From IMG/VR virus record IMGVR_UViG_3300017757_000071, positions 1-30,993 of that record: a DNA stretch of 30,993 nucleotides. The stretch is one strand, 5' to 3'. Made by a program: the position numbers and the translations under genes. This document shows, piece after piece, positions 1 through 30,993 of the stretch. The notes beneath the pieces are model-generated. The model made no database searches. It worked only from the letters and a program-made list of their open reading frames with translations, and had not been told where the DNA came from. Source of the stretch: a virus. How positions within the stretch are numbered: the first letter of the stretch is position 1; the number at the start of each line of letters is the position of its first letter.

Positions 1-471
1 AAGATCTATCGTGGGGTCAACGAACCAAACGTATTCTTGTTCCGTGAAGTTATCGTAGACGGCCATGACCCTCATTTTGTTGGTGGCTGGCGACCACTCA
101 CAGTCAAGATACCACGTCCTATGTCTGTAATTCTCTATCGGGGGCTTGCCCTCATTGATATGGTCCGCAAGAACCCTGTTGGTGTAGGGTATGTTTCCTT
201 CCCAAGTCTCTACGCCGCTACCGTTAACAAACTCCCTCATCTCATAGTGACTGGGGAACCTAATCATGGCTAGGTCTTCTCCGTAAAGACCAGTGTAACC
301 ATATTCTACTCTACCAAGATTACCGTTATTTTCCCAAGCCCAATCAAGAGCATCTTGTTTTTTGGTGAAGCAGTAGGGCCAATGCCCTTTGATACTTTTC
401 TCGTATCTTTCTCCACTTCTCGTTCTTCCTCGGATGATAACCTCGCGTCCCCTTCCTTGCTCAATTATCAT
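1..471 (-). CDS. polB: Family B DNA polymerase, N-terminal part (runs off left edge)
   Basis: These are the first 157 codons of what I read as a family B replicative DNA polymerase; the remainder lies outside the window. The start is the ATG at 471: the same frame has a stop at 478-480, so no earlier start exists, and a GGAG lies just upstream inside the preceding gene. Residues 118-126 read RTWYLDCEW, a good match to the Exo I motif of the proofreading domain (D123 and E125 as metal ligands), followed by a beta-strand pattern (MRVMAVYDNFTEQEYVWF) typical of that fold. The preceding residues would be the N-terminal domain. The catalytic palm is not visible, so polymerase activity is inferred from this motif and from the adjacent clamp, clamp loader and RecA-like genes. 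It overlaps the preceding small gene by 11 nt, so it is probably translationally coupled and last in the operon that starts at the RecA-like gene. Confidence 0.75.
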   Translation of the reverse strand, partial: MIIEQGRGREVIIRGRTRSGERYEKSIKGHWPYCFTKKQDALDWAWENNGNLGRVEYGYTGLYGEDLAMIRFPSHYEMREFVNGSGVETWEGNIPYTNRVLADHINEGKPPIENYRHRTWYLDCEWSPATNKMRVMAVYDNFTEQEYVWFVDPTIDL

Positions 472-619
472 GCTCCATCACTTCTCTATTTATCATAATT
501 AGATTGTTACAGTTCTCACACTCGTATATGTCCCCTATCTCGGTATCCTCTAACAGGACCCAAGCGAAGGTAGCGCCACAGTTAGCGCAATCAATTATAG
601 GAGGGTGATTATACGTCAT
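461..619 (-). CDS. Small zinc-ribbon protein (52 aa)
   Basis: Unrecognised small protein with two CxxC pairs (CANC near residue 10 and CENC near residue 36), the usual layout of a zinc ribbon of the transcription-factor or rubredoxin-like kind. I prefer the ATG at 619 because it forms an ATGA overlap with the stop of the upstream gene and has AAGGAT upstream. A longer version starting at 661 would overlap that gene by 46 nt. It lies directly before DNA polymerase B in the operon, so a role near the replisome is possible but not shown. Confidence 0.7.
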   Translation of the reverse strand: MTYNHPPIIDCANCGATFAWVLLEDTEIGDIYECENCNNLIMINREVMEHDN

Positions 620-861
620 AGGAAATCCTTCTCCCCCACACCTATCATAGTATTCATCCAAGAATTATCATCCAGTGGTAGTGACCATGCTGTGAAGATA
701 GTACCCGAAGCCATGTGTATGTCCCACAAAGTCACAACGAAGCCCTCACGTTCTCTTTCAACACTATAATTGCGAGTTTTCCGCTTAGTGATAGCCACTA
801 TGCTTGTCAAATCAATAACGGTGCTTCCGCTCTGCGTATCTATTCTTTGAAACCTTCTCAT
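616..861 (-). CDS. Hypothetical protein (81 aa)
   Basis: No family recognised. The sequence alternates polar and hydrophobic residues as in a small beta-rich fold (TVIDLTSIVAITKR, FVVTLWDIHMASG) with no cysteines, signal peptide or membrane segment. I chose the ATG at 861, which overlaps the upstream stop as ATGA and has GAGG eight bases before it; an ATG two codons earlier has the GAGG too close. It is a member of the PCNA-to-PolB gene run. Confidence 0.65.
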   Translation of the reverse strand: MRRFQRIDTQSGSTVIDLTSIVAITKRKTRNYSVEREREGFVVTLWDIHMASGTIFTAWSLPLDDNSWMNTMIGVGEKDFL

Positions 862-1124
862 ACCCATTCCTCGTCTTCATTTTTTTCTTGTAGAGATTCA
901 CTTATAGAGTTTTCTAATTCCTTGGCGTCGTCGGGTATAAGATGCGAGACTTCGTAGTCGGGGCTGAACTCAGCCCTTACATTTATCGAAGCAATATACT
1001 TAACCCCATCCTCGTCTTGCCACATCACTGTTGTTGGACCACTTTCGGGCAACCAAGCATTTACGCCAAAGAAACTTGACGGCTGCTTACCTATTCTTCT
1101 ACACAACCCAGCATCATAAATCAT
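858..1124 (-). CDS. Hypothetical acidic protein (88 aa)
   Basis: Unrecognised protein with a neutral N-terminal half (WLPESGPTTVMWQDEDGVKYIASINVRAEF) and a strongly acidic, probably helical C-terminus (about residues 63-88). The start at 1124 is the ATG after GAGG; it lies two bases after the stop of the clamp gene. It overlaps the next gene as ATGA. Position between the sliding clamp and PolB suggests a small replication accessory factor, which is inference only. Confidence 0.65.
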   Translation of the reverse strand: MIYDAGLCRRIGKQPSSFFGVNAWLPESGPTTVMWQDEDGVKYIASINVRAEFSPDYEVSHLIPDDAKELENSISESLQEKNEDEEWV

Positions 1125-1126
1125 AT

Positions 1127-1981
1127 TCAAGCCTCACTCAATTGGAAAATATAGTCCCCGTCACCTAGTGCAACCATCATAGGGTAACCTCCCCCTACTT
1201 CCGTGAAGTCCCACACAGCAAGAGTCACATCGTTGTTCAAGTTGGCAAAGATATGTTCAAGTCCCCCGTTGTATGTGGCCTTAAATGGTTTGTTAGTGAA
1301 TTCTTTATTGTCAACACTAAGTGGTACCTGTATGGTACTCTTGGTTCGTCCCTTCAATGTGTCGCCAACTGTAACGGTGAATGAGTCATGGTCACTACAC
1401 AGCGAGTACTTGTTGAACTTCTGCCCATTCATAGAGTCACATCTAAGCGCCTCGTACAGCGTAGTGGTGCCTACGTCCCCAGCAACCCAAATGGGTTTTA
1501 TGACAGTACCGTCATTGGTAGTATAGGTTAGGTCGTCCGCACTTATTTTTAGGGCTAATTCCTGTGACTTCTTATCCCATTCTTCTATGCTATTGGGTCT
1601 ATGTGGGAATGCCTTAGCATTCCTACTAGCACTTATAGTGGTCTGTTTGTTTGCTGATTTTAGCCTTATCTTATCATAGTCCGGTCCCACGGTTTCTAGG
1701 GTAATAGAACCACCATGGTACTTCAAGACGCCCAAGGCGCTGTCTATATCCGTTATGACTATCTCTCCTTCACCTGCACAGGGTATTGAGAGACGCATGA
1801 GAGAGGAGACGCCATCCTTGACCAAGGAACAGAAAGAGAGCCTTCCTGCCTTTGCCTTTAGGATAACACTATGCAACTGTATTTTCGCGCTTCCGTCTAT
1901 TGTCTGCTTTCTTTGAGCAAGGGTCAATAACCATTTAAGGGAGTCCCCCTCTACTGTTATAAGTTGGTGTTCTCTCCTCAT
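1127..1981 (-). CDS. pcn: Sliding clamp, PCNA-like DNA polymerase processivity factor
   Basis: A 284-residue protein whose pattern fits the two-domain PCNA/clamp fold: an N-terminal lead-in (ITVEGDSLKWLLTLAQRK), then VILKAKAGRLSFCSLVKDG and a typical interdomain stretch (ITDIDSALGVLKYHGG). The C-terminus ends in the beta-strand VALGDGDYIFQLSEA, close to the C-terminal strand seen in archaeal PCNAs. It is somewhat longer than cellular archaeal PCNA (about 245-250 residues). The clamp would encircle DNA and tether PolB; the RFC small subunit encoded at 6038-6937 would load it. The ATG at 1981 overlaps the upstream gene stop as ATGA; a GTG three codons earlier is the alternative. Assignment rests on fold pattern and context rather than on a strict motif. 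Confidence 0.75.
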   Translation of the reverse strand: MRREHQLITVEGDSLKWLLTLAQRKQTIDGSAKIQLHSVILKAKAGRLSFCSLVKDGVSSLMRLSIPCAGEGEIVITDIDSALGVLKYHGGSITLETVGPDYDKIRLKSANKQTTISASRNAKAFPHRPNSIEEWDKKSQELALKISADDLTYTTNDGTVIKPIWVAGDVGTTTLYEALRCDSMNGQKFNKYSLCSDHDSFTVTVGDTLKGRTKSTIQVPLSVDNKEFTNKPFKATYNGGLEHIFANLNNDVTLAVWDFTEVGGGYPMMVALGDGDYIFQLSEA

Positions 1982-2934
1982 AGCAACCACTCAAGACCGA
2001 TGAAGTGAAACTTTCCGTTCTCGATTTTGGCAACGTCATGAACAGAACCCACCTTCTCGATGTGCTTGCCCTTCATTTCCTCAACCTTCGCTCGTACAAC
2101 CCACTCGTCGTCCCCAAGGCTCCTGTCTCCCTCCACTCCTGCGGCTATGTCAGCCTTCTTCATGTAGCGAGAGAGGAATATCTGTTGCGAGAACTTCCTC
2201 ATGGTTCCCTTCTCCCACTCCGGCCTGTGGCCGACGGTCATGAGAACCTTCTTTCCTGTACCATCATCCATGTATTCTTGGATTTGTTTTAGATGGAATG
2301 TGAAGTACACCTTAGCCACGTTAAGGCTGTGTAGGCGCGTTAGGACGTTGCGATAGAGGCGGTTGCGCTCTCGCCACTCCTTCTGATTGAAGGAGCCACC
2401 CTCTTCCTCTATAACCCCACGGGATAGTAGAGACTTCCTCATGGCGTGTTCGCACCACTTTAGGAAGGTAGAGCCACCGTCAAAGATGATACCACCTATT
2501 GAGTCGGGGTCTTCCTTTACTTCGTCAGCAAGAATGTTAACATACCATGAAGTCTTATCAACTAGGCTCTTGAAGTCCACGTTGTTATCCTCATCGAAGA
2601 TAGAGTCATCTGTCTCATCGTGCAAAGGTAGCACAATGATATTCGGGGTGTCGGGAAACACCACATCTACTGTTGCTTTTGCGGAGTTATCAACATCGAA
2701 AAGGTACACCTTTTTTCCGGCCTCTATCTCGTTCTTCAACAGTGATAGAGCAAGCCCAGTCTTGAGCGTATTCTCATGACCAACAAAAGCCATACGATGC
2801 TCTATCGTATTGACGTGATTGTTGTTAAACAGGTTCCTGTAATACGCTTCATCGAAACGCATCGTGGGTTCCGCTGTCTTTGTCTCGTTCATCTTATCGG
2901 CCTCTTGGTTTGGTGCTTGTGTTCCCCAACTCAT
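1978..2934 (-). CDS. RecA-fold ATPase (RadA/Sak4-like), probable recombination or replication mediator
   Basis: A 318-residue P-loop ATPase of the RecA type. Walker A is at about residues 52-59 (GHENTLKT), a relaxed form in which the usual second glycine is replaced by leucine; Walker B is at about 149-153 (IIFDG). The short single ATPase core and a C-terminal part with FHLKQIQEY and KFSQQIFLSRYMKK resemble the phage Sak4/single-domain RadA group (PF13479-like) more than full-length RadA. Such proteins assist strand annealing or recombination-dependent replication. The ATG at 2934 is preferred over a GTG at 2949 because it lies 30 nt from the TATA box at 2957-2964, as in other leaderless genes here. 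First gene of the RecA-like, PCNA, small genes and PolB operon. Confidence 0.8.
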   Translation of the reverse strand: MSWGTQAPNQEADKMNETKTAEPTMRFDEAYYRNLFNNNHVNTIEHRMAFVGHENTLKTGLALSLLKNEIEAGKKVYLFDVDNSAKATVDVVFPDTPNIIVLPLHDETDDSIFDEDNNVDFKSLVDKTSWYVNILADEVKEDPDSIGGIIFDGGSTFLKWCEHAMRKSLLSRGVIEEEGGSFNQKEWRERNRLYRNVLTRLHSLNVAKVYFTFHLKQIQEYMDDGTGKKVLMTVGHRPEWEKGTMRKFSQQIFLSRYMKKADIAAGVEGDRSLGDDEWVVRAKVEEMKGKHIEKVGSVHDVAKIENGKFHFIGLEWLL

Positions 2935-2956
2935 ACTTATCCTACTCACTATTACT

Positions 2957-2969
2957 CATATAAACTATT
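2957..2969 (-). promoter_or_regulatory. Class 1 promoter of the RecA-like/PCNA/PolB operon
   Basis: On the minus strand this reads AATAGTTTATATG. The TAG within it is the stop codon of GroEL. TTTATATG is the TATA box and its first T is 30 nt before the ATG at 2934. The same string occurs at 6030 and 6960. Confidence 0.75.
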
Positions 2970-4530
2970 GCTCCGGCGCTATGATTGCGGCATCGGTCAT
3001 CAAGACCAGCGCCGCGATAGACACCGCGCTTTCAAGACTGTTCAACACAACCTGCATAGGGTCAAGCACTCCATCTTCAAGAGCGCATCGGTATTCGCCT
3101 GTCTTACCACAGACATATTCTGTGTTTCCTTCGTCGTGGTCACTAATACCCCCATACCGAGGAAGAATATTTTTACCGGCATTTTCCACGATTGTATCAA
3201 GCGGCTTTGTCAGTGCGTCTTTGAATAACCTCCCTACCATTGTATCGTCTTCGATGTTGAAGGAGGCACGATGTAGTGTCGCCCCTCCACCGATGACAAC
3301 ACCGGACTCAAGAGCGAGTCTACAAGCATTAACGGCGTCGTCAACCCTCTCTTTGGTTTCGGTCTGCTCAATTTCCGAAGCGCCACCAACGTATATAGTG
3401 CATATACCTGCGCGTAGACGGTTGAGTCTATTCTGTATCATCTCAGCATACCAGTCGCTACTAGCAGCCTGTTGGCTTGTCATCTTAGAGATTAGCACAT
3501 GAATATGATTTTCTAGTTCATCACTCATTTCTTTTACGGTGAGACTTGTAGTGGTGGCTGATGAATGGAAACTGTCGCAAGTACCCATACCATCTTCCTT
3601 CAACTTGAATATGGTTTCACCTATTGAAGTCTTGTATAGGTGGCTACCTGCTAACTTGCTTATGTCCTCTAACCACGCCTGTTGTTGCTCGGCCATACCC
3701 TTCACCCCCACAAGACACACGGACACCTTTCCTTGCACCACGTTGACCAAGAGATTCTGTAACATATTATTGTTGTATTCCGGACAGAATATAACCAACG
3801 GTTTATTGTTTTTTACTGCTAACTCTAAAGCAGGAACCAGCACGTTAAACGATTCTATTCTTTCGGTAGTAGTAAGAATCATAGGGTCACTGTACTCACA
3901 ACGGTTGCGAGGCAGGTTACTCATGAGTGGGTGAGCAAACCCGGAGGACATCTCAAGACCGCTTTTCTCGATGTAGTATGTTTCACTTGTGGGTGACTTT
4001 TCTATGACTACACCACCCTCGATACCCACATGCTCTACTGCGCCCGATACTATTTTACCTAGTTCCGGGTCGTTGTTGGCGGCAATAGTGCCAACTTCTT
4101 CTAGCGTCCACCCATGGCTTCCGTACTCTATTCCTTGTGCCCGGATAAACCTTTCTGCTTCTTCTAAGTAATGCTTGAGTCCATCTCTAATGTCTAGGGG
4201 GGATACCCCATCCTCCATCAAAGATAGCGAACCATTACATAGTGTCTGTGCTATTAGTGTTGCGGTCGTGGTACCGTCTCCGGAACGCTGTTGCGCCTCA
4301 GTCGCTACTTCCTTTAGTAGGTCTATACCCATCTGTACATAAGGGTCGGGGTCAGTTATCGCACGTGCGATAGTAACCCCATCATTTAGAATGACGGGCA
4401 TACCCATAGGGTTCTGTATTATAACTGTGCGAGCCTGTGGCCCAAGCGTCCCCTTTATTGCGTTTGCTAGTTTGTTCACGCCTACAAGTAGACTACTTCT
4501 TGCTTCCGCTCCTGTCTTAATCGTATCCAT
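2965..4530 (-). CDS. groEL: Group I chaperonin GroEL (Hsp60)
   Basis: A 521-residue group I chaperonin, close to full length. Signature regions are all present: KGTLGPQARTV (28-37), NDGVTIARAI (49-58), the ATPase loop GDGTTTAT (84-91, D85 as the catalytic aspartate) and VDDAVNACRLALESGVVIGGGA near the second equatorial stretch that holds the other catalytic Asp. The protein ends at TDAAIIAPEQ and lacks the Gly-Gly-Met tail found in bacterial GroEL. It would form the folding cage, with the GroES encoded immediately upstream as its lid. A bacterial-type chaperonin in a genome with archaeal replication genes implies horizontal transfer at some time. Likely client is a virion or replication protein, which is inference. 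Start is ATG with GGGGTGA upstream; it follows GroES by 10 nt. Confidence 0.95.
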   Translation of the reverse strand: MDTIKTGAEARSSLLVGVNKLANAIKGTLGPQARTVIIQNPMGMPVILNDGVTIARAITDPDPYVQMGIDLLKEVATEAQQRSGDGTTTATLIAQTLCNGSLSLMEDGVSPLDIRDGLKHYLEEAERFIRAQGIEYGSHGWTLEEVGTIAANNDPELGKIVSGAVEHVGIEGGVVIEKSPTSETYYIEKSGLEMSSGFAHPLMSNLPRNRCEYSDPMILTTTERIESFNVLVPALELAVKNNKPLVIFCPEYNNNMLQNLLVNVVQGKVSVCLVGVKGMAEQQQAWLEDISKLAGSHLYKTSIGETIFKLKEDGMGTCDSFHSSATTTSLTVKEMSDELENHIHVLISKMTSQQAASSDWYAEMIQNRLNRLRAGICTIYVGGASEIEQTETKERVDDAVNACRLALESGVVIGGGATLHRASFNIEDDTMVGRLFKDALTKPLDTIVENAGKNILPRYGGISDHDEGNTEYVCGKTGEYRCALEDGVLDPMQVVLNSLESAVSIAALVLMTDAAIIAPEQ

Positions 4531-4540
4531 ACTTTCACCC

Positions 4541-4819
4541 CTAAACTTGCATCAATTCCACAGCGAGTACTTCATCGAAGACTGCGCCTAGTTTCGTGTA
4601 ATGTACCATGACTGGTGATGTAGGGTCGGAAGGCTCTATGAAGTGCTGTTCCGCACCCCCAAGAAGGACAACGTAGTCTCCGTTGTAAAGTTCGATAGGA
4701 ACCGAACTACCAACGTCATACACCTTGAGAAGGCCATTAACTATGAGGCCGAACTCGTTCTCCTCTATTGTACGCTCTAAGAGAACATACTCCCCTAGAG
4801 CCTTCCAACTCCTTCTCAC
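4541..4819 (-). CDS. groES: Co-chaperonin GroES
   Basis: A 92-residue GroES-like lid protein: RRSWKALGEYVLLERTIEE matches the N-terminal strand (equivalent to IRPLHDRVIVKR in bacterial GroES), GDYVVLLGGAEQHF the roof-proximal strand, and FDEVLAVEL the C-terminal DILAIVE strand. The mobile-loop region that contacts GroEL (around residues 19-30) is short and lacks a clear GGIVL motif but keeps FGLIV. There is no ATG; I use GTG at 4819, which overlaps the stop of the upstream SSB gene as GTGA. Another GTG at 4828 would add three residues. It is translated just before GroEL, the usual groES-groEL order. Confidence 0.85.
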   Translation of the reverse strand: MRRSWKALGEYVLLERTIEENEFGLIVNGLLKVYDVGSSVPIELYNGDYVVLLGGAEQHFIEPSDPTSPVMVHYTKLGAVFDEVLAVELMQV

Positions 4820-5991
4820 GCTTCCCACCCGTTGTCCTCGTCGTCAAACGATGGCTCGACAAGAGCCGCGATTTCATCAAAGGCCCACCAGCCGTTAACG
4901 CTCATGCGGTCTTCTCCCTCGCGGGTTCTCCAAGCCTGTCCTACGATAAGCAACTTTGTGCCTACGCCAAACGAAGGCACGTCGTCACAGTACACATCTA
5001 TTGTACCTGCTAGGGAAGATATGTCCGTGTCTCCACAGACGAGGATAGCACCGCCCTTCTCTCTAGGGTCTATGTGTATCACTTCGACCACTGTTGAGCA
5101 GTTTCTATCCCACCATCCGTCGTTACCATGGTGTTCGTCATAGTATGCTGCGAGTGAGGAAAGGTCCTTTAGCATGTTGTCTTCACCTACTAGACCAGCG
5201 ATTAGGTCAACCGGCGAACCGGAGAACATACTCGCTAGAGTGGCGTCTTCCGTGTGGACGGAGACGTTTGCATTAAGATAGCAACGTCCGTTCTTTCCAG
5301 TCTTGAGCGGTATTGTTAGTGGTGTGAAGGTGGGGAACTGTCGGTCTGCCGACGTACCGCTACCGCTCACAGTGGTTAGTACTGGGTCACTTGTTGTGCC
5401 CTGCTGGCGACCAAAGAAGAGACAGGTTCGCTCCCTCTCATCCTGTGGGCGAGGAGCGCCATACTTGAAGTTAGCATCCCCGCTTGGGAAGGTCTTGTTG
5501 TTCTTGTCCCACACCACATAGAAGTGTGTGTTGCTATCTAGTTGCATGGTGTGGTTAGGTAGGGAAGACACATCAGTCTCCGCATTACCAAAGTACTTTT
5601 CTGCTGAAAGTCTTGTGTAGGTACCGTCGTGGTTGTCCTCAAAGAGAACCACCGACCCGTTATCAACAAAGGTCTGTCTGACTTCTGCCGAGGCCGTACC
5701 CAACTGATTCTTCATCTTGTTGTATAGTATCTTACCCCACTCCTTCGGGCGCGGTACGGATATGAACATACCCTCATAGGTATCTGCACCTGCTCGGCGC
5801 ATCCTTGCATTCTCGCTTGTGATGTTCCTTCCCGCTACTCTAAGCGCGAGGATGAAACAGTCCTCGTCAGAGCGACCAGCATTCTTCCACGCGGCCCCCT
5901 GTTCAGCGAGAACCGTGTCGGCCCTCTCCTGCACCATCTCCGGCGCGACGTTCAGCGTTTTGGCTATGTTTTCTAGCATATCGTTACTCAT
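4816..5991 (-). CDS. Probable single-stranded DNA-binding protein (RPA-like)
   Basis: A 391-residue protein with no single decisive motif. Features that fit a viral single-strand binding protein are: a helical N-terminus (MLENIAKTLNVAPEMVQERADTVLAEQ), a central beta-rich domain, and a C-terminal OB-fold-like stretch (VVEVIHIDPREKGGAILVCG, then GTIDVYCDDVPSFGVGTKLLIVGQAWR). The protein ends in a very acidic tail (EPSFDDEDNGWEA), which SSBs such as gp32 and gp2.5 use to recruit partners. It lies between RFC and the chaperonin and PCNA genes. I start at the ATG at 5991 after AGAAGG; a TTG at 6000 is the alternative. Family assignment is inference from composition and context. Confidence 0.55.
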   Translation of the reverse strand: MSNDMLENIAKTLNVAPEMVQERADTVLAEQGAAWKNAGRSDEDCFILALRVAGRNITSENARMRRAGADTYEGMFISVPRPKEWGKILYNKMKNQLGTASAEVRQTFVDNGSVVLFEDNHDGTYTRLSAEKYFGNAETDVSSLPNHTMQLDSNTHFYVVWDKNNKTFPSGDANFKYGAPRPQDERERTCLFFGRQQGTTSDPVLTTVSGSGTSADRQFPTFTPLTIPLKTGKNGRCYLNANVSVHTEDATLASMFSGSPVDLIAGLVGEDNMLKDLSSLAAYYDEHHGNDGWWDRNCSTVVEVIHIDPREKGGAILVCGDTDISSLAGTIDVYCDDVPSFGVGTKLLIVGQAWRTREGEDRMSVNGWWAFDEIAALVEPSFDDEDNGWEA

Positions 5992-6029
5992 GGTATTCAA
6001 CCTTCTGTTTTTCTCTTTGCCACACTACA

Positions 6030-6042
6030 CATATAAACTATT
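6030..6042 (-). promoter_or_regulatory. Class 1 promoter of the SSB-GroES-GroEL operon
   Basis: Minus strand AATAGTTTATATG; its TAG is the stop codon of the RFC gene (6038-6040). The TATA box is 46 nt before the SSB start codon, so here a leader of about 15-20 nt with AGAAGG as ribosome binding site is expected. Confidence 0.7.
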
Positions 6043-6937
6043 GCATCAGCATCCTAACGAAATTAGTCACAACGATGTTTGGTTCAACACCGCTGATTAT
6101 ATCCCGCTCGGCTGTGATAGCCGCATCCGTAATGTGGAGTTTGGTTTTGTCTGTTAGGTTACTTCTAGGTAGCGACCACTCAAAGACTGCGCGTACTGCC
6201 TTCCTAACTTCTCGGTTCTCTAGCATCTTTAGTGCTGAACCCAAGTCCTTTTCAATTAAACATACTTTGAGGAAAAGATTACAGTCTAAGTCGGTTTCGC
6301 CCAGACTGAGTAAGAACTTCTTTGCCTTGTAGGGGTCATCAAAGGACGCATAGGCTTGGAGGCAGTTGATAGCATTCCGTAGGTCGCCCTCATGCGCGTC
6401 ACATATGAGATTCAACTCGGTACTTGTCGGGAAACTATAATTCCATATCTCCACCGCCACTATCCTCTGTAAGCACTCCATCATAGACTCCTTACTTAGA
6501 GGCACGAACTCGATACTAAGACAGCGCGACTTTAGCCAAGGACTAACCTTGCTTATATCGTTGCACGTTAGTATGAAGTAACCCTGTGCGTTCTCTATGA
6601 CTCCCTTTAGCGCGGACTGCGCTTCGGGTGTTAGTTGGTCGGCTTCATCAAGCAGGATTATCTGCTTGTAGTTTCCTGCGCGTGTAAGGGGTATCAACTC
6701 CTCTTCAACAAACGCTATCCCCCTAGTCTTCTTTGAAGAAGCATTGAACGTGTATAGTTGGTAGCCTAGTGTGTTTGCTATTACGTGTGCTAGGGTAGTC
6801 TTGCCAGTACCGGGCTTCGCGCTGTGTAGTAGAAGATGTTGCATACGCTGTGGTGGCATTGTTAGATAGTCTAGTTGACTGGCACCACCCACCATCTCAT
6901 CGAAGGTGGTCGGTCGGTGCTTGTTTGCCCAAAGCAT
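6038..6937 (-). CDS. rfcS: Clamp loader, replication factor C small subunit-like
   Basis: A 299-residue AAA+ clamp loader. It opens with MLWANKHRPTTFDEMVG, the RFC box II pattern (W-x-x-K-[YH]-R-P). Walker A is KPGTGKTT (41-48), Walker B IILLDEADQLT (93-103), sensor 1 FILTCND (121-127) and the arginine-finger motif SRC at 137-139. The C-terminal part would be the collar domain. It is slightly shorter than cellular RFC small subunits (about 320-330). It should load the clamp encoded at 1127-1981. The ATG at 6937 lies 30 nt from the TATA box at 6960-6967, so the mRNA is probably leaderless. No canonical RFC large subunit is visible in the window. Confidence 0.93.
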   Translation of the reverse strand: MLWANKHRPTTFDEMVGGASQLDYLTMPPQRMQHLLLHSAKPGTGKTTLAHVIANTLGYQLYTFNASSKKTRGIAFVEEELIPLTRAGNYKQIILLDEADQLTPEAQSALKGVIENAQGYFILTCNDISKVSPWLKSRCLSIEFVPLSKESMMECLQRIVAVEIWNYSFPTSTELNLICDAHEGDLRNAINCLQAYASFDDPYKAKKFLLSLGETDLDCNLFLKVCLIEKDLGSALKMLENREVRKAVRAVFEWSLPRSNLTDKTKLHITDAAITAERDIISGVEPNIVVTNFVRMLMQ

Positions 6938-6959
6938 GTCTAACCATTAGAGAAATACG

Positions 6960-6972
6960 CATATAAACTATT
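6960..6972 (-). promoter_or_regulatory. Class 1 promoter of the RFC gene
   Basis: Minus strand AATAGTTTATATG; its TAG is the stop codon of the 113-aa gene upstream. TATA to ATG spacing is 30 nt. Confidence 0.75.
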
Positions 6973-7309
6973 CCATGGCGTTTTCCATGTAATATGCGCG
7001 TGCCGAATCGAATATGTCCGCGAACTCAGCATGGCTAATCCTGCCCATGGCTTCGCCGTGTCCCCGCTCAATCATAAGGGCTTGGATAAGACCAGCCATG
7101 AACCCTCTTAGGAAGGAGGAGTTGATAGAAGTCTCATTGAAAAACTCGCGGGTGTCTTCCTCATCACTGTCGTCTAGTAGGAATGCTCGGAGTACAGCGG
7201 CATCGAACATGTTCTCAGAAGTGAGCATACGGGATAGGTCCGCTGTTGCGCTTGTGTGTAGCATAGAGGTTATGATACTGCTTATGTCCTCTCGCACCTT
7301 TGCACCCAT
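6968..7309 (-). CDS. Hypothetical acidic helical protein (113 aa)
   Basis: Unrecognised. Mostly helical by pattern (DISSIITSMLHTSATADLSRML; FLRGFMAGLIQALMIERGHGEAM) with an acidic patch DDSDEEDTREFF. No cysteines or membrane segment. GGGAG lies about ten bases before the ATG. It is probably cotranscribed with the winged-helix gene upstream and ends inside the RFC promoter. Confidence 0.65.
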   Translation of the reverse strand: MGAKVREDISSIITSMLHTSATADLSRMLTSENMFDAAVLRAFLLDDSDEEDTREFFNETSINSSFLRGFMAGLIQALMIERGHGEAMGRISHAEFADIFDSARAYYMENAME

Positions 7310-7329
7310 ATACTAATCTCCCTAGTGTC

Positions 7330-7731
7330 TTATTGAGGTTTTCTTATGCAACAAAGACACACCTGCGAATCCGGCGGGAAAACACGTATCCTGCCGCACT
7401 TGCATTGAATGGCCTTTGCTCTTTGCTTCGGTGTCATAACAGTCGTACTTCTCGTATAAACTATGTCGTCACGGCTGTGTATCACGTCGCGGTCTACATC
7501 GTACACCAAATGGGATGCCTTCACCCCTACCGCGTTCTCTACCTTCTCACTCCCGACCGCCACAATCTGAGGATTCTTAGACAGTAGGGCGGACAGGCTG
7601 TGGGGAGAGGGTACTGCGCGCACGTTCTTCTTGGAGGCAAGTTTCTCCGCTACGCCTTCCTTCGTGAGGGGGCCATGGTCCCATAGTATCTCTACTATGC
7701 ACCTGCGGACCCGGCGGTTGTTCGCACTCAT
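7330..7731 (-). CDS. Winged-helix protein with C-terminal zinc motif (133 aa)
   Basis: Residues 1-60 look like a winged-helix DNA-binding domain (RVRRCIVEILWDHGPLTKEGVAEKLASKK, then a recognition-helix-like stretch SPHSLSALLSKNPQIVAVGS). The C-terminal 30 residues carry CKC and CLCC, a four-cysteine zinc site. This is a candidate transcription regulator for one of the promoter classes in this genome. The start ATG at 7731 is exactly 30 nt downstream of the TATA box CTTATAAG (7754-7761). An in-frame internal Met at about residue 99 lies downstream of a second TATA-like sequence, described as a finding. Confidence 0.7.
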   Translation of the reverse strand: MSANNRRVRRCIVEILWDHGPLTKEGVAEKLASKKNVRAVPSPHSLSALLSKNPQIVAVGSEKVENAVGVKASHLVYDVDRDVIHSRDDIVYTRSTTVMTPKQRAKAIQCKCGRIRVFPPDSQVCLCCIRKPQ

Positions 7732-7753
7732 ATATCAATGTTAGTCTACGGCA

Positions 7754-7761
7754 CTTATAAG
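7754..7761 (-). promoter_or_regulatory. TATA box of the winged-helix gene
   Basis: CTTATAAG, 30 nt before the ATG at 7731, inside the 3' end of the membrane-protein gene. Leaderless spacing. Confidence 0.6.
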
Positions 7762-7943
7762 TTGTTTCCAACATCAGACCAAATTAGGCCACTTATGAAA
7801 GATTCGTCCTGCGTCGCAAGCGTCTTTTTTTCCGCAAATTTTTCCGTAGAGTTACTATTACCATAATTATAGTCCATTATACCGATAGTAATATAACCTA
7901 AACAGTACATGAAAATCATAAAGAGAAAGAAATCTATAACCAT
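7755..7943 (-). CDS. Small membrane protein (62 aa)
   Basis: The first 25 residues form one strongly hydrophobic segment (VIDFFLFMIFMYCLGYITIGIM), then a polar, soluble tail of about 35 residues. It should be a single-pass membrane protein. The ATG at 7943 overlaps the end of the upstream gene by 10 nt, so it is translationally coupled. A lysis or membrane-association role is possible but there is no specific evidence. Confidence 0.65.
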   Translation of the reverse strand: MVIDFFLFMIFMYCLGYITIGIMDYNYGNSNSTEKFAEKKTLATQDESFISGLIWSDVGNNL

Positions 7944-8623
7944 GTGTGTTGTGCAACCTTGCGGCGTTTCATACCCTTTGGTACGTCGCCATCAGTCCTC
8001 ACTTGGTTCGCTACGCTTATAGAGTTTGCTATAATCGTTTCCCAGTGCTGGTCTGTGCTTTTGAACATAGAGGGACGCTCTTTCTCTTTTTTCTCCTTCT
8101 TGGGCCAAACGACTCTCTTGCGTGACGGGGTTATCCCGAATACTAGGGAGGCTTTGAGATATTTTTGTGGTAAAACGTACTTAACTTTTGCCACTCTTCT
8201 CCACATCTCCATGTCATCCACGTTGCCTTTCAAGAACCACAAAAGTAATGCTATGGGTTGCTCCAAGAAGACGCTTAGGATTCTTTTACGGTCAGTCCAA
8301 TTTAACAGTGCCTTCGTCAGAAGGAAGGTGTCGTCCTTATTTTTTCCCTTAAGTTTGTCGTCCACAACGCAAAGTTCGTGCGCCTCCTTGCTCAAGGAGG
8401 GGGCTTTCAGTGTAACGATTACCAACTTATTTCGTACATGTGGCGACCATGTTAGCACATCTTTGGTACCGAACTTGTCTGTGTGTAGGATATATGTCGT
8501 GTCCTTTCTGTTTGGTATGGTGTCTAACGTACCATACATGACCACTTCGTTCTCCCCCCTAAAGGGTTCATCATCAGTAGTGAAGACTATCATATCATCA
8601 TCCTCAGAAGGGGTCGTTGCCAT
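7934..8623 (-). CDS. Hypothetical protein (229 aa), possible clamp-loader accessory
   Basis: Not recognised with confidence. The N-terminus has an alternating beta pattern (DDEPFRGENEVVMYG; DTTYILHTDKFG; NKLVIVTLKAPS). The middle is helical (RKRILSVFLEQPIALLLWFLKGNVDDMEMWRRVAKV). A basic linker follows (WPKKEKKEKERPSMFK) and the tail is also basic (KGMKRRKVAQHTW). Two-lobed proteins with a helical C-terminal half and a polymerase-operon location sometimes are divergent clamp-loader subunits (delta or RFC large type); that is only a hypothesis here. The start ATG lies 20 nt inside the end of the upstream gene. Confidence 0.6.
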   Translation of the reverse strand: MATTPSEDDDMIVFTTDDEPFRGENEVVMYGTLDTIPNRKDTTYILHTDKFGTKDVLTWSPHVRNKLVIVTLKAPSLSKEAHELCVVDDKLKGKNKDDTFLLTKALLNWTDRKRILSVFLEQPIALLLWFLKGNVDDMEMWRRVAKVKYVLPQKYLKASLVFGITPSRKRVVWPKKEKKEKERPSMFKSTDQHWETIIANSISVANQVRTDGDVPKGMKRRKVAQHTWL

Positions 8624-8852
8624 AGATGTATTTTATTACTCTACCTATCTGATGGTCAGTTAGGCCCCACACGTCTGCTACTGCGGCCTTTGTGACCGAG
8701 TAACTACCATGAAACCACTTCACCCCATTGGGAGTTATTACTGCGGTAACACCGTCTTCCCGCATGGCCTCTATTAGGAGGGGTAGTTCTTCTGCCGTTA
8801 TCGCCCGTGTAGCGAGATACCTCGTCGTCTTGGTTCTCCATAGTCTACTCAT
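8604..8852 (-). CDS. Hypothetical DNA-binding-like protein (82 aa)
   Basis: Small protein with an ITAEELPLLIEAMREDGVTAVI stretch and a C-terminal helix-turn-helix-like part (SVTKAAVADVWGLTDHQIGRVIKYIYG). I start at ATG 8852, which overlaps the stop of the newly recognised 53-aa gene upstream as ATGA. Reading back to an ATG at 8981 would run through that gene in a different frame and is less likely. Confidence 0.6.
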   Translation of the reverse strand: MSRLWRTKTTRYLATRAITAEELPLLIEAMREDGVTAVITPNGVKWFHGSYSVTKAAVADVWGLTDHQIGRVIKYIYGNDPF

Positions 8853-9010
8853 AAAAATACCACCCCTGCCAATATTACATTTACGGTTTGAATAGCAAGG
8901 GCGATTATTTTCCAAAGTCGCACCTCCCTTTGGAGTTTTATGTGTTCCTTCCAACAAGTGCTGCGTGGCCTCCAAGTCCATTCTTGATAGGTTATCTCAT
9001 GCTTACTCAT
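8849..9010 (-). CDS. Short single-pass membrane protein (53 aa)
   Basis: A small gene fitted between two others: its ATG (9010) overlaps the end of the 207-aa gene by 8 nt and its TGA overlaps the next ATG. The N-terminal 30 residues are polar and basic (MSKHEITYQEWTWRPRST..., then WKEHIKLQREVR). The last 20 (IIALAIQTVNVILAGVVFL) form a hydrophobic helix ending at the C-terminus, so the layout is a tail-anchored membrane protein. Double overlap at both ends is the main support. Function unknown; holin-like or membrane anchor are options. Confidence 0.6.
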   Translation of the reverse strand: MSKHEITYQEWTWRPRSTCWKEHIKLQREVRLWKIIALAIQTVNVILAGVVFL

Positions 9011-9626
9011 CACTAACCACCTTGTATGCTACATCTATTGGAGTTGATAGGGTGTTGAGTTTCCTCTCCACATCATCTAGTAGTTTGGGCTGGTCTGATA
9101 GAACCTCGACCAGCACACGGCTTACTTGATTGAGTTGTGCGTTTGCTAGAAGCAGTTGGCTGTCAACTCCTATTTCCTTCTTTAGTGTCCCAACTAATTT
9201 TAGGGAAGAGTTAGCCTGTGCTATCAGCCTAGTGGCATCAGCAACGAAGTCTGATGTTATACCACCCTCCATCTCCTTCTGCTCCTCCAACTCATCAAGA
9301 TAAGTCCTTATCCTTATCACTATGTCCTCGGCGGAGTCCAGTGTATTGATAGACTGAGAGCGTGCCTCTTCGATGTGCTTTGCCTCCTTTGGGTCGTAGT
9401 CAAGGTGGGCGTCCATGTGGTTCATAACGTGGCCGTCGGGCCAGTTATACTTAGCCTCAAGATAACTTGAAGAAACATTTCCGTTGTACACGTCCATTTC
9501 CATTTCTCTCATGTCTGCGTGTTCGCACATCTCACAACCACCGGAAAGAACCCAGCGTAGAACTTCCATAGCGAAGGAGTCATTTTCAGACGCGAGGCGC
9601 TGTTGTATCTCTCTCTTGGACCGCAC
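9003..9626 (-). CDS. Zinc-finger/coiled-coil protein (207 aa), small-terminase-like layout
   Basis: The N-terminal 75 residues hold CEMCEH and a following H-rich stretch (GHVMNHMDAHLDY), a probable zinc-binding site with a helix-turn-helix-like segment (SSSYLEAKYNWPDGHV) before it. Residues 85-200 are long helices (coiled-coil-like; EDIVIRIRTYLDELEEQKEM...; LLLANAQLNQVSRVLVEVL). A DNA-binding head followed by an oligomerising helical stalk is the layout of phage small terminase subunits, but the large subunit is 20 kb away, so this is only a possibility. The start is GTG at 9626, chosen because GAGGAGGAGG lies directly before it; no suitable ATG is nearby. Confidence 0.6.
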   Translation of the reverse strand: MRSKREIQQRLASENDSFAMEVLRWVLSGGCEMCEHADMREMEMDVYNGNVSSSYLEAKYNWPDGHVMNHMDAHLDYDPKEAKHIEEARSQSINTLDSAEDIVIRIRTYLDELEEQKEMEGGITSDFVADATRLIAQANSSLKLVGTLKKEIGVDSQLLLANAQLNQVSRVLVEVLSDQPKLLDDVERKLNTLSTPIDVAYKVVSDE

Positions 9627-9808
9627 TATTCCTCCTCCTCATTTACTGGTTGTAACACTCCCGTATAAACTTTGCCATTCATTTTTATCTCCATGGTTAG
9701 CGTCTCTTCCGTCACATCATAGTGGCAGTCCACAAACCTAGCCTTGCCTATACAGTTGTCTCTCGATGATTGCCTAGCAAACATTATCCAGTTTCTTTTA
9801 CCGTCCAT
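9626..9808 (-). CDS. Hypothetical protein with Glu-run C-terminus (60 aa)
   Basis: Small beta-rich protein (CIGKARFVDCHYDVTEETLTMEIKMNGKVYTGVLQPV) ending in NEEEE. The glutamate run is the coding reading of the GAGGAGGAGG ribosome binding site of the next gene. The ATG at 9808 overlaps the end of the helicase gene and is preferred to a GTG three codons upstream. Confidence 0.65.
   Translation of the reverse strand: MDGKRNWIMFARQSSRDNCIGKARFVDCHYDVTEETLTMEIKMNGKVYTGVLQPVNEEEE
9662..9669 (-). promoter_or_regulatory. TATA box inside the 60-aa gene
   Basis: Minus strand AAAGTTTATACG, close to the class 1 motif. It is 43 nt before the GTG at 9626, leaving a short leader that contains the GAGGAGGAGG ribosome binding site. 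Confidence 0.5.
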
Positions 9809-11138
9809 TTTCTTCACCCCACGTTACAGGCTCAACCGCTTCGCTGGTAGGACCGAAGCGACATATCACTCCCTTCCTCCCCCTGCGCTTCACGCTTGGC
9901 TCGACTTCGCTGTACCACCCTTGCCCTTCAAGGTTCTCCATCAACCAACGCTTTGCGCTTTGGTAGTCACCCGAAGTTATCATGCGGCTTATCTCCTTAA
10001 GCAACTGAGACTTCGCTACGTCCTTCATCCAAAAGGCGGCACGTACCAACTCAACATCAGCATCCATAACGCGCCTTCGCATAGCAAGTGATTGATTTAG
10101 TATTTCCCTTAGTCTATCATCAAGTCTGATTATCAAAGGTTCTCCTCCTTGGTAAGTAGGTTGCATCATAGCATAACCGATGCACATGCGTCGGAACAGG
10201 TCAGCCTCAAAAGAACGCACGTCGGGCCTGTCTATCCACTCCATTATATCGTCATCAAACATTATCCCAGTAGGGGGGTTAGCGACAGCCGTGTGCATTC
10301 TTTGTCGTATCCAGTCTTTTATCTGTATGTTGAGATTGGCTAGTTCTGTCCTGTCACCAACGGGCATGTTCGCTTGCGCGTGCTGTGCCAGTTTGTACTG
10401 CCTCTCCTTTTCGGGGTCCATCTCTATGTCTATGATAAAGAAACGGCGGTCAAGCCCGGAGTCCAACTCAAACCTAGCGGGTTGGGTACCAGCCCATACC
10501 GTGTAGCGTGTGGTGTAGTTGACCCACCCGGCTCGTAGAGCCTTCTGCACTCTCCCGTTGTCTAGGGAAGTCAACAGTTGATTTTTCATATCCATGCTGT
10601 GGTCCTTCTTTGAGGCATCGGACATTGAAGAGAACTCCTCAAAACCAAGGAAGCCCCCACACATCTCGCGGGCGATAGGCCGCCCTGTTATGTCCCCCTC
10701 TTCGTCTACGCTGCCGAACATACCTGCCTCTGTGATGGAGTTAGCACCCATCATCGTCCTCATACCCTGTCCTAGGTCAGCGTTTGAGTTGTACACCAGC
10801 CCAGTCCCCTCTGCTAGGAACATTAGTATTAGGACTGATTTACCTGACCCCTTGGCGCCCCTCATCAGTATGTGTATCCGTGTGTCGGGCAACTGCGACA
10901 TGGGGGTGTAGAAGGGTATGTTGTCGTGGCGTAGGGGGCAGTTCTCTATGATGAAGTCCTCCTCCTCGTCCACCAGTGGGCTGTCGGGGTCGAAGTCGCA
11001 ACGACTACACTTGTTCAGGCAGTTGAAGATGTGGCCCCCGACACTACAAAGGAAGATGGGTATTTTATCCTCGACGCCTATGAAGTAGTTCCTTTGGGCG
11101 AACTCGATAGTTTTATCGAAAACATTAAACTCAGACAT
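9798..11138 (-). CDS. MCM-like AAA+ replicative helicase
   Basis: A 446-residue AAA+ ATPase. The N-terminal region has C31, C40, C44, C47 and C67, a probable zinc site as in MCM N-domains. Walker A is GAKGSGKS (94-101), Walker B GGFLGFEEF (161-169), sensor 1 with GTQPARF near 217, and DRRFF at about 230-234 as arginine finger region (MCM proteins have ALLDRFDL here). The last 70 residues (EISRMITSGDYQSAKRWLMENLEGQGWY and a basic KRRGRKGVICRF strand) look like the winged helix that ends archaeal MCMs. It is shorter than cellular MCM (about 650), mainly in the N-domain. It would be the replicative helicase that works with the PolB, clamp and RFC of this operon set. The start at 11138 has GGAGG at good spacing; longer in-frame readings overlap the preceding gene. 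Confidence 0.75.
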   Translation of the reverse strand: MSEFNVFDKTIEFAQRNYFIGVEDKIPIFLCSVGGHIFNCLNKCSRCDFDPDSPLVDEEEDFIIENCPLRHDNIPFYTPMSQLPDTRIHILMRGAKGSGKSVLILMFLAEGTGLVYNSNADLGQGMRTMMGANSITEAGMFGSVDEEGDITGRPIAREMCGGFLGFEEFSSMSDASKKDHSMDMKNQLLTSLDNGRVQKALRAGWVNYTTRYTVWAGTQPARFELDSGLDRRFFIIDIEMDPEKERQYKLAQHAQANMPVGDRTELANLNIQIKDWIRQRMHTAVANPPTGIMFDDDIMEWIDRPDVRSFEADLFRRMCIGYAMMQPTYQGGEPLIIRLDDRLREILNQSLAMRRRVMDADVELVRAAFWMKDVAKSQLLKEISRMITSGDYQSAKRWLMENLEGQGWYSEVEPSVKRRGRKGVICRFGPTSEAVEPVTWGEENGR

Positions 11139-11904
11139 TGTACGTTTCCTCCGCTTCGTTAAGAACTTCCAACAACTCGCTCTTATAGTTTTCGTCGGGT
11201 AGTAGAGCGTGCGTATTTTCAAAGAAGTCAAGAAGGGTTTCTCCTTCCTCCTCGTTAACAAACGTCATGTTAGTGTGTGAACACATGACTATGTAGTTGC
11301 CTCTAGGGTCGTTAGGACCGAAGTGCTTGAAGCATGAGGCGGCTATCCAAGAGGGAGGCGGTATATCCAACTGCGCGCCCTCTATCTCCGAGCCATCAGT
11401 GAGATACAGGCCGTCGTCCTTCTCATCGTAGTCATAGACTAGCAACTCGTCTGTGGGTATCTGCGCTTGGTCAGCGAAGACAAACTCCTGCATTATGTTA
11501 GCCGTGATGTATATTGACTCGTCCACTCCCTTCTCTGTAAGCACCATCATTATGTCTCTAAAGACTGGGTAGTTGTACAGCCATGCCTTAGTATGGTTCT
11601 GTGAGGGTATGTATGCGTGATTTATTCTTAGGATAAAGTAACGTCGTCCGTCTTCGTTTCGTAACTCGTACAAGCGCCACTCCGGTAGTATAGGACCGGG
11701 CAACACGTTAAGGGGGTCTACTTGGTGTAACTTAGATAGGATACTGCATACTGGCTCCGCCTCTCCTACTAGGCTCGCTCCCGCTATGAAGGAAGCGAAG
11801 CCCTGTTCGTTCTGATAGAACGTCACTAGCGTCGTCGCCTCTTTCTCTATTTCTCTCGCCCACACGAAGTCGGTTTCCCCTCTCATCTCTATTACTTTTT
11901 CCAT
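11131..11904 (-). CDS. Hypothetical protein (257 aa)
   Basis: No family recognised. Soluble mixed alpha/beta protein: strands WRLYELRNEDGRRYFILRI, a helix PVFRDIMMVLTEKG, then SIYITANIMQEFVF and an acidic stretch DYDEKDD. It ends in an acidic helix (KSELLEVLNEAEETYNV). It lies between a winged-helix gene and the MCM-like helicase, with a 2-nt gap upstream and an 8-nt overlap downstream, so it may be a helicase partner or loader. This is context only. Confidence 0.65.
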   Translation of the reverse strand: MEKVIEMRGETDFVWAREIEKEATTLVTFYQNEQGFASFIAGASLVGEAEPVCSILSKLHQVDPLNVLPGPILPEWRLYELRNEDGRRYFILRINHAYIPSQNHTKAWLYNYPVFRDIMMVLTEKGVDESIYITANIMQEFVFADQAQIPTDELLVYDYDEKDDGLYLTDGSEIEGAQLDIPPPSWIAASCFKHFGPNDPRGNYIVMCSHTNMTFVNEEEGETLLDFFENTHALLPDENYKSELLEVLNEAEETYNV

Positions 11905-11906
11905 AA

Positions 11907-12350
11907 TTACTCCTCCTCCATTTTTTCGATTACCGCGTCGCGTAGAAACTTTGGTAACTTTCTCAGTGCGATAGGGTTAGTTCTCCTTGCCGCTATACAT
12001 CTCTCCACCGCATCCTCAAGACTCCTTACTCTCCACACCTTTCTCCCGATGTATCGCTGCCCATTTCCATAGTTGGGTCGAAACCACTTTCCATTTATCT
12101 TCTCAAACGACGCAGTACCAGTATTCGTAGTCGTAACAAGCCCAGCCTCCTCAAAGAGTACTCCCTTTGCTAGTACATTGGAAAGCGTTTGCATAGTGGT
12201 GTTGTGCTTGTGGGTTACCGTGTGCTTGCTTATGTTGGGCCTATCATGGTTGTACCACTGGTGTATCTCCATGGCCGTCAGTGGCCCTCTCTCTTCTAAG
12301 TAGCGGTACACCCTAGTTATCAAACGCTTATGCTGCGCTCTGCCCGCCAT
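11907..12350 (-). CDS. Winged-helix protein (147 aa)
   Basis: Residues 8-70 fit a winged helix: LITRVYRYLEERGPLTAMEIHQWYNH, then SKHTVTHKHNTTMQTLSNVLAKGVLFEEAG (recognition helix and wing). The C-terminal half is basic (RRTNPIALRKLPKFLRDAVIEKMEEE), ending in EEE that overlaps the ribosome binding site of the next gene. Candidate regulator or origin-binding protein, as it heads the helicase operon. The ATG at 12350 has GGAGGTAGAG upstream and a TATA-like ATTAAAGG about 29 nt away. Confidence 0.65.
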   Translation of the reverse strand: MAGRAQHKRLITRVYRYLEERGPLTAMEIHQWYNHDRPNISKHTVTHKHNTTMQTLSNVLAKGVLFEEAGLVTTTNTGTASFEKINGKWFRPNYGNGQRYIGRKVWRVRSLEDAVERCIAARRTNPIALRKLPKFLRDAVIEKMEEE

Positions 12351-12372
12351 AATTTCTCTACCTCCAACTACG

Positions 12373-12416
12373 CCTTTAATGTTTGTGAATTAATTTTGTT
12401 GTGTTACGCAAGCGTT
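12373..12416 (-). promoter_or_regulatory. Promoter of the winged-helix/helicase operon
   Basis: Minus strand has TTAAAGG (TATA-like, 29 nt before the ATG at 12350) and an AACGCTTGCG element 35 bp upstream of it. In the other class 2 promoters the same element is 24-25 bp from the TATA box, so here it is one helical turn further away. Confidence 0.45.
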
Positions 12417-12552
12417 GAAATAATAAAACGTTATACTGCGAGCCTATTCTCTATTTCTTCAATTCCTTCATAGGTATGTTAGATACCTTACTAATCCTTA
12501 ACTACTAATGAACTAATTGCATAATTAGGAAACAGCCTAGCAGTACAGCGTT
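12417..12552. other. AT-rich intergenic spacer
   Basis: About 136 AT-rich bases between two minus-strand transcription units. No reading frame longer than a few codons and no tRNA. It probably holds the terminator of the upstream unit and sequences upstream of the next promoter. Confidence 0.4.
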
Positions 12553-13449
12553 TTATTCTTTTTGTGGGCTAGACGTTTCACGAAAAGATATATTCCACGC
12601 TTCATTTTCTGCCTTATTTCTTTCGTGAAAGTTTTCTAGTCTGTTGGTATTACGGCCTCTTGCATACTTCGGATACCTCCACTTAGCCTCCATAAGAAGG
12701 TAGTCATGTTCCTCGCACGCCTTCCGCACCTTTGCTATTTCCTCACCCAACTTTTCTGCTGGTATCAAGTGTGCGTACCCACTTATTTTTATCTCCGGTA
12801 CTGGTTGCACCGCCACTCCGCGAGTACCAGTGTAGGTTATTACGCCACTCCTGACCAGCGCCCCACTCACATAGGTGTTGTTATTGTAGGACATTATTTC
12901 TATCCTTATTTTATTACAGGTGGGAGTGTTCTTGATGAAGCGCATAACGGGCCGCCTCAACCCATTCTTATCTTTCATAGTCCTGTTAGCCTCTATCGTG
13001 TAGTCACACAAGAACTGCGCCCCTATGAACTCCTTTGTGGTTTCATGGTAACGACTCATGTGGCCCTCATTCTCGACCGACAAAGCGTGCATCACACCGT
13101 CTTCGTCTTCGTCCACCCAAAGACCCATGGGCGTACTTCTAAGGTTTAAGTATCCCTGTATTATCTCACTTAGTGATGGTCTTTCCGAAGGGTGAGAGTA
13201 GTATAACGTACTCATCATCTCACTATACGCTAGGCTATCATCTATGTTCTTCAAGAGATTGAACAGGACATACCTGTCCTTTATCACTACTGTATTAGTT
13301 TTTGTACGGTAGCCCAACTCCCAAAAGTCATATGACAGTTGCACCAGCGGGTGCATAGGAGTGTTGCTAGACACTGGTACTTTGCCGTACTCATAGGCCG
13401 AAAGTACTTTCGTTTCTTGGGGTTCTATCTCAACGTATGTGCGCTTCAT
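12553..13449 (-). CDS. Hypothetical protein (298 aa)
   Basis: Not recognised. Soluble, mixed composition: an N-terminal helical region (HPLVQLSYDFWELGYRTK; RYVLFNLLKNIDDSLAYSEMMSTLYY), a middle beta-rich part (MGLWVDEDEDGVMHALSVENEG; KIRIEIMSYNNNTYVSGALVRSG) and a basic C-terminal helix region (WRYPKYARGRNTNRLENFHERNKAENEAW). No catalytic motif, cysteine cluster or membrane segment. Its ATG overlaps the upstream gene as ATGA, and it ends that unit before the AT-rich spacer. Confidence 0.65.
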   Translation of the reverse strand: MKRTYVEIEPQETKVLSAYEYGKVPVSSNTPMHPLVQLSYDFWELGYRTKTNTVVIKDRYVLFNLLKNIDDSLAYSEMMSTLYYSHPSERPSLSEIIQGYLNLRSTPMGLWVDEDEDGVMHALSVENEGHMSRYHETTKEFIGAQFLCDYTIEANRTMKDKNGLRRPVMRFIKNTPTCNKIRIEIMSYNNNTYVSGALVRSGVITYTGTRGVAVQPVPEIKISGYAHLIPAEKLGEEIAKVRKACEEHDYLLMEAKWRYPKYARGRNTNRLENFHERNKAENEAWNISFRETSSPQKE

Positions 13450-13736
13450 ATATCATCCTCACCATACATTCCAAGATGTGTCATGCGTGCGCCGCCATTG
13501 GCGGCCTTCACCTTGTTGGCCCTACTCATTGTGTCCTTGAACTCGGCCACCATATAGTGCGGGGTCTTCTGCTTGAAGGTACCTATACTCATCCACTTTA
13601 TCATGTCCTCTATCAACTGCCTCAACTCGTTTATGTCATCGTCTTCGTGGTCTATCCAACGAGTGAAAGGGAAGAGTTCTTTTTCCTTTAGTTTTTCGTC
13701 TGCCTTATCCTGCAAGTAGTCCTTGTACTTCCTCAT
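13446..13736 (-). CDS. Hypothetical charged helical protein (96 aa)
   Basis: Unrecognised. The N-terminus is basic and helical (RKYKDYLQDKADEKLKEKELF), then ITRWIDHEDDDINELRQLIEDMIKW-type acidic helix, and a glycine-rich basic tail (KVKAANGGARMTHLG). Coupled by 4-nt overlaps to both neighbours. Confidence 0.6.
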   Translation of the reverse strand: MRKYKDYLQDKADEKLKEKELFPFTRWIDHEDDDINELRQLIEDMIKWMSIGTFKQKTPHYMVAEFKDTMSRANKVKAANGGARMTHLGMYGEDDI

Positions 13737-14008
13737 ATCTCAGCACCTTCCTCTTCGTGGATATACACATTCACCTTGTACTTGTTAAGTCCTCTATTGC
13801 TCCATGAGGAGGCATCATCTACTGCCTGTGCCACACACTTCACATGTATGTTCTTCATCCCTCGTATAAGCGTGCTAACGTGCTTGGCGTTAGTCACCTT
13901 GTTCCTCTTTTTCCTATCCAACTTATCAAGTATTTCGGTAGCGGTCAAACCCTCCGGGTTATCTCGCAAGGTCTGCGCTATCGCGTTTCTCACTCTCACG
14001 TGTCTCAT
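13733..14008 (-). CDS. Winged-helix DNA-binding protein (91 aa)
   Basis: The chain RVRNAIAQTLRDNPEG, LTATEILDKLDRKKR, then NAKHVSTLIRGMKN gives three helices of a helix-turn-helix, followed by wing-like strands (KVNVYIHEEEG). A small stand-alone transcription regulator is the best guess. The ATG at 14008 is preferred: it lies 29 nt from the TATA box CTTATACG at 14030-14037, whereas a start at 14065 would place the promoter inside the gene. Confidence 0.65.
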   Translation of the reverse strand: MRHVRVRNAIAQTLRDNPEGLTATEILDKLDRKKRNKVTNAKHVSTLIRGMKNIHVKCVAQAVDDASSWSNRGLNKYKVNVYIHEEEGAEI

Positions 14009-14029
14009 ATTTTCTCCACCCATCCAGCA

Positions 14030-14037
14030 CGTATAAG
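14030..14037 (-). promoter_or_regulatory. TATA box of the 91-aa winged-helix gene
   Basis: CTTATACG on the minus strand, 29 nt before the ATG at 14008. Leaderless spacing. Confidence 0.6.
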
Positions 14038-14061
14038 TCTTCCGGTCATGCTTCGGAAGCG

Positions 14062-14262
14062 TCATCTAGGGCCATGTATTTCATCTTGTAGACGCAACAA
14101 CTTTTCCACGTAAAGGCTCGCGTCCAAAAGTTCCTCTTGGAGATGCGTCAACCATTCTTTGAGGGTAAGGTCTTCCCTAGCCATCGTCACGCCATACTTG
14201 GCTTCACCGATTCCGGCTCTAGTAAGTATTTTTTCGATTACTTTTTCTTCAACCCAACTCAT
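14062..14262 (-). CDS. MazG-like nucleotide pyrophosphohydrolase-like protein (66 aa)
   Basis: The middle of this small protein (AKYGVTMAREDLTLKEWLTHLQEELLDASLYVEKLLR) matches the pattern of a widespread phage family related to all-alpha NTP pyrophosphohydrolases, with the EELLDA(S/A)xYxEK helix that carries the acidic metal ligands. Such enzymes hydrolyse non-canonical or selected (d)NTPs. The domain is short, so it may be a minimal or dimeric form. Assignment from remembered family pattern; activity is inferred. Start overlaps the 31-aa gene upstream as ATGA. Confidence 0.55.
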   Translation of the reverse strand: MSWVEEKVIEKILTRAGIGEAKYGVTMAREDLTLKEWLTHLQEELLDASLYVEKLLRLQDEIHGPR

Positions 14263-14354
14263 AATCTACACCACATACATTCTTCTGCTTCTTTACCATA
14301 GGCAGCGTAGACGATTGTAAACCCTCTACCCTTACACACTTCACAAGCCGTCAC
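14259..14354 (-). CDS. Tiny zinc-knuckle protein (31 aa)
   Basis: A 31-residue gene fitted exactly between two others: its GTG overlaps the upstream TGA (GTGA) and its TGA overlaps the next ATG (ATGA). The sequence begins TACEVCKGRGF and ends ECMWCRL, so two CxxC pairs 22 residues apart could bind one zinc ion. CEVCKGRG is the CxxCxGxG motif of DnaJ-type zinc fingers. Function unknown. Confidence 0.55.
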   Translation of the reverse strand: MTACEVCKGRGFTIVYAAYGKEAEECMWCRL

Positions 14355-14677
14355 TCTTCCTCACCCCTATGGCGTGCCCGATACAGATATTTCTGTAAGT
14401 ACTCTCTGTCCTCCTCGGTAACAACGCTCTCTCTGATATGGTGGTTGTCTAAGTTCCATTGGTCGGCAAAGCACATAAAGGATTCCTCTCCCAACTGGAT
14501 AGATTTACCGTTAACGTCACATGTAGTTATGTCTGATATAACCGTGTCGCCTCTCCAAAGGAAAGCAACGCAGATAGGGTAGTCTCCCTTACCATCCCTC
14601 AACAACTTGCTCATGGCGTAGTGTAGGTCTTCTACGGTCATAGTGTTGCCTATGTCTGTCCCGCTGATATGCTCCAT
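14351..14677 (-). CDS. Hypothetical protein (108 aa)
   Basis: Unrecognised. MTVEDLHYAMSKLLRDGKGDYPICVAFLWRGDTVISDIT suggests a small alpha/beta domain; several phage proteins of unknown role have a DLxxAL...GxxPV pattern of this kind. It ends in RARHRGEEE, the glutamates being the coding reading of the downstream ribosome binding site. The ATG at 14677 is preferred to a GTG at 14683. Confidence 0.6.
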   Translation of the reverse strand: MEHISGTDIGNTMTVEDLHYAMSKLLRDGKGDYPICVAFLWRGDTVISDITTCDVNGKSIQLGEESFMCFADQWNLDNHHIRESVVTEEDREYLQKYLYRARHRGEEE

Positions 14678-14679
14678 TC

Positions 14680-14892
14680 TCACTCACCCCTGACGCATAT
14701 ACCATTGGCAACTAAGTCATCGTAGTTCTCCATCCATGAGACGAGTATATCCATAGCCTCGTAGGAGTCTATACCCGCTGCCTTCTCCAAGTATGGTCCA
14801 GCCCCGTACATATTCACCACTCCTGATTGCCTTAGGTTCTCAAGGTATTGGTAGTATTCTATCCATTCTTCATTGTATTCTTTTTCACTCAT
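14680..14892 (-). CDS. Hypothetical acidic protein (70 aa)
   Basis: Unrecognised helical protein (EEWIEYYQYLENLRQSGVV; YEAMDILVSWMENYDDLV). The ATG at 14892 has GGAG eight bases upstream; a GTG at 14901 overlapping the upstream stop is possible. Part of the same close-packed unit. Confidence 0.6.
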   Translation of the reverse strand: MSEKEYNEEWIEYYQYLENLRQSGVVNMYGAGPYLEKAAGIDSYEAMDILVSWMENYDDLVANGICVRGE

Positions 14893-14897
14893 TCTTT

Positions 14898-15161
14898 TCA
14901 CTCCAAGTATTGTCGCAGGTATATCTCCCTACTATTTGTCCCTCGCGCCGTTTCCTTATGAAGTTTGCCTTCCTGCTTCTCAAGCGTCTTCGTCGCCCGT
15001 TGATACCCGGTGTAACAGGTAGGGCACTCCGGCAGTTCGCGCCAGTCCTCTTCTGAGATATAGTTACCCTTATTTTCCGTGTTGTAGGATTCATATTTAT
15101 TTTCATCAAAGTGTTCGTCACACTTTCTTTTACCGTTACCGTTTGCTATGTGCTTCATCAT
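14898..15161 (-). CDS. Hypothetical protein (87 aa) with one CxxC
   Basis: Unrecognised, polar and basic at the C-terminus (RATKTLEKQEGKLHKETARG). One CPTC pair around residue 47. The start has GGAGG upstream, within the last codons of the preceding gene. An overlapping reading in another frame (14885-15121) has no better start or ribosome binding site and is taken as a shadow. Confidence 0.6.
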   Translation of the reverse strand: MMKHIANGNGKRKCDEHFDENKYESYNTENKGNYISEEDWRELPECPTCYTGYQRATKTLEKQEGKLHKETARGTNSREIYLRQYLE

Positions 15162-15162
15162 A

Positions 15163-15411
15163 CTACTCTTCCTCCGCGAAGTAACAACTGACTTCCCCGC
15201 CGGGGCTGTTCACGCAGCACTCATCACCGCACTCTACACACCACTCACAAGAGCCTCCACAGTAGTCCCAAGAGTCCCCACAGTTACTACACACGGGACA
15301 GCACGTTTTCGCGTCTTGCTCCTCGTCGTATCTATCGTCACAGACACTACAAACGTAGATGTATATTGTCTCATACCAGTTTTCATTGAAGGTTGGTCTT
15401 GCTCTACTCAT
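15163..15411 (-). CDS. Cysteine-rich zinc-binding protein (82 aa)
   Basis: The central 50 residues hold CSVC, CCPVCSNC, CGGSCEWCVECGDECC, about 14 cysteines arranged as successive CxxC pairs, so two or three zinc sites are likely. It ends in CYFAEEE, where the Glu run is the next ribosome binding site. It is one of several Cys-rich small proteins in this block. Nucleic-acid or protein binding is inferred from composition only. Confidence 0.65.
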   Translation of the reverse strand: MSRARPTFNENWYETIYIYVCSVCDDRYDEEQDAKTCCPVCSNCGDSWDYCGGSCEWCVECGDECCVNSPGGEVSCYFAEEE

Positions 15412-15635
15412 TCCTTCACCTCGTAGTCCATGTGGTCTTCCGGTAGTTTGTGAGTCCGCCTTTGTGCTAGATTTTTTATGAGATTCGCCGCCGATGCCGC
15501 TCCCTTATCGAAGCGGGTTTCGGCTGTTTCGTCACCCTTGGGGCACATTTCTTCTTTCAGCATAAAAATATCTATTTCGTCAAGTATCAGTTGGAAGATT
15601 TCGTACTCCACATGGGGGATTGATGCCGCCCTCAT
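15408..15635 (-). CDS. Hypothetical protein (75 aa)
   Basis: Unrecognised. Helical: VEYEIFQLILDEIDIFMLKEE, then DKGAASAANLIKNLAQRR. It overlaps its neighbours by 4 nt on both sides. Confidence 0.6.
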   Translation of the reverse strand: MRAASIPHVEYEIFQLILDEIDIFMLKEEMCPKGDETAETRFDKGAASAANLIKNLAQRRTHKLPEDHMDYEVKE

Positions 15636-15877
15636 GCTAGACTCCTCCTCTCGATTTCTTCGATTCGTTCATCAACCATAGCGAGAGATTCTTCTATCTC
15701 CATTGACGCATGATGCGACAGACCACTTGAGTAGCCGAGTCCGGTGCAACTGAACTCACCGTCGGCGTATTCCAGCGCGTCTAACACCGCATAGATTGAG
15801 TCGCGTGTGGCCTCTAACTGTTTTAGTTCATCGTGTAAGTCCTGTAGTCGTTGGATTGCTCCTGATAACTCACTCAT
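15632..15877 (-). CDS. Coiled-coil protein (81 aa)
   Basis: N-terminal 35 residues (IQRLQDLHDELKQLEATRDSIYAVLDALE) and C-terminal 25 (MEIEESLAMVDERIEEIERRS) have heptad spacing of Leu, Ile and Val; between them is a glycine/serine loop. A helical-hairpin dimer is likely. Strong ribosome binding site GGAGGAGGAG lies in the last codons of the gene upstream. Confidence 0.6.
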   Translation of the reverse strand: MSELSGAIQRLQDLHDELKQLEATRDSIYAVLDALEYADGEFSCTGLGYSSGLSHHASMEIEESLAMVDERIEEIERRSLA

Positions 15878-15879
15878 AT

Positions 15880-16008
15880 TTACTCCTCCTCCTGTACTCG
15901 GTCAAGCATCTTCCTTGTCAGCCATGAAGTGCGGCGTAGCCCGCCCCACTTTTTGATTCTGCGTCCCTTGTCGTATCTCGCTCTCATTCGCTTTCCAGTA
16001 CTCGTCAT
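15880..16008 (-). CDS. Small very basic protein (42 aa)
   Basis: The sequence includes MTSTGKRMRARYDKGRRIKKW and RRTSWLTRKMLDRVQEEE, with about 14 Arg/Lys, and could bind nucleic acid. Its ATG at 16008 is exactly 30 nt from TATAAAAG (16031-16038), and its C-terminal EEE is the ribosome binding site of the next gene. Both signals support it as a real gene. Confidence 0.6.
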   Translation of the reverse strand: MTSTGKRMRARYDKGRRIKKWGGLRRTSWLTRKMLDRVQEEE

Positions 16009-16030
16009 GTTTCTAACCACCGACCTTCTG

Positions 16031-16063
16031 CTTTTATATTTTTCTATTCTGCTTCACAAGCGT
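16031..16063 (-). promoter_or_regulatory. Class 2 promoter: ACGCTTG element plus TATA box
   Basis: Minus strand: ACGCTTGTGAAGCA (16050-16063) then TATAAAAG (16031-16038), 24 bp between the C of CGCTTG and the TATA box, and ATG 30 nt later. The element is in the 3' coding end of the 82-aa gene. Confidence 0.65.
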
Positions 16064-16292
16064 ACAAGCGTCCCGTGTCGTCGTACCAATAGCCGTCGTA
16101 GCCCCACTTATATGTTGACCCGTCTTTACCATAGGCAGCAGAGTGGCGAAAGAAGAAGGGGTCTATGACGGCGTAGTTATAGGCACCGCAGGTCAGACAT
16201 CGAAACTGTATCCACACGTCAGTGGGGCCATCCTTTTCAGCACTCTCTATTACCACGTCGTCATGTACACAGTCTTCTACTTTTATCTTCAT
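16044..16292 (-). CDS. Hypothetical protein with CxxC (82 aa)
   Basis: Unrecognised; DVWIQFRCLTCGAYNYAVIDP has one CxxC knuckle and there is a tyrosine/glycine-rich segment (KWGYDGYWYDDTGRLY). The last codons (YACEAE) are read from the class 2 promoter element of the next gene. Confidence 0.6.
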   Translation of the reverse strand: MKIKVEDCVHDDVVIESAEKDGPTDVWIQFRCLTCGAYNYAVIDPFFFRHSAAYGKDGSTYKWGYDGYWYDDTGRLYACEAE

Positions 16293-16298
16293 AGTAAC

Positions 16299-16934
16299 TC
16301 ACTCCTCCTCGTCATACTTGTAGTCGGCACAAGTGTAACACATACTTTCATCGTGAAAGTGTGATTCGTCACTACCTTCACGCCACTCCTTGCACTCGTC
16401 GCACTCAAAGCAGTCACAAGAGCCATAACATGAGCCACAGGCGGGCGAGCGGCAACACTCCGTGTCCCACATTTGATTGATGTAGGCTACGTCACCACAC
16501 TCGCAGTATGCGCACTCATCCTGTATGTATTCTGTTCCCTTGGGGCACGTGAGAACCACTTCTCCATCCACCCAGCGACCAGTCTCTAGTTCAGGCTCAC
16601 CCTTGAACAACATGCCTCCGAAGGGGGCCTTCCCCGCCTCTTGCGATACGAGTTCCCTAGGTATGACGGCTAGAAGACCGGCATCAACAGCCATCTCCTT
16701 ACCGGCTCGCCAGCCATCGGCATGACGCGCTCTCCTAAAGCCCCATGTACCGTCCCCTCCGGGGCTGGTGTGTATCGCTAGGTCAAAGTGCTTTCCGTCC
16801 TGCGTCCACTCTATGTATCTAGGCCAACCATCTCCGTGTAGTTCATCCCACAGTTTGTCGCAAAACTCACCCCAGCGGTCATTGTCTATCACATAGCATG
16901 GGTCGCCTACATAGTGGTCCCAGTCGTCTTTCAT
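16299..16934 (-). CDS. Phage-type protein with GDPCYVI motif and Cys-rich C-terminus (211 aa)
   Basis: The N-terminus (WDHYVGDPCYVIDNDRWGEFCDKLW) resembles a family of unnamed phage and plasmid proteins that open with a VGDPCYV motif, followed by a beta-rich region (DGKHFDLAIHTSPGGDGTWGF) that covers about residues 1-110. The C-terminal 75 residues have about 20 cysteines in CxxC arrangement (CAYCECG, CGSCYGSCDCFECDEC, CYTC) and probably bind several zinc ions. It looks like a fusion of an enzyme-like or binding domain with a zinc-finger tail of the type seen alone in the 82-aa protein at 15163. The ATG at 16934 follows GAGGAGGAG and lies 30 nt from the TATA box. Confidence 0.65.
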   Translation of the reverse strand: MKDDWDHYVGDPCYVIDNDRWGEFCDKLWDELHGDGWPRYIEWTQDGKHFDLAIHTSPGGDGTWGFRRARHADGWRAGKEMAVDAGLLAVIPRELVSQEAGKAPFGGMLFKGEPELETGRWVDGEVVLTCPKGTEYIQDECAYCECGDVAYINQMWDTECCRSPACGSCYGSCDCFECDECKEWREGSDESHFHDESMCYTCADYKYDEEE

Positions 16935-16936
16935 AT

Positions 16937-17050
16937 TTACTCCTCCTCGCCAGTTGCTTTTATACATTTCTTATCTGCTACGGAAGCGTCACATACCCTA
17001 CATTTGTTTTCTCCCAAAACTATTCCATGGGAAGGGTTGTTGCATATCAT
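16937..17050 (-). CDS. Tiny Cys-containing protein (37 aa)
   Basis: Begins MICNNPSHG and has CRVC near residue 17 and one more Cys at 29. The ATG overlaps the upstream stop as ATGA. The last 17 residues (DASVADKKCIKATGEEE) are the coding reading of the class 2 promoter and ribosome binding site of the next gene, and match the tail of the 55-aa protein at 18745. Confidence 0.55.
   Translation of the reverse strand: MICNNPSHGIVLGENKCRVCDASVADKKCIKATGEEE
16957..16990 (-). promoter_or_regulatory. Class 2 promoter: ACGCTT element plus TATA box
   Basis: Minus strand GACGCTTCCGTAGCA (16976-16990), then TATAAAAG (16957-16964), spacing 24 bp, ATG 30 nt after the TATA box. Fully inside the 37-aa gene. 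Confidence 0.65.
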
Positions 17051-17490
17051 ATTGGTTCCTCGATTATCAAACCAAAGGGTTTATCATGCCAGTCTATGTG
17101 ACCGCAGTTGGGGCATATCGCTCCGATTATCTTAAGGTAGAAGTACCCATTAACGCATAGGGGGTCATTCCACCCCCTCGTCACCCAAGCACCAGTTCTT
17201 ATGTCAAGAAACCTGCGTTGCATTACGTGGGTCATTTGTCTGCCCCTCTTGCTACGACAGTAGCACCTTGGTCTTGGCGCACCCTCAGTCCGCCACTCGG
17301 TAACCTGTTCTATCTGCTCCGCCTTCACTGGGTCTTCTATCTCATGAGCGTGTAACACCCAACCGTTCTTTGCCATCCTCCCGTCATTTATCATGTTGAA
17401 GACTAACTGCCTCTCGCAGTACGTCCCGTCGGGCTTCTGTTCGGCTACCCACGTAGCGCGCTGGTCTAGTCCGTTGAAAAATTTTACCAT
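17047..17490 (-). CDS. Hypothetical zinc-binding protein (147 aa)
   Basis: Unrecognised. CYCRSKRGRQMTHVMQRR in the middle and CPNCGHIDWH near the C-terminus may give one zinc site each. N-terminal half is beta-rich (ATWVAEQKPDGTYCERQLVF). ATG 17490 has TAGGAGA and a TATA-like AGATAAAAC about 26-28 nt upstream. Confidence 0.6.
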   Translation of the reverse strand: MVKFFNGLDQRATWVAEQKPDGTYCERQLVFNMINDGRMAKNGWVLHAHEIEDPVKAEQIEQVTEWRTEGAPRPRCYCRSKRGRQMTHVMQRRFLDIRTGAWVTRGWNDPLCVNGYFYLKIIGAICPNCGHIDWHDKPFGLIIEEPI

Positions 17491-17755
17491 GTTATTTTCT
17501 CCTAGTTAGTTTTATCTTGAATGTAGGTGGAGGGGGACAGGGAGGAAAGCGACCTAGTACCTGTTGTGGGTTCTAGGTCTATCATACTAGAATGACCATG
17601 TTTGAACTGTCCCGCCTCCGTATGTAATTTTATTGGTGGGGGAGGGAGGAAGCACGATGAACCGTCGAGATGAACCGTCCGTCGGGGAGCGACCCCAACC
17701 TGTCTATCTTCTCAGACCTTGCGAGCCTCTTTTAACCTCCCTCTCCCCTTGTGTC
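17491..17755. other. Intergenic region with hairpin and short repeat
   Basis: About 265 bases without a credible gene. On the minus strand it starts downstream of the DUF932 stop with a hairpin (GTTGGGG and its partner CCCCGAC around 17683-17701), which may be its terminator, then two copies of GACGGTTCATC in tandem. The promoter of the 147-aa gene is at its end (17509-17518). Confidence 0.4.
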
Positions 17756-18742
17756 TCAGGCGACTAGGCGGGCGGCTGCTCGCCATGCCCTGTCCTTCGT
17801 CCTCATGCCTGTTCCTAGTAGCGCGCTCTCGACCCTCTTTTGGTTCACCTTCTCACCCTTGCGGTCATAGACCCACTGGTGGTCTAGGTACTCGGTGACC
17901 ACGTTGAAGGCCGCCCATGCGGTACCCTCCATGTCTCCGTCCGTGTTGGTGGTGGTGCCCTCTAGGTCGTAGAGCCGGTCTAGTGTGTTGTTCCCACGGG
18001 TCGTTAGACCGAAGGGGTTGTTGGCCTTATCAACCAACTTCTCGTCGGTCTTGAGGCCCATGGCTTCTATGTAGAACTCGGTGCGGTCGCCCACTTGAAG
18101 TTCCACCTGCATGAGTTCAGCCGCCCTGTTGGCGAACTGCTCATTCAGTTGGTCAACCACGTTCAGCGCGTTCATGGCCTCTTCTACGCGGTGACCGACA
18201 AGCCTTGAGTGTCGGCTTGATAGGATGCGGGGGTTGATGCCCGCCTCTCTCAGCATGGAGTCTAGGTAGGCGAACTGGTTAGTGCAACCTAGCCTTACGT
18301 TAGCGGGTATGTATCTGACCCCCGTGGAGCCATCGTGAGACGTGACCATGTACAAGTACTGGTCTATGTCGTCCCACCCAGCAACAGTGAAGCCCTCCGG
18401 CATCCTCATGCTGGCGAACATCTTTCGTCCACCGTCTATCATCCCTATGCGGTCGTACTCGACCTTACCCTCTCCGACCAAGCGGTCGAAGACCGATAGT
18501 GCCTCATGGTTCTGAAACACCTTGTAGGTGGAACCCACGTTTCCTAGTGCGGCACCCGTGTCCTCTCGGTAGGTGATGCTGTGGCCCCTATGGTTCACGA
18601 AGGCACCAGCGGGGCCTATGTAGCCCGCAGGGGCCTTCTTCACAAGGAAGTCCAGTCCCGCGTTAGCGAGTACTTCCTCGGCAGTCGTTCCTTTGGCTTC
18701 TTGCCCTAGTAGGGCGTATGATGGTAGTAGTCTCCCTGTCAT
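17756..18742 (-). CDS. DUF932 family protein (phage/plasmid-like TIGR03299)
   Basis: A 328-residue protein that fits the DUF932 family found in phages and plasmids: residues 60-110 (SITYREDTGAALGNVGSTYKVFQNHEALSVFD) are the typical Y(R)xDTGxxLGxVGxxYxxxQN core, followed by the central VRLGCTNQFA segment and helical C-terminal part. The biochemical role of the family is not established. It has its own class 2 promoter, with GAGGAGGAG before the ATG, and stands slightly apart from the other genes (a 265-bp spacer follows), so it may be expressed at a high level. Confidence 0.85.
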   Translation of the reverse strand: MTGRLLPSYALLGQEAKGTTAEEVLANAGLDFLVKKAPAGYIGPAGAFVNHRGHSITYREDTGAALGNVGSTYKVFQNHEALSVFDRLVGEGKVEYDRIGMIDGGRKMFASMRMPEGFTVAGWDDIDQYLYMVTSHDGSTGVRYIPANVRLGCTNQFAYLDSMLREAGINPRILSSRHSRLVGHRVEEAMNALNVVDQLNEQFANRAAELMQVELQVGDRTEFYIEAMGLKTDEKLVDKANNPFGLTTRGNNTLDRLYDLEGTTTNTDGDMEGTAWAAFNVVTEYLDHQWVYDRKGEKVNQKRVESALLGTGMRTKDRAWRAAARLVA

Positions 18743-18744
18743 AT

Positions 18745-18912
18745 TTACTCCTCCTCTCCGTTTGCTTTTAACGTTTTCCTATATGCTACCCAAGCGTCGT
18801 ACTCAGGAAAGTACTCTGCTGTGGTGTAGTTGTGCCTTTGTGCGTAGTAGTTTTCTATTATCTTTAACGCCGCATTTCTGCACGCTGAACAAGCACATGG
18901 TTCTATACTCAT
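18745..18912 (-). CDS. Small Cys-containing protein (55 aa)
   Basis: Begins MSIEPCACSACRNAALKIIE, with a CxCxxC cluster, and ends DAWVAYRKTLKANGEEE. The ending matches the tail of the 37-aa protein at 16937 because both are read through the same promoter motif. The ATG lies two bases after the stop of the upstream gene. Confidence 0.6.
   Translation of the reverse strand: MSIEPCACSACRNAALKIIENYYAQRHNYTTAEYFPEYDAWVAYRKTLKANGEEE
18764..18798 (-). promoter_or_regulatory. Class 2 promoter of the DUF932 gene
   Basis: Minus strand GACGCTTGGGTAGCA (18784-18798), TTAAAAGC (18764-18771) 25 bp further, ATG 29 nt after that, with GAGGAGGAGTAA between. Confidence 0.65.
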
Positions 18913-18914
18913 TT

Positions 18915-19175
18915 TCAGTCCTCCTTTATTATGTACGTCTCTTGTTCATAGTCGTGTGCTATTCTTATGCACGTCGCCATGCATCGGTAGTTGCCTTGGC
19001 TAAAGTAGTCCATGGCCTTTTGCATCCACTGTATCATCTGTACTGCTTCGTATAGCCCCTCTTTGTCGAAGTCTATGGTGTCTTTCTCTAGCGCAGCATT
19101 TATGTCCTCTGGGTACACATTATGCATACTCGGTGGGTCACTCTTTGTCTCGTCTGTCCTTTCTACTCTGGTCAT
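18915..19175 (-). CDS. Hypothetical helical protein (86 aa)
   Basis: Unrecognised. N-terminus polar (MTRVERTDETKSDPPSM), then a helical bundle-like part (YPEDINAALEKD; GLYEAVQMIQWMQKAMDYFSQGNYRCMATCIRIAHDYEQE). Class 2 promoter directly upstream. Confidence 0.6.
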   Translation of the reverse strand: MTRVERTDETKSDPPSMHNVYPEDINAALEKDTIDFDKEGLYEAVQMIQWMQKAMDYFSQGNYRCMATCIRIAHDYEQETYIIKED

Positions 19176-19195
19176 ATTCTTTCCACTTCCTTTTT

Positions 19196-19229
19196 CCTTT
19201 TAAAGTTACTCTTCCTGCTTCTCAAGCGT
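19196..19229 (-). promoter_or_regulatory. Class 2 promoter of the 86-aa gene
   Basis: Minus strand ACGCTTGAGAAGCA (19216-19229), TTAAAAGG (19196-19203), spacing 25 bp, ATG 28 nt after the TATA box. The leader AAAAGGAAGTGGAAA is nearly the same as that at 19740. Confidence 0.65.
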
Positions 19230-19502
19230 GAAGTAGTCTCCCTGATGTAAAGTCGGCTTTCTAGTCATGGTCATACCAAACTTCTGACACAACATTCCTA
19301 GGTCTTCCTCCAACTCATCGACAGGGCAACCACGGTATAGCACTAACCAGTGACCCAGTACCGTGTACTTGTTCAGAAAGTGTATTAGGAAGTCCGTACC
19401 TAGTAGCATCCTTCTCTCTAGTATGGCCTTGTCTTCCTTTAGCGTTTCTATTTCTGTCTTTAGTTTCCAAACTGTTTGGTTTTGCCAGTATTGCGTCCTC
19501 AT
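19206..19502 (-). CDS. Coiled-coil protein (98 aa)
   Basis: N-terminal 35 residues (VWKLKTEIETLKEDKAILERRML) form a coiled coil, then a globular tail with GHWLVLYRGCPVDELEEDLGMLC. Its C-terminal FTLEKQEE is read from the class 2 promoter of the next gene. ATGA overlap with the gene upstream. Confidence 0.6.
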   Translation of the reverse strand: MRTQYWQNQTVWKLKTEIETLKEDKAILERRMLLGTDFLIHFLNKYTVLGHWLVLYRGCPVDELEEDLGMLCQKFGMTMTRKPTLHQGDYFTLEKQEE

Positions 19503-19732
19503 TGTACCACCCCTTGTAGACCGTCGTGGTATTCGCCGCCCTCTTGAAACATGTCCTCTAGTAGGGTACTGTTAGTCTCTGTGTAAGAGTCTTGGTTGTG
19601 CCCCCTGTTCCCGTCATACACGTGGTGTACGGCCTTTATCTCGGCCTCGCTCTTAGTGCGGGCCTCCACAAAAACATAGTTCGTTACAGTCTCGGTTACT
19701 TCAACTTCATATCGCTTTGTCTCGCTGGTCAT
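19499..19732 (-). CDS. Hypothetical protein (77 aa)
   Basis: The first 40 residues (KRYEVEVTETVTNYVFVEARTKSEAEIKAVHHV) follow the pattern of small phage proteins with a beta-alpha unit of DpnD/PcfM type: strand, strand, then a helix with S-EAE-KA. Assignment is tentative. Class 2 promoter upstream. Confidence 0.6.
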   Translation of the reverse strand: MTSETKRYEVEVTETVTNYVFVEARTKSEAEIKAVHHVYDGNRGHNQDSYTETNSTLLEDMFQEGGEYHDGLQGVVQ

Positions 19733-19752
19733 ATTTTTTCCACTTCCTTTTT

Positions 19753-19787
19753 CCTTTTAACTTTTTTTCTTGTGCCTCGCAAGCGTC
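19753..19787 (-). promoter_or_regulatory. Class 2 promoter of the 77-aa gene
   Basis: Minus strand GACGCTTGCGAGGCA (19773-19787), TTAAAAGG (19753-19760), spacing 25 bp, ATG 28 nt after the TATA box. In this case the element is between genes, not in coding sequence. Confidence 0.65.
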
Positions 19788-19789
19788 GC

Positions 19790-20182
19790 TTACTCCTCTT
19801 CACCTGCTGTGAAGTGAGGCCATATCTGATATACTACTTCCAGCATGGCCCTGTGGGCCTCGTCGTCTTCGTTGTATGTCTCATGGGTTTCGCTACACAC
19901 CTCGTACTGTGCCAAGTACCATCGGTCAGACAAAAGGCCCAGCGCCCTCTTCTGAGTCAACTTGCCGTTGTGAGTCTCCCAGTCACGTACCGCAGCCATC
20001 ACCGTGTTACGGGATAACCGGTCTTCGCGGTAAGCATACAGTATGCCTAACTGGAACCCTAGTAGCATAGCCACGTCCTCGTCATCACACACTACCGGGG
20101 GGGGTCGTATCGCCATCATCATTCGTCCATTCTGTCTCTCAGAGACGACACCATGGCCGCCCCAACTGCTTCTTCCGCTCAT
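19790..20182 (-). CDS. Hypothetical protein (130 aa)
   Basis: Unrecognised. Mostly helical (DEDVAMLLGFQLGILYAYRED; NTVMAAVRDWETHNGKLTQKRALGLLSDRWYLAQYEV), acidic end with AGEEE. The ATG at 20182 lies 29 nt from the TATA box GATAAGC region, so it is preferred to a start at 20212. Confidence 0.6.
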   Translation of the reverse strand: MSGRSSWGGHGVVSERQNGRMMMAIRPPPVVCDDEDVAMLLGFQLGILYAYREDRLSRNTVMAAVRDWETHNGKLTQKRALGLLSDRWYLAQYEVCSETHETYNEDDEAHRAMLEVVYQIWPHFTAGEEE

Positions 20183-20203
20183 ATTTTTTTCCACTCCTGT
20201 TTT

Positions 20204-20238
20204 GCTTATCAATTTTTATTACGTGCCTCGCAAGCGTC
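20204..20238 (-). promoter_or_regulatory. Class 2 promoter of the 130-aa gene
   Basis: Minus strand GACGCTTGCGAGGCA (20224-20238, same 15-mer as at 19773), TGATAAGC (20204-20211), spacing 25 bp, ATG 29 nt after. Confidence 0.6.
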
Positions 20239-20240
20239 AT

Positions 20241-20912
20241 CTATGCTCCGTCACATGGTCGGCATATCACCCTCGCTGGATTCTGCATTATGTCGCTTGG
20301 GTGAACCTTGGCGGCTGTCGGTGCCGCGATATTCTCGTTGCATGAGGCACACACGCCCCGTACCCCGCGCAGGTAGTCGCTGACTACCGCCACTGAGAGG
20401 GCCTTGCCCCTCCACTCTACCGGGCGCATGTTTAGGGCCTCCCTAACCACGGCCTCTTTTTGAACCATTCGGACCTTGCTGCTTGCCATCGGGCGAGCCA
20501 GTGAGCAGGTCACTTTATGCTGTCGCATGGGGCAACCACATGGCCGGACTCTCTTGAAGTTTCCGTTTGTGTCGCCCAAGCGTTGCTTGCTTTCCCCTTC
20601 GCCAGCCTTCCCGCCAGTCTTCCCACGGGCCGCCGCTACTGGGCACTTTTCGCCGTGTAGTTTGTGGTCACGGCCCTTGCACGCCTTGTATCGGCAGGGC
20701 TTCCCACGTGGGGCGGGCGGGGTGTCTACGACCCGCTTTACTATCACTGGGATACCCGCCAGCCTACACAACTTTCTGTATTGCGTAGTATGTCCCCCAA
20801 GGGAACGTGAGGAGTACTTTACCTTGAGCCTCATGCCTTCTCTCGCGGCCTCCATGAGGGCCTTTCTTTCATCTATCTGCGCGAGCAGTTCCGGGGTCGC
20901 CGTGGTCATCAT
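20241..20912 (-). CDS. Basic multi-zinc-motif protein (223 aa)
   Basis: A basic protein with three Cys/His clusters: CRYKACKGRDHKLHGEKC (about residue 73), CGCPMRQHKVTC (about 125) and CASC...CRPC at the C-terminus. The N-terminal 50 residues are helical (PELLAQIDERKALMEAAREGMR). This suggests a nucleic-acid-binding protein. I prefer the ATG at 20912 because TTAAGTAG lies 30 nt upstream; a start at 20930 (six residues longer) is equally open if the mRNA begins further upstream. Confidence 0.6.
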   Translation of the reverse strand: MMTTATPELLAQIDERKALMEAAREGMRLKVKYSSRSLGGHTTQYRKLCRLAGIPVIVKRVVDTPPAPRGKPCRYKACKGRDHKLHGEKCPVAAARGKTGGKAGEGESKQRLGDTNGNFKRVRPCGCPMRQHKVTCSLARPMASSKVRMVQKEAVVREALNMRPVEWRGKALSVAVVSDYLRGVRGVCASCNENIAAPTAAKVHPSDIMQNPARVICRPCDGA

Positions 20913-20938
20913 CAAACCTAGCGGACGCATCTTACTAC

Positions 20939-21040
20939 TTAAACCCTGCGATTATTGGGAACTCCCAGCACCCCCATGATTTGTAGTTTCTTTTGTGGGA
21001 AATCTACCATAAACCCAGTGCCCCGCGAACAAAACTCCAT
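20939..21040 (-). CDS. Possible small gene (33 aa)
   Basis: A 33-codon frame starting ATGGAGTTTTG, ending NNRRV. It is the first start codon after the TATA-like TTAAGTAC at 21057-21064, which itself has an ACGCTTG element 25 bp upstream, but the TATA-ATG distance is only about 24 nt. The product has no recognisable features (one Cys, mixed composition). It could be real or merely a leader. Confidence 0.35.
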   Translation of the reverse strand: MEFCSRGTGFMVDFPQKKLQIMGVLGVPNNRRV

Positions 21041-21056
21041 ACCGGACAAATATCTA

Positions 21057-21091
21057 GTACTTAAAGTTTTGGAAAATGATACGCAAGCGTC
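21057..21091 (-). promoter_or_regulatory. Class 2 promoter, first of the minus-strand block
   Basis: Minus strand GACGCTTGCG (within 21077-21091) and TTAAGTAC (21057-21064), spacing 25 bp. It would drive the leftward unit starting at the divergent region. Confidence 0.55.
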
Positions 21092-21430
21092 ATTTTGTAG
21101 TTTTGTTATTTCACCTAGTGTGCCTCTCACACTAGGTGCTTTTTTCACACCCAGTGTAACCACCTACACTTAGTGTAGTTTTTGCACCGAAATGTTTTGT
21201 AGTTATTTAGTGCGTTTTTTGCACCGAAATGTTTTGTAGTTTTTTGGATTTTGTTTTGTGGTAAATGTTTTGTAGTTCGCCCTCAGTACGGGCCAAGCCA
21301 AAACTCCAAAACGTTTTGTAGTTCTGAAAGTCCCGCGCCCATACTAGAAGAGATGGACGCTTATAGACTTATCTATGGCCGAAAGCCTTAAGTACTTGGG
21401 GCCTGTCGCAGGGTCAAGGAGAAAGATAAA

Positions 21431-21706
21431 ATGAGGATGAATGTAACCAGTCACGACTTCGTGCGTGCGTTTGATGAATACAACAGAGAAGACAACTTCT
21501 CAAGGGCGGGCAGATATGCCCTCTTTGAGTGGTTGGAAGAGATAGACCCAGACTTTGAGTTGGACGTGATAGGAATATGCTGTCAGTTCACCGAGTGGCT
21601 GAACCTTGAAGAGTACCGCGAGCAAATGGACGCTGACGTGGAGGACTACCCCGACGATATGGTCGTTTACGGCTATGACGACGAAAGGTTCATAACCATG
21701 GAGTGA
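21431..21706 (+). CDS. Hypothetical acidic protein (91 aa)
   Basis: First gene of the plus-strand block. Very acidic, helical (HDFVRAFDEYNRED; FEWLEEIDPDFELDVIGICCQFTEWLNLEEYREQMDADVEDYPDD), no recognised domain; small acidic early phage proteins often inhibit host enzymes or mimic DNA, which is only a suggestion here. Start ATG has AAGGAG upstream; the TATA box is 44 nt away, so this mRNA has a leader, unlike most of the genes that follow. Confidence 0.7.
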   Translation: MRMNVTSHDFVRAFDEYNREDNFSRAGRYALFEWLEEIDPDFELDVIGICCQFTEWLNLEEYREQMDADVEDYPDDMVVYGYDDERFITME

Positions 21707-22058
21707 GTCGGACGGTATAAGACGCACCACCTAAGTGCGATATAAGACCGGGGCTTTCCGGGGTGCTTGTCATGAGGCACCCCCTAAGCGCGATGTAAGC
21801 GCCCCGGCTGTCCGTGGTGCCTCCGAGGCGGCCCCTATGCATGGGGGCGTAAGCCCTCGGAGTTTTGTAGTTTTTGGATTCCGCCATATTTTGTAGTTTT
21901 GATAAGGTGTGGCCCGCAGGGTATAACTACAAAATGTTTTGTAGTTCTCGGCGTCCCGCCGACTCAATCATCCTCCACGTATCACAGTAGGTACTTAATG
22001 GTTTCGCCCTGCGGGAGCCGACCGGCAGGTTCATATACCCAACCCCCCTACGGTGTAC
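21707..22058 (+). promoter_or_regulatory. Gap with tandem stem-loops, operator dyad and promoter of the 49-aa gene
   Basis: After the tandem stem-loops come two single sites (about 21864 and 21890) and the dyad at 21925-21946. Then GTACTTAATGG (about 21993) and the TATA box TTCATATA (22030-22037), 29 nt before the ATG at 22059. Confidence 0.65.
21724..21820 (+). repeat. Two tandem stem-loop units in the 3' region of the 91-aa gene
   Basis: Two diverged copies of a 43-44 bp unit (21724-21766 and 21777-21820), each beginning GCACC and ending GGTGC, with CCTAAGTGCGATATAAG / CCTAAGCGCGATGTAAG conserved in the middle. The outer arms pair in both. Changes between the copies keep much of the pairing. 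May be a stabilising or processed RNA. Confidence 0.5.
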
Positions 22059-22208
22059 ATGGACGAAGCCCAAGTCGCTTTCCTAAAGGAGGCCCTACCC
22101 GTAACCTGCATCGTGTGTATGCTCGACTGCGAGACAGTCAGGCACACGGATACCCGTGTGTGCCGGTACTGCGCTGCGAGAGCAGCCCGTAAGGCGGTGG
22201 GCCTATGA
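22059..22208 (+). CDS. Small zinc-finger protein (49 aa)
   Basis: MDEAQVAFLKEALPVTCIVC, then ...CETVRHTDTRVCRYCAARAARKAV. CxxC at 17-20 and CxxC at 36-39 could bind one zinc ion. The ATG lies 29 nt after the T of TTCATATA, so the mRNA is probably leaderless. No family recognised. Confidence 0.65.
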   Translation: MDEAQVAFLKEALPVTCIVCMLDCETVRHTDTRVCRYCAARAARKAVGL

Positions 22209-22232
22209 GCGGGTAGGCTTTTCCCTATAAAG

Positions 22233-22401
22233 GTTTTGGATTCTGATATATTTTGTAGTTTTGATATACCCCGGCCCGCAGGGACTACAAAATGTTTTGT
22301 AGTTACTTAGTGTAGTTTCCGCACCGCTCCCCGCAGTCCTAATCATACTCAACGTAAGGCAGTAGGTACTTAATGGTTTCGTCCTCCGGAAGGTTCATAT
22401 A
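22233..22401 (+). promoter_or_regulatory. Operator dyad and promoter of the 69-aa gene
   Basis: Single site (about 22251), dyad at 22284-22304, an extra TTAGTGTAGTT (about 22307), GTACTTAATGG (about 22366) and TATA TTCATATA (22394-22401), 29 nt before the ATG. The whole region is a diverged copy of the one upstream of the 49-aa gene. Confidence 0.65.
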
Positions 22402-22422
22402 CCCAACTGCACTCGCAGTATC

Positions 22423-22632
22423 ATGGCGAAGTTTAGCCGACAGCACTATGAAATGATAGCCGAATGCCTACGTGAGAACGTCCGAAAGGACGGGGCCACG
22501 ATAGATGAAGAGATGGTCTTCTTCGACGTGGTTAGGGAGTTGAGCGAGATGTTCAACGACGATAACCGCAACTTCGACCCCGCCCGCTTTTGGAAGGCGG
22601 CCTCGCCCATAGGAAGGGCAGGTAACCAGTGA
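22423..22632 (+). CDS. Hypothetical protein (69 aa)
   Basis: Unrecognised helical protein (RQHYEMIAECLRENVRKDG; EEMVFFDVVRELSEMFNDD). The ATG is 29 nt from TTCATATA. It is followed by a GC-rich hairpin. Confidence 0.65.
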   Translation: MAKFSRQHYEMIAECLRENVRKDGATIDEEMVFFDVVRELSEMFNDDNRNFDPARFWKAASPIGRAGNQ

Positions 22633-22646
22633 TAGGAGGACAGAAC

Positions 22647-22674
22647 GGGGCGGGGGGTCGTACCCCCGTCCCCC
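22647..22674 (+). terminator. GC-rich hairpin after the 69-aa gene
   Basis: GGGGCGGGGG and CCCCCGTCCCC can pair around a short loop, just after the stop codon. No U run follows, so its role as terminator is inferred. Confidence 0.5.
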
Positions 22675-22680
22675 TATAAA

Positions 22681-22819
22681 GGTTTGGATTCCGGCGCGTT
22701 TTGTAGTTTTGATATACCCCGGCGCGCAGCGTGTCTCACTACTACAAATTGTTTTGTAGTTCTGCACCGGGGGGGGGCGAGAGAGCAACTACAAAATGTT
22801 CAACCGGAGGGTTCATATA
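22681..22819 (+). promoter_or_regulatory. Operator sites and promoter of the 119-aa gene
   Basis: Single site (about 22700), dyad (22741-22761), half-site AACTACAAAA (about 22788) and TATA TTCATATA (22812-22819), 29 nt before the ATG. Confidence 0.65.
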
Positions 22820-22840
22820 CCCCCCTGCCCTCGGAGTATC

Positions 22841-23200
22841 ATGGCGGAGCAAACCCCCAAGGAGGAAACAATAATGATAGACGTAGAACCCACATGGACC
22901 GACCTAGTACCTGTCCTCTGCGACATGCTAGAGGACCCATGTTACAGCGCCGAGGCGAAGGCGCTGGCGCGTGCAGAGATAGCCAAAATGGCCGTAGTCT
23001 GTTCACGTATCCGAGCGGAGCAGAAGGAGGCAGAGCAGGACGAGAGGGAGCAGGTAGAGCGGGCAAAGCACGGATACCCGGAGGACGACCCAATCGGAGA
23101 CTGCGAGGGCGAGGCACAAATGGAGAGAGAGGCCGAGTTGGCATGGGGAGCCGAGCGAGAGAGGAACGCGGACTACTCCTCTTCGTGGGACTACTACTGA
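22841..23200 (+). CDS. Hypothetical acidic coiled-coil protein (119 aa)
   Basis: Begins MAEQTPKEETIMIDVEPTW; the middle is one long charged helix (AKALARAEIAKMAVVCSRIRAEQKEAEQDEREQVERAKHG). The end is acidic and then SSSWDYY. No recognised family. The ATG at 22841 fits the 29-nt TATA rule; an in-frame start 15 codons earlier lies inside the promoter and is rejected. Confidence 0.7.
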   Translation: MAEQTPKEETIMIDVEPTWTDLVPVLCDMLEDPCYSAEAKALARAEIAKMAVVCSRIRAEQKEAEQDEREQVERAKHGYPEDDPIGDCEGEAQMEREAELAWGAERERNADYSSSWDYY

Positions 23201-23202
23201 GC

Positions 23203-23230
23203 GGGGGGGCTTCGGCCCTCCCCTCTTTTC
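23203..23230 (+). terminator. Terminator hairpin with TTCG loop and T-rich tail
   Basis: GGGGGGC TTCG GCCCTCCCC followed by TCTTTT, directly after the stop codon of the 119-aa gene. Confidence 0.7.
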
Positions 23231-23243
23231 GACGCACCCAGTA

Positions 23244-23292
23244 ACTACAAAATGATTTGTAGTTGTGCCCCCACCACCGGAAGGTTCATATA
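23244..23292 (+). promoter_or_regulatory. Operator dyad and promoter of structured RNA 1
   Basis: Dyad at 23244-23265, then CCGGAAGG and TATA TTCATATA (23285-23292). Same geometry as the protein-coding units but without a good start codon 29 nt on. Confidence 0.65.
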
Positions 23293-23313
23293 CTCACCAC
23301 GACTCGGAGGGGT

Positions 23314-23668
23314 GTAAGTGGGCGCGGAACTGATAACTCCGCGCCATGAAGACATTGAGAAGCCATGAGTCTTATGTGAGGTATAGACCGGTAGCATACA
23401 GGCAAGGCCCCCCTAGAGGGGTCGAGTCATAAGCAGTTGGCTAGGCGGTTAGGACTCCCCTTCAATGTCTAGGCGAATAGGGAGCGAAATAACAGAAGCC
23501 GTAACACTTGCCGCACCTGCGGCCCCCGCGAGTAACTAGCGCGAAAACGGGGGGCGTTGCCCGGTTGGGCGGAATAGCACCGAGAGAGCCTGACGCTTGG
23601 CTCTACCAACGTAAGGGTGAAATCCACCGCTCATCAGCGGGTTGGGATTGGTGCGCTTGATTTTCTTT
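23314..23668 (+). ncRNA. Putative structured non-coding RNA 1
   Basis: No credible protein gene follows this promoter for about 350 nt, but the sequence folds extensively. An 8-bp hairpin GGCGCGGA (23321-23328) / TCCGCGCC (23338-23345) has loop ACTGATAAC. A 9-bp long-range helix AGACATTGA (23350-23358) pairs with TCAATGTCT (23462-23470) and encloses CTTATG/CATAAG and GGCCCC/GGGGTC. Further local hairpins are GCCGC/GCGGC near 23510, CCCCCG/CGGGGG (23523-23555), AGAGCC/GGCTCT (about 23586-23605) and CCGCT/AGCGG (about 23627-23640). The 5' end matches RNA 2 (TGTAAGTGG, then GCGCG and AACTGA). Ends are estimates: the start from the TATA box, the end from a T-rich stretch. Confidence 0.6.
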
Positions 23669-23675
23669 CGTGGTA

Positions 23676-23794
23676 AATGTTTTGTAGTTTCGGGACGTAC
23701 CGCCCCCCTCTCCGATACTACAAAATGATTTGTAGTTACGCACGCGCCACCGCACCACAGAACTACAAAACATGACCACCGAAGGGTTCATATA
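23676..23794 (+). promoter_or_regulatory. Operator sites and promoter of structured RNA 2
   Basis: Single site (about 23679), dyad 23717-23737, half-site AACTACAAAAC (23761-23771) and TATA TTCATATA (23787-23794): a full set of sites, as for the protein genes. Confidence 0.65.
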
Positions 23795-23815
23795 CCCTAC
23801 CCATGTCCCATAATA

Positions 23816-24118
23816 TGTAAGTGGGGCGCGAACTGAACACTCGCGTCCACCCCCGCAGGAACTCAGCAGTAAGACCCGTATGGCAGTTAGTCTGGTGGCC
23901 TCTCAACGATTGCCTAGAGCCGGGGGTATAAGTGATTGGGGGAGAGGCTGTTGTATGCCCACCCCACCCCTGTTAGGAGTAGACGTACACACGTCGTGGG
24001 CTAAGGTGCTTCCGAAACGAAGCGGCGTGCATGAGGGGCCTTATGGCGGAGAACCCGTCCGAGAAATCGCGTCGTCTCCAAGTGGGGCGGCGAGGCATCA
24101 CTACCTCTTACACTTTTT
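23816..24118 (+). ncRNA. Putative structured non-coding RNA 2
   Basis: Related to RNA 1 at its 5' end: TGTAAGTGG followed by an 8-bp hairpin GGGCGCGA (23824-23831) / TCGCGTCC (23841-23848) with loop ACTGAACAC. Compared with RNA 1 the stem bases differ but pairing is kept (a C-G in one is a G-U in the other), as expected for a conserved helix. More helices: GGCCTCTC (23897-23904) with GAGAGGCT (23942-23949), GACGT/ACGTC (23982-23995), GCTTC/GAAGC (24008-24023). The only reading frame (23880-24137) has no start signal. The T-rich end near 24113 is taken as the 3' limit. Similarity beyond the first 35 nt is not evident by eye. Confidence 0.6.
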
Positions 24119-24126
24119 GCATCGGA

Positions 24127-24208
24127 ATGTTTTGTAGTTTTTGGCGGGCGCGGGGCGCGGGCCGTTACTACAAATTGTTTTGTAGTTACGAACCGGCAAC
24201 TTAATAAG
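24127..24208 (+). promoter_or_regulatory. Operator sites and promoter of the 69-aa acidic gene
   Basis: Single site (about 24128), dyad 24167-24187 and TATA-like TTAATAAG (24201-24208), 30 nt before the ATG at 24231. This unit has a different TATA box from the others. Confidence 0.6.
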
Positions 24209-24230
24209 GGGGACGCCGCCTCGTATGTTT

Positions 24231-24440
24231 ATGAGCAACTATCCGACACCGGAACTAGAAGGCATACACAAGAGCATGACCGAGCATGGAGGCTCGGCGG
24301 TTGAGTTCCTACTCAACTGCACCGACTTCCTTGTTACCATCCCCCCTTCCTTCTATGCGCTAATATGCTTGGAAGTCAATGGCGAGTGCGACGAGGAGAC
24401 ATGGGACGAAGCAGTTAAGTACCTAGCCGAGACGTACTGA
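24231..24440 (+). CDS. Hypothetical acidic protein (69 aa)
   Basis: MSNYPTPELEGIHKSMTEHG, then a hydrophobic stretch (AVEFLLNCTDFLVTIPPSFYALICLEV) and an acidic tail (CDEETWDEAVKYLAETY). Not recognised. The ATG at 24231 is chosen because of the 30-nt TATA spacing; an ATG two codons earlier is possible. Confidence 0.65.
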   Translation: MSNYPTPELEGIHKSMTEHGGSAVEFLLNCTDFLVTIPPSFYALICLEVNGECDEETWDEAVKYLAETY

Positions 24441-24447
24441 GCGAGGG

Positions 24448-24475
24448 CGGGGGGCCGCGCCCCCCCGTTCTCTTT
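24448..24475 (+). terminator. Hairpin with T-rich tail
   Basis: CGGGGGGC / GCCCCCCG with a three-base loop, then TTCTCTTT, after the 69-aa acidic gene. Confidence 0.6.
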
Positions 24476-24480
24476 CGCGG

Positions 24481-24620
24481 TAAATGTTTTGTAGTTTCTT
24501 AGTTCCGCCGCGACCCACATGTTCCGCCGCGACCCACATACTACAAAATGATTTGTAGTTCCTCGCTGCCCCTCTCCCCCCCCCAGAACTACAAAACATG
24601 GTGACCGAAGGGTTCATATA
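24481..24620 (+). promoter_or_regulatory. Operator sites and promoter of the 53-aa gene
   Basis: Single site (about 24486), an exact tandem duplication of 19 bp (24502-24520, 24521-24539), dyad 24540-24560, half-site AACTACAAAAC (about 24588), then ACCGAAGGG and TATA TTCATATA (24613-24620), 29 nt before the ATG. Confidence 0.7.
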
Positions 24621-24641
24621 CTCAATACCGCTCGCATGTAC

Positions 24642-24803
24642 ATGGAGCCAAACACCTGCAAGCACTGTGAAAAGAAGACTGAGGAATGGGAGGACGCAAA
24701 CTGTTGCGACTCCTGCTACTGGGCGAGGCTAGATGCTCAGATAGCAGCAGACCCCTACGGAGGGGACGACTTCGCGTTGTACAACGCCATGGAAGCGTGG
24801 TGA
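24642..24803 (+). CDS. Small zinc-ribbon-like protein (53 aa)
   Basis: Begins MEPNTCKHCEKKTEEWEDAN and continues CCDSCYWARLDAQ, so CxxC and CCxxC pairs 16 residues apart. The second half is acidic. The zinc-ribbon N-terminus resembles adaptor-type small proteins. The ATG is 29 nt from the TATA box. Confidence 0.65.
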   Translation: MEPNTCKHCEKKTEEWEDANCCDSCYWARLDAQIAADPYGGDDFALYNAMEAW

Positions 24804-24817
24804 TACAGAAGGGGGTT

Positions 24818-24834
24818 GGGGGCCGCCCCCTTTT
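24818..24834 (+). terminator. Short hairpin with T4 tail
   Basis: GGGGG CCG CCCCC followed by TTTT, after the 53-aa gene. It also starts the next operator region. Confidence 0.55.
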
Positions 24835-24842
24835 GTACTTTT

Positions 24843-25010
24843 CGCCGGAAATGTTTTGTAGTTTCTCGGTTTGGGTTAGTTTGAGCGGAAATGTTTTGTA
24901 GTTTCGGGGTTGCGGCGGGGGGGCGATACTACAAAATGATTTGTAGTTCCGGGCTGACGCACGCGCCCCGGACTCACAACTACAAAATATCAGACCGGTG
25001 GGTTCATATA
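24843..25010 (+). promoter_or_regulatory. Operator sites and promoter of the 116-aa gene
   Basis: Two single sites (about 24853 and 24893), dyad 24928-24948, half-site AACTACAAAA (about 24978), then ACCGGTGGG and TATA TTCATATA (25003-25010), 30 nt before the ATG. Confidence 0.7.
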
Positions 25011-25032
25011 GGGGGTAGGGGTACGACGTAAC

Positions 25033-25383
25033 ATGGAGATAAGCGCGGAAGGCCGAAGAAGGCTAGACGGTAGATTGACAGACACCGAGAGGCCCATTGT
25101 TGAGGGCCTACTCACGGACGCATGGAAGAACAGGAGTGACCCAAAGCCGACTGACAGATTGGCCGTCGTCGCCCTTGAAGTACCATGGAGGACAGCGAAG
25201 GACGGAAGCAACGGGACCCTAGTGATAGGGGTAATCAAAATGGGGACACTTGCGACCGTGTTCCTACGCAACGAGTCCCAGTTGGTGAAGGCGAACCAAC
25301 TTGAGGCCAATCGTCTCAAGTGGCTGATACCCAAGAGGCCAACAGGCCCGAAAGCGAGGAAGTTCCTCAATAGGAGGCGTTAG
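25033..25383 (+). CDS. Basic hypothetical protein (116 aa)
   Basis: Unrecognised. Basic, with a beta-like middle (DRLAVVALEVPWRTAKDGSNGTLVIGVIKMGTLATVFLRN) and a lysine/arginine-rich C-terminus (KWLIPKRPTGPKARKFLNRRR), so nucleic-acid binding is possible. It is the largest protein in this series after the 119-aa one. Confidence 0.7.
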   Translation: MEISAEGRRRLDGRLTDTERPIVEGLLTDAWKNRSDPKPTDRLAVVALEVPWRTAKDGSNGTLVIGVIKMGTLATVFLRNESQLVKANQLEANRLKWLIPKRPTGPKARKFLNRRR

Positions 25384-25432
25384 AGGAGCATGGCGGCGAA
25401 AGGTATAAGAGGAAACCCCCCTATGTACCCCC

Positions 25433-25522
25433 ATGGCGGCCTGTGAGGGGTTGCGGCGGAGTGAAACGAATGCAAAAAATAAGGACCGGGTGTTTTGTAG
25501 TTATGAACAACAGGACTTATAA
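25433..25522 (+). CDS. Possible tiny gene (29 aa)
   Basis: A frame of 29 codons (MAACEGLRRSETNAKNKDRV and a tail) lies 29 nt after TATAAG at 25404. Its end overlaps the TATA box of the next gene, and one repeat copy lies inside it. Weak evidence; it may be only a leader or nothing. Confidence 0.3.
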   Translation: MAACEGLRRSETNAKNKDRVFCSYEQQDL

Positions 25523-25523
25523 G
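25490..25523 (+). promoter_or_regulatory. Single repeat site and TATA box of the 68-aa gene
   Basis: TTTTGTAGTT at about 25493 and CTTATAAG at 25516-25523. No dyad. The ATG is 56 nt further, with AGGAGG before it, so this mRNA has a leader. Confidence 0.5.
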
Positions 25524-25571
25524 CAAACACTCGCTCGCAAGTCCCGTAGGGTATAGCCTACTAGGAGGAAA

Positions 25572-25778
25572 ATGAAAATGAACGAGAAACGAGAGGAATG
25601 GAGAGAGGAATGTGAAGCCGGAATGCGCTGGCATGGAGGCCATGTATGGGAAGAAAAAGCCCTATATAGCGTCCATGTGGGCTTGGGTGACGTTATCGTC
25701 ACGGACATTGACATAGTCTGTCGGGACTGTGGCGAGCGACGAAACGTAGTAGCGACGACTCGCATAAAGCAGGACTAG
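25572..25778 (+). CDS. Small His/Cys protein (68 aa)
   Basis: Begins with a charged helix (MKMNEKREEWREECEAGMRW), then HGGHVWEEKALYSV and CRDCGERR near the C-terminus; His and Cys pairs may bind one zinc ion. Ribosome binding site AGGAGG. Confidence 0.65.
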   Translation: MKMNEKREEWREECEAGMRWHGGHVWEEKALYSVHVGLGDVIVTDIDIVCRDCGERRNVVATTRIKQD

Positions 25779-25796
25779 ACGAGGAATAGGTAAGCC

Positions 25797-25974
25797 TTTT
25801 GTAGTTCCGGGGGGAGGCGAGGCGCACACCGTTGCCCCTCCCCCCACCACTACTACAAAATGGTTTGTAGTTCCGACCCCCCGACACAAACCAACAACTA
25901 CAAAACCTATTGTAGTTACGGGGAGGCGCGGCCACCTAGAAACTACAAAACACGATGACCGAAGACTATATATA
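25797..25974 (+). promoter_or_regulatory. Operator sites and promoter of the 98-aa gene
   Basis: Single site (about 25798), two dyads (25852-25872 and 25896-25917), half-site AACTACAAAAC (about 25941), ACCGAAGA and TATA TATATATA (about 25967-25974), 30 nt before the ATG. Confidence 0.7.
25809..25845 (+). terminator. 9-bp GC hairpin
   Basis: GGGGGGAGG pairs with CCTCCCCCC across a 19-nt loop region, downstream of the 68-aa gene and between two operator sites. Confidence 0.5.
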
Positions 25975-25996
25975 GGGCACACCGACTCGGAGTAAC

Positions 25997-26293
25997 ATGG
26001 AAGGAGGAAGAATAGCCATAGTACTACCGCATCAACTTGCGATAGTGCGAGCAGAAATGAAAACAACGCTAGAAGACGACGGAGAGTTCGGAGAGGGTCA
26101 AGGCTGGGTCACATACTCAGCACGCGACTACCTGCCCTTCGGTATAACACCTTCGGTGTTTTGGGATGCACTGTCCTACCTAGCCCAAGAGGGCGAGTGC
26201 TGGATGGACGAGGACATGGTCGAGTTCGGTGACGACGACACCGAGTGGAGCAACCGCGTAACCAGCATGAGCATCTGGATAACGCGGGACTAG
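25997..26293 (+). CDS. Hypothetical acidic protein (98 aa)
   Basis: Unrecognised. Begins MEGGRIAIVLPHQLAIVRAE; a winged-helix-like middle (YSARDYLPFGITPSVFWDALSYLAQEGECWMDED) is possible: a strand, a turn and helix, then acidic beta (EFGDDDTEWSNRV). Could be a small DNA-binding protein. Confidence 0.65.
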   Translation: MEGGRIAIVLPHQLAIVRAEMKTTLEDDGEFGEGQGWVTYSARDYLPFGITPSVFWDALSYLAQEGECWMDEDMVEFGDDDTEWSNRVTSMSIWITRD

Positions 26294-26313
26294 ACGGTAT
26301 ATATACCTTTGGA

Positions 26314-26345
26314 CGGGGGGGCCTCGGCCCCTCCTCCGCTTTACT
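26314..26345 (+). terminator. GC-rich hairpin with T-rich tail
   Basis: GGGGC CTCG GCCCC with extra G/C flanks, then TTTACTTTT, after the 98-aa gene. Confidence 0.55.
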
Positions 26346-26349
26346 TTTC

Positions 26350-26561
26350 GCACTAACCTGTTTTGTAGTTCCTAGTGTAGTTTTTGCACTGGTGGGTTTT
26401 GTAGTTTTTGATATGGTGCGGCGCGGAGCGTAACTACAATATGTTTTGTAGTTCCTGCGTCCCCCCAGCAGTCGTGTGCTACAAAATGATTTGTAGTTAT
26501 CGGGAGCCGCCCCCGATAGGGTGAGAAACTACAAAACATCTGCTACCGGTGTGTTCATATA
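26350..26561 (+). promoter_or_regulatory. Operator sites and promoter of the 56-aa gene
   Basis: Two single sites (about 26361 and 26397), two dyads (26432-26453, 26478-26498), half-site AACTACAAAAC (about 26527) and TATA TTCATATA (26554-26561), 29 nt before the ATG. Confidence 0.7.
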
Positions 26562-26582
26562 CTGGTGTCCCCTCCGCTGTTC

Positions 26583-26753
26583 ATGGTGAAGACACCAGAG
26601 GAGGAGCGATATGACGTTTTTGTCTCGCTGCTCATAAAGGAAGAAGAAGAAGAAGAGAAAGAGACGGACGCGGAGGCGCGAGCGCGCTGCGAGTACCTAT
26701 GCGACCAGTACGGCATGGGGCCAAACGGGGAGTATCCTGACTTTCAGAACTAG
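26583..26753 (+). CDS. Acidic coiled protein (56 aa)
   Basis: Begins MVKTPEEERYDVFVSLLIKE, then EEEEEEKETDAEARARCEYLCDQY and a short tail. Strongly acidic helix in the middle and one CxxxC. No family recognised. The start at 26583 fits the TATA spacing; an earlier non-ATG start would be inside the promoter. Confidence 0.65.
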   Translation: MVKTPEEERYDVFVSLLIKEEEEEEKETDAEARARCEYLCDQYGMGPNGEYPDFQN

Positions 26754-26768
26754 ACGGACACACGCAAC

Positions 26769-26795
26769 CGGGGGAGGGGGGTCACTCCCTCCCTC
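26769..26795 (+). terminator. GC-rich hairpin
   Basis: GGGGAGGGG pairs with CTCCCTCCCTC in an imperfect stem, after the 56-aa gene and followed by a short T-rich stretch. Confidence 0.5.
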
Positions 26796-26807
26796 GTCCT
26801 TTCGCGG

Positions 26808-26969
26808 TAAATGTTTTGTAGTTTCTCACCACCGCGCCGCGTCGCGCACCGCGCTCCGCTACTACAAAATGATTTGTAGTTCTCACCTTAAGCCTTGCCC
26901 CGACAACTACAAAACGATAGGTATGTTGCTTCTTAGAACTACAAAACCCCTGACCGGTGGGTTCATATA
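26808..26969 (+). promoter_or_regulatory. Operator sites and promoter of the 33/46-aa gene pair
   Basis: Single site (about 26813), dyad 26861-26881, two half-sites (about 26905 and 26938), ACCGGTGGG and TATA TTCATATA (26962-26969), 29 nt before the ATG. Confidence 0.7.
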
Positions 26970-26990
26970 CTAGAGTGCTGTCCGATGTTC

Positions 26991-27092
26991 ATGGCTTGCA
27001 GACACACGCCGGAAGACGCGATAATGATGATTGCCGATGAGGACAGCGGAACCGCCCTCATCGTTTGCGGGTGCATGTGGGGGTGCGCTTGA
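26991..27092 (+). CDS. Tiny Cys protein (33 aa)
   Basis: Begins MACRHTPEDAIMMIADEDSG and ends TALIVCGCMWGCA: CxCxxxC at the end plus Cys/His near the N-terminus might bind a metal ion. Leaderless spacing to the TATA box. Its TGA overlaps the next ATG (TGATG), so it is one of the few clear two-gene units in this block. Confidence 0.6.
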   Translation: MACRHTPEDAIMMIADEDSGTALIVCGCMWGCA

Positions 27093-27232
27093 TGTCGAAC
27101 TACTACGAGGGAGGCAAGACCGGCAGCGGGGTAACGAAGTTGCTGGGGGGCGCGTGCGAGATGCAGACCGAGAAGAGGATGAGCGGGCACAACGAAGACT
27201 TAATAAGGAGACATAAGGAGCGCGTAGCATAG
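27092..27232 (+). CDS. Small basic protein (46 aa)
   Basis: Begins MSNYYEGGKTGSGVTKLLGG, continues ACEMQTEKRMSGHNED and LIRRHKERVA. Not recognised. Coupled to the 33-aa gene by a 1-nt overlap. Confidence 0.55.
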   Translation: MSNYYEGGKTGSGVTKLLGGACEMQTEKRMSGHNEDLIRRHKERVA

Positions 27233-27279
27233 GCGGAGGCGGCGCGCCACATGTTCAGCCTCTTCCCACGAAAGGCACC

Positions 27280-27483
27280 CATCGTTTTGTAGTTCCTAAG
27301 CGGTGGCCCCTTTTGTAGTTTTCGTTTTTGGGCCTTTTTTGTTTTGTAGTTTTTGAGTCCGGGCCTTTTTTGTTTTGTAGTTCCTACCCCCCGGCCCGCG
27401 CTAGATACTACAAACTGTTTTGTAGTTGTGCCCCCTCGGCCCAACTGAGTAACTACAAAACTCCTAGTCGATGGGTTCATATA
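27280..27483 (+). promoter_or_regulatory. Operator sites and promoter of the 50-aa gene
   Basis: Four single sites, of which two lie in exact 22-bp direct copies (27330-27351, 27361-27382), dyad 27407-27427, half-site AACTACAAAAC (about 27451) and TATA TTCATATA (27476-27483). Confidence 0.65.
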
Positions 27484-27519
27484 CCCATGCCCCCTCTCAG
27501 CAATTGGAGGTAACCAAGA

Positions 27520-27672
27520 ATGACCACAGTAGCATACGACGTCGTAGTGACCATGACCGTTGAAATCGACGCTGCGGACTTGATTGACGACTGCGCACGC
27601 AGTCGCATCGAGTGCAGCGTTGACGACATCGGGGATGCAGTCATCCACGACCTTGACATCAGCCCCGCTTAG
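27520..27672 (+). CDS. Small acidic protein (50 aa)
   Basis: Begins MTTVAYDVVVTMTVEIDAAD, then LIDDCARSRIECSVDDIGDA and an acidic end. Beta-alpha layout. It is the exception in this series: the ATG is 44 nt from the TATA box and has GGAGG upstream, so it probably has a leader of about 15-20 nt. Confidence 0.65.
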   Translation: MTTVAYDVVVTMTVEIDAADLIDDCARSRIECSVDDIGDAVIHDLDISPA

Positions 27673-28269
27673 TCGGGCTAGATGGTGACGGACTTACGCA
27701 AACCGGCCCCCCCGCTGGGGGGGTCGGCCCCTTTTTGGTATCAGAGGTTTTGTAGTTTTTGATAGCGCCAAGCCCGCAGGGTCTTTTGTAGTTTTTGGAT
27801 TTTGTAGTTTTTTGGACTTTTATCTTTTGTAGTTTTTTGGACTTTTATCTTTTGTAGTTTTTATGTTTTGTAGTTTTTGACGATGAATGTTTTGTGGTTC
27901 TTAGCCCCAGTTTCGGCCCGTACCCAACCCCGTGTCTGAGACGAGATGGAGGCTTATAGTCTTTCGCTAGTATTGTTCATTTCATGTTTTGTGGTTTTGA
28001 AAAACGCCGATTCTGTTGAAATTAGAGGGGGTGAGATATGGCGAAATTGGGCCTGTCCGGGTGTCTCAGAAATGAAATTAAGTTGGGAGAAACTTGGGTT
28101 TAGGGCCTTCTGAGAGGGGGTCAAAATGACCCTCTCGGCGCGGGTAGAAACTCCGTGAATCGAAAATCAACAGACATTGAAAAAACGTTGCACCGAACGG
28201 CTGTCTCGCGGGGGGGCGCCTAGTAGAGGCAAACCAAGCATTCAATACCCCCCCCTCGCTCCGGTGGGC
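27673..28269 (+). promoter_or_regulatory. Gap of about 600 bp: last repeat cluster and promoter of the 311-aa gene
   Basis: Holds the terminator above, six further repeat copies (27749-27873; a 25-bp unit occurs twice in tandem at 27806-27855), TTTTGTGGTT variants, GCTTATAG (about 27951) in a context like that at 21360, and an imperfect hairpin GAGAGG...CCTCTC at about 28112-28137. The 311-aa gene's TATA box is TTCAATAC (28241-28248), 29 nt before its ATG. Bases 27890-28230 hold no reading frame with a start signal. Confidence 0.55.
27703..27736 (+). terminator. Hairpin with T5 tail
   Basis: CCCCCCC GCT GGGGGGG, then CCCCTTTTT, after the 50-aa gene; strong intrinsic-type terminator. Confidence 0.65.
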
Positions 28270-29205
28270 ATGGACGGCGTGAATAACGACAACCTAGGAG
28301 GAGCGGCGCTAATACCAGCGTCAATGACAGCCTCCACGGAGGGCACGAATAGCACCGTGCCCGCCGTGGAGTTAGTAGGATGGTTCTCGGAGGACCTTGT
28401 GACCCTAAGCGGTGACACCTACAAGACCGTAAGCGGAGCAATCCGCCACGGTCTACACCGAGTGAGGATTCCGCTCGTTGACTGGTTCGCAGCAAACAAT
28501 ATCGTCTTCGACGGTCAAGACCCTGCATTCTTCAGCAAGGTGACAGACGGCACAAGCCGTGCCAGTGCTTACAACAAAGACCACTTCGGGAGGGTCGTGA
28601 ACATGGCCCTTACTGACTTCAACCGAGTGACATCCGTAGACCTAGTAACCGGACTAAGAGCAAAGTGCCGATGTGATGATGAGGCTTGCTTCATCCACAC
28701 ATGGGAGAAAGAGGGCGGCTGCGGCCTCCCTGCTCTAGGAAACGAGCCAATGCACATTACCGGCGACATAGCACCCGAATACCATAGGAACGCCCACTTT
28801 GGCCTCATCAAGACCACGGCCCGCAGGGTAGTTCACCAAGTCCCCATTCTAGGGGTACGATACGACAAGGAGGGCAACCCTGCTCGACTCATCGTAGTTG
28901 GCATGAGGGTGGCAACCCAGCGCTCCGGTGCTGGCAAGTCAGGCGGCTCCAAGAGTGTCGCTTTCCGATACATCACCACCGACCCATGGGGATGCGGTAA
29001 GAGCAAGTGTGACGGGACATGTGGCGGGTTCGATACCCACCTTCTGTTCACACTGGTGATGACCAAGTACGGAGTCACACAAATGGCAATCGACCCAAGG
29101 ACCAGCAACGTAGCAGATGTCATATCTCTGCTAGAGGCACAAGTAGGGAACGCCGTAGTATCGGCAACACCCTTCACGACTTTTGGGGGTGATATCCCGA
29201 ACTGA
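28270..29205 (+). CDS. Orphan Cys-containing protein (311 aa)
   Basis: Largest plus-strand gene. No family recognised. The first 35 residues are Ala/Ser/Thr-rich (MDGVNNDNLGGAALIPASMT). Residues about 40-75 (WFSEDLVTLSGDTYKTVSGAIRHGLHRVRIPL) may be a DNA-binding domain. Two Cys/His clusters follow: CRCDDEACFIHTWEKEGGCG (about 133-152) and CGKSKCDGTCGG (about 239-250). In between is a long beta-rich part (HQVPILGVRYDKEGNPARLIVVGMRVATQ). The start at 28270 is 29 nt after TTCAATAC; an in-frame ATG 31 codons earlier is inside the promoter. A regulator, a packaging protein or a virion protein are possible. Confidence 0.7.
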   Translation: MDGVNNDNLGGAALIPASMTASTEGTNSTVPAVELVGWFSEDLVTLSGDTYKTVSGAIRHGLHRVRIPLVDWFAANNIVFDGQDPAFFSKVTDGTSRASAYNKDHFGRVVNMALTDFNRVTSVDLVTGLRAKCRCDDEACFIHTWEKEGGCGLPALGNEPMHITGDIAPEYHRNAHFGLIKTTARRVVHQVPILGVRYDKEGNPARLIVVGMRVATQRSGAGKSGGSKSVAFRYITTDPWGCGKSKCDGTCGGFDTHLLFTLVMTKYGVTQMAIDPRTSNVADVISLLEAQVGNAVVSATPFTTFGGDIPN

Positions 29206-29213
29206 TTTCGGTT

Positions 29214-29248
29214 GGAGTCAGTCGGTCCACTCTGGACTGGCTGGCTCC
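29214..29248 (+). terminator. 15-bp hairpin between convergent units
   Basis: GGAGTCAGTCGGTCC (29214-29228), loop ACTCT, GGACTGGCTGGCTCC (29234-29248): all 15 pairs can form, three of them G-U when read as RNA. It follows the stop codon of the 311-aa gene. Confidence 0.7.
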
Positions 29249-29487
29249 CTCTGAAAAACATGTGTTCTAAGCCGGTCGGCGGGGGTGGATGGGGGTGTGG
29301 AAGGGTAGGGGTGAAAGACGGCCGCAGAGGGCACGCAAATAGCCTAGAATCGGAATTCTGAGTCGGATTCGGAATTCGGAAAACCGATTTTTGGTTTTTC
29401 GGTTTGGGTCGCCAAATCTCAGATTTACTCGGCAAGGCTATTAGCCTAGCAGTACGCTGAATTTACGACAATTTTTTTGAAAATTTT
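29249..29487. other. Convergent intergenic region with inverted repeats
   Basis: Between the plus-strand 311-aa gene and the minus-strand terminase unit. Contains GGAATTC twice, AAACCGA/TCGGTTT (about 29381-29405), and AATAGCC/GGCTATT arms 90 bp apart. Poly-A/T run near 29470 could be the minus-strand termination site. No gene seen. Confidence 0.4.
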
Positions 29488-29751
29488 TCAGATTTTTCTC
29501 CACTCTCGGACCATCTGTTTCATGCTGTTTTTCCAGTAATGGCGCTCGCTCATCTCCATCTCTCTCATATACATGAAAAGACGTGAGTTTTGCATGGCAG
29601 TCCACCGCGAAGGAACTTCTTTGTTCACTCTTTCGCAAATCTCATTAGTCTCTCTCCACTCATTGAAGAACCCTTTCGTCATTAGAGTACCCAAAATGTG
29701 TCTATACAGTTCTTGTCTTGGCATTGGTCCGCTTCTCTTTCTTTCGCTCAT
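29488..29751 (-). CDS. Hypothetical basic protein after terminase (87 aa)
   Basis: Highly charged, helical (RQELYRHILGTLMTKGFFNEWRETNEICERVNKEVPSRWTAMQNS; MYMREMEMSERHYWKNSMKQMVREWRKI). The N-terminal part could be a helix-turn-helix. It begins directly after the terminase stop. A packaging accessory protein is possible. An overlapping frame at 29441-29638 lacks such coupling. Confidence 0.6.
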   Translation of the reverse strand: MSERKRSGPMPRQELYRHILGTLMTKGFFNEWRETNEICERVNKEVPSRWTAMQNSRLFMYMREMEMSERHYWKNSMKQMVREWRKI

Positions 29752-30993
29752 CTAAAACCCTCTCTTGTTTATCACTTTACCGCCAACTCCGGAACGCTCT
29801 CTATTGAGGCCCCTTGTTGCGCCGCCCATCCATTCGCCCCCCTTCATAGTTTTCATAATCACAGGCATATCGGGCGTCCTGTATGTGAATTGGTCTATGG
29901 CGTGTGCTAAGGCCATAACAGTATCGTTATGCCTACCCAAATCAACAATTAAGCCGTCACGCCAAGCATGGGTCTTCATCTCATCTAGGATAACTTCAAC
30001 CATCCTACGAGTTTCATCGTTACCATAGGGGAACACTACCATTTCTCTCTCAAACCAAACCCTAAGCCTGTTGAGGAGTCCCTGCTTCAATGTTCTGTTG
30101 CTAACCTTGCTTGGGCGGTAATCCACTACCGCACCCTTCTGCTGTATCAGCGTTTCATACATTTGTTGGAAACCCACGTCCTCGGCGGCTATCGCAGCAC
30201 TATATCTCTTGGACCACTCTATCAAAACGTCTGTCTGCTTATCTGGTGGGAAGTCATTCCGCCTCCACATATTTACGAAGTGTACGAAGCCCTGCTCGTC
30301 CTGCCTAAGAACAATCAAGACCGTGAAGTCCTGCCCCAAGCCCTGTGACGGGTCAAAACCTATCACATACCTACTGTTATCCATCTTCTCTTTCTGTAAC
30401 ACTATATCCATATCGAGATTCTTGCGTACTAGATTCTGTGGATATACCGCTGAGTCATCATCAACAACCCGGCATAAGAACTCCTGTGCGAACTCCAAGT
30501 CCCCAATAGCAGCGCGCTGCTCCATAAGATACTTGATACTACGGTGTTCGGGCCATAGAGGAATGGGTTTGACCTTCTCCTCACTGGACTTCCACTCATC
30601 ATAGTTTTTCACGCTACTCCAAATACCAGTTTTCCACATGAGATTTTCAAGCATCTCACTGTGGTAAAGGTCGGTCATAGACATAGGAGTACCTACGACA
30701 TAAATAGAGGAGTTGGGGTCTAGCATGGGTGTGATTGCCTTTCTGAACCACTGTTGTAAAGTACGTGGGTTCATTTCGTCGCTGTCAACCAACACGTCAT
30801 CAAACGCTACGCACGCGGGATGCTCCCCACGAATAGCAGAACCAACAGACGTAGCCATAATCCAAGCCCCGTTAGTAAAGTGAATCTCAGTCTTGTTACC
30901 CTTCTTAGGGTCTAGGTAACGAGATAACTGGGGGTGTCGCTTAAGGTCATCCCTTATCTCTTGCAGTCTTCTAATAGCAGTATCCTTACTCGC
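29752..30993 (-). CDS. terL: Terminase large subunit (DNA packaging ATPase/nuclease), 5' part outside window
   Basis: The last 413 codons of a phage-type large terminase; the frame is open to the right edge, so the Walker A part of the ATPase is not visible. The Walker B region is ACVAFDDVLVDS (acidic pair DD), followed by the coupling motif region SIYVVGTPMS. The RuvC/RNase H-like nuclease has the three expected acidic sites: FDPSQGLGQDFTV, AAEDVGFQQ and RHNDTVMA. Just upstream of the ATG at 30858 the frame continues (IHFTNGAWIMATS), typical of the loop before Walker B, so that ATG is internal. It translocates DNA into proheads and cuts it. Confidence 0.93.
   Translation of the reverse strand, partial: ASKDTAIRRLQEIRDDLKRHPQLSRYLDPKKGNKTEIHFTNGAWIMATSVGSAIRGEHPACVAFDDVLVDSDEMNPRTLQQWFRKAITPMLDPNSSIYVVGTPMSMTDLYHSEMLENLMWKTGIWSSVKNYDEWKSSEEKVKPIPLWPEHRSIKYLMEQRAAIGDLEFAQEFLCRVVDDDSAVYPQNLVRKNLDMDIVLQKEKMDNSRYVIGFDPSQGLGQDFTVLIVLRQDEQGFVHFVNMWRRNDFPPDKQTDVLIEWSKRYSAAIAAEDVGFQQMYETLIQQKGAVVDYRPSKVSNRTLKQGLLNRLRVWFEREMVVFPYGNDETRRMVEVILDEMKTHAWRDGLIVDLGRHNDTVMALAHAIDQFTYRTPDMPVIMKTMKGGEWMGGATRGLNRERSGVGGKVINKRGF

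Follow-up and report, generated by a model that had tools for sequence, protein, structure and literature searches.

A Candidate Family of Structured Noncoding RNAs in the Small-Gene Regulon of a Tailed Virus

The window analyzed here, that is, the whole stretch of 30,993 nt, is a 31-kb piece of a tailed virus, with genes for a terminase (phrog_38), a clamp loader, and a chaperonin resembling GroEL. A related record of 69 kb, the one that holds L123, encodes a family B DNA polymerase (PolB), a chaperonin (GroEL), a portal, and a tape measure protein, and the ICTV profile of the Aoguangviridae (order Magrovirales) lists a family B polymerase, a clamp loader, and GroEL (PMC10768690). Judging from this shared gene set, the virus of the window is probably Magrovirales-like. 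A search of a phage collection returned no DNA match and no close relative of the terminase. An archaeal host apparently fits the TATA boxes found at a fixed spacing 5′ of leaderless ATG codons. The record L010 (IMGVR_UViG_3300017773_005817), which is 99.9% identical to positions 24585–30993 and stops just short of the region described below, is the same virus sampled at another site.

On the plus strand, the stretch from ~21.9 to 27.7 kb is organized in serial units, most of them consisting of one to several TACAAAAT..TTTGTAGT operators, a TATA box, and a small leaderless ORF; the same operator family recurs across 21.0–28.0 kb. Among 13 TATA-like matches examined in the window, nine have an ATG 29–31 nt downstream that opens 33–119 codons, and one of the nine has a further ATG at 24 nt. 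Exceptions to this spacing include the unit at 24201 (ATG at 24 or 30 nt) and a weak unit at 27476. Related viruses show the same unit layout with another operator sequence, CTACATAATGTTATGTAGT in L015 and GCTACAAATTTGTAGC in L123. The palindromes indeed vary among related viruses (window 21000–28000, L013, L015, L017, and L123), taking the forms TACAAAATGTTTTGTA, CTACATAATGTTATGTAG, TACTACAAATTAATTTGTAGTA, and GCTACAAATTTGTAGC, as if a repressor had co-evolved with its sites. A family of small proteins with the motif W-x-D-x-x-P ... L-x-x-M-A (W-D-P family) adjoins the RNA units described below, with at most two copies per virus: at 22841–23200 in the window, at 1384–1539 in L123, and on the reverse complement at 3503–3808 and 4363–4596 in L015 and at 5929–6138 in L013. 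A conserved hairpin with the internal motif CAUCC..GGUGUAAG, in the window GGCCCC..GGGGGCGUAAG, is found 3′ of small genes (window ~21818–21862; reverse complement of L013 ~3745–3790 and of L014 ~6297–6333), and may serve as a terminator or 3′-end element.

Two units of this series, with TATA boxes at 23285 and 23787, lie behind operator sites and are not followed by a leaderless ORF. The preliminary description had credited both with a full operator set, which is not confirmed for RNA 1: within 260 nt of the TATA box, RNA 1 has one full palindromic operator and RNA 2 has three sites. The RNA 1 unit comprises the unstranded operator AACTACAAAATGATTTGTAGTT (23243–23264), a member of the repeated family, the TATA box TTCATATA (23285–23292, plus strand), and a predicted independent structured noncoding transcript, RNA 1 (23313–23669, plus strand), with a predicted 5′ end at ~23312–23314 and a U-rich 3′ end at ~23660–23669. 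The RNA 2 unit has the unstranded operator ACTACAAAATGATTTGTAGTT (23717–23737), a TATA box at 23787–23794, and a predicted transcript, RNA 2, at 23816–24118, the latter two on the plus strand. At the predicted 5′ ends, 27 and 28 nt from the TATA boxes, where regulon mRNAs have ATG, one finds GTG and ATG, respectively, each immediately followed by TAA (23312–23317 and 23815–23820, plus strand). A start-like codon followed by a stop occurs at this place in five out of five RNA units examined: GTG-TAA and ATG-TAA in the window, GTG-TAA and ATG-TAA in the RNA 1 homologues of L015 and L123, and TTG-TAG in L015B, a unit of a second family (family B). The family B RNA of L017 has no such pair.

RNA 1 has relatives. 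Blastn comparison of viruses with related terminases gave L015 (IMGVR_UViG_3300006929_000190), which is 83.8% identical over 74 nt of the core, with a matching 5′ end and variable flanks. The 5′ module GTAAGTGG-N5-GAACTGANNACTC, with 19 fixed bases, is present in all members of the RNA 1 family; when scanned over 2.9 million viral contigs, it was found outside the window only in L015 and L123/L124, the last two being records 99–100% identical in the RNA region and thus counted as one virus. Hence, RNA 1 is carried by three distinct viruses, each time behind a TATA box in a cluster of operators and small genes. Outside the 5′ module, the bodies align far better than shuffles (z = 12 for RNA 1 with its L015 homologue, 10 with that of L123, and 4.5 between the two homologues). 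Further searches did not extend the family: the pattern GTAAGTGGNNNCGNAACTGA was too narrow, its eight viral matches looking like chance; patterns of the conserved core had only L015, L123, and L124 as real relatives, the other matches being chance-like and in unrelated contigs; one scan of the core pattern on genome contigs gave chance-like bacterial matches; and neither a full-core model (R3) nor a model of the 5′ hairpin (R1) had further members in the records searched. The terminase anchor gave 80 relatives, most of which are fragments that end short of the RNA region, a DUF932 protein and the protein at 28270–29205 gave few relatives, and the W-D-P family gave nothing new. Close relatives such as L013 lack these RNAs, which are thus dispensable in some viruses. 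An 11-mer (ACGCTTGGCTC) is common to RNA 1 and L015B, possibly by accident.

The elements of RNA 1, all on the plus strand, start with the 5′ strand of helix P1, GUAAGUG (23314–23320), which pairs with a conserved CACUURC (CACUUGC at 23505–23511 in the window). It is followed by P2 (23321–23345), a 7-bp hairpin with loop AACUGAUAACU (consensus GAACUGANNACUC). As previously said, the two RNAs share exactly the start TGTAAGTGG and a 5′ hairpin whose loop is AACTGANNACT, and the claim that the stem changes while pairing is kept also stands: around the invariant 11-nt loop AACUGANNACU, four of the seven pairs change on both sides among four copies. The long-range helix P3 joins 23351–23358 to 23462–23469, the earlier 9-bp version (23350–23358 with 23462–23470) being exact too; it reads GACAUUGA/UCAAUGUC in the window, GAUACCGA/UCGGUAUC in L015, and GACCGGAG/CUCCG(A)GUC in L123. 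Around P3, the segment CUCCC (23455–23459) can pair with GGGAG (23480–23484), two pairs changing on both sides; elsewhere the pairing is CCC/GGG-like and imperfect in L015 and L123. This helix would form a probable pseudoknot with P3, with which the A-rich linker across P3 (23470–23479) fits, as it is 10 nt long in all three viruses. A mostly unpaired core with invariant columns, CGAAAUAACAGAAGCCGUAA (23485–23504), which the 83.8% identity with L015 covers, leads to the 3′ strand of P1. The 3′ domain is closed by the terminal helix P6 (CGCACC, 23512–23517, with GGUGCG, 23650–23655), after which comes the U-rich tract; in the other two viruses, P6 is CCCCCC/GGGGGG and CCGACC/GGUCGG. Just 5′ of the second P6 strand lies P8 (CCGC-UCAUCA-GCGG, 23627–23640), a 4-bp hairpin with three pairs changed on both sides.

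Over the 23 pairs of P1–P3, all 67 cells of the three-sequence alignment (A6) are standard pairs, compared with 89.5% in shuffles, none of 500 being as high, and 33–53% in slid controls. Six pairs have both sides changed, a number reached by 2 of 500 shuffles. P1, P2, P3, and P6 are kept by compensatory or neutral change across the family; with three homologues this covariation is small-sample evidence, yet four independent helices contribute to it, and it indicates that the fold of RNA 1 is maintained while its sequence changes. The loops of P2 and P8 are complementary in each virus (UGAU/AUCA in the window, UGAAC/GUUCA in L015, and UGAAC/GUUCG in L123), with chance probabilities of 0.22 (22% of random loops), 0.019, and 0.010, respectively, which is suggestive of a loop-loop contact, weakly so in RNA 1 itself. 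P1, the probable pseudoknot, and this possible contact are additions to the preliminary description. Folding energy lends no support: the RNAs had been called highly structured, with many hairpins, and by this measure the label is not confirmed, neither being better than dinucleotide shuffles (z = −1.23 for RNA 1, +0.36 for RNA 2).

Short indels in the core alignment, one of them of 1 nt, break any frame, and RNA 1 has 7–9 stops in each of the three forward frames. Scored on regulon codon usage, ORFs of the RNA region range from −0.27 to −0.56, compared with +0.21 to +0.59 for regulon genes read in their correct frame. No homologous reading frame was found elsewhere for the positive-strand ORFs of the region. 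A minus-strand ORF has one tblastn match, to L015 (23245–23397); this match extends over both the promoter and the 5′ hairpin, which is conserved, and arises because the DNA is similar there. RNA 1 is, from this alignment, without a conserved reading frame. The preliminary description had named a lack of covariation and a conserved frame as the findings that would tell against it; for RNA 1, covariation is present and such a frame is absent. The noncoding status of RNA 2 is less clear, as it contains an 85-aa ORF (23880–24137) whose frame stays open over 100 codons; this ORF scores −0.39, and its codon pattern is not gene-like.

The two RNAs had been described as a related pair, and this is true of their first 34 nt only. 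The 5′ module of RNA 2 (23816–23849) is common with RNA 1 (54.5 and 52.4 bits with model R1, the next best match having 12.3). Beyond it, alignment to RNA 1 or to its homologues in L015 and L123 is no better than shuffles; P3, the core, and the P1 partner were not found in the RNA 2 body; and the family B model (R2) matches neither RNA 2 nor any other region of the window at E ≤ 1. Instead, the 5′ end of RNA 2 (UGUAAGUGG) is predicted to pair (8 of 9 pairs) with a different, 3′-terminal partner, CCUCUUACA (24104–24112, plus strand), just 5′ of the final U5 tract (24114–24118). A similar 5′-to-3′ closure can be drawn in several family B RNAs. RNA 2 thus reads as the 5′ hairpin module of RNA 1 on an unrelated body, and this body has no detected relative. 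The proposal of a structured RNA family under the promoters of the small proteins is supported for RNA 1, with its three divergent homologues, four compensated helices, and lack of frame and of Rfam match; RNA 2 shares the 5′ hairpin module alone, and a common fold beyond this module is not supported.

Family B was identified from L015B, a second ORF-less unit located 0.8 kb after the RNA 1 homologue of L015 (core 9049–9179, unit ~9039–9265, minus strand). Homologues are found in L017 and L033–L036, and model R2, built without the following records, retrieves L045/L046/L048 (E = 4e-25) and L050 (E = 0.004), so that the family covers L015 and four other virus lineages (L017 17343–17485, minus; L034 3962–4088, plus; L046 7314–7440, minus; L050 6823–6907, plus). 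Its units have their own TATA promoter and no ORF. The RNA has two hairpins with covarying stems and the complementary loops UUCAUCA and UGAUGAA; in L050, these are altered to CUUAUCA and UUGAUAG, with pairing kept and one base lost on each side, matching. This family supports the presence of several structured RNAs per virus cluster of this type. In the virus of L123 there is also a region of ~690 nt without a recognized gene (L162 10520–11203; L123 1–633), preceded by a TATA-like GGTTTAAG and rich in GCGAAA-type loops. It has no Rfam match and a folding z of only −0.62; from its sequence it looks like a large ornate RNA.

RNA 1 and RNA 2 match no Rfam 15 family above the gathering threshold, in agreement with the earlier failure to recognize a class, and up to E = 10 the only match is HOTTIP_2, by chance. 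In the literature searched, we found no structured noncoding RNA with covariation described for magroviruses. RNase P, SRP, and the C/D and H/ACA sRNAs are also structured RNAs with archaeal or viral representatives in Rfam, but none matches here. The loop CUGA of family A and UGAUGA of family B are reminiscent of boxes D and C, respectively; however, no guide or kink-turn arrangement could be recognized. A virus-encoded Nop-domain protein, expected for box C/D sRNAs or for TIGR-Tas, was not found, and host proteins could serve: ten related viral records, which may be fragments, contain no Nop (PF01798) or L7Ae (PF01248) gene. TIGR arrays are likewise noncoding RNAs associated with viruses of prokaryotes (PMC12045711), but no tandem array is seen here. 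GOLLD and ROOL of bacteria, phages, and prophages resemble our RNAs in being virus-associated, structured, and without ORF; the present RNAs are far shorter (~300–360 nt), lack sequence or Rfam match to them, have an apparently archaeal host and a regulon promoter, and have a loop-loop contact that is only predicted. The antisense RNAs of HFTV1 (PMC12542753) are also noncoding RNAs of an archaeal tailed virus, whereas RNA 1 is intergenic, sense, structured, and covarying.

From a family, a structure, and a unit layout that can be read directly in the sequence, we infer the following on transcription, termination, action, and role. Transcription of RNA 1 would start at a TATA promoter of its own, under operator control, and stop at the U-rich tract. 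Its 5′ end would fold back through P1, closing a domain made of the P2 hairpin, P3, and the conserved single-stranded core, with P3 probably in a pseudoknot; the P6 domain would follow, and the P8 loop may touch that of P2. The RNAs would be made alongside the regulon's small proteins and act in trans, with the invariant loop and core as the surface that meets a protein or another RNA; the resulting complexes may serve host takeover or counter-defence. Given the lack of Nop and L7Ae genes in the viral records searched, any protein that binds them more likely comes from the host or is an unrecognized small regulon protein. We favor, with a probability of about 0.6, RNA 1 as a member of a virus-encoded family of independent, trans-acting structured noncoding RNAs co-regulated with the small-protein regulon.

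The alternatives are all improbable to different degrees. Rings of pRNA are held by loop-loop contacts. An RNA for packaging or replication, pRNA-like or primer-like and acting in virion assembly or genome copying, is unlikely, although the best placed of the alternatives: RNA 1 is multi-domain and may form a loop-loop contact, as seen in the RNA-only complexes of GOLLD and ROOL, a type of complex also known for OLE (PMC12286853), but it lies in the small-gene regulon, not with the packaging genes, and relatives whose terminase is 85% identical, L013 among them, lack it. Next comes a cis-acting leader (riboswitch, attenuator, or thermometer) controlling a downstream gene, as long structured 5′ regions usually are cis elements and both RNAs lie 5′ of genes with the same orientation. 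Against it, the unit that follows each RNA brings a TATA box and operators of its own in all three viruses (the window, L015, and L123), and the RNA is therefore more than a plain leader; moreover, the downstream gene varies (the RNA 2 unit or a 71-aa ORF; a W-D-P gene; a 51-aa ORF), and the L123 RNA is closed by a U-rich tract.

We give little credit to the idea that these are small-protein mRNAs with a missed or mutated start codon, that is, decayed genes. A GTG or ATG at the start-codon position with an immediate stop is what a nonsense mutation would leave, and RNA 2 has its long open frame, but the start-stop pair recurs in four of four family A–type units of three viruses and in the unrelated L015B, codon scores are negative, the positive-strand ORFs lack homologous frames elsewhere, and for RNA 1 covariation contradicts decay. 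The least probable is a self-processing RNA, ribozyme or intron-like. The conserved unpaired core and the probable pseudoknot with P3 give a topology superficially like the P3–P7 core of group I introns; yet even at E = 10 Rfam offers no group I, group II, RNase P, or other ribozyme family as a match, the strands are separated by a linker of only 10 nt without a P8-like hairpin, and there is no flanking exon. Compared with a leader, an intron, or a packaging RNA, a trans-acting accessory RNA agrees better with the promoter and U-rich end that RNA 1 has for itself, next to neighbors with their own promoters, and likewise with the invariant loop and core, the patchy distribution, and the fast-changing helices.

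A broader view, tentative and to us well short of an even chance, is that magrovirus-like viruses deploy several unrelated virus-specific structured RNAs (the RNA 1 family, family B, RNA 2, and the ~690-nt RNA), with loop-loop contacts within or between molecules, as effectors of host takeover, which would be a functional class new for archaeal viruses. The second family hints that such RNAs may be a general, overlooked component of these small-gene clusters. Should the host, like that of Magrovirales, belong to the Poseidoniales, such RNA genes would reside in viruses of a very abundant archaeal group of the ocean surface.
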